In this document: positions 1 to 64,000 of the stretch, piece by piece
Layout of the letters: each line of letters starts with the position of its first letter
Position numbering within the stretch: the first letter of the stretch is position 1
Assembly (NCBI GenBank): GCA_010015805.1
Contig: ML978139.1
Span: 432,426 to 496,425 of the forward strand
Direction of reading: 5' to 3'
DNA length: 64,000 bases
DNA from: Rhizodiscina lignyota
Taxonomy: Eukaryota > Ascomycota > Dothideomycetes > Aulographales > Rhizodiscinaceae
The notes under the pieces: generated by a model
Told to the model about the DNA's origin: nothing
The model's database searches: none
What the model saw: only the letters and a program-made list of their open reading frames with translations
Translations under genes and position numbers: made by a program

Positions 1-59
1 ATACCTGCTTTCGATAGTAATCGTCATCTATTCCAGGAACTCCGCCCTGGCTGTGCATC

Positions 60-893
60 TCAACTAGCTGCACAAGGTGCCTCCCGCATATCTCTCTGTC
101 TTGGCCGTTCTCTCCCTTCCCCATGGGTTAACAGACGCTCTGATAGATCGGTGCGGCGCTGGAGTTCATGTAAACCTGAACAATCAGCGCTGGTGGCTTT
201 TTTTGTCCTTGCTCCGCCAGTTCTCGCTCGAATTTGTAACTGAAATCCACGGCTTATAAAAACTAAGCGCAGGAATCGCTGTTGCAGCGTATCAATTGCA
301 CCTATCCAGGCCTTTGGGGCGTTCAAGATGCAGTTGCATGACGCGACAAATTCGTTGCGATCGTAGTAGATGGACTCGGTCTCCGATCTGATCATCTTGC
401 ATACATGCAGAAGAGCTGGAAAGAATGACACCGAGAAGCGCGGTTTGCGACGCTCCAACTGCTGTTTGGAGGGCTCGAAGTTTTCGAGCCTATGCTCGGA
501 TAAGGTGCTATCTCTCTTGGCTCCTGGATCTGTCGTCTTTCCACCCGGCATCGTCTTCCGATTCGTGGTCGTCTTGTTCCTCGGGATCGCAATCTGTATG
601 TTCGTTCTCTGGAGATCTGGCTTGATCACATCACTTCCCGAGTCGTTACATCCGGAGTCCGAGTCCCAGATAATTCCTCCGTGCATCTGATCCCGAAATT
701 TCTTCACATCCTCAAATTGGCGGCTGGCCTCTTCACAGTAGAGACAAGTGATGTTTATATAATGAGATGGCAGTACATAATGAGATGGCAGGACAGTAAC
801 CAATTCGTAGATCTGATTCCGTACCTCGGCAGGTAGCTTCAGGAATGGGAAAGCCTTCATCGCTCTACTTGCTGCTCTCGTCATCGGAGCCAT
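60..893 (-). CDS. 2EXR/F-box-like domain protein
   Basis: The predicted protein has 277 aa from the ATG at 893. The open frame extends upstream to about 1022, but only through a TTG and a possible ATG at 983. Near the N-terminus it has FLKLPAEVRNQIYELV, the hallmark of fungal 2EXR/F-box-like proteins, and further on a second block (ALLHVCKMIRSETESIYYDRNEF) that matches the usual 'L..CR.IR.E....FY..N.F' pattern of this family. The middle is basic and low in complexity. Residues LPSHYVLPSHY come from a small in-frame DNA duplication. These proteins are very numerous in ascomycetes and mostly uncharacterised; some may be ubiquitin-ligase adaptors. I see no intron. Confidence 0.7.
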   Translation of the reverse strand: MAPMTRAASRAMKAFPFLKLPAEVRNQIYELVTVLPSHYVLPSHYINITCLYCEEASRQFEDVKKFRDQMHGGIIWDSDSGCNDSGSDVIKPDLQRTNIQIAIPRNKTTTNRKTMPGGKTTDPGAKRDSTLSEHRLENFEPSKQQLERRKPRFSVSFFPALLHVCKMIRSETESIYYDRNEFVASCNCILNAPKAWIGAIDTLQQRFLRLVFISRGFQLQIRARTGGARTKKATSADCSGLHELQRRTDLSERLLTHGEGRERPRQRDMREAPCAAS

Positions 894-1787
894 GACGCCG
901 ATTCGCCAATGGAAAGCCGATGGAAGTTTGCCGATGGAACAGATTGTTGTCGATGATTTGGACGAGTTAGAAGAGAGGTGCATTGTAAAGGAAAGAGGAA
1001 GGACATGCCTGGAGAAAGTCAAAGATATAGTGCCACTTTAGTGTTTGACCGTGTTCCAGAGCTGCTCGGCGAAATGTCTTACCTTCAGGGCCGAAACGCG
1101 GTGTTATGTGTGCTGTAGCAGTGAGTCTCCCGTTCCTGCCAGCTTCCAAATCGCTGCCTGGCCGATCAGGAGAACTTGGAAGTGTGCAATGCAGAGCACT
1201 GCCGGTATATTCGCTTTCAACGTCTTGTAACTGTAATTGGCCATCAAACTGAAACTATTCCCACGGCGTCAAAGATCAACTCCTAGTCACCCGGCGACAT
1301 GATCATTAACTTGAAGTGTTTCAGTGCGTTTGCGTGCGGGGACGTCCTGAAACTTAGTATTGAAGACTTCTACGCTTAAATAGTTGCAGAGGCCTTTTGA
1401 ATTCGTTCATGTCTCATCGGTCAAGCAGTCGCAGATGGGACAGAAATGGCTGGTGGACCAAGCGATGAGCTGGACTGCTGTGGCATATCTCAGGCTCATG
1501 GCACTGGCTATTTGAGCGTCCCCACAGAGCTCTCTGTCAGGACGAGTGAAGATGCAGAGGCGCGGCGGTTGAGCGATATCGGCGAAAAGTTTTGTCGAGT
1601 GGCTTGTCGCTGCACCCCGCGATTGACGTCTCCCACCCTGGCCGCATCCCGGCACCGCCAGACCGGCCTCGCTCATATTTTTCTCACCTCTTGACACATG
1701 GCCGTGTGACTCTTACCACACCCTCTGCTACAAATAATCACCTCCCCTCCCTTCAATTGCCTTTTCTTCTTCACTTCCACCTTCACA
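894..1787. other. Intergenic region with pyrimidine-rich promoter
   Basis: No gene is visible. The last 60 bases before the homocitrate synthase start (about 1730-1787) are strongly C/T-rich, as is common in filamentous-fungal core promoters. Short open frames here lack any recognisable motif. Confidence 0.4.
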
Positions 1788-3490
<1,703 letters not shown>

Positions 3491-3855
3491 GCATAAATAG
3501 AGCGCAACGTTCTGTGAAGAATTACGAACTGTCGAAAAGTGCTTGCTATTGCATATACGGCATTTTCATCTGGCGTCTGCGATTTCTGGGGCCTATCTCC
3601 GTCAAAAGACGAGCCGAAAAGCCAATGGGGCAATGTACTGCGAATATAGAGACGAATTGCGGATAGAAAATCATATTAGAACATGATTAATGCTACAATT
3701 TCGGCGGGCCTTGTAAGCGTCCGAATCAGGTCATTCCCTGGACTGCTGTAACTTTCAGCGCCGTTGCCAAATTCCATGATTTCGCTCATTATGATCGCTA
3801 CTCCGAAAAAGGCATCCAGAAGAGGCATCCAGCCGATTCTTTTCAGCACCAAGCC
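3491..3855. other. Intergenic region between convergent genes
   Basis: This is shared 3' space of the homocitrate synthase and enoyl reductase genes. Nothing else is supported. Confidence 0.4.
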
Positions 3856-4983
3856 TCAAAACAGTCCAGGAACAATCGTATACCTCTTCTTCTTGTACTC
3901 CCCGGGAAATTCCTTCCGTAGCCTCCTCTCCTTTTTCTTCGCCCAAAAGAACATCTGAACTATGGCGACCAGCAAGAACAATCCTGTGCTCCAATTCCTG
4001 TTTACCATCCAAATGCCCACCCACGCGAGCACTTCAAACAGATAATTCGGGCACGTGACCCAGTCGAAGCCCAAGCCTTTCGGAACAGCCCTCTTCGTGG
4101 GATTGTCCCGCGGCCGCAACGATGAAAGGCTCAAGTGTGTGTTGAAGTTGAGCAGCTCTCCTAGCACAAAGAGCAGTAAGCCGAAGTAGGTGAAGACGTT
4201 GTTGACAGGAGAGGCTTCTAAGTTTGGAGTGGAGATGCGCGCGAACGGTGCGCAGGTAAAGTATGCGAGCACGAGGCCCGACAGACCCCAGTAGTGGCCG
4301 CTGTTCTTGAATATGTTGAAGACCGGCATCGTCGCGGAGGAGAATTTGTGCACGAACAGTGTCTCAAGCTCGCGCTTGACGAAGTGCAGGAGAACGAGCA
4401 CCATGCTGAGGTGCTGTAGGGAAGAAGGAGGCGGTGGTCGATGCGAAGAGGATGGGAGAAGGGAGGAGATGCTGAAGGAGGAAGTGTGTGGGTAGATGTA
4501 TGGGTAGGCGATGTAGAAGATGAGCGGGTGGATGATGAGCGGGCCGGCGTATTCAATTACGAAGACGGTGCGCCAGTCTATTTGTGGTCCTGTATAGCAT
4601 TTCTGTTAGAGCAAAAATTCCATGTTCAACTACTGGATCGACGTACCGAGGTCCTTGACGTTGACGACTCCGCCATCTTTGCACCCGGCCGCCTCAATCG
4701 TGGTGTCCTTGGAGTTGGGAATGAAAGAGCCATCACTGGCGTTAGTAACGCGCAGACGATAGATCGAGCATCCCGCTGCACCAGAAAGTTTCTTGTACAG
4801 CTCCTCAGTCGTAGATGAAGAGCTGAGGTAGGCTTCTTTTGGGAGGCGCTTGATGGGCTTGCCTAGGCACAGATGTCAGCTTATGATCGCGATGCGAGAC
4901 GGATATAGCATGGCTCCAAGTCGATTGAGCGAGAGGTACCAACCTCGAGGTTTGACTTGCAGTGTTACTGAATCCAAAGCCAT
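3856..4983 (-). CDS. tsc13: Very-long-chain trans-2-enoyl-CoA reductase (TSC13/TECR)
   Basis: This enzyme performs the last step of very-long-chain fatty-acid elongation in the ER membrane, reducing trans-2-enoyl-CoA with NADPH. The model is complement(join(3856..4589, 4647..4862, 4944..4983)), 329 aa. Family features in order: an N-terminal ubiquitin-like part (MALDSVTLQVKPRGKPIKRL to VNVKDLG), then IDWRTVFVIEYAGPLIIHP, then HFVKRELETLFVHKFSSATMP, several hydrophobic spans, and the steroid 5-alpha-reductase-type C-terminus ending YTIVPGLF. The first exon is only 40 nt. The gene lies divergent to the BLOC-1 subunit gene, with about 530 bp between starts. Confidence 0.92.
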
Positions 4984-5513
4984 TGCGAGAATAATTCTAG
5001 AGAAGCTGAACGTCGAAATGAAGTCGGCCAAAATTTCGGACAGGGGTGCGAGCTAAAGATATTAAACGCGTCTCTGCGCCGCGGCTCACACGATTGGCTG
5101 CTTCACGCACTTCACCTCACCTCCTTCTTTCCACCGGGATCAATCTTCGCAGCATCATTTCCAAGTCCTCGAGATACTATCGAAAGAGATGCAACTCCAT
5201 GCAAAAGCAATAGAGACATGACTGGAACTGTGGAGAGTCAAGTCGCTGAGCGCGCTGCGCAGTCGCACGTGGTCAGCATGCGAGCACCATGGATCCTTGC
5301 TTGAAACTCTACAGCTTCAGAAGACCGCCGTATCTTTCCTATTCCGTCTGATCTCTCATTGTCTCGTTATTTCCTACAACGTCTTGATTCAAATAAATTT
5401 CGCTACAGTTCTCAGAGTGTTTTGAGGAGCGAAAGTGCTGGAACGACTCCTCCGTCTACGAAGGCTTCATATCAAGCAGAAGCGTAGTCTCAGACACCCA
5501 AGACAGAATCAAC
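4984..5513. promoter_or_regulatory. Divergent promoter region
   Basis: It lies between the starts of the enoyl reductase (minus strand) and the BLOC-1 subunit 1 homologue (plus strand), so it should hold both promoters. No specific site could be named. Confidence 0.35.
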
Positions 5514-5921
5514 ATGTCATCATCCTCATCTACCGCCGCCGCCACTCCTTCTTCTGCCTCCGCCGATAAACGCACCGCTGAAGCGCGAGCAGCCGTGACC
5601 GCCTCCCTCTCCTCCGTCGGCTCGTCTTACGATGCGGAGCTCGCCTCTCGCGCTGCAGATCTCCACTCCAACGCCAAGTCCATATCGAAACAGGAGGCCG
5701 AGCTGCAGAAGCAGACTGCTGCCCTGGCCAAGCAGAACGAGAAGTTTGAGAAGCTGGCACAGAAGAGCACAAGGCAGCTGAATGAGATAGGCGACGTGCA
5801 GAACTGGGCCGAGACTATTGAGCGCGATCTGCTGGTCATTGAGGAGACGCTGCGGTTGGCGGAGGGGAGGGACGGCGTGGAGAATGCGAGTGGGACAGGA
5901 GGTCTGGGCCCAGGTACTTGA
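5514..5921 (+). CDS. bls1: BLOC-1 subunit 1 / GCN5L1-like protein
   Basis: The single-exon protein has 135 aa. A Ser/Ala-rich N-terminus (1-22) is followed by a helical coiled-coil region rich in Lys, Glu and Gln. The conserved core is IGDVQNWAETIERDLLVIEE, which matches the GCN5L1/BLOC1S1 family (QNWAE.IE.D..V.EETL). BLOC-1 acts in endosomal sorting and in biogenesis of lysosome-related organelles. The length fits the family (about 120-150 aa). A Gly-rich tail ends the protein. The call rests on the core motif. Confidence 0.82.
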   Translation: MSSSSSTAAATPSSASADKRTAEARAAVTASLSSVGSSYDAELASRAADLHSNAKSISKQEAELQKQTAALAKQNEKFEKLAQKSTRQLNEIGDVQNWAETIERDLLVIEETLRLAEGRDGVENASGTGGLGPGT

Positions 5922-7101
5922 CTTTATTTGGGGTTTTGCTCCTTTTAGCTGAGATGGGAAGGGAAGATAATGAAGAGATGAATTGGGCAAGCGCTTTCCT
6001 CACTGTTTTTCGCTGAACCATGTCGCAGACATTCTGAAAAATTACAAATCTTTGTCGCTCCTTTGTGCACACTCGTGCACCTGTATGACCAACACCTTCT
6101 CCACGTTTCCGTGGTCTTCTTGGTTTCTCATGCTCTCATCAATAGTGTTTGATGCATGCAAGCCACTCTTTCGGTTTTATGCCCCATTCATGATTAGCCG
6201 TTTGCGCAGCTTATAGCTTGTCATAAGAGGCAAGACAGCAAGTTGAGTGTGATTAAGCCTGTCTCAGTGTTTGGAACGGTTCTTTCCTGTCTATCTTTGC
6301 TACTCCTTACGTATGAGCCAGGCTTTGGAATAAGAACTTGAGTGTTGCTCAAGGAACTTTTGGTCTCAATTTGCTCTGAAGCTAGCGCTTCACTGAGCCC
6401 TGTTGTTCCCCTTTCATACATTAAGCGCTACTCCCAACTGTTGTCAACTCTTTTTCGAGAGATGGTCCATCCTTCATTCGGGGATGCCGCTTCTGCCGAT
6501 GTCATTCCCACTTCAAGCCCTGCCAACACTCAGCGTACCTCTTAAATCACAGCAGGCGCTTAGAGGCTGATCAGAGTACGACAAGTAATCTTATGCCCTA
6601 TGTCAAACACCATCCTAATCTTATCCATGTTATATTTCTCCAGGAGACTAGACGCTCAGATACTCGCTATGCTGAGATCTGATGTCCTTTCTCTATCTTC
6701 TGGAAATTACGAACCACATCGAGTCGATCATTGTAACTGTGGTACTGCGGGACCCGGTAGTCACGCTCATGATTTTCGCTACTTTACGTTTCACTTTCAG
6801 TCAGAGAGAGTCTTAATCTTGGGGGTTTTTATTTCGGGGTTTTTGGATATAGGGTATTGTTTGCGAGTCGCTCAACATTAATGCTCATCACATTTTCATT
6901 GATTTTCGTCTCCGCTTCTGCTTTTTTTCACTGGCGGATATGGGCTGCTGTTTTAATATTGGTACATTATGGGGATGAAGTGAAATAACTTTCACCTCTT
7001 GACAACATCTCATATAATTTAAGATGCTTGTTGTAATCATCATTCACGGTTTATTGAGGCTTGCAAGTGAATACTTGAGGTGGATCTCCGCCTTCAAAAG
7101 T
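5922..7101. other. Intergenic region, no convincing gene
   Basis: About 1.2 kb lies between the BLOC-1 gene and the 3' end of the HET gene. Several short open frames exist, but none shows a motif or a plausible splice partner. T-rich runs are frequent. Confidence 0.4.
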
Positions 7102-9344
7102 TCAAACGCCTCCCTCCCACACCCTGACGAACAGTCGAACACCCGTGTACATCGTGCCCGCTTTTTCAGACCTGAGCATAATCCCGTCAGCTACAACAGT
7201 AACGACCTCTCGAGGTGAGAAGCCGCTGGAGGTGAGAAGCTCTCCCGAAAGATCACTGCACCCGAGGAGCGACCCTCGGACCAGGCTGCTCCAAGCGAAG
7301 AGCTTCCCCCGCAGACACCGCTGCAATCGAGGAATGGCAGACCGGAAACACTTGCTCAAGTAGTCTTCAGACAAGGGTGATCTCTTCCTTCTTAAGAAGC
7401 CCGCCCACCAATCCGCTGCTGCGAAATTGTCCTTATTATCATGCATAAGCTCATAGACGTAGCATGCTCCGACGAGTTTGTATTCTGAAGAAACATTTGT
7501 AGGGCGTAATATTATCGGCACGCAACATCCGAACACGATTGCTAGAATGTCGGATTTGCGGAGGATTCCTGGTCCCAAACCGCATCTGCCACCAGTTGTG
7601 GTGAAAAAGATCCTGTCATGACTGGAGTTGGTTTCATTGGGGAACCGCTGCGGATCAGGCTGTTTCGATGATACCCCTCCGGATAAGGATTGAAAGACTG
7701 AATCTTTACTCGCCAACTGGTGGAATTCCGTACCACAGAATCTTTGGCAGTATGCAAGGAAATCCTGTTCAATCCAACTGGCCTCTAGATAGATTCCGGA
7801 GACCAGAGTCCACATGAATATTACCCAAGGTGACACCTTTACACTCAATTTGGCTGCTTGTCGAGCATCCGAGTAAATGGTCCATAATCTGTCCATAGTA
7901 TGACTCTTGCTTGTAGCTGATGAAGGCTCGATAGCCTTTGTGAAATCTTCCGATTGGAGCGGTTGTGAGTGCTCGCCAATCCTCTCGATGAGAAGGGCGG
8001 CCACAGATAATCGGCTGTCTGAAACGACAGGAAATACCTGCTCAGTATCTTCTTCTAAGCAAGACCAGGCATAATAACTACATTTTTGATTGTGGCGTCC
8101 ATGCCACTGAGGGACCCAAGAAGGTCGTGAAGAAGCCAGATCCTGTTCCGATCGATGTACATAACATAGAAAGTCCAGCGAACGAGTGGATGTAAGAAGT
8201 TGTTCAGCAGCACGTCGATTTGCTTCATCCAGAGAAATATCGTAGTTTGGATCTATGAGATTCTGCAGAGAGGGATGTCCCAAAAATGCGTAAATGTGAT
8301 CTCGGTCGTCTGTTGCAAGAAATCGACGGCTCATATCAAGGATCAGGGCCGGTAATAATTTGTCATAGGCCAGCTGTGACTGTCTATATTTTGCCAGGCT
8401 TCTCAATGCCTCAGTTTCAGTTAGCCATGACTTGTCCCTGGGCATTGTTGACCACATGAAAGCGAATGCTTCAGACAAACGCCCAACTGGCAAGTAACAG
8501 AAAGTAGGATCCGGATTGTATGTAAACATTGTGCTAAAGAGTGCAATGTGGCTCCAGGGTATGGAAAAACGCCCACAGAATGCTGTTACGCGTTTGGAGA
8601 GCCCAACCTCGCCCAATACCCAACATCGAGAAAACCACGCCCGTGAGAGGAAGTCTTCCAAGCATTTTAGATATTCAGAGCGTAGCTTCTCCTGCGGGAA
8701 GTCCGGGGCATAAAAGATCAGGTATTTCTTCTGCCAAAAGGCTATCTCTTGAGACCTGTCAGGCGTGTAAATTGGGAGTCGACGTAATTAACAAATTCGA
8801 TGATGAGGCCCAACGCACACTCGACGCATTCTGGATTCGACCTTGGGCAGGAGGAGTGATCGGATTGACTGTCTTCTTCTCCCAACCAGACAAGAGTGCG
8901 ATATCCGTGTTCGTATATTTCCTTCATAAAAGCAACTTGGTGATTCTTTTCTAGATTGCTCTTCTGGTCAATACATATATTGTCTGCCCAGAGTAATCGT
9001 GGTTGCATCCTTCGAAACCGACGAAGTGCTTGGAATAAATTGATGGTGATGAAGTGCGGTAGCCTATTGCAGATGATTTCGCAAGTGTCGGTAAGGTCTC
9101 CCCAAGCGTATGAGATAGGTTCGTAATCCGGTGCTTTGTTTAATTCGTACGTAATCAGTTGACATTCGACGGGGTCGTCGAACTCTCCAGGAAGAAGCCT
9201 GAGTAGCCTGAACCACGGTCCACTCGGCAGTGGATTGTGTTTGAACAGCTCCCGGGTTTCGCTTGTACTGTTATTCGCTGACGAGTTCGACAGCCGAACA
9301 TTTCCTTGTTCACTTGTCTCCGAAACAACTGTCTTCTCGTCCAT
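7102..9344 (-). CDS. Heterokaryon incompatibility (HET) domain protein
   Basis: The model is complement(join(7102..8691, 8793..9344)), about 713 aa. The HET domain is in the first 200 residues, with its three usual blocks: YEPISYAWGD, LLWADNICIDQ and YRTLVWLGEE. After the intron comes SRAWFSRCWVLGEVGLSK, the typical block that follows the HET core. The long C-terminal part is family-typical but not assignable. HET proteins trigger cell death upon fusion of genetically different hyphae. The intron (GTTAAT...CCGCAG, 101 nt) is the only one I found that restores frame. The sequence just inside it (AFWQKKYLIFYAPDFPQEK) also looks coding-like, so a different junction or a small frameshift is possible. 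The start ATG could also be at 9416. Confidence 0.8.
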
Positions 9345-9873
9345 TGTAGTAGAGGGGTGACCGCCTAGTTCGGAGTGTGGTTTGCTGGACGGCGTGTTAA
9401 ACTTCCGTTCAATCATCGAGGCGTGATCTGTGGGAACGCTCAAGCTAAGGACGATAATCACATCGTCGAGAAAGAATTAGACAGGCACTGCAGTTTGCGA
9501 CAAGAGTCTCTTTGAACCATAGAAAGCTGTGAAGTGAAGGATTGTTGCCTTTTGCAGTCTGGTGGCGCAGCTTTGAGACGTGCGAGGTTTGCGGCTGAGC
9601 TGCACACGTCTGCAAGCTAATGAAGGCCGAGAACATCCACACCGCGTCAAGGGTATTTGAACTGTATACCGAGGTGGTATTTCCAGCTCAGATATATCTG
9701 TGGCGATCTTGTTGAAGATAAAAGAATAACTCGAAGGTATGGGATGTAGCCTTAGGTAGTGTTAAAGATTTCACATGGCTGAGGCAGGCGGGCGCGGTTC
9801 GACTTAGACAAGAGCATTTGAATCCCTAACGAACTCAAATGGTGTTCCTCTTCCATATAAGAATACATATGGC
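9345..9873. other. Intergenic region
   Basis: This contains the upstream region of the HET gene and the 3' flank of the peptidase gene. No gene is seen. Confidence 0.35.
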
Positions 9874-11409
9874 TTAGTCCGAAGAGATTGCATACATGGC
9901 CGGACTCTTCTTCCCATCCTTCCCAACACTCCGCAACCCAAAGACCGCATTATCCTTGCTTATTGGCAGTCTTACCGTCCCAGCGGCCATCTCTGTTTGC
10001 GCGAGCGGCATCATATGCGTCCACTGCTGGCTCGCAAGCGGCCTCCACACAATTTCGAAATGATCAAGCAGCGGATCTTTGCTCTTCGCGTCCTTGTCCC
10101 AATACAGTGTGCTGATGTTCTCGAGCCAGTCAGCGGGTGTGCTCTCATTTGTCGCAAGGAATCCAATGTCTGTGTCGTATGTGAAATTAGTTGGTGTTCC
10201 GGGAGCATTCGCGGCACTCCAAATGCTGAGGAGGTTGACACGTCCAGAGCGCGCTGTGTAGTCGAAATCAACGAATTCGATCTCGTCGCCATACTGTATG
10301 CCATCCTGCACACGCGGGTCCTGATGCTGGTGGAAGAAGTCCTCTTGCGGTTCTGTAAAGCGGATCCCAGGGAAGCCCGCGCTCAAGAAGGACATGTGAT
10401 CTCCGCCACGACCGTTGCGGTCAGCCTTGTAGATGAGCGAAACTTGCATGTCCGTTACATGCGCAGCACCAGCGTTGACTTCCTGGATGAATCGACCAAG
10501 ATGGCGAGACGGCGTGTCGTCCTGATAGCCTGTTGAGAGGAGTTCATCGACTAGATCAGGGTCTAAGAGTGGGAGAAATTCCGTGCCACCGCTGAAGATA
10601 CGAATGGTGTGCTGGTTGAGAGGGGAGAATGGTGCGTTGGAACCTGAGCCGACAATGTCGTTGTTAAAGTTTCCCTGTACATTGACGGAAGCATTTTTGA
10701 GGGTCTGTGCGAGGAAATTGCTGCCGTAGAGGTCTTGCTCTTCACCCGCAACAGCAGCTATGATGATACTCGCAGCTGGCGGAGTCTTTGCTACGACTGG
10801 TGCAAGAATGCGGACAAGCTCGAGAGCGATCGCAACTGCACTAGCATTGTCATCGGCGCCAGGAGCATAGTTTGTAAAATCGCTAATGTTTATGCGGCGA
10901 GAGTCATAGTGTCCCGTATACACATACGTCCGGTTTGGGTCCACGTGGCCCTTGATCTCCGCCTGGACGTTGCAGATATCAACGGATCGAGGTAAGCCAG
11001 GCTGGGCAACTTGAAAATAACACGGCATGGAGACCTTGATCGCTCCATTTGCAGGTTTCGCAAGCTCTTCCATTTCTTTCTGTATCCAATTCCGTGCCGC
11101 TCCAATACCGACCGTGGTGCTGTTCGTAATTGACGCCGTATGGCGCGTATGGAAGTTGACGAGCGTCTGAATGTAGGACTGTATCCGATTGGGATCAAAC
11201 TTTGGCAGCAGCGACAATGTCAGGGCGTCTGTCGACTGTGGCACCAGAGGTACTCCAACGTCGGATGGAGGAAAGTCGGCAGCTCCCCAATTCGCGAAGC
11301 CATTGGAACCGAATGTGACCGGAGGAGCATTGAAAGAATCGCTGCTATGTAGCGCGGTTGAAATACCCACTACAATGAGCACATTGAAGATTGATCGAAG
11401 GGACGGCAT
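9874..11409 (-). CDS. Secreted M28-family zinc aminopeptidase
   Basis: The single-exon protein has 511 aa. An N-terminal signal peptide (about residues 1-20, hydrophobic IFNVLIVVGISTAL) directs it to secretion. The M28 di-zinc site is visible: H167 in YTGHYDSR, D186/D187 in PGADDNASA, the catalytic/ligand pair E223-E224 in AGEEQDLYGS, D251 in NNDIVGS and H338 in GGDHMSF. Several N-x-S/T sites fit a glycosylated extracellular enzyme. A C-terminal fibronectin-like region follows the catalytic domain (from about residue 400). It probably releases N-terminal residues from peptides in nutrition. The exact substrate is not predictable. Confidence 0.93.
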   Translation of the reverse strand: MPSLRSIFNVLIVVGISTALHSSDSFNAPPVTFGSNGFANWGAADFPPSDVGVPLVPQSTDALTLSLLPKFDPNRIQSYIQTLVNFHTRHTASITNSTTVGIGAARNWIQKEMEELAKPANGAIKVSMPCYFQVAQPGLPRSVDICNVQAEIKGHVDPNRTYVYTGHYDSRRINISDFTNYAPGADDNASAVAIALELVRILAPVVAKTPPAASIIIAAVAGEEQDLYGSNFLAQTLKNASVNVQGNFNNDIVGSGSNAPFSPLNQHTIRIFSGGTEFLPLLDPDLVDELLSTGYQDDTPSRHLGRFIQEVNAGAAHVTDMQVSLIYKADRNGRGGDHMSFLSAGFPGIRFTEPQEDFFHQHQDPRVQDGIQYGDEIEFVDFDYTARSGRVNLLSIWSAANAPGTPTNFTYDTDIGFLATNESTPADWLENISTLYWDKDAKSKDPLLDHFEIVWRPLASQQWTHMMPLAQTEMAAGTVRLPISKDNAVFGLRSVGKDGKKSPAMYAISSD

Positions 11410-12309
11410 CTTGACTCGAGGTCCGCCAAGGAGGGCACCAGATTCCGAGTTGCATCCCGAAAATCTGGAGCTGCATGCTCGAATTTATTGTCCAGCATTT
11501 TGTCGTCATCATTGTCTGTTCCTGGTGAGGATGATAGGGTCGTCTATCGCGAACATGGATCGTCCCACAGCGCTCCGAAACGCTCTTTCCCAGGCTTGGA
11601 AGGTCGAAAATCCGGCAAACCTGCTATCGAGATATATAGCGCGGGCATGACACCATCATGGGAAAATTGGATTGACAATTTGAGTTATGGGTGTCCTGCT
11701 CCACGATACCTTCGCTCCTGCCTGATTGACCCTAATAAATGAGACTACAATGATGTATGCGGGTTCAAGCGGCAGCGAAAGAGGGGTCAGGATGTTGCGA
11801 AATGCGGAGATGGATCTATCTTGTCACTTGTTAAGGAAGCTCAAAGTTGATTGAAGATGATAAAAGAATGATAGGAGTGAGAAAAATAAGAAACCATTGG
11901 CAGCCTCGTGCAACCTTGCGGTCGCCGAAAGGAAGGAATTTTCTTCAACCATCGGAGGGAGGAGATGGCTTTGGTGCCAACTGCAGCGGACGATGCGATA
12001 AATGCCTTATCCCATCCTGATGATACCCTAATCAATATTCATCACTTGACTGTAACAGCCTTCTGAGCTCGTCAAGATTGAAGGAAGTAGAAGCAAAAAT
12101 AAGCGGCGATGTGAACTGGGATGGGGCCGGGTGGAGTGGGGAGGTTTCAAATTGCTTGGGCATGTAAGCAGGGTAAAGTGGTACCGAATGTCCGGGTAGC
12201 AATGCCCTTATAAATGATTGATCTCCGGGTGCCTCACCCAGCACACGTCTCCAGACTCCACGTTGAGATCAGAGATCCGCATCGTGAAAAGTGTTTTCAG
12301 AATAGCACT
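11410..12309. other. Intergenic region
   Basis: About 0.9 kb lies upstream of the peptidase gene. It contains only short unsupported frames. Confidence 0.35.
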
Positions 12310-12640
12310 TCACGACTTCACGACTTTATCACCCATGGCGAAATCCTTGGACATTATCCCAGATGACCTCTACGTCTAACAGGCCTTCGATACGCTCTCG
12401 TCGAGCCTCGAAGTACACATGTAGGCACTAGCAACTTTGGTCAGATCGTCGAAGCAGGAGCGAGATATGTCAGCTTCACCAGACTCTCTGCATCTTCCAG
12501 TGTTGCACATGCGCCTTGGCTTCCCCACATACCGTGCGCTGCATCGCCGAGTAGGCATGTTGTGGACTTGACGCTTCTCCATAGCCCACAAGTCGATGTG
12601 TCAGCCAGCGTCAAATGTGGGATGGTATTGAGGATCATCT
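12310..12640 (-). pseudogene. Decayed FAD-dependent monooxygenase (C-terminal remnant)
   Basis: On the minus strand one frame carries CLLGDAAHGMWGSQGACATL followed by EDAESLVKL, the second FAD/ribityl motif of salicylate-hydroxylase-type flavin monooxygenases (GDAAH...G....EDA..L). Just upstream a different frame gives IDLWAMEKRQ, like the Trp-Asx stretch that precedes GDAAH. Downstream a third frame gives YFEARRERIEGLLDV, like the 'YE..R..R' helix after it. The motif order is right but needs at least two frame changes, and no N-terminal GxGxxG domain is found. I read it as a frameshifted, 5'-truncated relic. Confidence 0.6.
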
Positions 12641-13435
12641 CAAAGCTGTGTAGTGTCGGAACAATCCTTCATTGTTTCTTTTCAAAAGTTTATGAGAAAC
12701 GTGTAGTCTGCAATACAAATAGCGTGAGTATATCCCAGATTGCCTGCTACTCGGACATAAAGAGCGAGCTAGAAGACGGAATCACGAGGCTGACCGCGCT
12801 GGATGAGTCTTCCTTGCCTGTGGTGACGACCAATGCCTTGTAATTGAATCTCTCACATATGCATAGCTTCTGTCGTCAATTTTAAATGCTTATCATGCCT
12901 GATATGTAAATTTCTCCTCGATATATGATTTGGAAGTCATTCACGCTGACACGCACCGCAACCGATCCTGCTTTTCATTCGCCTGATGCATGCGGCTCGG
13001 CCACCAACGCACACCTCAAGTATCGGGCCGGCCCGACGACAAGTCAAGCTCTTACATCCGAAGGTGCGGCCTTGGTCACTCACAAAGGTTATACGAGTTT
13101 CTTCTCTGGCTCCAAGACTTGGATTACACCACCAAATACATGGCGACATGTCAAACTTCGACAGGCTAGGCTGGGCCGAGTCCGACAAGGCTGAATAAAT
13201 GGGATGAAGCTCTGAAGGTGCTGAGCAGAAGAGATCAAGCTCAGTTCCACTTTGTGAAGAGTCAGTAGGATTTCTGAGTTCTCTCCCTCTTCCAGAGACT
13301 TTCGGGCAAAGGTATAGAGATTCCATCTCAACAAGCATCAACGATCCATAGCGCATCAAGTCGCTTTGTTCTAGACTCGAATCAAGATGAGTGCGCGTCT
13401 GCATTGTTTACTCCAGGTGAGTGCGATCGAAGCGT
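12641..13435. other. Intergenic region
   Basis: No gene is recognised. The upstream part of the flavoprotein relic, if it ever lay here, is beyond recognition. Confidence 0.35.
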
Positions 13436-14352
13436 TCATCCATTGGGTGGCCGAAGCATCTCCTGAAGCCTTGTCACATTTCCAGTGAAAGCCTCGAAAT
13501 TGTCTGCTACGTCCGCCAGGTTCCTGAGAAGATCATCCTTGGTGCGAAGCTCATCTCTAGCATGAGCAAGTTCCGACTCCTGCGCGGCAACAGTTGTTTC
13601 CAGATGATGGACGGTTGCCCTCAGCTCCTGCACTTGATTTCGTAGCTCCAGAACTTCCGTGGATTGGGGAATCGTGGAGTCTGCAGAAGCTGCAAGCTGA
13701 GACACAGCGTGAGGCTGAGAGGAGAGATTTACAGCTTCATCTTCTCCTTCCTTGTCTCGCAGATCTGTCTCTTGCTCAGCTGCTGTGTCTGGTGCCATTG
13801 GTCCTGCCATTTCTTCCTCAACCCTTCGATTCGACGCCGATCTCAAATATACTTCATCATGTGTCTGAGGATCTATTTGCGTGGTCGATTCGCTCATGTA
13901 GGGGGGCGGCTCCTCGTCCCAACCACGACCTCTACACGTAGGACATTGGAAGCCCGAATCGGATGGCGAAATTGGATTGCAACATGCGATATGGTAGGAT
14001 CTGCAGCAAGTCATGCATTCCAGCATGTCACCCGCCGGTCTGCGACACGTGTAGCAGATGGAGTTGTGAGGGCATCCTGCGTCTGAAGCAACTTTTTGTT
14101 AGCACAGTTCGCAGAGGGAGAACTCAAGGGCAGTGTTGGTGAGACTAGAGACTTACTCCGCCATGCTTGATATATGTGTTTTTGCCCCTCAAGGGTGAAC
14201 ACTCTTGCAGTTTCAGCGTAGGTGCCAATACGATAGCCATGCACTACAGGTTGAGAGGCATGGAATGAAGACCTCGCAGTGCTTGATAGGCGCGGTCGCT
14301 TCGCTGGTGGATCAGGCTTGGCATCATTCTGCAAGCCCATGGAGGGCGGCAT
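13436..14352 (-). CDS. PHD-type zinc-finger protein with coiled coil
   Basis: The model is complement(join(13436..14082, 14157..14352)), 280 aa. Exon 1 has a basic PPAKRPRLS stretch, a good nuclear localisation signal. The intron joins exactly inside the finger: CYTCRRPAGDMLECMTC, then SYHIACCNP, then QCPTC give the Cys4-His-Cys3 pattern of a PHD finger (about residues 71-110). The rest is acidic and ends in a predicted coiled coil (LELRNQVQELRATVHHLE and on). PHD fingers usually read histone H3 tails, so a chromatin role is likely, but no catalytic domain accompanies it. Confidence 0.75.
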
Positions 14353-14882
14353 CGCCGTAGATGACGGACATGGGTGGCATTAATGTGCAACTGTGGTTGA
14401 TCTGAACCGAGTCGCAAAGTCGTTCTCGGTGTCACTGCGGACCTGTTCGTCGAAAGGGGAAGATTGCCATATTGGGATAGAGTACATGTATCGAGATCTT
14501 AGTCAGCAAGCAGCTGTTGACGAGGCTCATCTGAGCTTTCTCAGATTGAGAAACCTCATTGCTTTCACTGTTTCCCTTTCTTACCAGAGAGGAGCTCTCA
14601 ATGCCGATATCGAAACAGTCGTCACTGTGCATGAAGGACTCTTTATCATCCGTGATCGCGCCATATCGGCACGTGAGAACGCGGTGTGCAGATCGCGTCA
14701 AGCAAGGCAGACGCGCCGAGAAAGTCTCCGCAAAGTCTTCAGCTTTGTAATTGATTGGCAATTGTGACTCTTAACCTACAGATATCGACCCGCGAAGGTT
14801 TCAATTGCAAGATATATCTTTCATTGAGTGTTCTCTTTCGCAGTTTCATTGGTCTCGACCATCAATCGTCTCTCAGTCCATA
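14353..14882. promoter_or_regulatory. Divergent promoter region
   Basis: It separates the starts of the PHD-finger gene (minus) and the epoxide hydrolase gene (plus). Open frames of about 110-124 codons run through it on both strands, but they have no recognisable content. Confidence 0.3.
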
Positions 14883-16431
14883 ATGGCAAACGCGTTTCGT
14901 AGTATTCCTGCGACCGCAAAGGTCCAGCCCAGTCCTTTCAAGATTTCCATTACAGAGGAGAAGCTCGCCGCCTTCACACAGCTTGTAAAGTTGTCAGAGC
15001 TAGGTCCAGAGACGTACGAATGCCTACACGAAGATGGAAAGTACGGACTACCTCGCAAATGGCTTGCGGCAGCCAAGCAGGAATGGGAAGAGTCATTTGA
15101 TTGGTATGATCATCAAATTCCTCTTGAGGTGAACAGATTCATGACCACGGATACAGGAGAAAGCACGAGGCATACTACAATTCTTTCCCGCACTTCATCA
15201 TGCCCGTCATGCAAGGCGATGACTCGTTCAGTGTTCATTTTGTTGCCCTGTTCTCTGACAACCCTGATGCTCTTCCCATCATGTTCCTACACGGATGGCC
15301 TGGCAGCTTTCTCGAATTTCTCGGTCTTCTTGCGCTATTGAAGAAACGCTACTCCCCAGAAACACTGCCGTACCATATCATCGTGCCCTCTCTCCCGGGC
15401 TGGGCATTCTCGAGCCCACCGCCACTTAACAGAGACTTCAAACTGGAGGATATGGCTGAAATTATGAATGGCCTGATGAACAATTTGGGGCTAAGCGGTT
15501 ATGTTGTGCAGGGCGGAGACATTGGGAGCTATGTCGCCCGTGTGATGGCCGCAGCATATCATCAGTGCAGGGCTGTTCATTGTTCGTTCCTGCTTCTTTT
15601 CCTCCTATTGATGTTCTCTCTTAGACAGAATAGTAGACAGCTAATCAAGTATTAGTGAACTACTGCATCATGGCAGAGCCCGACGGCATAAAAGCGAAGG
15701 ACATCACCGAAGCCGAACAACACGGCGTCCTCCGCGCCCGTGAGTTCACTAAGTTCGGAGCCGCATATGCGCTCGAGCATGCGACGAGGCCCGGCACAAT
15801 TGGCCTTGCGCTGGCGAGCAGTCCGGTCGCATATCTCGCTTGGTGAGTGCAACGTACTTGCGTCTCTCTTTCCTGCCAGCTGTTGCCTCGTATCCATATC
15901 ATTACAGCTAACCACATCTCTCACAGGGTCGCAGAAAAGTTCCTCCTCTGGAGTGACGTGAACCCCTCGACAAGCGAGATTCTCCAAAGCGTCTCGCTCT
16001 ACTTCCTCACGTCAACCATATCGACGAGCATCTACACGTATCGCCAAGCAACGCCGCCTCCCGACTTCTTCCCCCTGCCTAAGAACTCTGGTGCCATTGC
16101 ATGTCAGGCAATGCCAGATCGCGCCGACGGAGTTGAAGATAAGCCCAAGAGCCATGACTGGCCGCAGTGGTTCATCGACAAGCCGATGGGATACAGCTGG
16201 TTTCCGAAGGAGCTGGCGCCGATGCCGGTAGCGTGGGTCGGCAAGACAGGAAAGTTGGAATGGTGGAGACGGCATGACAAGGTTAGTTTGCTTCTGTAAA
16301 GGTCGCTTGACTGGATAGTGGAAGGGTTGAAAGCTAATGTGGCATAGGGCGGACACTTTGCTGCTTTGGAGAAGCCAGAGCTACTTCTTGGCGATGTAGA
16401 AGACTTCGTGAAGCAGGTGTGGAAGAAGTGA
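14883..16431 (+). CDS. Epoxide hydrolase (alpha/beta hydrolase with EHN domain)
   Basis: The model is join(14883..15103, 15157..15581, 15656..15842, 15927..16281, 16348..16431), 423 aa, with all five exons in frame. The N-terminal EHN domain (about 15-100) includes KYGLPRKWLAAAKQEWEESF and WRKHEAYYNSFPHF. The oxyanion motif HGWPGS is at 119-124, the nucleophile D195 sits in QGGDIGSYV, and the catalytic H399 in GGHFAALEKPE is split from the body by the last intron. This matches microsomal-type fungal epoxide hydrolases that open epoxides to diols. No signal peptide or membrane anchor is evident. The convergent neighbour is a dehydrogenase, a possible but unproven partner. Confidence 0.9.
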
Positions 16432-16581
16432 CGATCAGCGTGATTCTGGAGAGCGGATTCTATCCATTAAATTATCGGATCCCAATCTAATTTGCTTCGC
16501 AACCTTTATCGCCAAATTCAATATTACAGCAGCACGTACCCAGTCTGTCGAAACAGTGATTACGCGCCGCGGCACGCTTCT

Positions 16582-17732
16582 CTACTCCTTGAAGCCAACA
16601 AGCTCATTGCTCAATTTCCACAGCCTCTCTTCCGACTCATCATCAAATGCCCAGTGAGCATATCCAATATCAAATGGGCCCGCATCGTCGCGCTTCAGTC
16701 CGCAAGTCTGACAGTCTTCGAGCCATTGGCCTCCGACGCCTTCCAAATCCTTCGCAATCGCAGCCCAAACCGAAGTGTTGGCGCCTTGCTCCGGACTCTT
16801 CGCGTGTTTCATTGCGTCCGGTTGCTGCCATCCTTTCATGATTTCAGGGTCAACATTCTTGTATAGTCCAGTACTTGAAATTCCTCCTGGATTCAACGGG
16901 TTCGCATGCAACCCTTGGCTCCCGAAATGTCTCTCAATGTAGTTTGCCATGTATATTGTCGCCGTCTTCGACTTTCCATATGCCAACCAAGGATTGTACT
17001 TCCCGTTTTCGAGGTTGATGTTGTCGAACTGCACTGGGCCGTTCCGATGGCCTTCAGAGCTGACGACTACGACGCTAGACGCGAAGCCTGGCTTTGAGGA
17101 CTTGAGCATCGCCGGACGCAGGAGCTGGAACAGGTAAAAGTGCGCCAGGTGGTTTACTCCGAACTGCATCTCGAAACCATCTTTCGTTCGAGACTCTGGA
17201 GTCGCCATGACGCCTGCAATGGAGGGAGCATCAGTATTTCGACCCCGCTGCACTTCCGCATTTCAATGACGCTCAGCAGAACATTACATCGCTTACCTGC
17301 ATTCGTTATCAACACATTCAGCTGTGGGCTCTTCGTCAAGAAGTCTTCCGCTGCCGCCCGGACAGACGCCAGCGACTCGTTATCCATGACAATCGCCTCG
17401 ATTCCATCTTTACGATCGCTGCTTCTCAACACCTGGTCCACCGCAGACTTTCCATTCTCCTCGCTTCGAGTCGTAATGAATATCTTGGCTCCAGTTGCAT
17501 GCAACGCTCTCGCCATCTCGATGCCAATTCCTGATGATCCGCCAGTGATCAGCATGGCCTTCTTCGACAGTATTCCTTCCATCCCAAGATCTCGCACGGC
17601 TTGGAGCGCCGTTGGGCGAGCATCACAAGGCCCATTGGGTGATTCATGCTCCTTGGCATATGGGGCAATATATGGAGGAGCATGGAGGATTGAGGAATGA
17701 TAGTCAGAAGCTTTAGTGTTGTATTTGAACAT
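16582..17732 (-). CDS. Short-chain dehydrogenase/reductase
   Basis: The model is complement(join(16582..17213, 17297..17732)), 355 aa. A roughly 55-residue leader precedes the Rossmann core: TGGSSGIG (cofactor Gly motif), the NAG motif split by the intron (NAG|VMATP), NHLAHFYL, VVVSSEGH with the catalytic Ser, and YGKSK with the catalytic Tyr and Lys. The pattern resembles retinol-dehydrogenase/WWOX-like fungal oxidoreductases. The substrate is unknown. Its 3' end lies 150 bp from the epoxide hydrolase, tail to tail. Confidence 0.9.
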
Positions 17733-18363
17733 TCTTGGTGTATCTCTAGCTTGCTTCGTGTTGTAAAATGCGGAGGCAACTCCTAAATCGATAGCATGGC
17801 GCGATGTGCGGGAGGGTGGACATGGCTTTTAAGATGGCCGACAGGTCTTTAACTTTCCCCATTGTCTTATTTTAATAAAATTTACCCCTCATCCGCCGCT
17901 GCGAGTCCGTTAAACCTTTCCATTGCGTTTCGCTTAGAATAACTCGATCAAAGAGTCATGCTCAGATTGTTCCGACTGTCGGCCAATCAGAGTGCTGGAA
18001 GTCCGAGCCAGACTCAGTGGTCGCCGAAAACGCTGCATGGTACCTCAAACAACTATGGAGGAACCTGCTAGTCGGGAGATATAATCTCCGAGTGATTCTA
18101 CCTAAGTTTCAATATCTAGCATTTCGTGGAAAGAGAGACGGACGAATTTGGGGCATCTCGAAGCTCATTGTATCGACCTTTAGCCAATGACGGAGTTTAC
18201 TGTCCAAAAAGGGAAGAGAGTTAGATGTCTCACTAGGAGACTCTTCTGCAAGCCTTCTACATTAACGATCTTCTCACAAACATCTTGTGTGGAAGTGACA
18301 AGCTCATATAACAATCTGATCATCGTAGACAGGATATTCAATGAGACTATGCGGAGAACTATT
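17733..18363. other. Intergenic region
   Basis: It contains the promoter of the dehydrogenase. An open frame that starts at 18187 runs antisense into the enoyl-CoA hydratase gene and is a shadow of it. Confidence 0.35.
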
Positions 18364-19212
18364 TCACAGTCTTGCTGCCTTCCAGACGGGCTTGCGCTTC
18401 TCCTTAAATGCTCTCAATCCCTCCTGCATATTCTCTCCCTTCTGCAATTCCGCCCATTCCCTCCCGTTGCTAATCTTGGTGGCCTCCACTACGTCCGCCG
18501 TCGTCCAGCCTTCCCTCAGCATCGCTCTCGTGCAAATGATCGAGTCAGGACTAATCTCCGCAACCTCACTCGCCCACTTCACCGCCTCGTCAACCAAATG
18601 ATCCTGCGGGACGACCTTGTTCACCATTCCCCATTTTTCAGCAGTTGCGGCATCAATGATCTTCCCTGTCAGTGCAAACTCGCTCGCCCTCTGCAAGCCC
18701 ACCGTTCGAATGAGTCTTGGCAAGACGCCAGAGTAAGGCGCGAGACCTCTTTTCACCTCGAGCAAACCAAACGTCGCCGTCTCGCTCGCAATCACAATGT
18801 CGCAGTTGACCACATTCTCACAGCCACCACCGTAAGCCATACCATTGACAGCTGCTATGAATGGCTTCTTGCCCCGACGATTCGACAGTCCTTCCGCGCC
18901 AGGGACATTGCCGGGGCCAGCACCGCCGGTGTCCTTCCCCTCTGCCGCGGCTTGAGCGACTTTTGCGTTCCATTCTTTCAAATCCGCACCGGTTGAGAAC
19001 GCTTTCTTGCCTGCTCCTGTGAGAATGCCGACAGAGAGAGACGGCTCCGCATCGACCCAGCGATAGACAGCCGTCATTTCGAGGACGGCCGCTGCGTTTG
19101 TGCAGTTCAAGTCCTTCTCACGCGACATGGTGATGAGAACGACGCGCGGAGCTGGGTAGGTGATCCTGAGGAATGATGTCGGTGGAGGGGGGATTTGTAA
19201 TTCCGCTGGCAT
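18364..19212 (-). CDS. Enoyl-CoA hydratase/isomerase family, likely peroxisomal
   Basis: The single-exon protein has 282 aa. Crotonase-fold features: FSTGADLKEW (oxyanion hole), NGMAYGGGCENVVNCDIVIA carrying one catalytic Glu, and FGLLEVKRGL carrying the second. Both acids are present, so hydratase activity is plausible. The C-terminus ends ARL, a good type-1 peroxisomal targeting signal, suggesting beta-oxidation or a secondary-metabolite route in peroxisomes. An insertion around residues 88-108 (Gly/Ala-rich, KDTGGAGPG) is longer than usual. The substrate is not predictable. Confidence 0.88.
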   Translation of the reverse strand: MPAELQIPPPPTSFLRITYPAPRVVLITMSREKDLNCTNAAAVLEMTAVYRWVDAEPSLSVGILTGAGKKAFSTGADLKEWNAKVAQAAAEGKDTGGAGPGNVPGAEGLSNRRGKKPFIAAVNGMAYGGGCENVVNCDIVIASETATFGLLEVKRGLAPYSGVLPRLIRTVGLQRASEFALTGKIIDAATAEKWGMVNKVVPQDHLVDEAVKWASEVAEISPDSIICTRAMLREGWTTADVVEATKISNGREWAELQKGENMQEGLRAFKEKRKPVWKAARL

Positions 19213-20142
19213 TTTCGTATGAAATTATCAGAAAAATCTATGTATAAGAAGAGCGGATTGAATTGTTAGATGTAGTTTGAAATTACGAGCTGTTTTGAAT
19301 GCGTGTGTAGTGTCGAATGTGTGGGTCGATGTGAGCTTGTAGAACTCCCTGCGAAATGACACTCAGGGTGTATTTTACGCTTGCTGCTTAATACGAATAA
19401 GTGAATAGAAAGTAAGGAATTTGACCCTTTCTATTCGTTAATGTAGGAATGCCTTTTGAAACCCCCGTCTGGAGATTTTCATTCTCTTCCGAGGCATCGG
19501 CTGCTGCGGGGAAAACGAGTTGAGGTCGGCGATATCAAGTGTGATTCTTTTCCTGGTACTTGAACAGCGACCTCACCACTTTGCGAAAAGTTGGACAAAG
19601 CATTTACTAACTACCCAGATTATACCGATTTAGAGAATGGATGCCTTTCGTTCAGGGAAGATGCAGTCAAGCCGTGGCTGCATGCGCATCATGCCACTAA
19701 AAGCTTTAGAAGGGGCTCTCACAGCGTTTTATTCGCTCAGGCAATACTAGAGAAAGTGAGGGTGCTTTCCCGTTCGAGGAAATACATTATTCATCATCTC
19801 TTCGTTCCACAGCCGTTATGCTGCACTTGAAGCAGGAGCACTACGACATCCAGATATCGCTCTGAGATACATCTTACGGACAACACTTCTCTCCTCATCA
19901 TTTATGCTACAATGCTATATTTTTGCTTCGGAAGAAGCGTGATGTTTATAACATGCCGTGTTACTTGAAGAGACGAGACAGAAGTTTACATGGGTGATGG
20001 GATTGATTTGTTTTTAAGTCTGCTCCTAAGTTCCCTTATTGCATGGTCGTCAACATGATACCAAAACCTCTTTGATTCCAAGCCTTCAATAATGAGCGTA
20101 GTTCTTTCTCATCTTCCTTTTTGATTCCTTCAAATCCATATT
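19213..20142. other. Intergenic region
   Basis: No supported gene. One 79-codon frame (19591-19830) has no motif. Confidence 0.35.
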
Positions 20143-20364
20143 TCACGCCTCCTCAGTGTCAAACCCAAAGCTCCTCTTAAGACGAGCAAGGCGGCAACTT
20201 GGTGGGCATGGAAGACCGCAAGTCGGCGGAGGACAGTTGTTGCCGGTGGACCCGCTCTGGCAGGTCGGATCACAGCCTTGTGGATTGGCGATGGCCATTG
20301 CCGCCGGGTTGGGCGAGGCGAGCGCGGTGGTTGCAGTGAGGAGGACGAGAATGGAGATCTTCAT
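20143..20364 (-). CDS. Small secreted cysteine-rich peptide
   Basis: The protein has 73 aa and one exon. A clear signal peptide (MKISILVLLTATTALA, then a small-residue cleavage site) is followed by a short pro-like stretch and a Cys/Pro-rich core with six cysteines, several as CxxC or CxxxC (CDPTC, CPPPTC, CGLPC). Near the end LARLKR is a dibasic site, after which SFGFDTEEA would be released. The organisation suits a candidate effector, antimicrobial peptide or processed precursor. No homologue is recognised. A TATA-like element lies about 165 bp upstream (near 20530, minus strand). Confidence 0.62.
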   Translation of the reverse strand: MKISILVLLTATTALASPNPAAMAIANPQGCDPTCQSGSTGNNCPPPTCGLPCPPSCRLARLKRSFGFDTEEA

Positions 20365-21887
20365 CTTGTCTGGTATTTTTGAGGAATCTGCTTGAGATTA
20401 GCTCAGTCCAACAGTAGCACAGCACGGTCGAATAGCAGCTTACATACCTCAGTAGAAATTTATGTTTTAGCTGGCTGATGATGATTCCAACGCTGCCGTC
20501 TGGAAAGGATGTTCAACTCCCTTCTAGAGTTTATATTGACATCAATTTCACGGCTAAAGCAGTGGTGAGCAACTGGCGCAGCTTCGGAGGATGTGCTGAA
20601 TTTTTCCTTTTTGCCTGTTGCTCCTCATCCACATGGGCTTCAGGGAAGCGCATTGTAGCGGTGATACCAGCGGTGTATGCGAGGGGCCAACTCACTGGGC
20701 GGCCTCTCGGAATTGCTGATTGTTGAAGCTGTGCGGGCGTGTTCTGGAGAAGTGGAGCCCCGTTCGCTTGCATTTTGGAGGATGCGCATAATCGCATTTC
20801 CCGATTGAAGTCACAGTAAGCAAACATGTAGCGTTTCAGGGTGAAATTAATATATGAAATGGCTAAAATTCAATGCTTCAAGCTTCCCTATCCTATGGAA
20901 AGTGCATAGCCTAGAACATAGGTTCTATGTTTTAGTCTACGGGTAAATGCGGATTTACACAGAAGTAGTGTGGAACCATCGGTTAAATGTAGATTTCGTA
21001 TTTATTTCAGGGACAAAGTAGAATGACTTGAATGAAGAATTGGATGTGCGGGGAAGTATAAGCTTGGTTTAATTCAGAAGGGAGAGATATAAAATTGAGG
21101 TCGTATAACCCCTGTCCGGATCTCACTTACAAGGATAGTAAGGTACGGTCCGAGTGGTACCTCTGCATGTATTTATGCTAATATCAATACTATGTATAGC
21201 GTTATCTGGGGTATCATCAAGGTCTTGCTCGAACAAGACATAATCATCTGGGTCATCTATGACTTTGTGGATGAGATCGACAGTCGTTAACTCCGAAGAC
21301 TACTTTTGAAGAGGTAGGATCAGGCGCACACCTCTAGGGGTCAAATGCATCCAGCTGCAGTCTGGTTTCCTCTAGGTCGGTAGTAAAGAAGCAATGATGA
21401 ATGTCTCCACAAGCCGAGCTGTGTCGGAGTTCGTAATCAGTACAGGTTTTTGACAAGCAAACGAAGATCTTGCTGTATCGAGTCAATGGCGAGACTACAT
21501 TCCGACTCTGGAATGATTGGTCTTGTGTGTGATAGCGAAGGATCCAGCGTCTCGGTCTTCAAAGGTACCAGAGGTAGCTGGCAGACAGCTCACATAAGAT
21601 AGTGCCAAAATATTGGGCGCATCGTAACCGAGATGATTTGATTAATTTGTGGATATGATCAATTTCCAACAGCCAAGATAGCGAGAAGGGAAAGGAACGG
21701 ATTAATGCGTTCGTGGAGTGGGATAGTTTTGTTGCAGTTGGCCAAGTGCCGTGTGGTGCCAGGCGGCGGAGCTTGCTTAGTCATCTGACACATTTGCAGG
21801 GGAGTTTCGCTTCGTAGTCGTAGTCGTAGGAAATTTTTCCACAGCAGCTCCGCACGTTCACATTCATCATCCATTGCAAGCGTGACG
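20365..21887. other. Gene-poor, AT-richer intergenic region
   Basis: About 1.5 kb with no supported gene. The stretch 20830-21650 is AT-richer than its neighbours, but not as TA-skewed as the RIP-like blocks at 55.8 and 63.1 kb. Confidence 0.35.
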
Positions 21888-22865
21888 ATGAGACTATACC
21901 TCATCCGCCACGGCGAAACAGTTGATAATGTAGCTGGCATATAGTAAGATGTCTTTGTCAACTCCACACATGCACGCCCTGACGAGAACAGCGCAGGAAG
22001 TCGAGATTCTGCGCTGACGAACCACGGCTTCCAACAAGCAACGCGACTCGGTCAACACTTTCAAACCAACGGCATCAGATTCACACACATTTTCTCTTCC
22101 CCGCTTCAGAGAACTCTTAAGACCGCCGAGCTAGTCCGACATGGCCAGCTTCTTTTACCCGATGTCGATCATACTTCGATCCCACGGGTGAAGCCCGTCC
22201 CGGAGCTCATCGAGCAGGACTTTGGATACTATGAAGGGAAGAACTGGACTCACATGCCGAGCAAAGGTGGGAAGCATGATCGGTATGAGCAGCACCGGGC
22301 GCAACCTGGCTTCAAGGAGCCTGAGTCTGTTGACTCTATGGCGGCGCGCATGGATTCGTTCTTGAGCGACCACTTGTTTCCTCTGCTCCGCGAAGATACT
22401 ACTGCGGAGGATGCTTGTGTGGCAATCGTATCGCATGGCCTCGCTATGCCTGTGATGTGGCAGCAGATGATACTTCACCTGCCATTCAAGAGTCTTACTG
22501 CTGCTGACCACCTCATTGAGGCCAGAGGCACTATCGTCGTGGACCGTCTTGGAGGCTGGTCGAACACGGGATATCTGGAGCTAGACTTGCAACGCACAAT
22601 GACGGATAAATTCTACCCCGGCGCTGAAGCTTATGCCGAGTTCATCGTCGATGGAGGCGATAAAGACGGTACTTGTTCGACATCCGATGATGTGGTGGCC
22701 AAGCCGAAGCGGTCTATCCATCAGTTCACTGTGACGATCACGGCCATCAACAGTGTCGAGCACCTGAAGGGCCTCAAACGTACTGGTGGAGGCGTCGGCA
22801 GCTCGAAGCATGACGAGGCACAGAAGACTATTGATACGTTTTTCAAGCGGAGAAGAGTATCATGA
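21888..22865 (+). CDS. Histidine phosphatase (phosphoglycerate mutase-like)
   Basis: The model is join(21888..21943, 21992..22865), 309 aa, with a 48-nt intron. The phosphohistidine motif RHGE is at residues 7-10 (LYLIRHGETVDN). The second part, SRDSALTNHGFQQATRLGQH, fits the family. FSSPLQRTLKTAEL carries the conserved Arg, and VSHG holds the second catalytic His. A Lys/Arg-rich C-terminus (TFFKRRRVS) may be nuclear. The family covers phosphatases of sugars, nucleotides and proteins, so the substrate cannot be told. The first exon is only 56 nt, and the splice was chosen to give IYAGSRDSALT. Confidence 0.88.
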
Positions 22866-24917
22866 TATCTTTACCTTTCTTCTTCTACGAGCTTCCATGT
22901 TGCACTATGTGTAGCACTGGCGCACATCTTTGGGTTGAAGTTCATGAAAGTGAGTACCTTCCAATTACACTCCTGTCCTCTAATGATGATTCTACAATTA
23001 CACAGACCTGTTCTGAAATAACCATGTGGTCAGCAAGTTGTCCAACTGCTGTCTGATTCTTTAAGCTAGCTGCTGTTATGTTTCGTGCTTTTTACATTGA
23101 ACGGAAGCTGACTTGAAGTCGCATAGCTGTCTCGTAAACAGGTTTTGCTCAACACAAGCGAGAGCATTTCCGGAAGCCAGACGTGCTATGATTTTGGCAT
23201 TATGTTATATGCTACGGCCGAGTAACTTTAATGGCATACATGCGACCAGAGAGCGACCGAAACGCGCACGACTAAGCTTCCTTAGCAGGAGCCGTAGCCT
23301 TCTCCTCCCTCATCCCCATCCTCTTCTCCCCTCTGAACATAGAAGGAGACTCCTCATCACCTTGTCTTGTAGGGTCTTGTGCTGCGCGACGCTTACACGT
23401 CCAGCATACCTCACATCATTTGGCATGTTGCACTCTTATCCGTCAGGGGGAAGACACCAATCTCCACCGCAGGAATGTGTGAGAACGCAGAGGTCCGCGA
23501 TGGGCCTCTGGGTGACGGTACATATGAGCCCTGTTTGGGCATAAAGTCAGTGCGGTGGTGGTAATTGGAGCTCTGGTGATCTCTGCAGCGGTTAGCGGCC
23601 ACGCTTCATGGGTTCTCTTGGCGCGTCGGGCTTCAGCATGTTTGACAAACCACCTTAAAGGAGGAATGGATTCTAACGCTTTGGATCGATGCTGGATATT
23701 GAACTGTTTGCGTCGGATCGACTGCCTGGGCAGCGACATAGTCAATGTGGAAAATAAATAAGTGGTGCTTTTCAGAACTAGCGACAGCATCTCTGGAAGC
23801 TCGATACAATATACCTTTGATAGTGAGTGATAGGACTTCACCACTTCAGCGCCCACATTTTGCGTTAGCTGTAGAGGGCATACACCCCGCATGTTATCGC
23901 CGTTGGTAGAGGCTTTACTCCGTGCGGTGAATGTACCGCTGTCCTTTGCTGCGCTCCGTTGACTGCTTCTTGCTTGGCCTCGAGGGTGACAAGGTGATGG
24001 AGCCCCGATAGAGCCGAACAATTGTAAAGTAACTAAGAGTTATTCCTCAACACTGGCGGAAGCGTTCCTGAAAGTTGGATACAGCATGCTTCGGACAATG
24101 ACACGTGAATTGCTGGAGAATCCGTTCAGCCACTCGTCATCTCGGGATATGGCATGCACATATTTCAAAAGAGAAGACTACATCTCCTTATGTCTTCACC
24201 TTACACTGAAGAAGTTCCGTGACTTGTGGAACAGATCCAGAAATCCTTTGTAAGTGACAAGAATCCGCCGCTCTATCACTTATGTTCGATATGGACGGTC
24301 AGGTGTAGACATGCAAGGCGAAAGATGGCGCCGGTGCAGAGGTACCCCTAGCGTGGGTTGTTGAGTACCCGATGTTGAACCGGGACACGGTGCTTAAGCG
24401 CCTGTCATCTGCTTACTTGGCCTCGAGGTAACTGGACACGATAAGCTCGAGAGATATACGAGTTTTGCTCTTCAATTCATGCACGAGCATCTCTGAAGGC
24501 TTGGTGGAATGTATTTTAGCTAGTATTACGTAAGACTTCGCGGTTTGAATGGGCAAACTTGTCATGACCGAAGAGGCTAGATGTTTGACAGTCACGTGCC
24601 TCAGGAGAGACGTCCTCTCTTGCAGTGGATGTCTCTTTACCAACTACCGCGCTTGGCCGGTCAGTGCTACTCTGACCTCGAGGATTATGAAATCTTTAAG
24701 CACTGAGAAAGTCAAGCAGCTGCGATATTGACGAGTTTTGCCACTCCATGAATTCGAGTGCACCACTGAAAGCATGATGTAATATGCACGAGGCATTAAG
24801 ATATGGGAGGTTGCAGGTTCAAAGTGCTCAAGTTCTATTACTTGAAGAGTTTGTGCTACCCAAAGTTATTCGTACAGTCATCTTCTCATAAACGTCATTC
24901 CTCGTCTCGTCTCCTAT
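22866..24917. other. Gene-poor region around the repeat family
   Basis: Apart from the diverged repeat units, no gene is supported between the histidine phosphatase and the next predicted gene. Confidence 0.35.
23130..24800 (-). repeat. Diverged repeat family (about five decayed units)
   Basis: On the minus strand, similar peptide-like strings recur at about 23830-23760 (KSYHSLSKVYCIELPEML), 24540-24450 (KSYVILAKIHSTKPSEML) and 24110-24040 (SLSEACCIQLSGTLPPVL). They recur more weakly at 23195-23135 (LPEMLSLVLSKT after a stop) and 24800-24730. A second marker, CCTCGAGG, precedes three of them on the plus strand at about 23980, 24420 and 24675. Units are spaced about 260-430 bp, or twice that. 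I read this as an old tandem array, coding or not, decayed beyond a gene. Confidence 0.45.
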
Positions 24918-25928
24918 CTACACCGCCCTTCTGCACGCAATGGTGCGGCCGACCTTGCAGGTGTACGACCACACCATGCGCCAGAATGGACAGTCTTGCT
25001 CGCGCTCCTCCACCTCCCCCTGCATTCCTGCTCCCTCCTGCAACTCGTGCTCCTCTCCATCATCCAGGATTTGGTCCTGCGCCAGCGAGACGCCGCGAGG
25101 AGGAGTTGGTGGTACCGGCCGGGGATTCTCGAATGCAGAGTAGCGGCGACTGGAGCGGCGAGGCGGGTAACGTCGGCCGAAATCCCCGCTGGGGGAGAGG
25201 TACTCTGGTTGCTGCTCTGCCTCGACAGTATCCGCAGTGAGGTCGTTTGAGGAAGGCGCTTGTACTGCGTATCTAAGGGTAAGCGTGGGTTCTCGTGCAG
25301 CTGGAGGTGACGGAGCTGGACCTTGAATTACCGGGCCTCCTTCCACCTCTGTTCCAATACGCGGCAATGGCGCAAAGACGTCTTGTGAGCGGAGGTAAGC
25401 GATGGTCTCTGGAGTGAAGTTGAAGGGAGGGAGAGGATAGTGCGCATTACTTCCAGAGTTGCGCGGGCCGGGTGCTGTGCTTGTGCTGCTTGCTGTCCGG
25501 GCGCTGTGCGTGTTCGCAACCACGCGCTCTGCATATGCGGCAGGCAACTCACTTGATGCTCGCGAGGGAGCATGTCTCGCTGGCTGATGTGTTGGTGTTG
25601 GAAGTGGCCGAGCATCGCGTGGCGCGAAGGGACTGTGAGCAAGCTGGCTGCCGACGCTCAAATACGCGCGCTCTTGCTGTGAGCTACCGACCGTCGAACT
25701 CGAAGCTTGGTCGTGTTGGCTGCTGCTGCTGGCGCGCGCCACGTGAGTGCTGTTGCTGTTCTCATAATCGGACTCGCTGTCGGATTCCTCGACCACACGA
25801 ATGGTGCTGGCCGGACGTGCCGCTCGTCCTGCTTGCATTTGCGCATTCCTCAGCGCGTTTCTCTCCGATAGCTGGCGCTTGAGCTTCTGCGCGCCCGAGT
25901 TGATGTTGGTGTTGTTGCGTCTGTCCAT
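24918..25928 (-). CDS. Disordered hypothetical protein
   Basis: The protein has 336 aa from the ATG at 25928, in one exon. The N-terminus is MDRRNNTNINSGAQKLKRQL. Most of the chain is low-complexity Ser/Ala/Pro-rich sequence (long Ser runs near residues 65-80), with one ordered-looking stretch, LPPFNFTPETIAYLRSQDVF. The C-terminus is Cys/Trp-containing (DCPFWRMVWSYTCKVG). Base composition is high in GC like neighbouring genes, and codon structure is maintained for 1 kb, so I believe it is real. No family is recognised. Confidence 0.5.
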   Translation of the reverse strand: MDRRNNTNINSGAQKLKRQLSERNALRNAQMQAGRAARPASTIRVVEESDSESDYENSNSTHVARASSSSQHDQASSSTVGSSQQERAYLSVGSQLAHSPFAPRDARPLPTPTHQPARHAPSRASSELPAAYAERVVANTHSARTASSTSTAPGPRNSGSNAHYPLPPFNFTPETIAYLRSQDVFAPLPRIGTEVEGGPVIQGPAPSPPAAREPTLTLRYAVQAPSSNDLTADTVEAEQQPEYLSPSGDFGRRYPPRRSSRRYSAFENPRPVPPTPPRGVSLAQDQILDDGEEHELQEGAGMQGEVEEREQDCPFWRMVWSYTCKVGRTIACRRAV

Positions 25929-26856
25929 GGTGAAGATCAGTAGGGTGAGGAGGACACGCTCTTCGTAACACGCTGTGGACGTGAAGATAAGACCGGAGTT
26001 CAAAATGAAGCTTCCGTAACGAGAGCACAGTACGCTATTGCTGACACGCAGATGGTGCGGGCAAACGTCGTGCAGAAGTATGTGCGGGAGGATGTTGTCG
26101 TGGAGGTGGTGGAATTTTGAAGCAGGAAGAAAACATAACATCACGGGTGTTGATCCTGTGGTGATGCCCATCAATGGGAAATGAAAGGATTGCTCCCCTT
26201 CTCTGAACGTCTCTCGCGGAACTTGCGTTTGAACAACCAATGCGTCACAACAGAATTACACAGGAAAAGTATTCCCATTCACACGGAGAATTGAGAGTAT
26301 TCACTCATTGATAAGAAGAAATGATATCAGAGGAAATGAACAATAACCACATCGTCACGGCTCTTGCTCTTACTCTTGCACATCGTACAGATTCTTGCTC
26401 CCAACTCACCATTGACAAGAGAAACATGTCAATATTGCAAGCGGCTTTACTGGAGCAAAGGGCAACCTCCAAGCACAGAAGAACTGCAATAGAAGCTTGT
26501 TTAATATCATATCCAAACACGTACTTTAATGACTTTAGTAACTATGGAACGCCAAACCCGGACACATCTCGATCATGGAAAATGCTCGCCATCAGACATG
26601 ACTTCTTTATAGAGAGTACAATTCAATCCGCCATCGGGATTTCGATTTCGATTTCGATTTCGAGAGACATCATGCACTAAAAACAGTTACTCCACATTCC
26701 GGAAGAACTTCTTCTCCACTCCGCCCCAGGGTGTAGTAGCAAAGGTATCATGAAGGGGAAGAGACGGAATGAGACAGAATAGGGAGTAGGGGGATGTGCA
26801 TGTTCACTGGCTGAGGCCTACCTAACCCGTCAGCACGGAATAGGAAAATGGGAAAC
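25929..26856. other. Intergenic region with hexanucleotide microsatellite
   Basis: It contains a short TTTCGA repeat at about 26638-26662. No gene is seen. Confidence 0.35.
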
Positions 26857-27363
26857 TCACAACAGACTTAACGTCAGGTCGCCTCTGATACTGGCCTTCA
26901 GCTCAATCTCGACATCCAAATTTGCCTCCAGCTTCAGCTTCAGGCCCTCGTCGTCATCTACACTGCCTTTCTTGTCATCCTGCGGCATGCGGTACGGCTG
27001 GTTCGGGTTGGTCCCTCTCATCGGGATCTCGCCTCTCATCGCCCTCGCCTTTGTCACCGGTCCGTCCATACTCGTGCTGTCTGGTCCAATGCGCTCAAAC
27101 ACGCCCATGTTCTGCAGCTCTCCATTTGCATCTGCTTCCTCGAGTGCCTCCAAGGATGCCGTCTTCATGTACTTGCCGCTGTCGATGGCCTCTTTGATGC
27201 GTTGGCGGCGGGCGCGGCGGGAGGCCGAGCGAGAGCGATTCGACTGTTGTCCGGTCTCACGTCTATGCTGCTGGACGGCATTTTCGTATTTTTCTTGCTG
27301 TTGCACGGTGCGGAACTGAGGGGTATCAGACTCGGAATCCGCGCCCTTATCGTCGCTGGCCAT
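26857..27363 (-). CDS. Small charged protein with conserved GDLTL C-terminus (paralogue A)
   Basis: The protein has 168 aa from the ATG at 27363. It is hydrophilic, with an Arg/Ser-rich centre (SNRSRSASRRARRQRIKEA). It ends with an alternating leucine-rich acidic strand (LKLKLEANLDVEIELKAS) and then GDLTLSLL. The next gene upstream, on the same strand, ends with a closely similar block, so the two are paralogues at least in this tail. The stop TGA lies inside a splice-donor-like GTGAGT. If the 40-nt intron to an acceptor near 26815 is used, the reading still ends after Leu. The function is unknown. The Leu-rich alternating pattern resembles the tails of other fungal proteins of unknown function. 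Confidence 0.6.
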   Translation of the reverse strand: MASDDKGADSESDTPQFRTVQQQEKYENAVQQHRRETGQQSNRSRSASRRARRQRIKEAIDSGKYMKTASLEALEEADANGELQNMGVFERIGPDSTSMDGPVTKARAMRGEIPMRGTNPNQPYRMPQDDKKGSVDDDEGLKLKLEANLDVEIELKASIRGDLTLSLL

Positions 27364-28287
27364 GATAGAAGATTGCGGAGAGGGGACGAGCAGGCTCAGA
27401 GAGGGTTCAATGAAGGTCAATTAGAGGATTGCTCGACGAGATGTCCAGGCTAGGCGTATGATGAAGTGTTCGAAGAGATGATGTGCGGATGGGACGTCAG
27501 TTACGGAGTAGCAGCGGGAGAGGAGAACATAACGTGGGCCACTCGAACAGGTTTAGCACCGAGCCTGCCACTGTGCGCCGGGCGCCGGCAATGATCGCAT
27601 CGCAGGGCCCAAAAATCAGGATTCAGAGCATCAAAGGGTCAGCTGGAAGAGGGCAACGAACGGCAGGTTGCAGGCGAAGGCGTCCCCTTTCGTCCCCATC
27701 TGGCCCCGCAATGACGAACGCACGTCCGATCACTATGCAGCGGACGAGACTCCGTTTCCAGGGCAGAATCCATGCCGTGGCGTTATGACGTCGGCGAAGA
27801 TTGGTGAGATGCACAGGCAGAGCTTGAGCCAGCCCAGAGCTTGAGCCAGCCCCGCCACCCCGCGACGACGTGAACTGTTAACGCGAGGGCCACGAGGCGT
27901 CAAAACTTTGGTAACGACTTCAGCCGACTTGGGAGCGGTGTGCAAGCCAGTCTAGTTTGATCACGGGCTAGAGTAGCTTCACGATAAGGGGGCTTGGGAG
28001 GCAATTTGGAAGCACGGTGAGATTTAGTGAGGTTCAGTCGTTCGACAGCTTCAGACTATTTTGTGGTTTCGACACGTTTTTATTCGCACGGGAACTAGAA
28101 GTACAATGTGCTATCCAATTTGCGCCGACTGCGAAACTACATAGATCCATTTGGAAATAAGACGGAATTGTACTTGATATGACTTCTCGATATCCTCCAC
28201 TGCTTGCTTGATGATAGGAATTCAGTGCTCTCTTAGTTACTACAATGCCCAGTCAGCTGGAATCTTTCGTAGAATAAGGTTACTGAC
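27364..28287. other. Intergenic region between the paralogues
   Basis: About 0.9 kb. A short direct repeat (GAGCTTGAGCCAGCCC) occurs twice at about 27820-27852. No gene is supported. Confidence 0.35.
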
Positions 28288-29087
28288 TTACAGTAATCCA
28301 AGAGTAAGATCACCGTGAATCTTTGCCTTCAGCTGCACCTCGATGTCCAAGTTCAGTTCCAGGCGCAGACGGAGCTGCTCGCCCTTGTCGTCTTCCTTTT
28401 CTCCGCCACCAGTAACACCGCTCAGAGTCCTGCCCACGGTGTCGGTGGCATTGTTCAGAGTGTTTCCGGCCGTGTTTTGAACCTACTCAATTCGTCAGAT
28501 GAAGGGTATAAGACGGTTGTCAAACTACTCACAGCACCAGTAGCGCCCTGCACAAGCTCGCCGCCAGGCAGACCCTCAGAGATGCCATCTAGAGGGCCTC
28601 CCCCCTGCTGCGTGCGCCGCTGGCGCTGACGGTTGCGACGTCCGCCACCAGTGGCAGACACGTCGCTGCGTGTGACGGATTCCGTGTCGCTCTCTGCCTG
28701 GTTTCTACGACCACGGCCACGAGATTGACGGCGCCTCGACTGGGTGCGTTGCTCCTCCACCTGAGGCTGCATCTGCTCTGTGCCTTGCGCTTGGTCTGCC
28801 ATTTCTTCGTCGGCGTCTGCTTCACCTTCTGCTTCCTTGTCGGCTTCAGCACCGGCGTCGGCCTGTTCTTCTTGATCTTCTTGATCTTCTTGCCCTTCTT
28901 CCTCGGGCGTGTCTGGCTCGGGGGTGGGCTGCTGCTGTGGTTCCTGCGCCTTGTTGAGCTTCTTGGGTGTTCTTTTCACGTTGCGTCGTTGCTGTGCCTG
29001 GCCTGAGACGTCACCGCTTGCACCAACGTTTGCTTGAGTATTTCCTTGGGCAGAGGCGGAAGCTTGTTGTTCTTCGGTGGTGTCCAT
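28288..29087 (-). CDS. Acidic/Gln-rich protein with conserved GDLTL C-terminus (paralogue B)
   Basis: The model is complement(join(28288..28482, 28533..29087)), 249 aa. The N-terminal half is Gln/Glu-rich and disordered, followed by Arg-rich blocks (SRRRQSRGRGRR, GGGRRNRQRQRR). After the 50-nt intron comes a stretch (VQNTAGNTLNNATDTVG) resembling amphipathic Thr/Asn/Gly repeats of LEA-like fungal proteins. The tail is LRLRLELNLDIEVQLKA, then GDLTLGLL. The same ending occurs in the gene at 26857-27363. The stop TAA is again embedded in a donor-like GTAAGT. If the roughly 62-nt intron ending near 28229 is spliced, only one residue is added before a new stop. The function is unknown. Confidence 0.65.
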
Positions 29088-30000
29088 TCTTCAAAGGAGG
29101 AAAAGTGACGGTAAGCGGGATATATGTGTGATGCGAGTGCGGGGGGCAAGATTGGATGGGAAAGCAGGGCTATGACAGCGGCAGGCTCGGACGCATTTGA
29201 AGGAACAGCGCAGCAGGCGAGCGTCAAAGGGGAAAATGACCGGCGCGCTGTGGAGCAGGTTTCTGGTCAAGCGGCCAGCCTTCCCGGAGCGGATACGTCA
29301 ATGTGCCATCGGTGTACCATCGGTAGCTCTCATTTCATCGGGGCAGAGCTCTGGCCGTGACGCAATGGCACAGGGGATACGGCATGCAGAACGCGAAACG
29401 GGATGCAAAAATGTTGGCAGCAATCCCTGTCCTTGCAACTTGTGCACGAAACGGGTCTGCGCTTCCCAGCCATCGTCTCGATTCGTCTTGGTCGCGAAGT
29501 AGGCTTGTGAGGCTCATGGAAGGCCAATCGAGGCTCCTGTCTGGATTCCTGTGCTTCAAATTTTTCTTTGCTCTTTCACGATGACATCGTCGCACGAGAT
29601 CTGCGAACCATTGGTGGCTTGCGGAAATGAGCCCGGCCGCGAGAGACATGGGGCGGGGGTAGTACCGTGGTATGCTGTCTCCCCCGTCAGCAGAAGCCTT
29701 TAGAATTGTAACTCCCAAATTCATCTCATTAGAATGCTCATGTGTCGTCTCACCACTTTGCCATTAATCTGTCGTATTCCGCAATATGAGCGCGAAATAT
29801 AGGGACTGTGTGGAGTAGGTTTGAGCGGAATTTCATGCGGACCGTGAAACCGCCAAGCCCCAATGGGCGCGTTCATCGTGTCGGCCGTCAATTCACTGCT
29901 CACTTGTCCATGTGCTGCTTTCAACATTTCCATGTCTTCATTCCTTTCGAATCTCTCTTTCTCTACCTGTATTAACCTTTAGAATTTCCATCACGGTACA
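29088..30000. promoter_or_regulatory. Divergent promoter region
   Basis: It separates paralogue B (minus) from the DUF2470 gene (plus). No specific site is identifiable. Confidence 0.3.
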
Positions 30001-30854
30001 ATGGCCGACCAGAACGAAGACGCTGTCCGTAAACGCGTCATTGCGCATATGAATGCCGACCACCAAGATTCGGTATGCCAGTATCGCTATATCCACTTCC
30101 TAGAAGTCATCAGGAATTGACAATGTGTAAAGTTGATACGATACCTACGCCATCAGCATGATCTTGACGAGTCCACCGCCTCCAACGCCCGCCTCATCGA
30201 TATCAACCCCAAGCAAGTCATCCTTGTTGCGTCGAATAAATGCTACACCTTGCCAATGTCACCGCCAATGGCCTCGCTGAAAGAGTCGCGTGAGCGGCTG
30301 ATTGCGATGGATGAAGAAGCGCGGAAAGCTCTCGGTCTTCCTCCAGCAGATGGAGGGCACAATGGACAGGTTGCGAATGGCGCGGCAAAGGAACCGAGTA
30401 GAACAAGCACATTGGTCAAGCGCTATGTCCCTCCATCGGGATTCCATCTCGTCGTCTTCCTTGCGTGTCTTGCGACATTCACAGTCTTCTCGCGGCAGGA
30501 GCATGTGCGACCTGGTAGCCCGTTGTACGATCGCGCTCTGAAGCACGTACCTGCCTTTGCAGAGTTCTGCCAACGCATTCAGCTGTGGGTTTTCTCGGCA
30601 ATGCTGGTGATACATACAACTGAGGCGAGTTTTATGGGCTTCGGAAGGCTGCGAAAGTATGGAGTGACGATTGGAAGCCCGTTGTGGCTGACGTGGGTGG
30701 GAAGTTGCTTTATCGAAGGTTTCGGAAGTTTTCAGCGGTGAGTCCAGGGCGGACTAAACTTTCTGCATTTGCTTCGAGATATTGTACTAATTGAAGCAGG
30801 TTGGATCAACTGGTGAAGCGCGAGAAAGAGGTTAAGGAGAACCACTCGCATTGA
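30001..30854 (+). CDS. DUF2470 domain protein with membrane-spanning C-terminus
   Basis: The model is join(30001..30072, 30133..30737, 30800..30854), 243 aa. The N-terminal DUF2470 domain (about 8-85) shows VIAHMNADHQDSLIRYLRH and later RERLIAMDEEARKALG. DUF2470 occurs in haem-related and pyridoxamine-oxidase-like proteins, though its role in fungi is unclear. After a polar linker come three hydrophobic segments (GFHLVVFLACLATFTVF; IQLWVFSAMLVIHTTEASF; SPLWLTWVGSCFIEGFGSF), so it is a membrane protein, possibly of the ER. The C-terminus is charged (KREKEVKENHSH). Confidence 0.82.
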
Positions 30855-31028
30855 GGTGAGGTGACGAGGACTATGATACCCAGCTTGATGCCACATGACG
30901 ATTAGCGATACCCAGAACTACAGACAGTTTATATTTCTGTATGAGCCGTCACCTCGGCCCTATAAGAATGATATATTTATATCTTGGAATCGCTCCAGTG
31001 CACCACAGTGGAAACATGGGAAAGTTCT

Positions 31029-32493
31029 TCACCGCAGTCTTGCTTTCCAGCTGCCATGTGCCTCTGGATGCTTTATGAATACCTCCCAAAACTTTGTCTG
31101 CTCATTCTCTGGCCCCAGCAACCACATCGCATATTCGTGCACTATGCGTGCGTATTTAACAGCATTGCGCTTCTCACCGACCTCGTTGTGCGCGTATGCG
31201 GCGGCTTCCCAAACTCGAAACTTGGGCGCAATCAGTCCTTCCTTGTCGTACAAGGACAGCATTTCCCTTGCGGAGTCTGGCGTGACAAGCTTTTGCTTCA
31301 GCTCCTGCAAACGCGAAAGACGAGTGTTTGATGCTAAGAGACGAAATTCATCTTGGCTGCAGAGTGAACATTTGCAGCTGAAACCCCAATTCTTGAGAAG
31401 CACTTCCTGGCGCTGCTCGTATGGCATTTCCGTGTCAATGTCTGTATATGTTCAGTCAGCAGCATGTAAGAAATACGGTAAAAGCTATATTTGGTAAAGA
31501 AGATTCATTGGTCAAATCCCTCACATACAAGTGTGCAACAGTTCTTCACCCGGCTCAATCTTGTGAAGAGCGTGACCATGATGCGTGAGTGAGTCGGTAT
31601 CGAATCGATAAAGGACACTGAATATCAATATGAGCACAGCTTTCAGCATGTCGGATCGAAGTTCAGCCTTACTTTGGCCTGCAATCATGATTCAGTAGCT
31701 GTGGTCGATCAGCATTGTATACCAGAAGCTTGAATCGAGAAGAGTATCATCATACAGCAGCTTCTCGCAATAAAGTCTCATGTTTTACGTTGTCGTCCCC
31801 AAAGAACTGGGTGAAGGCGTTTGTTTGCATGATATCTTCTATCGCGTCGCCGCCAGCGCTCTTTCCCATTCCCAGAGTCAGACTCTTGGTAGCAGCAGGC
31901 AATTGATCAATGCCTCTCCAGATTAGCTGCCTCCGAGGGTCGTCCTCAAGATCTTCGTATGCGTTTTCGTTGAACACAAAGATTGGAGAGTCGAGCATGA
32001 TCAATTCACTCTGTTGGATCGGCCGGTTTGCAATCAAGCCATTCCCACGGCCAGGCAATTGAACCTCCTCGTACGCATTATCCGGAGACATGCGACCGCA
32101 ATCATCTCGATTCGCAAAGGCGGCAGATGCTGCAATTGTCGCTGCGATGGGTGGTGTAGTCACTACGCTGATTCCTTGGCCGCAGCGGAAGTTGATGTTC
32201 GTATAGACACAAAACTCGAGCATCTCTGGCGACTGACTATTATCGGACCTTTGGCTCGCCGCGACTGGCAGGCAAAACGGTTCGTGTGTCCATGGGCCGA
32301 AATCTGAAAAACCTGACGAGTTCGACGAAGAAATTAAAGTGATTCCTGGTAGCACTTGCTGCACTTGAGATACAAGACCTGCAATGCTAGAGCTGTAGAA
32401 TTGACTGAGAGTATCTTTGAACCAAGAATCTCTTGCCACTGTACCCATGCCGAATAGTATGAAGACGGTGATTATATTGAACCGGATATCCAT
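31029..32493 (-). CDS. SET-domain protein with N-terminal hydrophobic leader
   Basis: The model is complement(join(31029..31441, 31529..31617, 31673..31698, 31756..32493)), 421 aa. It includes a 26-nt exon that encodes the key motif. SET features: RGNGLIANRPIQQSELIM (start of SET), LLNHDCRPNVLYRF (NHxCxPN, cofactor/knot motif), KIEPGEELLHTYID (GEEL..xY), and a post-SET CKCSLC zinc motif. This fits the SMYD/SET5-like fungal group. The N-terminus (residues 3-20, IRFNIITVFILFGMGTVA) looks like a signal peptide or anchor, which is unusual for a histone methyltransferase. All junctions are GT-AG and in frame. Confidence 0.82.
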
Positions 32494-34363
32494 TGTAAAT
32501 TCTGACAATCGACAAGGTAAGAAAATAGAGATGAGTGAGAAAGCTTGTAGAGAAACTTCTTTTTGACTATCGTGGCATCATGGCAGTTGAACGCGTACTC
32601 CCACGGCCCTTGCAAAAATGGGAGTCTAGGCCAGCGGACGAACTTGCAGGAAACTGAAATTCAGAGCTGACGGGCATCAGTGACATTTCGGAGGTCTCGT
32701 ACTTGTGGAATGCGAAAGGCGCTATAAACTCTCATTTTTCATTTCCTTAATCGGAGCGAAGAAGTTCGATACAGTAGAGTCAAGGAACCTGAAATGTGAC
32801 GGGTTGAAGTTGAAGTTCTAGGGAATTTTCCTTTTCCGTTTCCGGCGCCTCAACTCCAAGTTCTCCAGCGGAGCTTCAGTCCAAGCTTGCTGCTATCTTT
32901 GCTCTGCACACTCCACAACACCACGGTTTGACGGAGTGGGCAGGACACTTTTCACTGCTTTGTGAAAGAGCCAGAAGAAAGTTTACTCTACTGATTACTC
33001 CCCGAGATTCAACCACAGAGCGCAAACTGTGTGCTTTCGACCCACCTCACGTCTCGAACCTTTGCGAAATACCTTATACCCCGGAAGTTATGGATGAGAT
33101 TTTCACGGTTTCCACATGACGATTGTGAAGGCAAGGGATCTGGATGGCGCTATTCATGTTGCCAGAGTCATTTGGCTCTGTTCTTGCGAACCTAGGAATC
33201 TTGTGCCTTTCGATCCCTTGCGAACCTTTCGATTCGACGTTGAACAATCCGGCGTGTAGACAAACAGCAGAGAAATGAGTGTGGACCCGTTCTGTGGTGG
33301 TATTCCGTGTGATGGCAATGAGCAAGGGCGCAGGAATTTCGCTTCATATTGCTCTGGATATCATATCGCATGGTGGAACTCAGTTCAGGCAGTTCACACT
33401 CAGATTTGTGTGACACGAGTGATTTGGAGCAGCGCAGTTCCCTTATCCCTCCTTCATGTTTTAATTGAATGTCAAAATCGGTTCGTCTCATCAGTCAATT
33501 CCAATTTTCAGGGCGCACCATGCTGTACGAGAAGATGAGCTCGAGTCTACGTTTGTGGTTCAACGCTCATGGACATAGGGCGTATCAGGCGTCTATGCTA
33601 CTAACAAATCCAACTTGAGAATATCAGCAATTATTCTCCCAGGATATCATCTGAATGTTGATCACAGAGAGCAACATGCATAGTGTCCGAGTCGCTGAGG
33701 CCGAACGACACACTCAACCTCCCCGCACACCTTTCAAGGCCCAGATCAACCTTCAAAATGACCTGACAGATCCAATGTTCCGATTCAGGCGTTCGCTGCG
33801 CTTCGAGAGCGACATTAGAGTGTATCTTGAATATCAATCTCCCATGTCAGCTTGGCATCGGCTGCTTGTAAGCGTGTTCGATACGACGGCAAATCGAAGG
33901 ACACTGTGCCAATCCGGAACTCACAGAGGGGGACTTCTATAAGCGATGCAATGTGTTTCAAGATAAGAGACCCTTGACGCTCCGATTGATTCGGATCCTT
34001 CGCAAGGATCAACAACATGGTGGCCAATCGGCTCATCACCATTTTCATGGGAGATGCTGATAAGACCATTCTTACACTCTATAGCGATGCTGGCATTTGG
34101 CGATTCGAGAACGACTTTGGCGTCGCAAGCCTGCATACCGTTCCTGGCAATTCCCCGACGCCTGTCTCTGTCTCTTCTGGAATGTCCAATTCTCCGGGAA
34201 ACAAGCATGGAACTGTTCGATAAGCGCATTCATGTATCCGGTGCTTTGGTACAAATGTCCTGCATCTTGCTATTGTCTGAGCTCTCTGCATTTCTCGCCT
34301 GCTGGAGCACTTCAAGCTAGATCGACGCTCTCGGCGAATTCAATACTCATACCTCGAGACACA
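32494..34363. other. Gene-poor intergenic region
   Basis: About 1.9 kb. On the minus strand two frames in the same phase (34315-34079 and 34069-33815) are separated by a single stop and could be a decayed gene. No motif is recognised, and no gene is called. Confidence 0.35.
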
Positions 34364-36329
34364 ATGGGTTGGAGAGTACACCTTCCTGGCATCCACGCGC
34401 CAGCTCCCAATGGACTCAAAACGCCTCCGGAGGTCTATAATTGGCATCTTCTGCTACTTGGTCTTGTCGCTTCTGGAGGTGGAATCATTTTTGGATATGA
34501 TCTCGCGTTCGTGAGCGGGGTTTTCTCATTGCCTTCGTTTCTTTCGCGATTTCACCTCGATGCTCAGTCGGCCTCATCCCTCCAAACCAATGTTCTCGCT
34601 ACATGTGAGTGTGATTCATATCACCATGCTGCAAACTTCTGCTGACATGTGCCACAGTCCAAGCCGGAGCATTTTTCGGCGTTATATTCTGTTATTGGTT
34701 CAACGAACGCTATGGACGTCGCATTGCATTGATAATGGCGGGATGTATATTCAACATTGGTGTGATCATGCAGCTAGCAGCACATGGAAACCATGCTGTC
34801 TTCTACGTCGGGCGCATTCTGAGCGGCTTTGGTGTTGGGGCTAGCACATTCATCTCGCCCCAGTATCTTTCTGAAACATCACCACCAAGCGGAAGAGGTG
34901 CAGTCATTGGCTTTGTGTGTTGCGCTATCTAAGATCTGCCCTCCCCTACTAACTGGTGTCCAGTTTGAAATCGGCATTCAAGTCGGCTCCATAGTAGGAT
35001 TTTGGATCAATTTCGGCGTCAATCAGCATGTTTGTGAACCCTACTTCCTGGCACATCTGCTCCGCATATCAAGCTAATTCCAACAACTAGATGAATCCAA
35101 AAAACGATGCTCAATGGATGGTCCCAGTTTCGATGCAACTCGTTCCGGTCACGGTCATGATCATTGGCCTTGCAATGCTCCACGAATCTCCTCGCTGGCT
35201 CTATCTGAAGGGTAAACGGTCTCAATCGATCAAGTCTCTTACATGGCTCCGAAAGCTACCACAGACCCATCCGTACGTCGCCGCAGAGCTCAACGATTAC
35301 GAACGCCAAATGGAACACGAGCTCGACATTACCACTTCGTCTGGATTTCAAGCCATCTGGCGCGAGACATTCAGCAAACAAGTCAGGTTCAGACTGTTTA
35401 TCGGATGTTTCATGCAGATACTGCTTAATTCAACAGGCGTGAATGCATTGAATTACTTCATCGTCACGTTCTTCCAATCTGTCGGATACACTGGAACAGT
35501 ATGCATGCCGTTGACACTTTGGTTTGCCAAGTACACGCTGACGTGACATAACAGAGCGTAAAACTCCTTGCCAGCGGTATATACGGCATAGTCAAGGGTT
35601 CTGTCGTGGTCGTCACTTACCTTCTCCTTGTCGACAGGTTTGGACGGCGACCTCTAATTTTCGCCGGGACAGTGGGCATTGCGTTCTCGATGTACTACAT
35701 TGCCGGCTTCGCAAGTATTACCGATAGCTTCCACTCCACGCCACCGCCAGCAGCCAGCAAATCCGCAATTGCTTTCATCTATCTCTACGGTGCAAGCTAC
35801 GTGAGTGGATTGCCTTGTACAATAAAACGCTCAGCTGACATCGTCCCCAGTCTCTCGGATGGTCATTTGCCTTTATAATCGCTGCCGAAATCTTCCCGAA
35901 CAGGTAAGGCACTGCATGTGTGCTGGGAAGGGAACTTTACTGACCTTCCAAAGAGTCCGAACTTTCTGCATGACCTGGACAACAGCCTTTCACTGGATCG
36001 GCGAATTCTACACGTCGTACTCTGTGGCATTTATGCTAAGGAACATCACGTATGGGACTTTCCTCTTCTACGGCTCCATCACGGTTCTTGGTGGCGTCTT
36101 TGTCTTCTTCTTCGTCCCAGAAACAAATGGAATGGCTCTCGAAGATATGGACATCCTGTTCGAGGCGAAGGGATTTGCGCGACAGCAGATGAGGACGTAC
36201 AGGGAGTGGAAGAAGTCGCAACAAGTTGTAATAGAGGGAAAAGACGTAGAGCAGGACGAGCAGGGCACAGATGTCGGGCAGACTAAAGATGAGGCGGTCA
36301 CAGTAATCGCGGAAGAGCGTAAGAATTGA
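34364..36329 (+). CDS. MFS sugar/quinate-type transporter
   Basis: The model is join(34364..34604, 34658..34914, 34964..35029, 35091..35498, 35555..35800, 35851..35903, 35954..36329), 548 aa. Seven exons join perfectly in frame. Sugar-porter signatures: GGIIFGYDLAFVSG in helix 1, NERYGRRIALIMAG, the family motif GRILSGFGVGAS, HESPRWLYLKGK after helix 6, DRFGRRPLIFAGT and VPETNGMALEDMD at the end. Twelve membrane segments are expected at the plasma membrane. It resembles fungal quinate/galacturonate-type porters; the sugar is not predictable. The C-terminal tail is long, acidic and hydrophilic. Confidence 0.92.
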
Positions 36330-37040
36330 TGGATACCGGTCATCGATTGTCGTGTATCTGAATTTAAACATCTCCATTTGCGGGACTCTCCGTTACCGCC
36401 AAGATAATGACTTGGACTGTCCATAATCATGGGGATATACAAGAACTATTATGAACATCCCAGTTATGTAAAAGAACGCTCGTGCGAGCTTGAACGCGAG
36501 CGACTTCTTTGGTCTCTGTTCTGCCCTCCGCTCCGCCTCCGCCTCTCCGCCTCTCCGCCAGCGGCCAAGGCGCTATTCAAGCGAAGCAAAGGATCGACAT
36601 CCCAAGCTAAAGGAACATGATGATTTTGTTCGAAGCTGTCGTGCTCTGTCTTGAGACTTCAAGACTTGGGATGGCTATATCGTTTTGTCATAACCTCGAT
36701 GCGACTCATGATCGTTTCCTCACTATGCTACCTGGCAAGACCTTGAGTTGGCTTTTGCAATTGCTAATCTTTCATTTCTCACGAAGCCATAACAGGCAAG
36801 TTTCTCGTGCACAGGCGACGACAACCGTAACGACATGATCGTTTTCCTGCCATTAGGAGCAACCATGCTCAATATTTGCAGATGTTTGACACACTCCTCT
36901 AGTTCCCCTCCCTCGTCGACGGCCCACCACATATTCTATTCCTCTCCCTCACTTGACGAAGACAAAGACGCCAATGTAACTCCATAACTCCAGTATATCC
37001 ATTATCGGACAACTGTATCCCACCTCTATCAGCCTCCCGC
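36330..37040. other. Intergenic region with CTCCGCC microsatellite
   Basis: A short C/T/G-rich repeat (CTCCGCCTC units) lies at about 36525-36562. No gene is supported. Confidence 0.35.
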
Positions 37041-37670
37041 TCATCGGTACACAACAACGTGGAAAACGATGTAGCAGAAAACAAAACCAATCAGTACAAT
37101 TGGTCCAAGGAAGATGGCGAGAAGCGCAATTTCTGCACCTGGAACAGTCGATTTAACCGCGCGAGCCATTGTTGCGATGCTCTCCTCAGCGGGTGCACGA
37201 AGCTCGTCGTCATACGGAGCGAAGGGCCGGACGTAGATAACTCCCGAATGTGGAATCGTCGCAACCTTGAAGAAGTCGCATCGGTCGGCCTCGAGTACGA
37301 TCTGCGGACGCGCGAAGCCTGCCTTCTCCAACTTCTTTCTCACGTCTGAGAGATACTGGACGCACCAATCTGATGCGATGATAACCGATGCGTTTCGACT
37401 GGGCTCGATGACCCTGAAGCTGCACCACTCGCTGATATCAAAGTCACACAATGTTTCGCCCTTATATCCGAGTTGTTCAAGTCGCGTGTAGGTGGCGTTT
37501 GATGGTGTGATGGCATATTCTTGCGCTAAATGGTGCTTGTTGTTGTTCTTATGTTCATTACTTGAACTGTCTGCTGCAACGGCTGCTGCGGGTGCGGCGG
37601 CTGCGACAGCTCCACCAGCGACGACAAATGCTGGTTGGATGACGGCGAAGGCAAGCAGAAAGAGCTTCAT
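37041..37670 (-). CDS. Secreted or single-pass membrane protein of unknown function
   Basis: The protein has 209 aa from the ATG at 37670. A signal peptide (MKLFLLAFAVIQPAFVVAGG) precedes an Ala-rich stretch, then a compact Cys-containing domain with four to five cysteines (LCDFDISEWCSF, ASDWCVQYLS, EADRCDFF). A C-terminal hydrophobic helix follows (AEIALLAIFLGPIVLIGFVF and on), ending HVVVYR. The layout is that of a type-I membrane protein with a small lumenal domain. No family is recognised. Confidence 0.6.
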   Translation of the reverse strand: MKLFLLAFAVIQPAFVVAGGAVAAAAPAAAVAADSSSNEHKNNNKHHLAQEYAITPSNATYTRLEQLGYKGETLCDFDISEWCSFRVIEPSRNASVIIASDWCVQYLSDVRKKLEKAGFARPQIVLEADRCDFFKVATIPHSGVIYVRPFAPYDDELRAPAEESIATMARAVKSTVPGAEIALLAIFLGPIVLIGFVFCYIVFHVVVYR

Positions 37671-39563
37671 AATGATGATCGAGGCCTTAACCGTGGGAGG
37701 CGAATATGACGCTGAGATGCAGAATTTCAAGCAGAGGGTGAACTTGTATATTTCCTGCACTCTACAGGGTATGCCTCGTGGAAGCCTCCTAAGCCTCCTA
37801 CGCCTCTACCTTCGTTTACTTCGCCGTAATGCTAATGTGTCTTGATGTGTTTGTCAGTGTTGATCTCTACGCATTTTCATTCGCCGTGGCCGTTGAATAC
37901 TCCGCGCAGCCTACCAACCAACACGGCTGTGATGCATTTGCGGCTACTTCAATGAACGCCTCACTGCGGGGCTTACATACACAATGAAGCCAGAAACCAC
38001 ATTGCGCTTCATTCACTTTTGTGTATGTGCTGTGGTCAAGGCTGCATTTCATTCGAGTGCTTCTTCGGAAAAGGAACTGTCATGGTTTTTAACGGTGGCA
38101 TGCTTGGATCCAAACAGAAACTTTCGCGGTATCAGGCACTGGACTTTCCTGTTACAGGCTCGAAACACGCAAATCATCAGCGCATTAACAAAATAATATT
38201 ACCAAAAATGCAACTAACGAAAGTACTTCGATACCACCGTCGCGGCTACTGGGCGCAGACCCAAGCCGCCATCGAAACGTTGCACGTGTAATTGCCACTG
38301 TTGCTATGTATGTGCCGGCGCGACATTAGAGTGCCACATGGACGGCGATGCAGCTAAGTCCTACCTCTACTCAGGTTAGCGTTGAGTAATTCGCTGAGGC
38401 CGTTATTGAGGAATGTTGGTCGCGAAGAGGTGGAGGCCGGAGAAGATGGTTTGTGAAAGTACACCTTGAAAGAAATCAGGCCGAGGATTGGATCAAATCC
38501 TTCGCCAGGAAATGTGCTATATTTTATTTTAGCATATCTCCAAGAATAATATCTTCAGCTGTCAAGAGCTGTTCGAGTACGTCGTCGCATTGTACCCATC
38601 ATTGTGAGATTACTGGCATGAATGAGCAGGTCGGCTTTGGGAAGCGCTTACGGAATCCTTTGACTTTCGAGGTCTGAGATGCAGAGGGTGCGAGTTTGGA
38701 CTTCTGATGAAACTAGAATATCATATTCGAATCTCTTCCGTAAGAGATAGAAGAATTGCTAAATAATCGGGGATTCTCCCCCCGACTTCCGAAGTCCTTC
38801 GGCTCCAGCTGGACATCTCTTCCCTTTTTGAGGCTCATGACCACGTATCAAATGGAGACCGCTGCTAGTATCCTCTCTAGTCAAGTATCCCGTGTATCGC
38901 TCGCGTCATTTAGGCATAAAGACAAACAAGATGTCTGGTGATGCAACGAGCGACAAAGCCGATCAATCACTGCTAAAGGAGTTGAAAGCCTTCGCTCATG
39001 CTGCCGCATTTTGACAAGACGCGGTAAGCCAATGAGGTTCGATCGGAGTCTCTCTTACTTTTTGCAAGCAATGGGACTATCTTGCTGCCTCATATCTGGA
39101 GTACGGCCTTCTTGTCTCTACGCCTGCGAGTGTGCCACATAAAGGGAACTGTCGATGGCACCGCCGTACCACTCACTGGCAGCAGAAGCCAACAAACAAA
39201 CAATTGCAGGCAGGATAACTGGATCCAAGCCAATATGGAACTACAGAACGATGTACACCTGCGTAGACAATTCCCCCAAGCCCGGCCCGCTACCGGCTTG
39301 CATGTCGTTCTCCACCACCTTTTAAATCCCTTGATTCCTTCTTCCAGCCCCCCACAATCCGTCTGAAGCATTTAGTGTCATCACGAAAGATACGCCTCGT
39401 CCATTTGCATCCAATTCTGCTCAGGAATTTCCCAATTGGCATTTAGAGGTCAACTATTTAACTGCAGGGGCTGGAGCTGTTCAGTTCTGCTTGCAAGCAA
39501 GGCTCACGCATTTCTCCGTCGCATTAAGAGCAGTAAAATAATCAATAGGACGCTTCCTCTGAA
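37671..39563. other. Intergenic region, no convincing gene
   Basis: About 1.9 kb. Short frames exist on both strands without motifs. Confidence 0.35.
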
Positions 39564-40532
39564 ATGACGGAAACTGCGGCAGCTTCCACGTCGTTCTCGC
39601 CGGAAAAGACATTCAAGTCATACACACGCGAGCAAGGCGAGGCCTATGCGCAGAGCCGACGCGGCTACCATCCCAAGCTATATGAAACCATTGTCGATTA
39701 TCACACATCCCACGGTGGCAAACTAGACACTCTTCTTGATGTCGGCTGCGGTCCAGGAATCTCAGTCCGAGAATTTGCACCGCGCTTCGCTCACGCCATT
39801 GGGCTTGATGGATCGGAAGGAATGATCGGTACGGCTCGTTCCATTGGTGGTGCCACATCAACATCCGAATCCATTCGTTTTGAAGTGTCTCCTGCTGAAG
39901 AACTTGGATCTCAAGTATCACCGCCCATTCCAGACTCCAGTGTCGACGTCATAACCTCCGCGACTGCTGCGCACTGGTTCAACATGTCGGAATTCTGGCC
40001 ACGAGCCGCAAAGATCCTGAAACCGGGCGGTACCGTTGCATTATGGACAACAAGCAGCAGAATCTTCGTGCATCCGTCGACGCCAAACCATGAATTAATC
40101 CAAGCCTCTATATACGAGCACCTTGAACGGCAGCTTGCCCCTTACGTTGAGCCTGGCAATATGCTGGCCCGGAATCTATATGTTGACCTCAAGCTCCCTT
40201 GGACACTCGAACAGACGGTACCTGGATTTGATCAGAGCACATTCGTCCGAAGGGAATGGAATCGCAGTGGAGCAAACGCGGCAGATGATGAATTTCTAAT
40301 GAGCCAATACACATTGAAGCTGGAAGCACTCGAGAAAGTGCTCGGGACCGCAAGTTGGGTGACACGGTGGCGCGAGGCACATCCAGATGCCGCTGGTACA
40401 GAGAGTGATGTGCTGAGGATGATGAGGACAGAGACTGAGCGGCTGTTGCACGAGGCTGGCGTGGAAGAGGGAAATGAAGTGATAACGGGTGGTAGAGCTG
40501 GTGTATTGCTGATGCTGCAGAAGAAGGCGTAA
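39564..40532 (+). CDS. Class-I SAM-dependent methyltransferase (trans-aconitate methyltransferase-like)
   Basis: The single-exon protein has 322 aa. Motif I LLDVGCGPG is at residues 57-65, followed by AIGLDGSEGMI (acidic loop), then DVITSATAAHWFN (motif IV/post) and LKPGGTVALWT (motif VI). The order and the AAHWF phrase match fungal TMT1-like small-molecule methyltransferases. The protein is cytosolic with no leader. The natural acceptor is unknown; trans-aconitate or a related carboxylate is the family default. Confidence 0.85.
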   Translation: MTETAAASTSFSPEKTFKSYTREQGEAYAQSRRGYHPKLYETIVDYHTSHGGKLDTLLDVGCGPGISVREFAPRFAHAIGLDGSEGMIGTARSIGGATSTSESIRFEVSPAEELGSQVSPPIPDSSVDVITSATAAHWFNMSEFWPRAAKILKPGGTVALWTTSSRIFVHPSTPNHELIQASIYEHLERQLAPYVEPGNMLARNLYVDLKLPWTLEQTVPGFDQSTFVRREWNRSGANAADDEFLMSQYTLKLEALEKVLGTASWVTRWREAHPDAAGTESDVLRMMRTETERLLHEAGVEEGNEVITGGRAGVLLMLQKKA

Positions 40533-42065
40533 AATCTTTCTGCGGAGTGAAGAAAGTCAAGAAAGGAACAATAGCAATGAAAAGTCAGCCTGCTCATTGA
40601 AACGACCGTATAGCTTTGTGATGAAAGCGTGATTTCAGCTGACCCATTGCACAGATGCGAGCGTATGGACTGTAGTTAACGAATCTGGGATTTTTTATAT
40701 ATAATGCTTATCGAAACTCTCTGGTCGGTGACGAGTCAATACTTACTTAGAAATGGGATTGTTTGATCATACACTTTCGCGCAAACTTTTTGGAGCTTAT
40801 TGATTGACAAAATGCTACTTCAATACAGGCCCAGATCCCAAGAGTCAATGATGCCCATAGCTTCTGTTGCACAACTGGCACCAGTGGAGACCATCAAACA
40901 GCAGCATCCCGACACGCATCAATTCGTTTAATAATCTCGTATAAAGTATCCTCTAACGCCAGACTTCAGATGGGATCATATGAGAAGAGCAATGATGCTA
41001 TCGCAACGAGCGATGCCAATCATAGAATCAGCGAGACTGTATCGAGAATCTTGACTTGAAATTAGAAGTGCATCCTTCAACGGTTTCAGACAGATGAAAT
41101 GTAATGCATGCTGAGAGAGACTTCTCAAATATGACCATTCTGGCTTGCAACACTGCAATTACTTCACTGAATGTTCCAAGGAGGTACTAACGATGAAAAA
41201 TTGGGAAACAGTCACAAGAACAAAGTGCTGTGATTTGGGAGAAGGACGAGAACAACAGACCTGCTCACGTTTCTGACCTCCATTGCAACAGGAACGAAGT
41301 ATCGATGTATTCCCACAAATCATTCACCTCCGAGGCATCAATGCCTCAAAAGTCACCTCGAGTTATTGTGGTATTCGCAGCCTGGTGCTCTCTACCGCGA
41401 GCACTGAAATAACTAACCATCTCTTCGTTTATTTCATGCTCACTTTCTCATTCTCGATGTTATCACGACTCAATGCTGACATAGATCAATTGAAATGCAG
41501 AATGACGCGTCCCTTGCTGTGCCCTTCTTTTCACATAATTCTCGCGGCGATCTTATGCCCTGAATGCAGGCTGCAAGGCAGACTTCGTATTCACCAACGG
41601 TTGCATCGATCCGGCTAGAGTCCTGACTCCCAGCCAATTCCCTGCGACCCCTGAATATGAATATACAAAAGCTTGATCAATTGCCTGGACACACTAAAAG
41701 GCGTCGGTCAGCCTTTGGCTCACGAACAGATCACGCTAGACCGAGAAGGGTTCCATTCCTCCACAGCACAGCAAGCCCCGCATATACAACCATGAAGTCG
41801 AAATGAAGGAATCAGACGAAGGCTTCTTCTTGCAAGCCATATTCTGGAAATGAGCGTGGGAGGCATCGTTTGCGAAAGGCAGTTTTCAAAATGAGTGATT
41901 TCGGCGTAGACGACGCGGAGGATAAATTGATAGCAAGAGCGAGCATTTTCTATTCTCGAGACTCAAGGCGAATATCTTCCGACTTGCGACTCAACTTTCC
42001 TCTAATTTGCTCTACGTCAATCTCTCAATTTTCCCTCGTTCGGTTCCTCACTCACCTGTTCCGCA
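40533..42065. other. Intergenic region, no convincing gene
   Basis: About 1.5 kb without supported features. Confidence 0.35.
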
Positions 42066-43915
42066 ATGTTGTTCTTTGAGATTCTCTCCTCTCTGTCCCT
42101 GTGGCCTTTCGCAAAAGCCACCGCACAGACTTGCAAAGCTGTTCCCGGAACTGCTTTATGGCCATCTGCAGCTGCCTGGACATCTCTGAACCGCACACTC
42201 TCCGGTGCCCTCATCAAGTCAATCCCACCAGGCGGCGTCTGTCATCCAGGCTGGCCGAACTACAACCGGAATTCCTCATGCGCCGAGGTACAAAAGCTCT
42301 GGCTGACCTCTTGGGCCTTCCACTCAGATGACCCTGTAGGCAATGGGTACAACAACTGGAACAACGACAGCTGCTTGCCCAGTCCACTGGTTCCATGCAC
42401 CGACCTTGGATATCCAGTCTATGTTGTCAACGCAACGAAGTCGGAACATGTCCAAGCAGGAGTCAACTTTGCCCGTGACCACAATGTCCGACTCATCGTC
42501 AAGACTTCTGGTCATGACTTCCGCGGCCGCTCAGTAGCTCCATATTCCTTGTCAATCTGGACACACAATCTTCTTGGTCTGTCGTACCATGCGAAATTCG
42601 AACCTTCCGGCGGCAGATGTGACTGCGGAGACAACTGGCTGTCAGCGTACAATGGACCTGCAATCAAAATGGCCGCTGGCGAAAATCACGGGGCCGCGTT
42701 CGACTTTGCAAACAAGCACGGCCTCATGATTCATGTCGCCGGTGCTCGTACTGTCGGCCTCGGTGGTTACATCACAGGCGGCGGACATTCTTTGATCAGT
42801 TTCCAGAAAGGTCTCGCAGCTGACAGCATCTTGGAACTCACTGTTGTCCTTCCTTCAGGAGATATTGTCACTGCCAACGCATGCAAGAACCCCGATCTCT
42901 TCTGGGCACTTCGTGGCGGCGGTGGATCAACCGTCGGAGTCGTGCTCGACTTCACAACAAGAGCATGGCAGTCCGAATCCGTAGCAGATTATGCCTTTGG
43001 CTTTGGCAGCCCGACCTTCAACGACGATCGATTCTGGGAAGCAATGGGGTACATGGCCGGACTATTTCCGTCGCTCATTGAGGCCGGCATCATGACGTAC
43101 AGCAACATCTACCCAGCTAATGGGACTACATCACCTACCTTGTTGAACGCCAACATGCAGGCACCAAACATGAGTGCAGCTCGGATGGGTGCGATTCTTG
43201 AACCCATCGCAAAGTATATCAATGCGACATTTGCGCCAGACGTCATTGCCGAGATCTTTCCTGGTGGAGAGAAGGCTTCATACTATGAATGGTGGCAGGC
43301 GAACCAAGACACTACAACACCAGTCGGGGTCGATGCCGTCATCTCGTCTCGTCTGTTGGACGCCAAAGCGCTGAAGAGCCCCCAGTTCAAGACTCTTGCC
43401 AGAAAAGCCATGGGTGGCGGCGGGATCCAGATCAATGTTGTCGGTGGACCAGGCACTCATGCCTTCCCGAGTGATTGGAATGCTGTAACCCCAGCATGGA
43501 GGACAAGCTATGCGCATACACGTACGTTTATCTAATCAAGAACAACCTGAATTGCATTAACGAGATTCACAGTCACTGGCGTGTACGTACCTCCTTACGA
43601 TCCCGCAGAAGATGCGGCACAAATCTTCAACATAACGTACAATTTGAGCGCTGCTTTGCGTGAGCTTGCGCCAGATACTGGTTCTTACCTCAACGAAGTA
43701 AGACCATTCCAGGAATCCCAATTACATCGCTGCTAATGCTGACCGCACAGGCAAACTCATACGAACCCGACTTCCAGGACGCATTTTGGGGATCAAACTA
43801 CCCTCGTCTCCTCGAAATCAAGCGCAAAGTCGATCCTGGTGATGTTTTCTGGTGCCTTGGTTGTGCGGGAAGTGAGCGCTGGCAAGCGATTGGTGAAAAG
43901 CTGTGTCGAGTGTGA
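42066..43915 (+). CDS. Secreted FAD-linked oxidoreductase (berberine-bridge enzyme type)
   Basis: The model is join(42066..43521, 43573..43697, 43751..43915), 581 aa. The leader is MLFFEILSSLSLWPFAKATA. The FAD_binding_4 (PCMH) domain contains IVKTSGHDFRGRS with H150, the usual site of covalent 8-alpha-histidyl FAD, then GLGGYITGGGHSLIS and FWALRGGGGSTVGVVL. The BBE C-terminal domain is split over exons 2-3 and includes YPRLLEIKRKVDPGDVFWC. No second Cys flavin link is seen in the GGY.TGGGH region, so FAD is probably mono-covalent. Such enzymes oxidise sugars or alkaloid-like compounds outside the cell. Confidence 0.92.
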
Positions 43916-44560
43916 GGTGGAGTCTTCACATCAGTTCATCACCATGATAACCGCTGATACCATGGATCTTTCAGACTTTGTGTTAATTCTTGGAGATTTC
44001 GGAAACGCACCCAACATACTCGAACTGTCCAACAATAAGGTAGTCACTAAATACTGCGAATTCGAAGAGAGTAGATCTATCCCTCGCAACCATCGTGGCC
44101 GACCCCCTAAACGCGCGTTGCTAGAAGTGAAAGCCGAGGACAGTCCGTCCAGACGATTGCGCAGGGCTTCCCTTCAACTACAACCGGAGGAACCCATATA
44201 TTTGTACGATTGAGTAAACGACTATTCACATTTCTAATTTTAAGTCTTGAGCAGCATTCTTACTTTGGGTTGAAGTTGAAGTCCTTCATATGCGACTCGA
44301 GAGGTTGGCCCGGAAGAGAAGCCAATTGAAGGACGCTAATCTATTCCAACCGCTTTAATGCACTCCAATCTCGTCCGCTCTTCAAATTTTGCTTGCATTG
44401 TTATGCTCATTCCGAATGTCAGACGCTCCAAGTCGATCGCAGAGGTCGCACATAATTAAATTCTTTTCAATGGTCTTAAAGCTTCTCTATCTCTAGAGCC
44501 CATCATATTATCAGTACTAAATTACTTGAATTTGCTCTCGGGGGGGATTGAACTAGTTAC
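43916..44560. other. Intergenic region with a possible small frame
   Basis: A plus-strand frame (ATG near 43961 to 44213) encodes a basic HRGRPPKRA stretch that looks like an AT-hook. It overlaps the 3' flank of the oxidase and has no further support. Confidence 0.25.
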
Positions 44561-45562
44561 CTAGACGATTGTAATGGTCCTTGTGCTTCCAAGTCCTGCG
44601 GATCGAACGTCTACACGCTCGCCATACCAGCAGCAGACGCCGATGCGCTTGAATTCACCATCGGCATGTCCTGTTGGAACAAGGCAAAGACAGTACTGGT
44701 TGTGAATGCGATCATCCTTATAACTCGTGCCAATGAGAAAACAAGCAAAGGTGTCTGGAACTGCCTCGTCTGTGTCAGGGTACCAGGGCTCCCAGGGCTC
44801 CCGGAAGTCTTTCTCTTTGGGGATGACTGAGCCCAGCCTTTCCCACTCTGTATATTGTTTATCTGCGTCGACTTCATCTCGACTGGAACTGCCGTCTATG
44901 TTCTCGCCTTCTGGGCTTGCGGACGGTGGGGGTGGCCCAGGAGTCAAGAATAGCCGCTTTCCATGATGAGAGATTGAAGTTGACCGGGATGAATCAGTTA
45001 CCAAAGGACTTGCGGGATCGACAGATCTGATGTTTGACTTTATGCTCCATCTTGCGAGGGCATCCTGCCTGAACTCCTCGGTCCTTTGTCTTTTCCTTGA
45101 GACGTTCGGGCTGGAACCATGATGCTCTATCAACTCATTCTGCAGGCTCTGAACAAGCTCAGAAAAACGGGGAAGCGCGGTGTGGCTCTGCTGTTGAGGT
45201 TTGGGTGCCGCCTCCGTCTCTGCATTGTTTTCCGTCTGCCATCGCTCGCCACCTTTCAACTCTCCTTCTCGAGTTCCTGATTTTCTGGCCTCTTCCACCG
45301 TGATGTAAGCATCCGGACCTCTACACTCTCTTAGTTTCTAGGAAGGAATTAGCAGGATGAGATCATGAGGTTCGGAGAGACCTACCCTGGGACGAACTGG
45401 TGGGTTGTCTGCACTGCGGTAGAACCATGCATCGCCGTTACTATCGCTTATAAGAATAGTGACGAAAACACCGAAGCTTCGATGTACCTCGTTGCCCTTT
45501 TTGAATAGAGTGGGCACGCGTTGGTCGAAATTCTTATCGAGGCCGTCGAACTTTTTAGTCAT
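44561..45562 (-). CDS. Hypothetical protein with tail as in HET-related proteins
   Basis: The model is complement(join(44561..45337, 45386..45562)), 317 aa, with a 48-nt intron. The first 60 residues look folded (VFVTILISDSNGDAWFYR). The middle is hydrophilic with a basic SRKRQRTEE. The C-terminal 70 residues (CFLIGTSYKDDRIHNQYCLC, then EFKRIGVCCWYG) resemble the terminal segment found after HET or ankyrin regions in many fungal proteins, but no HET core is present. The function is unknown. Splicing was chosen because both exons stay open only this way. Confidence 0.6.
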
Positions 45563-46237
45563 TGTACCGTTGCTTAGAGTTTTGAGGACTACAGGTCATG
45601 AGTTCCGGATGTTCGAATTGTGAAAACTCTACCATTTTATTTCATCCGCCGACGAGGAGTGTTGTGTAGATCCCATTCGGGATCCATCCTCATTATCCAG
45701 GTCATCCTGCGATCCGACGAAGCTTGCGTGCCCATTTGGGCTGCGATCGCCCAGTATTCGCGGTGGTGGACATCTTCTCAGTCATAGAGTCTTCACTTAC
45801 AGTACCGCGAATTGCAAAACCTCCTTCACGTTTTGCGCACTCTTCTCTTCTTTCATCCCCTGTCGAACAAGGAACCCCTTGTGTCATCTGTATTATATTG
45901 TATTAAAATATGCACCAGTCCTAAATAGTTTGCCAACCCTAATCCATCCAAACAGTGCGCCCCGTGCAATCAAAGGCAGCGCTGGGCGTTTGGTCGAGAC
46001 GCTAAGATGCGGGGTCCAGCTTCGACCTGTCGAATTCCCAACATCCTCTCCTATCATTTTTGAGGTCACATCCCAATATCTCCGTCTTCTCATAAATTTG
46101 ATTGAGGGAGAGCGGGTATGCGAACCGGATCCAACCCTTTGGCGATGAAATCTTACGATTCGCTGAAAATGAGCCAGATCCCATCTTCGGTGCTTAAGGA
46201 ACACTTGTACGAGCTCTGATGACTGAAGGCGAGAACG
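45563..46237. promoter_or_regulatory. Divergent promoter region
   Basis: It lies between the starts of the hypothetical protein (minus) and the deaminase-like gene (plus). No gene is seen. Confidence 0.3.
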
Positions 46238-47844
46238 ATGGCTATCATTGAAATTACCGGAAATGTTCAGAGTCGCTTTATTCAGGCTGCGGTTCTCCTT
46301 CACTTGCTCGACCCAGTCCGTGGCGAGCCAACGACGCATGGCCTCGATCGAGACTTGAACGAATTCGAACTGAACCGAGAGCGTCTTCTTAAACGGAAGT
46401 TTCTCGACTCTTTTGCGCTTATCTGCGCAACGAAGAAAGACGGCGATACCGTATCGGCGGCTTCTTTAGAGGAGGGGCTTCCAGAGGGGACGGTCATTCG
46501 CGTCGCGAGCAATCACGGGGTCACAAAGGCTACCCTATGTGGGCTACAGGAACTGGTGTCTATCCTAAACGCTGTTGCCAGTGGCGGTGAGCAACACCAT
46601 CGAGATAACCAAACTTACTGCTTATAGTAGCTTCATGTCGCAGAGTGCATCGCGTCCCATAAGGAGTCGGAGGTCCCAGCACGGATCATCAGTCTAGATA
46701 TTGCCAGAATACGGTACTATCTAAAGGAACTCCGCAGCGTCAGCGACAACGTGAAAGAGGCCATCGGACGCTTCAAGTCGGGAACTGCGTATCTCCAAAC
46801 TGATCATTCTCGCTCCGTAAACTTCACTGAATGGATCGCACACGTCTTTGAGATAAGAGACTTGGCTCCGGATCTTGCTCCTAACAGTCTTATCGACCAC
46901 ATTTGGTGGGCTCTGGAAGCTCGGCGAACTTACCTGGAGTGCTTGAAGGCTGCATTCTCTACCAAGGGCCAGGCGTTCCCTCGATGGGTCTACCTATTCT
47001 CAAGCTTGGACGATATGCGGTCGCCTCTATGGCCTTACTCCGGCTTGCTTCCGAGTTTCCGTCTCTATTCAGCCCAATGCTTGTAGAACCTGCAATCGCT
47101 CCTCAAAAAGTCCAGTTCACAATCACGAAACAGGAGATGCCCCTGACGAGTGTGCTTCGAAGACTTGTCACGAGTAGTCAAGTAGACGATTACATTTCCC
47201 GGCTAGCTCGTGTCTGGGGTGTTGTGGACGCAGAGGTCCATTTCCGAGAGGCTTGTGCTTTAAGCCTATCTGTTCATGCCGAAATGCAGCTTCTCAACTT
47301 CTACGACCATAATCCCGGGAGAAGACCGGCATTCCGCTTTATTGGGGTGAGCAAGAAATCCTGTTTTCTCTGCCAGCGGTTTCTTGTAAACCATCCACAA
47401 GCTTTCGGCGTTTCGTCTTGCCACCAGAAGCTTTATCTCCCTTGGAGGCCTCCGCCCGCAGCCAATGCCACCATCTACAGACAGTACAAGAGTATTACAA
47501 CTGACCTTAGTAAAGATATGGAGGCGGCAGCGAAGCAGGAGTTGCAAAATCGTCTCGGTCTCCGCCGGCCTGTTCCTCCTGACTCAACTGCTGGTGTGTC
47601 TCTCTCTGGTTTGTCGGGAGAATTTGTGGTGGGGGAAACTCTATACGCGACGTCATCGCTCTCGCCGATTGACGTGGTGGACCTCACATCGCCAGATGAG
47701 GAACTGTCCCAGTCCTCGTTTAACATCTCTCCTGTCGGCGACGCATTCTCAATTGCTAAAATGGTATTCCATGTGATGCGCCCTGGCGAGACTCAGAGGC
47801 AAGACATTATCGCTATACGCGATATACTCTTAGGGGAAAACTGA
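46238..47844 (+). pseudogene. OTT_1508-like deaminase-family gene, frameshifted
   Basis: Three coding blocks follow in order: 46238 to about 46573, about 46631 to 46995, and about 46996 to 47844. The last holds the deaminase-like active site: SVHAEMQLLNF (His-Ala-Glu) and KKSCFLCQRFL (Cys-x2-Cys). This is the zinc pattern of the OTT_1508-like family, common in fungi and related by fold to nucleic-acid deaminases. Block 1 to block 2 needs an intron whose only in-frame donor is weak (GTTGCC at 46574). The canonical GTGAGC at 46585 would throw the frame. Between block 2 and block 3 (near 46992-46998) the frame changes by one base with no room for an intron. It is either a recent pseudogene or a sequence error. 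The biochemical role is unknown. Confidence 0.65.
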
Positions 47845-47956
47845 CCTCACTAAGGTCCATTTCGGCTTTCGAACCTGAGTATACAAGGATTTAAAACTGA
47901 GCAGTGACTAAGTAACCTGAGCTTGTAGCTATGCAAGCCTGAGCAAGCCAAGTATT

Positions 47957-47994
47957 GGCCCGAATCTGGGACAGCAGACGTCCTAGATTCGGCC
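47957..47994. repeat. Imperfect inverted repeat (hairpin)
   Basis: GGCCCGAATCTGGGAC is followed, after a short loop, by GTCCTAGATTCGGCC, an almost perfect reverse complement (one mismatch and one extra base). It starts 113 bp after the deaminase stop codon. Confidence 0.6.
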
Positions 47995-48007
47995 TACTCC
48001 CCTGTTT

Positions 48008-48075
48008 AGTAGCCTAGTTCTTAACGTGTAGCCCAGTTTCTGGCACCAAGTAGCCCAGATTTAGGCCCTTAGGCG
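48008..48075 (+). repeat. Short tandem repeats starting TAGCC
   Basis: Three degenerate units of about 22 bp begin TAGCCTAGTTC, TAGCCCAGTTTC and TAGCCCAGATTT. Confidence 0.45.
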
Positions 48076-49310
48076 CGTTTATACTTTCCTTTTAAAAGTA
48101 TAGGCGAAAGTGTCTTAATAAGGATACTGTTCTTAACTTACAAGAATCTTTAGCCACTATTAGCGCCTTTTCCAATTTCAGCTACGACTTCATAGGATTA
48201 TATATATAGAATGTTTTCAAGTGACCGTGATCATGAACATCGAGTATGCGATAAGGAACTTCCGAATCACACGGCAGGGCACCCGAACCACGCCTCCACT
48301 AATCAAGAGCTAGATACTGCTCCACAGCCTTGCCGCTCTCCGATACGGACGAGTGGAAAATCACTCAGAGGTAGCGCTAAAAAAGGAAGAACACCGTCGA
48401 ACCCCATTTTCCGGATGCAACGCCTCCGCAAGACCTCGAACAGGTTCATAAATACCGAGCGTCGAGGCCCTGACGACTATACTCACGTCCGGATCCTATG
48501 ACTTCAACGACGAATTTTCCCAGGGTTGATGACCATACCTACCGATGGTGAGAGCAATGACGAAGGCAACAGCGAGCGGGAGCACACCGTCACTCCGGTA
48601 GTTCGGCTACGGCAGTCGAGACCGAATGGCAAGTGCAAGTCTAATCGGCTGTTGGGTCAGCCTAAAGCTCCAAGTCATACACGGAACACACGAACATCAA
48701 ATATGCCGATTCGGTGGCTGAGAAGTTTTGATGTTTTAGTCAAATAATTGAATGTGAGGGGCCAAATCGCATGCGAGTTTTCCCCGCGGAATCGTTCATA
48801 CGGCACCCGGTTTGCATATTCGTCTACTGTGCGATCACGGCAGGGGTCGCAGATGATCTAGGAGAATCGTTCAGCTAATGGGTCCGTTTCAGAATCCTGT
48901 ACCATCATTGCCCTTAAGCCCGCTTTCAAAGTGGTCTGCTTCCGCACGCCTCCCCAGGTTAATAAGACATGTTCCGTTTCAAATATACTTCTTAACTATT
49001 GAAGGAGCAGGTACAAAGAAGGCGAGCAAAGTGTCCTTACTGAGGGCCGGGGGAGAGTTGCAGTCTCAGCCCAAAAATAGCTCAACCAGCGCAAGATACG
49101 CGTGGACCCACGGCTCCTAGCCGACAAAAAGTCACACGTCACTTCCGGACTGTTCATGCTTCGTGCCGTTCGCCACGGGGATTCAAGAACGAATTGAGTA
49201 CGACCTGGGATGCCACGCCCTTCTTATAAGCGCTCTGGCGAGCAGGAGTCAATCGCAAGTTGACGATGAGGCGTAAGACTAGCGGGGTTCAAGACGAATT
49301 GATACTGTAT

Positions 49311-50747
49311 TTACCATTGCCGCACATTGACCCCCATGTTCTGCTTGAAGCTGAAGAAATCAGACAACACTGTGGCTACTCTCTCCACAATCATGTCGAT
49401 CTCGGCAGGTGTGACATTGTAAGGGGGTGCGATGAGGACATGGTCTCCAACAACACCGTCCACTGTGCCTTTGCCTGGGTATAGACATATGTTATATGGC
49501 TCCTGCATTGCCAGCTCGTGGATGGAATAGCCTGCGCTCAACTCCAGCGGCAACGGCTCCTTTGTGACCTTGTCCCGTACAACCTCTATCGACCAGAACA
49601 AGCCCCGCCCTCTGATCTCACCGACGTTTGAATGCGACGCGACGGCAGTGTGAAGGGATGTGGCAAGGCGGCTTCCCATTTCTCGCACGTTAGACAGCAG
49701 GCCATCTTCCTTGATGATGTTTTGGACTTCCAAGGCTGCAGCACATGCCGATGGGTGCGCCTGGAAGCTTTGGCCGTGTGAAAACTTTGAGGTGCCAGAT
49801 TCCAGAACTCGATTCACTTCACGGTCGATGAGCACACCAGATATCGGGACATATCCTGCACCGAAAGCTTTGCCAATGACCTGAATGTTGGGTACTACAT
49901 TTTCTTGTTCCCAGGCGTGCATGGTACCTGTTCTGCCCATGCCGCACATGACTTCGTCGAGGATCAGGAGGGCTCCATGCTTTTCGCAGACTCGCTTGAC
50001 CCCGTCAAAGTAGCCGTGAGGAGCAGGCACGGTGCCGGTTGATGCACCTGTCACCGGCTCTGCAACAAAGGCACAGACCGTGCCTTCAGGAAAGCGGGCA
50101 AATTCATCGTCCAGTTCTTGCACAAGTCGGGAAACGTATGCTTCGATCGATTCTCCGTCTCCGAGTCCACGATAGGTGTTGCATTGAGATACGCGGCTGC
50201 TGTTGGTAGGGAGGATCGGCTCGAATGGACCGCGACGACCTAGATGGCCACCAATTCCCAACGTTGTGAGCGTTGCGCCATGGTATGAGGGCAATCGCGC
50301 AATGAAATGTTTCCTAGATGGTTGAGGGTTCCGTAGTTCAAGATAATATTGTCTGGCAAGTTTCAGAGCCGCCTCCAGTGCTTCTGACCCAGAGCTGAGC
50401 GTCAGTAGCCTCGCCATTCTTCCTTTAGTCGAGTCTATGACCGTTGCTGCTAGCTCTTCACTTGCGGCTGTCGTGAAGAATTGGCTATGGCAGTAAGGCA
50501 CCGTGTCCATCTGTTTCCGGACCGCTGTTTTGACTCTGGCGTTGTCGTGACCCACGCATGCCACCGCAGAACCACCGCATGCATCGATTATCCGTCGTCC
50601 GTCGGCTGTATAATAATAGATTCCTGATGATTTGGTGATGACGGGTGCTTGTTGGCGGAGATCCCGGGACAATACGGCGCTGATGCTGCTGGCGTGCGCT
50701 TGCGCTTTCAAAGACCTTTGCATAAGGCGCCTTGAGATTTTGAACAT
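49311..50747 (-). CDS. Class-III PLP aminotransferase
   Basis: The protein has 478 aa from the ATG at 50747, in one exon. Fold-type I class-III features: YTADGRRIIDACGGSAVACV at the N-terminus, LLTLSSGSEALEAALKLAR (PLP phosphate loop), YHGATLTTLGIGG, LLILDEVMCGMGRTG (the Asp that holds the pyridine nitrogen), and VIGKAFGAGYVPISGVL with the Schiff-base Lys. Relatives act on omega-amino groups such as GABA, beta-alanine, ornithine, lysine or diaminobutyrate. The N-terminus (MFKISRRLMQRSLKAQAHAS) is basic and amphipathic, suggesting mitochondrial import. It is divergent from the aminomutase gene 645 bp away, so co-regulation is likely. Confidence 0.9.
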   Translation of the reverse strand: MFKISRRLMQRSLKAQAHASSISAVLSRDLRQQAPVITKSSGIYYYTADGRRIIDACGGSAVACVGHDNARVKTAVRKQMDTVPYCHSQFFTTAASEELAATVIDSTKGRMARLLTLSSGSEALEAALKLARQYYLELRNPQPSRKHFIARLPSYHGATLTTLGIGGHLGRRGPFEPILPTNSSRVSQCNTYRGLGDGESIEAYVSRLVQELDDEFARFPEGTVCAFVAEPVTGASTGTVPAPHGYFDGVKRVCEKHGALLILDEVMCGMGRTGTMHAWEQENVVPNIQVIGKAFGAGYVPISGVLIDREVNRVLESGTSKFSHGQSFQAHPSACAAALEVQNIIKEDGLLSNVREMGSRLATSLHTAVASHSNVGEIRGRGLFWSIEVVRDKVTKEPLPLELSAGYSIHELAMQEPYNICLYPGKGTVDGVVGDHVLIAPPYNVTPAEIDMIVERVATVLSDFFSFKQNMGVNVRQW

Positions 50748-51392
50748 GATGGACACTCGTGAGTCATTATTTGTGGCTAGAGGAAGTTGTAAACTTGCAA
50801 TCAAAATGGCTCATAAGGGCTATGTGAGTCCACAACGAGAGTTGCGGCATAGGCCACAGTATATGGCGTGAATGAAAATGGAACGAAGTTGGGGAACCAG
50901 ATTCGTAGCTTTTTTCGAATATTCTTAGAGCCTTTTTACAATATCAGATAATAATTGTTCAGCTCCTTTAGTAAGCCGCATGGGTTTGAAATTTGAATGG
51001 CCCCCTTGATTTGTGGGGGACGCTGTGACGCTGATCCCGGTGGGTTTTACAAGTAAGCGTACACCGCGTGACAAGGAAATAACGAAATGCAATAATAATG
51101 AGGAAGGGAGTAACAATGACGAAGAAATTAGCGCTTAGAATACTGTAGGCTTCAGCATGTTTACTAACTTAAGTTTCAGTTGACAAGAAATGCACCTAGT
51201 GTCTCTGTACCTGCACACCGATCCTGGTCTGACTGGCCACGCACCGGTAAAAGAGCTTGTCACTGACTATTTTCACAGCTCTCGAGCTCTTGTTCCATAT
51301 TCGTTGTGTCTTCTGTCTTGTTTGCTGTAATTTTCAGATACTCTTCATCATCGCTCAACGAGTTGTCAATATAATGACTTGGCCGATACATC
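50748..51392. promoter_or_regulatory. Bidirectional promoter of aminotransferase and aminomutase
   Basis: This is the shared upstream space of two divergent cluster genes. It holds a small hairpin, GGCCCCCTTG...TGTGGGGGAC, near 51000. A further 5' exon of the aminomutase may also be hidden here, because its N-terminus appears short. Confidence 0.35.
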
Positions 51393-52864
51393 ATGCTACC
51401 TAAAAACTACCAGCTCTTCTCCAAGAGTGCTCTTCCTGCACTCTTCAAAAGATTTCAGCCAAACCTCGATGGAGATAAGTTCATTGCGGCAGCTCATGTA
51501 TTTCCCATGCGAGTTAATAACCATGTGGTCGATGACTTGATTGATTGGTATATGAAACCTGGGTGTTTATATTCTTGAGTGGCTGATATGTATGTAGGTC
51601 AAATGCATCGACCGATCCCATGTTCAGACTGAGCATTCCTCAGCCAGATATGCTGCGTCCCCACCACCTTAACTCCATTTTAGCAGCCATGCGGAGCCCA
51701 GACACCACGAAAGTGGAAATGCGAGAAATCTCAGAGTCAATACGAAGACTTATGAATCCCCATCCAGCCGGGCAAAAGGAAGAAAATGTGCCTCGGGTGA
51801 ATGGTGAGCCTGTCGCCGGCTTACAGCACAAGTACCGCGAAACTGTACTTTTCTTCCCTTCTGAGGTGAGCTATAACGAGTCTAAGCATTTTTGAATTGA
51901 AGCAGTTCATTAAAGTATTCAGGCACAATTCTGTCACGCGTTTTGTACATATTGCTTTAGATGGGCGCAGTTCACCTCTGTGGGCTCAGACCAGGCATTC
52001 AAGACGTCAGATCGAGATCTTCTTGTGCAGTATATCCAACAACATCCCAGGGTTACCGACGTCTTATTCACTGGAGGAGATCCAATGGTTATGTCCGCCT
52101 CAGCCTTACGCCACTATACGAAGGGATTATATGGACCAGACAGCCCACCGCATTTCAATACTATCCGGATCGGGACAAAGTCGTTAGCGTGGTGGCCATA
52201 TCGTTTCGTAACAGACCCGGATGCTAAAGAAACGCTAAAGCTTTTCTCTGAGATTGTGAATTCTGGAAAACATCTTACTATTCAAGCGCATTTCAGCCAC
52301 CCCAGAGAAGTGGAGCATCCGGTAGCCCAGGAAGCCATCAAGCTTATTCGCATGACCGGTGCGCAGATCCGATCCCAAGCCCCACTCATCAATCATGTCA
52401 ATAACGACCCTGATACCTGGGAGTCTATGTGGAAGCTTCAAACACGGCTCGGTATAATCCCTTACTACATGTTCGTGGAGCGTGACACGGGCGCTCGCGA
52501 CTATTTCTCCGTCCCACTCGCAGAAGTCCTGCGAATATTCAAAACTGCATACTCGCGCTTGCCCGGTACGGCACGGACAGTTCGAGGTCCGTCGATGTCG
52601 GCAGGGCCGGGGAAAGTGTGTGTCTTGGGCAAAACAACCATAAACAATGAAGAATGCTTTGCGCTTATGTTCTTGCAAAGCAGGAATCCGAAATGGACAG
52701 AGAGGATATTTTTTGCGAAATACAACCGTGAAGCGGTATGGTTGGATGACCTCGAGCCTGCTTTTGGAGAGACAGAGTTCTTCTTTCAAAAAGAATATGA
52801 CGAGCAGAGAGAAATGGTAAACATTGGATCATCGGGCCAGCTTAGCCTTAGTGGTGAAGTTTAG
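51393..52864 (+). CDS. KamA-family radical-SAM 2,3-aminomutase
   Basis: The model is join(51393..51547, 51598..51865, 51923..52864), about 454 aa. The radical-SAM cluster motif CHAFCTYC (Cx3Cx2C) is created by the second splice and binds the 4Fe-4S cluster and S-adenosylmethionine. VLFTGGDPMVM is the SAM-binding GGD motif. SAGPGKVCVLG holds the Lys expected to bind PLP (KamA PGGGGK region). Other family blocks are LQHKYRETVLFFPSE and QAHFSHPREV. Such enzymes move an alpha-amino group to the beta carbon. By-eye alignment puts Arg (in FVERDTG) and Ser (in PSMSAGPGK) where lysine 2,3-aminomutase has two lysine-binding Asp, so another substrate is likely. The protein is shorter at the N-terminus than bacterial KamA, and a missed first exon is possible. 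Fungal KamA genes are uncommon. Confidence 0.85.
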
Positions 52865-53382
52865 TACTGGAATGTTTTCTTGACCGAATTGGTCTGAATT
52901 TTGGTTCTGTACCTAGATGTGTAGGGAGTTGGGGAAAACTAAGTGATAAGAAGTATTTCTGTCAAGGAAGCTTCCGGTCTTATGCGAGGATGTGGAATGA
53001 CGGTGCTAGAAATGCGGTTTATCCTACGATAGCTTCAAATAAGGTCCAAATGAAAGAGATAAGTATTTCCTAAGGGAACATGAAGACCCTCATACCGTGA
53101 GGATTTGGATGGGACAAATCATAGCCTAAGGTAACGCAGAAAGCTCACTATCATGTTCGACTTGGAGACGAGTCTTTCTCAATGCAGCCATTTGCGATCA
53201 AAAATCCGAGTAAAACTTCTGGCCATCCGCTGCCTGTGTATCTGGACCGTTTGTGCCAGGCCAATGATGAGCGAAATAGAAGCTATAGTATATCAAGTAA
53301 TTTACGGTTTTGCAAGAATAAAAGGTTTCATAAATCTATCGGAAATTAACCTGTACCTTTCCATAATTGCTGACCGAAGGAA
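52865..53382. other. Intergenic region between convergent genes
   Basis: This is 3' space of the aminomutase and the adenylating enzyme. No gene is seen. Confidence 0.35.
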
Positions 53383-55319
53383 TTATCGGCGGCCATGAAC
53401 ACCCCAATCATCAGCGAAAGGAATCTCTGGCCAAATCTCAATGCCATGCGGCGCATCAACAGCAGTCTTTCCTTGTGCGTCCCCGAAATAGTCAGCGAAA
53501 ACTCGCTTTCTTACAAGCTTGCCAGAGAGAGTGCGGGGGAGTTCTTCCTCGGGCTTGAGAACACGTAGGACGAGGGGCAACATATAATCTGACATGTTGG
53601 CCGCCGCGAGGTCTGACCGGATCTTAGCCAGATTGATGATGCCGTCATTTGGCATGTTGGCGATATTCGGCTTCAACACCACTGCGCAGAGCTCGCGCAC
53701 TCGTGTGTTCGGGACACCAACAACACACGCATCCGACACGTAAGGAAGCTCCATCACAGCGTGCTCTGCATCAATGGTCGGTATATAGAACTGCTTGAAC
53801 TGCACATCTAATAGACTATGAGCTGTAATGATCTGACGGGAACGATCGGGAAGCTTACAATCTGAACCTTTCCGCCCAAAAATAAAGAACTTGCCATTTT
53901 CATCGACTTTACCGAGGTCACTAGTCTTGTAGAACCCGTCCTCGTCAAAGGCTGCACGGGTGCTTTCCTCACGGCCAATGTAACTAAATCGGATTAGAGA
54001 CACAATAAACAGGCACGATTGTCATGCATATGTGCGTAGACTCACTGTGTCATCATTGTCTTGGACTTGACACGAATCTCGCCTAAATCCTCTAGACCCT
54101 CTATACCCTCTGGCACGAGCTTCATCTCAGCCCCGGGCCAAGGGGACCCGATGCAGCCCTACGTTCCTCTATGCTTAGAATATCGATCTTTAAAATCAAT
54201 TGAGGTGACGTACCGTTGGACCAGAAATCTCACTGGATACAATCATGCCGGTCTCGGCCACAGCATATATGCACTCAAACGGCTTTCCCGTCAAGTCCAC
54301 CCAAAACTGTCGCACCGAAGCTTCAATCTGGCGAGAGCCAACCATGATCGAGCGCAGGCCTCGGAACATGGTGCAATACTTCTTCCTAGCTCCTTCTGAT
54401 AGCGTACCAGTCCGGGGATCCGTGATCAAGTCCTTCATATCCTTCAGATAAGTTGGGTAGAACGTAGCGCGGGTCACGCGGTGATCGACAAAGGCTTGCA
54501 TTACATCAGGTACAGGAGCACGCAAGTCGAGGGAGTACAGGATCTTCCCTGAGAGCACAGGCTCAATGAGCGAATCCGCTGCGCCGACCCAATGGTACGG
54601 ACGGTAGTTCAGACTGATACCGTCGGGCTCTGCAAGGCTAAGAGGGACCAAAGCCGTTCGAGGAAGACAAACCGCCTTTGCATCTCCAGTAGTTCCTGAT
54701 GAGAAAATTGCGAGTCCAGGACTGTCGTCGTCCAAAGGCAAGTTGTGGTCAATTTTGACATCAATGCGGTCCTTGTGTTGTGCATCACTGGATATGGGAC
54801 CTGCCGCCAACGAGATCGGAGAAGCATTCGAATTTGCGAAATCACAGATATTACGCGCTTCTTGGTCGCAGTCTTTTCCATAGAGGATACATGTCGCCCT
54901 GGTTGTTTTCAACCAAAAGTAGGCCTGCTCGGGTAGGATATCGTTTGCTGTGCCAATGACTGCGTCAACAAAGTCGTGTAAACGTAAACATATGACTTGA
55001 ATTACTTACCTAACGGTATGGCTGCACCACCGAGGGCGCGAATGGCAAACAGACCAACGAGAAACTCATATCCACTCTTGACAACAATAAACATATATGG
55101 AGCTTCGTGGTGCAAGAGGCCTCGTTCGTTGAGGGCCAAAGGAGGCAACTTCTGGAGAACAGCGGTGCGCGTACTCAGGACGTCGGCGACTAAGTCTGCA
55201 TAGCTCTTCTCGAATCCCATCACATCGTGTACTACAACTTCCATAAAAGGTCTTTGCTGGCTGACGCGAAGCAGCTGCTTCAGCATGATGTCGGATGGGA
55301 AGCTGCACGGAGTAGCCAT
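53383..55319 (-). CDS. AMP-dependent acyl/aminoacyl synthetase
   Basis: The model is complement(join(53383..53807, 53859..53983, 54046..54158, 54214..54947, 55010..55319)), 568 aa. ANL-superfamily core motifs: LAIFSSGTTGDAKAV (P-loop A3), FECIYAVAETGMI (A5), FYKTSDLGKVDENGKFFIFG (A7 and hinge), YVSDACVVGVPN, and PRTLSGKLVRKRV with the A10 Lys. There is no thiolation domain, so it is a stand-alone CoA ligase or amide-forming adenylase. The last intron (51 nt) is a multiple of three and stop-free, so its retention would only insert 17 residues next to the hinge. It lies convergent to the aminomutase and probably activates an acid in the same pathway. The substrate cannot be predicted. Confidence 0.9.
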
Positions 55320-55759
55320 GGCTGCTGTTCAGTCTACACAATTGGTGAGTGAAACGTACGTAGGAATCGTAACAAAGCATGAGCAAGAAGAAGCTGTAGA
55401 ATTTGGATGGGCTCAACAAAAGAGCGGCGTTTTGAGATGCCGAAGACGCGTGCAATGATGAACGCAATCATGATCAAGGGCAAAAAGCGGTCTGTTTAGA
55501 TCATTTTAGCAACCTCAGCTGACTGTTCACAAAGCTTCTTAGAAGTAGCGAGCATAGTCACACAGTAGCACGCAGTATCAGGCCTGACTGGCAGCATCTT
55601 GAAGCACTTACAAGGTACTCCCTTCAGCGACGACGCCGCATACACATCTCACAGGGCCTGCGGAAATAGCACATGTCCCGGGCTAGGCTCTCTTTAACAC
55701 CCTCGGGTGCAACAAGTTAAATTTAGAGGCTTCAAACCAAGTGCAAGTTTCAGGCGCAG
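55320..55759. other. Upstream region of the adenylating enzyme
   Basis: Normal-composition sequence before the RIP-like block. No gene is seen. Confidence 0.35.
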
Positions 55760-56900
55760 CCCAAGAGGTCCTATAGAGTAACCACTAAGTAAAGTTTTGC
55801 GAACAAAGCTTCTCTTAATACTTTTTTAAGTCCGGAGTCAATAGTGAAAATTGAAGAATCTAAAAGCTCTAGTATTATATAAAATATAAATAATTAGGTA
55901 GGATAGAAAGACTATAACATAGGACGGAGAGAACTTTACCAAAAATTACCCTATAGCGGTAAGACTCTCCTACAAACACTTTATCCGAGATATTCGCTGC
56001 CTAGAAAATCATCTTACGTAACTCTCTTACCTCTAGGCTACCCTTCCTAATCCCGGTTCTCGCGCGTAGCACTTAGCCTTACTAACCGCTATGTCTTTAC
56101 TTCCTAGGATGTAACTATAAATATTGGCTATAACTAGCTTACATTTAAACTAGAATTTCGGAGAGACGGTTCTTCCTAACCTTGCGAACACCCGCGGCCG
56201 CGAGGGCAGTTAAAATCGCGACAACATACTAGTTTAGCGAAACTCCGCGAGAAGATATTCTTTAGCCTAAAGAATAGCTAAATCCGTATTATTCGATTAG
56301 TATATAGCCTTTAGTATATAGTCTTATTTTAATTGCCCTTTTAGCTGTAGGTATAAAGTATAACGTCGATCTCTTTTCTAATCCTATTAGCTCGTAGAAT
56401 ACGAGAATTTCCCTAATCGCGTTAGCTAGTATCTATACATATGTTATAAATTAGTGAATAGTTAAGCTAAATCGAATACTAATCTCTAAAATTTAGGCTA
56501 AATAACAGTATTTTAAACTATAGCTAACCGCTTTAAGAGAGTAGGATTTTTTGAAGATATTTAGATCTTCCTATATCTATACATAGATTAACGTCCGAAC
56601 TTATTAGTAATTGGCTAACTAAAATAGACGACGTTATATATTTTGCCTTACGTAGTTTTACGTAGCTAGGGGTATACTTAATTTCCGAATTAGGGGAGGA
56701 CTATATATTCGCTCCTCTCTATAGGTATTTACAAAATATCTCGAAAACCTTACGAGCCCCTAAACATATCCTACCGCCGCATAAATTATAAAACGCTTCT
56801 TAGGTTATTTAACAAGGATTAAAGGCTCCGTATAGACGGCTTAGCGGGCCGCTCGCGGTACGCAATCAGTAGGGGTTAATAGAGTACTAATACAGTCTTT
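55760..56900. repeat. RIP-like TA-rich degenerate repeat block
   Basis: Composition changes abruptly: TA dinucleotides (CTA, TTA, TAG) are abundant while CA and TG are scarce and CG is retained. That is the expected footprint of CpA-to-TpA repeat-induced point mutation. No open frame of useful length remains. It is probably a mutated transposable element inserted between cluster genes. The element family is no longer recognisable. Confidence 0.7.
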
Positions 56901-57140
56901 CCTCTTAATACCTTACAGATTCGTAATTAAGATCATCCTATGACTTCCTTATTTAATGTCTTACAGGTTTATTTCTTAGGTCATCATATTTAGAGCTTTT
57001 CAGATTATGTGTTCGTTCCCTTCATACCTTGCAGTTCGTGACTCGGATGATATCATGAGCTTTTCAAACCAGAAATCTGCTTCCTTTAATGCCTGCAGGT
57101 TCGTGACACAGATCACATTATGCGCTCTTCGAATTGGGTG
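56897..57140 (+). repeat. Four tandem degenerate units of about 47-71 bp
   Basis: Units start near 56897, 56944, 57015 and 57079. Each shows a C/T-rich start (CTTCCTTTAAT), then a CTTACAG or CCTGCAGG core, TTCGTGAC, GATCATCAT and AGCTTTTC. Similarity rises towards the gene at 57464. Confidence 0.6.
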
Positions 57141-57147
57141 AGATTGA

Positions 57148-57322
57148 TGAAACATGAACTTTCAAGGCTGAGTGTAGTCGGTGGAGTATGGCCTAAAAAT
57201 AGGGTCAGTCACGATTTGTGCTTGGGGGTTCGAACCTGTGAAGCATCAACTTTCAATTGTGAATGCAGTCGGTGAAGTATGACCTAAAAATATGTCAGTA
57301 CACGATATATGCTTTGGGGTTT
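57148..57322 (+). repeat. Two imperfect direct repeats of about 85 bp in a promoter
   Basis: Copies lie at about 57148-57231 and 57239-57322. They share CAACTTTCAA-like starts, GCAGTCGGTGAAGTATG, CCTAAAAATA, GTCAGT and CACGAT...TGCTTGGGGGTT. They lie about 140-320 bp before the start codon of the opine-synthase-like gene. Confidence 0.65.
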
Positions 57323-57339
57323 GGAAGACGAGAAGAAGG

Positions 57340-57348
57340 CATATAAAG
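57340..57348 (+). promoter_or_regulatory. TATA box of the opine-synthase-like gene
   Basis: CATATAAAG lies about 120 bp before the start codon at 57464, directly downstream of the repeated promoter elements. Confidence 0.55.
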
Positions 57349-57463
57349 CCTTTCAAGTCCGTTGACCATTCGTGCCTTATCCTCCATAATCATCAAGCAC
57401 TGTCTACATTGCTACTTCAACAATCTTTGCTGTCCAGCTTTTTCTAGACACTAAGAAGCAGTC

Positions 57464-58599
57464 ATGACCATCACCGCAAGCCACCGCATCAACGTGAAAT
57501 GGCCCCAGCTGGGTATTACCGTTAGAGCGGAGATGGATGTGAACACCAATCCACGACTGGTCAACTTGTTGTTCGAAAACTTGCCCTACCGTTCGCTCCA
57601 GAACCATGCTTTAGTTTCCGGAGATCACTTGTACCACTTGGTGCCGACGGAAAAGCTCATTGTAAGTGAAATCCTTCATACAACAGAATTGCACTCTAGC
57701 TAATCACCTCGTCTTTCTACTTTGTAGTACACTCAAGCGGACTTCAAGGTCCCCGACAGGACGACCGAGCCCAATGGCACGGTCTTCCTCTCCGGGCTCC
57801 AGCATTTGGCCATCAAGTATGGCCCACTGACTGAGTACCTCCCAGCGGCACCATGTGGCTATGTCATTCCTGAGGACATGCCCGCCCTTTGTGAAGCTGG
57901 CCAGGGAATCTGGAAGGCTTGCAACGAAACAAAGCAGGTTATTGAAGTCATCGTTTGGGATGCTTCTCAGCCGGAGCCTACCGGGCATCTTCCTCTTATC
58001 CTCGAGCGGAAGGGATGCTCCAACGAAGTTGTTAAATTGGTTGAGGCGATTCACGATGAGGTAAGGCCAAATACCTTGAGTACAGACAACCAGCCTACAC
58101 ATCGCTCACATGTTTTCAACTTCATTAGACTGAAAAATCCTGGTCTGGCATTTCCAACGATCTTAGCCTGGTGCACATGGGACTGACACCATCGCGTGCT
58201 GGCTCGAAGGGCTCCTACTTCGCGACCATGGTCTTCGCGAACGGAGAGATTCGCCCGCTGGGGTACAACGTCTTGAACAACATCCTGAAGGTGGCCGTAA
58301 TGCAGCCGCAGTTTGACATTAAGCATCTCGTAACCCTTTACGAGACGTTCGCCTCCGTTCCCGCCGAGTTTGTGGGCTACGCGGGTGCTAACTGGTTGTA
58401 CGCCACTCATCAGAGGATTACCACGCTTCTCAGGAAAACCGTTGTCTCAAATCCTAATGCAGATGATGCCCGTGAGGACTTCTTGGCCCTAGTCAGCGCC
58501 TTTTCCAAATACGTCAACCTGCTTAACGCGCAGAACCTGCATGTATTCCCTTGGAAGCATACTACGGAATATCCAATCCCAAGGTGGCTAATGTGGTAG
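57464..58599 (+). CDS. Cucumopine-synthase-like protein (opine synthase-like)
   Basis: The model is join(57464..57661, 57728..58060, 58129..58599), 333 aa, with all junctions GT-AG and in frame. The N-terminal half (INVKWPQLGITVRAEMD, LLFENLPYRSLQNHALVSGD, PAAPCGYVIPEDMPAL) looks like a small beta-barrel of cyclophilin/DUF3830 type. The C-terminal half is helical (PRAGSKGSYFATMVFANGEI-like block, then FDIKHLVTLYETFASVPAEF). I associate this two-part layout with cucumopine synthase, the Agrobacterium enzyme that condenses histidine with 2-oxoglutarate, and with its fungal relatives. The family call is from memory and moderate. If right, the enzyme may join an amino compound to an alpha-keto acid in this cluster. 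There is no leader peptide. Confidence 0.6.
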
Positions 58600-59167
58600 A
58601 GTCAATTTGGATTGGACTAGGCGGCGCAGAATATGGGTTCAATATTCAAGTTTATAGATCAGGAAGATATTTAGCTCAAGGAGAAGATAGAAAAATTGTG
58701 CTCCATCTATGGTAACTAAACTTTGCTACGAATCTTTGAGCGACAATGGGAGATGGGTCCAATCTTTTAGTATAAATTTGCGTTTGATTTAATACACTAC
58801 TCGTTTGGTACCTACTGTTTTCTAAGAAGATTGATTTGAAAAACTTTAACCTCGTTTGGTACCCTACATACAGATTACATACGAAGATTCAAGGATGAAG
58901 TCCGAATAAGGTGGGCCAAGCAAGTAATACGGGGAAGCTGCCGAAATGCGAGTAAGCTAAGCCAAACCGAAAGCTTACGACTTGCGGCGGAAGCGGAATT
59001 TCGTCTTACCTAAGTCCCAATGTTTATGCAAGACCCGCCCAGGTGAGACTTCCCTTTTGAGGTGCAATCTCCAAGTTCATAAGCAAAGAGATCTGCCGTC
59101 GCCTAGGAAAATGAATCAGACTATACCAAGTACAACTACGCAAAATATTATTGACTAGTCCGAGAAC
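58600..59167. promoter_or_regulatory. Intergenic region with repeated CTCGTTTGGTACC
   Basis: The exact 13-mer CTCGTTTGGTACC occurs at 58800-58812 and 58851-58863, about 310-370 bp before the monooxygenase start. It may be a regulator site. No gene is seen. Confidence 0.4.
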
Positions 59168-59708
59168 ATGACATCTGTTTTCGCAACAATCATCGTGTCG
59201 CCTCGTCCCGGCAAAACGGAACGAGTAAGTGCTCCCCATTTCACATTGCTTGCCTATAAAATATCTACAGCGCCGAGGGAATCTAATAGAGCATCTATGT
59301 AGGTCAAGGATCTTCTTTCGAAAGTTGGCAAGCAAGCCGAGGAGACTCTGAAGTCAGTTGTACAGTATCAGCTTTTCGAGCAAACTGGGAGAGACGGAAA
59401 AGATCTGGAAAATGGAAAAATCATTGTGCACATGCAATGTAAGTCATGCCAGTTATACGTGATCTTCCCACCACATACGGGGCATCTTGGGCAATAACTC
59501 GCTTCTGTGTGCTCTATGGAAGAGAAGAACGTTGTACACGTTGCTGATGGATTCGTTCACAGATGCGAATCTCGAGGCCGTTCTCGCATACCATACCTTA
59601 ACTGCCTTCCAAAGCTTCCGAAGCGCTATCGAAGAAGAACAGCTCCTCGCTACTCCACTTGAGGTTCAAATGTGTAAATTATTTGGGGGATTTGCTGCAC
59701 GGAGCTAA
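59168..59708 (+). CDS. ABM-type small monooxygenase (YgiN-like)
   Basis: The model is join(59168..59224, 59303..59438, 59563..59708), 112 aa. The ferredoxin-like fold of antibiotic-biosynthesis monooxygenases is suggested by FATIIVSPRPGKTERVKDLL, LKSVVQYQLFEQTGRDG, IIVHMQYANLEAVLAYHTLT and the length of about 100-110 aa. The usual ABM phrase 'E.Y.....L..H...' corresponds to YANLEAVLAYHTLTAFQSF here. These cofactor-free enzymes oxidise quinols or act as dimeric tailoring proteins in natural-product pathways. It is on the same strand as its neighbours and sits inside the presumed cluster. Confidence 0.72.
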
Positions 59709-59887
59709 TCCACGTAAGCCGAGCTGTATTACATATATATATTGAATTCGTCTACGCGGTCCCTTGCTTTCTTCTTCAGCTTCGTAATATTGGATATACG
59801 GTGTTCTCTCTTTCACTACACCACCTTTACTACCGGGGGATCCGTACACGTATCAGGCCTTCACTGGCTCTCACGACCGAACAACAT

Positions 59888-60578
59888 ATGATCCCCAGGT
59901 TCATAATGACCATTCCGAGAACGGCAAGCCGAAACCTTTTACTTCGTCAAAAAGGGCCTTTGCAACGATTTCTCCGTACCCTCAGCACCACCCATCCCCC
60001 ACGACCTAACCCGAAGCGCGTTGACATGCCACGACCGTCAAGTTATTCACTTACTAGAAGGTCATTCTCTGCCGCAAAATCAGCATCACATAATAACTGG
60101 TCGCCACCAAAGGCGGGTGAAGAGTATGTGGAGACTCTCGCAATCGAAGACACTTTACCAATGCAAAATAGGCTTTATACCACCTTCATCGATAAAGGAG
60201 GAAACGAACACAAGATAGCTGTATCAAAAGGTGATAACCTGCTGGACGTTGCACAAGCGAACGATATCGACATTGAAGGTACGAACTACGAAGCTCCGTC
60301 TTTGCGATATTTGCCGCAGCTAAAGCAGAACAGGAGCTTGTCAACGATCATGCGCATGCTCCACGTGCCACGTAATAGTTGATGGCGAGGAAATGTATGA
60401 AAAAATGACTGAGCCTGACGATAGCGAGAATGATATGCTTGATTTGGCGTTTGGTCTCACCAAGACGTCGAGGCTGGGCTGCCAGGTTATCATAGACGAG
60501 GCACTGGACGGCATAAGAGTGAAGCTGCCTTCGATGACGAGAAACGCGCAAGCTAGCGACTTTAGCAGCCAGAAGTAG
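59888..60578 (+). CDS. Mitochondrial-type 2Fe-2S ferredoxin (adrenodoxin family)
   Basis: The model is join(59888..60278, 60334..60578), about 211 aa. The start could instead be the ATG at 59906. A basic Ser/Arg-rich presequence ([20 protein letters not shown]) indicates mitochondrial import. The ferredoxin domain starts at [20 protein letters not shown] and [15 protein letters not shown]. The cluster ligands are C-x5-C-x2-C in [16 protein letters not shown], the splice falling just before, and the fourth in RLGCQVII. Adrenodoxin-like partners [16 protein letters not shown] and [14 protein letters not shown] are clear. The usual GG between the first cysteines is QR here. It resembles Yah1 (Fe-S and haem A synthesis) but lies inside a biosynthetic cluster, so it may be a dedicated electron donor. 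Confidence 0.9.
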
Positions 60579-61348
60579 AGATTAGGCCATGGAACGGTGG
60601 CGGAGCCGCGGAGCCGTGGCGATTAGGAATTCTGGTGTCCGCCATCGCTGTTTTTTAGGTCGTCATGATCTCAGTGCAATGAAAACTCATGAAGACGTAG
60701 AACTAGCTATGATTGTGAAGTTTACTGTTTATAGTACATACATTCCGCTCCTTGGAGGGGAGTAACTCCAACGACCCTCAAAATTAAACGACACATGGTC
60801 CGATCACAAAGATCAATGATAGCTTGAGAGTCACTGATGACTCTGCTCTAGCCTCCTTAAACTGACCAGCTTGTCTAATGCCTCTCGCGGCAAAAGTTAG
60901 CTCCATGAAGCCGCTTGTGGCAATCTCGGCGAGAATTCCCTTACGGATGCCCTTGTCCAAAGGCTGCAGTATTTGGAGAATGATGCCTGCGCCACTCTGG
61001 GTGCTGACTACAGGGTGGTACATATTGTATACAAGATGTGGAGCCACATGGTGGAGGGATCTACAATGGCCATCATGTCAAGCTGAGTAAAGTAAGCGTT
61101 CGACTGATCGACAACGCACATGCGTGTGCATCATCGATCAAATATTTTGTGAGACTTAGACTTAGAGTCCTTGGCCCCTTTCCGCGGTCTCAACTATTTT
61201 CATTGCCGCTTTGACCCCTTAAACGCTGGCCTGTGCGAACATGGGGACACGAATAGACTCTCCTCCGTAGGTATTTTTCATCAATTTCGTTATAGGTCCT
61301 GGATTTTGGAATTTCACATTCGTTCTACCAACAGACAGCCTCGACAAG
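60579..61348. other. Intergenic region with a small minus-strand frame
   Basis: A minus-strand frame (60784-61047, 87 codons, starting MAPHLVYNMYHPVV) looks protein-like and ends in a hydrophobic segment. A splice-acceptor-like TTTACTCAG lies just upstream near 61083. No family is recognised, so I do not call a gene. Confidence 0.3.
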
Positions 61349-63121
61349 ATGAGCAGCGCCGAAGTCTCGCTTCACCATTCCACCCATCAGTTGGTGGTAC
61401 CTCGAGAAGGAGCTGTGATCTGTACTTTACAGACCAGTCCTTCACAGGCCAGCACTTCACATTATGTATTACTGCAGCCGTCAGGTCTCGATGCCTTGGT
61501 CGATTTCGACGGCGTGGGAGACCCGCTCAACCCGCAAAACTGGTCTTTTTCCAAGAAAGTTAGAATAACGGGGCTATGGGCGTTGACGACGTGCTGGATC
61601 ACGTTGGCCTCGGCCATCTACGCCGCAGGCACGCAGCAGATCAGCCAGGAATTCGAGGTGACTGAAGAAGTGGCCAACGCCGGGACGAGTCTCCTGGTGT
61701 TTGGCTTTGCCATCGGCCCTATGCTCTGGGCGCCACTGTGTGAGCTGTATGGCCGGAAGTGGCCTTCTCTTATTGTACGTTTCCTTTGTTGTTTTCGCGT
61801 CAATGATTTTGCGCCAACTTTTTCTTCAAGCCGTATTTCATTAGCGCCGCTTTCGCCTTCGGCACTGGGGCGGCGAAAGACATCCAGACGGTTCTCATCA
61901 CTCGCTTCTTCGCCGGCGTGCTTGGAAGCGCTCCGATCTCCGTCACCGGCGGGGCAATTGTGGACATTTGGGCACCGAAGCAGCGTGGAACGCCAATCGT
62001 TTGCTACGGCGTCACTCTCGCGGCAGCTCCCACCGTAGGGCCTGTCATCGGCGGCGGCTTGGTTGCCGCCTCTCAGCACAGTGGCTGGCGCTGGACCCAG
62101 TATCTAACGGGCATTCTCATGATGATCCAGTTCTTTGTCGATGCTCTTTTTCTCGACGAGAGTCAACCAGACGTACTTCTGACTCGAAAGGCGCAGCGGC
62201 TGAGACACGAGACTGGCAACTTTGCCCTTCATTCCAAAGTGAGCAGCCTTACCTTATCTGCCCAGGTAATGTGCGCTGATGTGGTAAATAAAGCGGGAAG
62301 AGTCAGGGCCCTCTATCAATGATCTGGTCAATACCTACCTTGTCCGGCCATTTCAGATGCTTCTCGATCCAATTTGCCAGTTGTTTACAATCTACACGTC
62401 CTTCGTGTTTGGTAGGCTTCTTCCACCCTGAATGCTGTCGATTGATCCGCTGACTTGGATGACAACAGCCATCTTGTACGCCAGCTTGACGAGCTTTGCA
62501 ATCGAGTACCAGGAAGACAGGATGTTGGGTCCAGTGGTAGGGGAACTGCCGTTCCTTGCAATGTTGGTCGGTTGTTTCTTCGCTGCTGCCGCCAACATCT
62601 ACAACAACAACTACTACACAAAACGCTTCGTCGCCAACAACTTCAAGCCGGTAGCCGAAGCACGGTTGCCGCCTATGATGTACGGGGGTTTTACCTTTGC
62701 TGGAGGCCTGTTCTTGTTCGGGTGTAAGTGAATGGCATGCCGTCCTTGAATATGCGTACTAATACCACATGGGATAGGGACTTCTTCACAGCATGTTTCG
62801 AGCCCCTGGCCTTCCATTATTGGCGTTTTCCTGACCGGTTTCGGCTTCACGACTATTTTCCAGGCCGCCCTCCAATATTTGGTCGACACATTCACTCTTT
62901 ATAGCGCAAGCGCCGTCGCTGCCAACACCTTCGTGCGGTCCCTCGCTGCTGGTGCTTTCCCACTCTTCGTGTCGTCGATGTATAGGAAGCTCGGAATTGA
63001 CTGGGGCACTACTGTCTTTGCACTTTTTGGCGTTGTCCTGCTACCTGCACCATTCCTGTTTTTCAAATGGGGATTTAAAATTCGCGCTAGAGGACGGTGG
63101 AGCAGACTGTCCACTTTATAA
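61349..63121 (+). CDS. MFS exporter, DHA1 drug/polyamine-transporter type
   Basis: The model is join(61349..61774, 61831..62238, 62294..62411, 62469..62723, 62778..63121), 516 aa, all in frame. Family features: DPLNPQNWSFSKKVRI before helix 1 (a hallmark of fungal DHA1 transporters), PLCELYGRKWPSL (motif A), APTVGPVIGGGLVAASQHSGWRWTQYL (motif C and the WRW phrase), and FAIEYQEDRMLGPVVG. Twelve helices are expected in the plasma membrane. Being the last gene before a RIP-like block and next to the ferredoxin, it probably exports the cluster product or gives self-resistance. Homologues also move drugs and polyamines. Confidence 0.9.
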
Positions 63122-64000
63122 TGCCTTTCTACCTAGACTAATACTGTATACAACTAGGACTTATTCAAGCGGCCTAACACGTATGTTCGCTCTAGTTACT
63201 ATATAACCGCAGGTCGTTTTAGTGGCCGGCGTACGGTCCTCCCCCTAAAACCGTACGTTTAGATCCCTACTAAAACCTCATATCGTCTAAAAGTAACTAA
63301 ACTAATCTACGCCTCCGCGACACTCCCTTTTAACTAGTCTAGCAATGTTAGCGTGCTTAGAGAGTAGTAGTAGCGGAGAGGGCGTCTTTAAATTACTGCC
63401 TTAGTCGCTATACTTAGAGTAGTACTATAAGGTAGTCGTATACGCGGAGTATAGTAGTAGCTACACCCTCCGGACTATCGACTAGTACTTGTAGGACTAG
63501 TATTACATGTTAAAGTAGGATAGGGCGGCCCTTAGGCAGTTCTTCTTAGATAGTAATAGGCTACTAGCCGCCTCTAACGCGGACGTTGTCTAGCCTAAGG
63601 ATAGTATATCTCCAATCTACGGCCTCTTAATATATATAGGCTTTAAGTACTATCTATACTACTCCGACTCTAGTAATAATAATAACGATAATAGTAATAG
63701 TAATAATAATAATAGAAATAACGATAAAAGCAAAAGTTATAGCTATAACTATAATCGCAGTTATAGGTCTTACTCTTATAATAATACTAATATATTAAAG
63801 TACTACTATACTATATATAGCCTAAAGTTAGGGTACGAATACTATTACCCGCTATATCGCTATACTAAGATATAGACTCTATAGGCGAAGAAAGGCTAAC
63901 TCGTGCCACACGACCGGTTCGAGTCGAACCGATTTGAACCTGCTAACAAATTTAGCGCCGGCAGGATAAGGAGGGGGTCGGACCGATTTAGGGTTTGGAG
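63122..64000. repeat. RIP-like TA-rich repeat block at right edge
   Basis: Shortly after the exporter stop the sequence turns TA-rich, with CTA and TAG triplets everywhere and few CA or TG, but CG is kept. Runs of TAA/ATA microsatellite lie at about 63670-63740. A perfect 17-bp palindrome CGGTTCGAGTCGAACCG is at 63915-63931. No coding capacity remains, and the block continues beyond the window. Confidence 0.65.

Follow-up and report, generated by a model that had tools for sequence, protein, structure and literature searches.

Seven metabolic genes near a scaffold end of Rhizodiscina lignyota: a KamA-like aminomutase of an apparently uncharacterised subfamily beside a putative beta-carboline-type alkaloid gene set

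Introduction

Do seven metabolic genes that lie together near the end of a scaffold of the fungus Rhizodiscina lignyota serve one biosynthetic pathway, or are they neighbours with separate functions? The original prediction read them as a candidate biosynthetic cluster around a radical-SAM aminomutase. Here, we followed up that claim in the window (the whole 64,000-nucleotide stretch of DNA that was analysed) and among homologues of its genes. That seven genes adjoin is not in itself proof of one pathway, and the evidence presented below does not support a single pathway for all seven. A literature search, conducted mostly by entry rather than full text, returned nothing that we recognised on this locus or on the aminomutase subfamily found in it.

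Results and discussion

Gene content of the locus

The seven genes are real and intact and lie near the scaffold end, whose terminus is window base 64000 (contig position 496425), past the right side of the block. As predicted, positions 49311-63122 hold all seven, with every reading frame complete after the short GT-AG introns are spliced out. For three of them, the gene model agrees with a public R. lignyota protein at every residue from end to end: the aminomutase (P0001, 454 aa), the Pictet-Spenglerase (P0121, 333 aa), and the adenylating enzyme (P0241, "AfeA," 568 aa).

49311..50747, minus strand: class-III aminotransferase, 478 aa, no intron; PF00202, 266.5 bits
51393..52864, plus strand: radical-SAM/PLP aminomutase, R/S subfamily, 454 aa; 3 exons (51393-51547, 51598-51865, 51923-52864)
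53383..55319, minus strand: stand-alone ANL adenylating enzyme (AfeA), 568 aa; 5 exons (55010-55319, 54214-54947, 54046-54158, 53859-53983, 53383-53807)
55501..57000, no strand: AT-rich RIP-like stretch dividing AfeA from the Pictet-Spenglerase; composite RIP index 0.62-1.32, GC 35-42%
57016..57321, plus strand: two diverged tandem duplications upstream of the Pictet-Spenglerase; 53-nt unit, 72%; 83-nt unit, 77%
57464..58599, plus strand: McbB-type Pictet-Spenglerase (annotated as cucumopine synthase), 333 aa; exons 57464-57661, 57728-58060, 58129-58599
59168..59708, plus strand: small ABM-like protein, 112 aa; 3 exons; weak family match
59888..60579, plus strand: mitochondrial-type [2Fe-2S] ferredoxin (presumed Yah1/adrenodoxin type), 211 aa; 2 exons; PF00111, 43.1 bits
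61349..63122, plus strand: MFS transporter, candidate exporter, 516 aa; 5 exons; PF07690, 106 bits
63001..64000, no strand: RIP-like stretch to the scaffold end; composite RIP index 2.38 and 1.40

Most of the enzyme classes originally named are borne out by family profiles, with five of the seven proteins above curated Pfam cut-offs (aminotransferase III, Cucumopine_C, Fer2, MFS_1, and AMP-binding). The ABM match is weak (PF03992, 17.9 bits, cut-off 23.1, E 0.0036), and neither the opine synthase nor the lysine-specific reading of the KamA-like protein stands, as detailed below. By eye, neither a polyketide synthase or NRPS, in agreement with the original prediction, nor a regulator gene was recognised among the listed ORFs of at least 100 aa. 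The aminotransferase exceeds the cut-off of NF005685 (522.9 bits, cut-off 485), has an Arg-rich N terminus resembling a mitochondrial presequence by eye, and is the diverged second copy of a gene at C1:607193-608766, to which it is 54-61% identical in the two better exons and 39-47% in the others.

A distinct subfamily of KamA-like aminomutases

The aminomutase, a single-copy gene by own-genome search, is arranged head to head with the aminotransferase gene across a 645-bp gap and has no presequence obvious by eye. It scores below the cut-offs of Pfam Radical_SAM (20.6 bits, cut-off 29.5), the NCBIfam KamA family (115.5 bits, cut-off 199.2), lysine 2,3-aminomutase TIGR03820 (94.7 bits, cut-off 525.4), and glutamate 2,3-aminomutase TIGR04368 (83.7 bits, cut-off 650); despite these scores, judged by its sequence, it is clearly a homologue of KamA proteins. 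Like lysine 2,3-aminomutase (KamA/AblA; 2A5H), it keeps the equivalents of the CX3CX2C cysteines, Arg134, and PLP-lysine 337, and by its CX3CX2C motif, carboxylate-binding Arg, and PLP Lys it is assigned to the radical-SAM/PLP KamA-like superfamily. Among its relatives (best 120 of 8000 matches, each row one 90%-identity cluster with one name shown), the cysteines are each present in 119/120, the Arg134 equivalent in 119/120, and the PLP-lysine in 120/120, and in bacterial loci (best 80 of at least 592 relatives from a genome scan) each of these features is found in 80/80.

The resemblance ends at the substrate-binding residues. Alignment to 2A5H places Arg328 and Ser365 of the R. lignyota enzyme at the positions of the lysine-binding Asp293 and Asp330, a replacement shared by nearly all of the same relatives (Arg in 120/120 and Ser in 119/120 of the best 120 matches; Arg in 80/80 and Ser in 79/80 of the best 80 bacterial loci), whereas 28/28 other KamA-family proteins keep Asp followed by Asp or Glu (11 D/D, 17 D/E). 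In a phylogenetic tree, the R/S subfamily forms a branch separate from these 28 proteins (split 100/100), whose lysine/EpmB label was assigned in this analysis because none of them passes the lysine-aminomutase cut-off (0/185 genomes). Both substitutions, the missed TIGR03820 cut-off, and the separate branch led us to reject lysine 2,3-aminomutase, the name that members of the subfamily carry in public records. The R/S aminomutases, which occur in bacteria (marine and halophilic genera included), fungi, animals, and protists, instead form a distinct, apparently uncharacterised subfamily.

According to part of one published account (PMC3965090), a change of both substrate-binding Asp residues marks glutamate 2,3-aminomutases, the known members of which have Lys and Asn at the two positions. 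The R. lignyota enzyme likewise lacks both Asp residues, one position being basic, and the R/S subfamily probably has an acidic amino acid as its substrate (glutamate, giving beta-glutamate), as read from these two residues. Against glutamate, the known enzymes carry Lys/Asn rather than Arg/Ser, and 83.7 bits is far from the required 650. The substrate is a testable question for beta-amino acid metabolism in eukaryotes.

A fungal Pictet-Spenglerase of the McbB type

The protein originally described as opine-synthase-like is better explained as an McbB-type Pictet-Spenglerase. It is encoded by a single-copy gene (own-genome search), contains Cucumopine_C (PF18631, 164 bits), aligns colinearly over its full length with structure 3x27 (E 3.9e-87), and is 49% identical to Marinactinospora McbB (P0166). 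Its R77, H92, and E102 correspond to McbB R72, H87, and E97, which we take to be catalytic; their equivalents are present in every ungapped row (115/115, 115/115, and 119/119, respectively) among the best 120 of 144 matches (each row one 90%-identity cluster). Thirteen Agrobacterium/Rhizobium plasmid rows, labelled DUF3830 except for one hypothetical protein and presumably Ti/Ri-plasmid cucumopine enzymes, also match by tblastn over 93% of the query, but at only 26.6-27.8% identity, and an opine (cucumopine) synthase was rejected on this comparison. Because the protein is of the McbB type, the expected product is a beta-carboline-like ring rather than an opine; by homology, the enzyme should form the ring from tryptophan (or histidine) and a carbonyl compound.

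An McbB-type clade of 46 rows (45 named fungal and one metagenomic, among the best 120 of 144 matches) suggests enzymatic beta-carboline-type chemistry in fungi. Our literature search found no description of a fungal McbB-type beta-carboline enzyme, and part of a 2025 paper (PMC12513458) names STR, McbB, and KslB as the only enzymes known to form the beta-carboline skeleton.

As in the marinacarboline cluster of Marinactinospora thermotolerans (mcbA-mcbB-mcbC), the McbB-type enzyme of the window lies near a stand-alone ANL ligase. In six strong actinobacterial loci, of 3.9 kb each so that neighbours are visible only within about 1.5 kb, an ANL ligase was found at most 1.5 kb from the McbB-type gene in two, including the known Marinactinospora locus, with an ORF caller crude enough to miss the McbB-type ORF itself in 4/6. 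In contrast to the marinacarboline cluster, the window genes are fungal and contain introns, include additional aminomutase, aminotransferase, ferredoxin, and ABM-like genes, and show no counterpart of mcbC recognised by eye. Nor is the ligase specifically close to McbA: AfeA (AMP-binding, 95 bits; AMP-binding_C, 29.7 bits) best matches the malonyl-CoA ligase structure 3nyq (E 8.4e-27), whereas 6sq8, which we take to be McbA, ranks 48th among the best 60 matches listed (E 2.8e-8). With 6sq8 no closer than many other ANL enzymes, AfeA was rejected as an McbA orthologue. Its best match elsewhere in its own genome is 29% identical. In a separate scan, PF18631 was detected in 0/5 bacterial genomes holding the aminomutase, with a tool whose 14 controls also gave no signal, so that this count is uninformative.

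A second ferredoxin and a possible link to the aminomutase

The ferredoxin has a Fer2 domain above cut-off, a cysteine motif that we take to be that of adrenodoxin, and an N terminus that resembles a presequence by eye, as in Yah1/adrenodoxin ferredoxins, the family to which we presume it belongs. It differs from them in being a diverged second copy among metabolic genes: the paralogue on C10, 68% identical over 116 aa, has GACGGSCACSTC where the window copy has another 12-residue stretch of its own. A functional link to the aminomutase is suggested by this extra copy and by a fusion (P0116) of an R/S relative to a mitochondrial-type ferredoxin. The fusion is a single metagenomic protein on a 2.3-kb contig, probably eukaryotic, placed at the base of the eukaryotic clade in one tree and beside bacterial rows in a second, quick tree.

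One pathway or two functions

If the seven genes formed a conserved cluster, their homologues should travel together. Compared by eye, the species lists of aminomutase, Pictet-Spenglerase, and ligase barely overlap among the matches listed (best 120 of 8000, 144, and 1051, respectively, in 90% clusters, such that absences are approximate): R. lignyota is the only named species with both aminomutase and Pictet-Spenglerase, and Beauveria bassiana the only other with both Pictet-Spenglerase and ligase. In bacterial aminomutase loci (best 80 of at least 592), no neighbouring family occurs in more than 12/80; nearby, the aminotransferase is the sole representative of the remaining six window families (5/80 loci, four of them Pseudoalteromonas), and the linkage on which the original prediction depended is thus lacking there. 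These counts come from an ORF caller that recovered the aminomutase ORF itself in 66/80 loci, several of which span only 3-5 kb. On the same counts, we rejected a bacterial operon as the source of the aminomutase's partners. The aminotransferase at one locus (L030) is probably a biotin aminotransferase, because by eye it adjoins a biotin-synthase-like ORF.

We propose, with about even confidence, that two metabolic functions lie side by side at this RIP-marked scaffold end. (a) The R/S 2,3-aminomutase would most likely turn an acidic alpha-amino acid into the corresponding beta-amino acid by moving its amino group (for glutamate, giving beta-glutamate), with Arg328 holding the side-chain carboxylate at the position of the lysine enzyme's Asp293 and the mitochondrial-type [2Fe-2S] ferredoxin feeding its iron-sulphur cluster. 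(b) In a beta-carboline-type alkaloid set, which would also take in the ABM-like protein and the MFS exporter, the Pictet-Spenglerase would join tryptophan (or histidine) to a carbonyl partner, either an aldehyde or a keto acid, and the ANL ligase nearby is a candidate for activation of the product or of a partner acid. We infer this grouping from the barely overlapping species lists, the RIP-like DNA between the halves, the lack of a steady bacterial neighbour, and the lack of a clear shared promoter k-mer; the aminotransferase and ferredoxin may serve either function. A 14-kb block with seven metabolic genes, of which two are diverged paralogues of genes elsewhere in the genome, would also suit one fungal cluster.

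Such a cluster could be a hybrid pathway. A beta-amino acid or an oxo-acid would come from the aminotransferase and the aminomutase, the latter working with the ferredoxin; the ring would be the work of the Pictet-Spenglerase, the ligase would link the parts through an amide as McbA does, and the MFS protein would serve as exporter. We consider this pathway rather unlikely: the adjacency of the genes, the single-copy aminomutase and Pictet-Spenglerase, the ligase without a close second copy, the duplicated aminotransferase and ferredoxin, the ANL-McbB pairing in 2/6 bacterial loci, and the B. bassiana combination all fit it, but the RIP-like gap divides the block, aminomutase and Pictet-Spenglerase meet in no other named species among the matches listed, and the ligase shows no particular affinity to McbA. 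Nor is a common promoter motif clear, with 6- to 9-mer sharing near the shuffled expectation (six promoters, simple test) and the largest excesses being one 6-mer in six of six promoters (0.34 expected) and one 9-mer in three (0.2 expected).

The same motif result, together with mixed gene orientations, the absence of a regulator recognised by eye among the listed ORFs, differing species distributions among the matches listed, and RIP-like flanks at a scaffold end, would be expected if unrelated, patchily distributed genes had met by chance, sharing no pathway even within the halves. We regard this as improbable to a similar degree, given the density of small-molecule enzymes plus an exporter, the second copies of aminotransferase and ferredoxin, and the bacterial ANL-McbB pairing.

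Considerably more speculative is the proposal that the R/S subfamily is an ancient, unrecognised beta-glutamate-forming (acidic amino acid) 2,3-aminomutase, mitochondrial in eukaryotes and reduced by a mitochondrial-type ferredoxin, which in R. lignyota was drawn with its own ferredoxin copy into a fungal McbA/McbB-like alkaloid pathway joining a beta-carboline to a beta-amino acid. Least probable of all, and very unlikely even though it named most of the enzyme classes correctly, is the original scheme, in which a beta-amino acid (beta-lysine if the name holds) would, once made, be transaminated or else joined to a keto acid by an opine-type enzyme before its activation and export, since both lysine-binding Asp residues are absent, the lysine 2,3-aminomutase cut-off is missed, and the "opine" protein is nearer McbB than the plasmid proteins.

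A search of the window that allowed up to 3 mismatches found no further copy of the 16-base core of the repeat preceding the Pictet-Spenglerase. For the RIP-like stretch between the halves, two matches, both short and degenerate, turned up in the rest of the genome in a search that skipped simple and very common words. Transposon debris is compatible with a fungal cluster.

Organization of the locus

The window forms the final 64 kb of a 496,425-base R. lignyota scaffold, and the seven genes of the original prediction were borne out at 49,311-63,122, every model reading through once short GT-AG introns were removed. Three gene models are identical over their full length to public proteins: the aminomutase (P0001), a 'cucumopine synthase' (P0121) and 'AfeA' (P0241). 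The block and the genes outside it are arranged as follows.

1984-3057 (+): homocitrate synthase-like exon (TIGR02146, 358.9 bits against a cut-off of 413.55, for the part of the gene scanned), a lysine-biosynthesis enzyme at the far end of the window from the block
42033-43535 (+): FAD-linked oxidase (FAD_binding_4, 52.8 bits), upstream of the block by roughly 6 kb
46903-47841 (+): protein of the OTT_1508-like deaminase family (PF14441, 70.4 bits), a little way upstream of the block
Block, first part, in order: aminotransferase (-), aminomutase (+), adenylating enzyme AfeA (-), then a RIP-like AT-rich stretch
57016-57321: two tandem duplications, both diverged (53 nt and 83 nt), directly upstream of the Pictet-Spenglerase gene
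Block, second part, in order: Pictet-Spenglerase (+), ABM-like (+), ferredoxin (+), MFS (+), then RIP-like DNA to the scaffold end

A composite RIP index computed in 500-base steps across 44-64 kb exceeded 0.5 at 55.5-57.0 kb (0.62, 1.32, 1.10) and at 63.0-64.0 kb (2.38, 1.40) and in no third region of that scan, one other bin, at 48.0 kb, reaching 0.46. The tandem duplications are perhaps a promoter duplication, and the FAD-linked oxidase, berberine-bridge-like by eye, could be an extra tailoring gene.

An aminomutase subfamily with replaced substrate residues

The KamA-like assignment of the aminomutase stood in part: in an alignment to 2A5H the superfamily residues are kept, namely the CX3CX2C cysteines, the carboxylate-binding Arg (154) and the PLP lysine (372), whereas the lysine-type substrate Asp residues are replaced. 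Arg328 aligns to Asp293 and Ser365 to Asp330 of lysine 2,3-aminomutase, which we take to be the numbers of its two substrate-binding Asp. A lysine 2,3-aminomutase identity was rejected on the basis of these two replacements and, judged by its residues, the R. lignyota protein is not a lysine enzyme. Two Asp bind the substrate of lysine 2,3-aminomutase, and their change to Lys and Asn is reported to identify a glutamate 2,3-aminomutase that had been given a lysine-enzyme label in error (PMC3965090, Structure-Function Linkage Database). Arg/Ser is a third pattern, distinct from Asp/Asp in the lysine and Lys/Asn in the glutamate enzyme.

Among the matches listed, aminomutase relatives carry Arg328 in 120/120 and Ser365 in 119/120, together with the PLP Lys (120/120), Arg154 (119/120) and each cysteine (119/120); in bacterial loci (the best 80 of at least 592 relatives) the Arg is present in 80/80 and the Ser in 79/80, with Val in 1/80. 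As a control, a lysine-aminomutase model was searched against 185 gammaproteobacterial genomes, giving matches in 155, with the curated cut-off passed in none of the 185. The search returned 30 loci, 28 with a usable frame, and all 28 proteins have Asp at the first position and either Asp (11) or Glu (17) at the second. These proteins, which appear to be lysine/EpmB-type (our own label), were split from 12 Arg/Ser (R/S) proteins in a tree of 40 with support of 100/100. We consider the R/S subfamily the more general result of this analysis.

We infer from the Arg/Ser pattern that the substrate is probably acidic, glutamate being the likeliest. This reading is favoured because 37 of the 80 locus titles (best 80 of at least 592 by score), in a tally of genera made without control for sampling over loci chosen by score, fall in groups that we take to be marine or salt-loving, namely Halomonas/Billgrantia (14), Marinobacter (12), Pseudoalteromonas (5), Balneolales and relatives (4) and Nocardiopsis (2), and because beta-glutamate is a reported osmolyte. 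The organisms reported to contain it include Nocardiopsis halophila (PMC1224877). Bacterial R/S genes (L018-L097, the best 80 of at least 592 relatives) have no conserved neighbour, in contrast to the ablA-ablB operon. In these bacteria a compatible solute may be reached through the R/S aminomutase gene alone.

A Pictet-Spenglerase and a nearby ligase

The protein described at first as opine-synthase-like is, by homology, an McbB-type Pictet-Spenglerase, with 49% identity over 322 aligned positions to P0166 of Marinactinospora thermotolerans, against 26.6-27.8% to the more distant Agrobacterium/Rhizobium plasmid relatives (13 of 17 plasmid records found; 12 of the 13 labelled DUF3830), presumably the Ti/Ri cucumopine-type enzymes. 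The top plasmid row of all is from Nonomuraea, at 39.5%. The best solved relative, 3x27 (E 3.9e-87), is labelled 'Cucumopine synthase' in the PDB, and its residues, compared by eye, match P0166. R77, H92 and E102 of the fungal protein are the equivalents of McbB R72, H87 and E97, which we assume to be catalytic, and are invariant (115/115, 115/115 and 119/119 ungapped rows) in 120 homologues among the matches listed. A tree of these homologues, built by a quick method and with long branches meeting in it, placed 46 rows (45 named fungal, one metagenomic) in a single clade (SH-aLRT 100) with the R. lignyota protein at its base.

The M. thermotolerans McbB crystal structure with tryptophan is described in a review, in which McbB condenses tryptophan with oxaloacetaldehyde before decarboxylation and oxidation (PMC7024544); the carbonyl partner of KslB is described as alpha-ketoglutarate (PMC12513458). 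By analogy with this chemistry, the fungal enzyme would be expected to cyclise an aromatic amino acid with a carbonyl compound and to dispense with the reduction that opine dehydrogenases carry out. Aspergillus alliaceus has two McbB-type genes, P0146 and P0160, with locus tags four apart (ETB97_011704, ETB97_011708) and both on 134,909-base contigs, which suggests a local duplication.

The ligase AfeA is rare: among the matches listed, relatives at E <= 1e-38 occur in 8 named fungi besides R. lignyota and in one unnamed protein, with Trichoderma chlorosporum at 50%, Beauveria bassiana at 45%, and Tolypocladium, Ophiocordyceps, Chaetomium, Xylariales, Aspergillus oleicola and Neophaeococcomyces at 27-42%. 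An McbB search of 394 actinobacterial genomes found matches in 9, strong in 6 (E <= 6e-87). Within the 3.9 kb covered by each strong locus, an ANL ligase adjoins the McbB-type gene in two of the 6, L117 and L118, the former being the known Marinactinospora locus since its McbB-type protein is 100% identical to P0166. A specifically McbA-like identity for AfeA was rejected, as 6sq8, which we take to be McbA, ranked only 48th of 60 rows (E 2.8e-8) in its structure matches. Thus the pairing of ligase and McbB-type classes is common to R. lignyota and the marinacarboline cluster, whereas ligase orthology is not.

Two probable neighbouring functions

The original prediction of one beta-amino-acid or opine-like cluster was half right: an unusual metabolic locus is plausible, with a Pictet-Spenglerase in place of the opine synthase and a non-lysine aminomutase, and the preferred reading of the block is two functions lying side by side. 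A single joint pathway across all seven genes is possible and unproven; gene density, the exporter and two diverged second copies, the aminotransferase (paralogue on contig C1) and the ferredoxin, speak for it. Against it, in species lists compared by eye among the matches listed (one row being a 90% identity cluster), none of the 30 named fungi with the aminomutase besides R. lignyota was found among the Pictet-Spenglerase rows, and of the 8 further named species with the ligase, Beauveria bassiana alone also appears in the Pictet-Spenglerase list, and not one appears in the aminomutase list. Further, no neighbour family occurs in more than 12/80 bacterial aminomutase loci (crude ORFs; best 80 of at least 592 relatives), and the sharing of 6- to 9-mers among six promoters was close to the level in shuffled sequences.

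Within the reading of two functions, the ferredoxin may belong with the aminomutase. P0116, a metagenomic protein of 653 aa from a 2,324-base contig, has an adrenodoxin-type Fer2 domain (40% identity to the window ferredoxin over 92 aa) fused N-terminal to an R/S-type aminomutase, an arrangement that may hint at what donates electrons to R/S aminomutases. In the careful tree it branches basal to the eukaryotic clade (support 100/98), a position that makes it probably eukaryotic, whereas the quick tree puts it beside bacterial rows. Besides the window ferredoxin, which is a second copy, the genome carries one on contig C10 that shares 68% identity with it over 116 aa, with GACGGSCACSTC in the place of a different 12-residue stretch in the window copy. 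By eye, basic presequence-like N-terminal extensions are present in the aminomutase relatives P0025, P0030, P0033, P0039 and P0081 (animals, protists and one basidiomycete), and no clear one was found in the R. lignyota aminomutase. The fusion, the second ferredoxin copy and the presequence-like N termini of relatives make it plausible, if unproven, that the ferredoxin serves the aminomutase.

In the quick tree of aminomutase relatives among the matches listed, eukaryotes group broadly by lineage, which fits an old gene retained here and there better than a co-traveller of the Pictet-Spenglerase; the R. lignyota protein falls in a six-member clade with Cercospora, Recurvomyces, Zymoseptoria, Talaromyces rugulosus and an unnamed protein.
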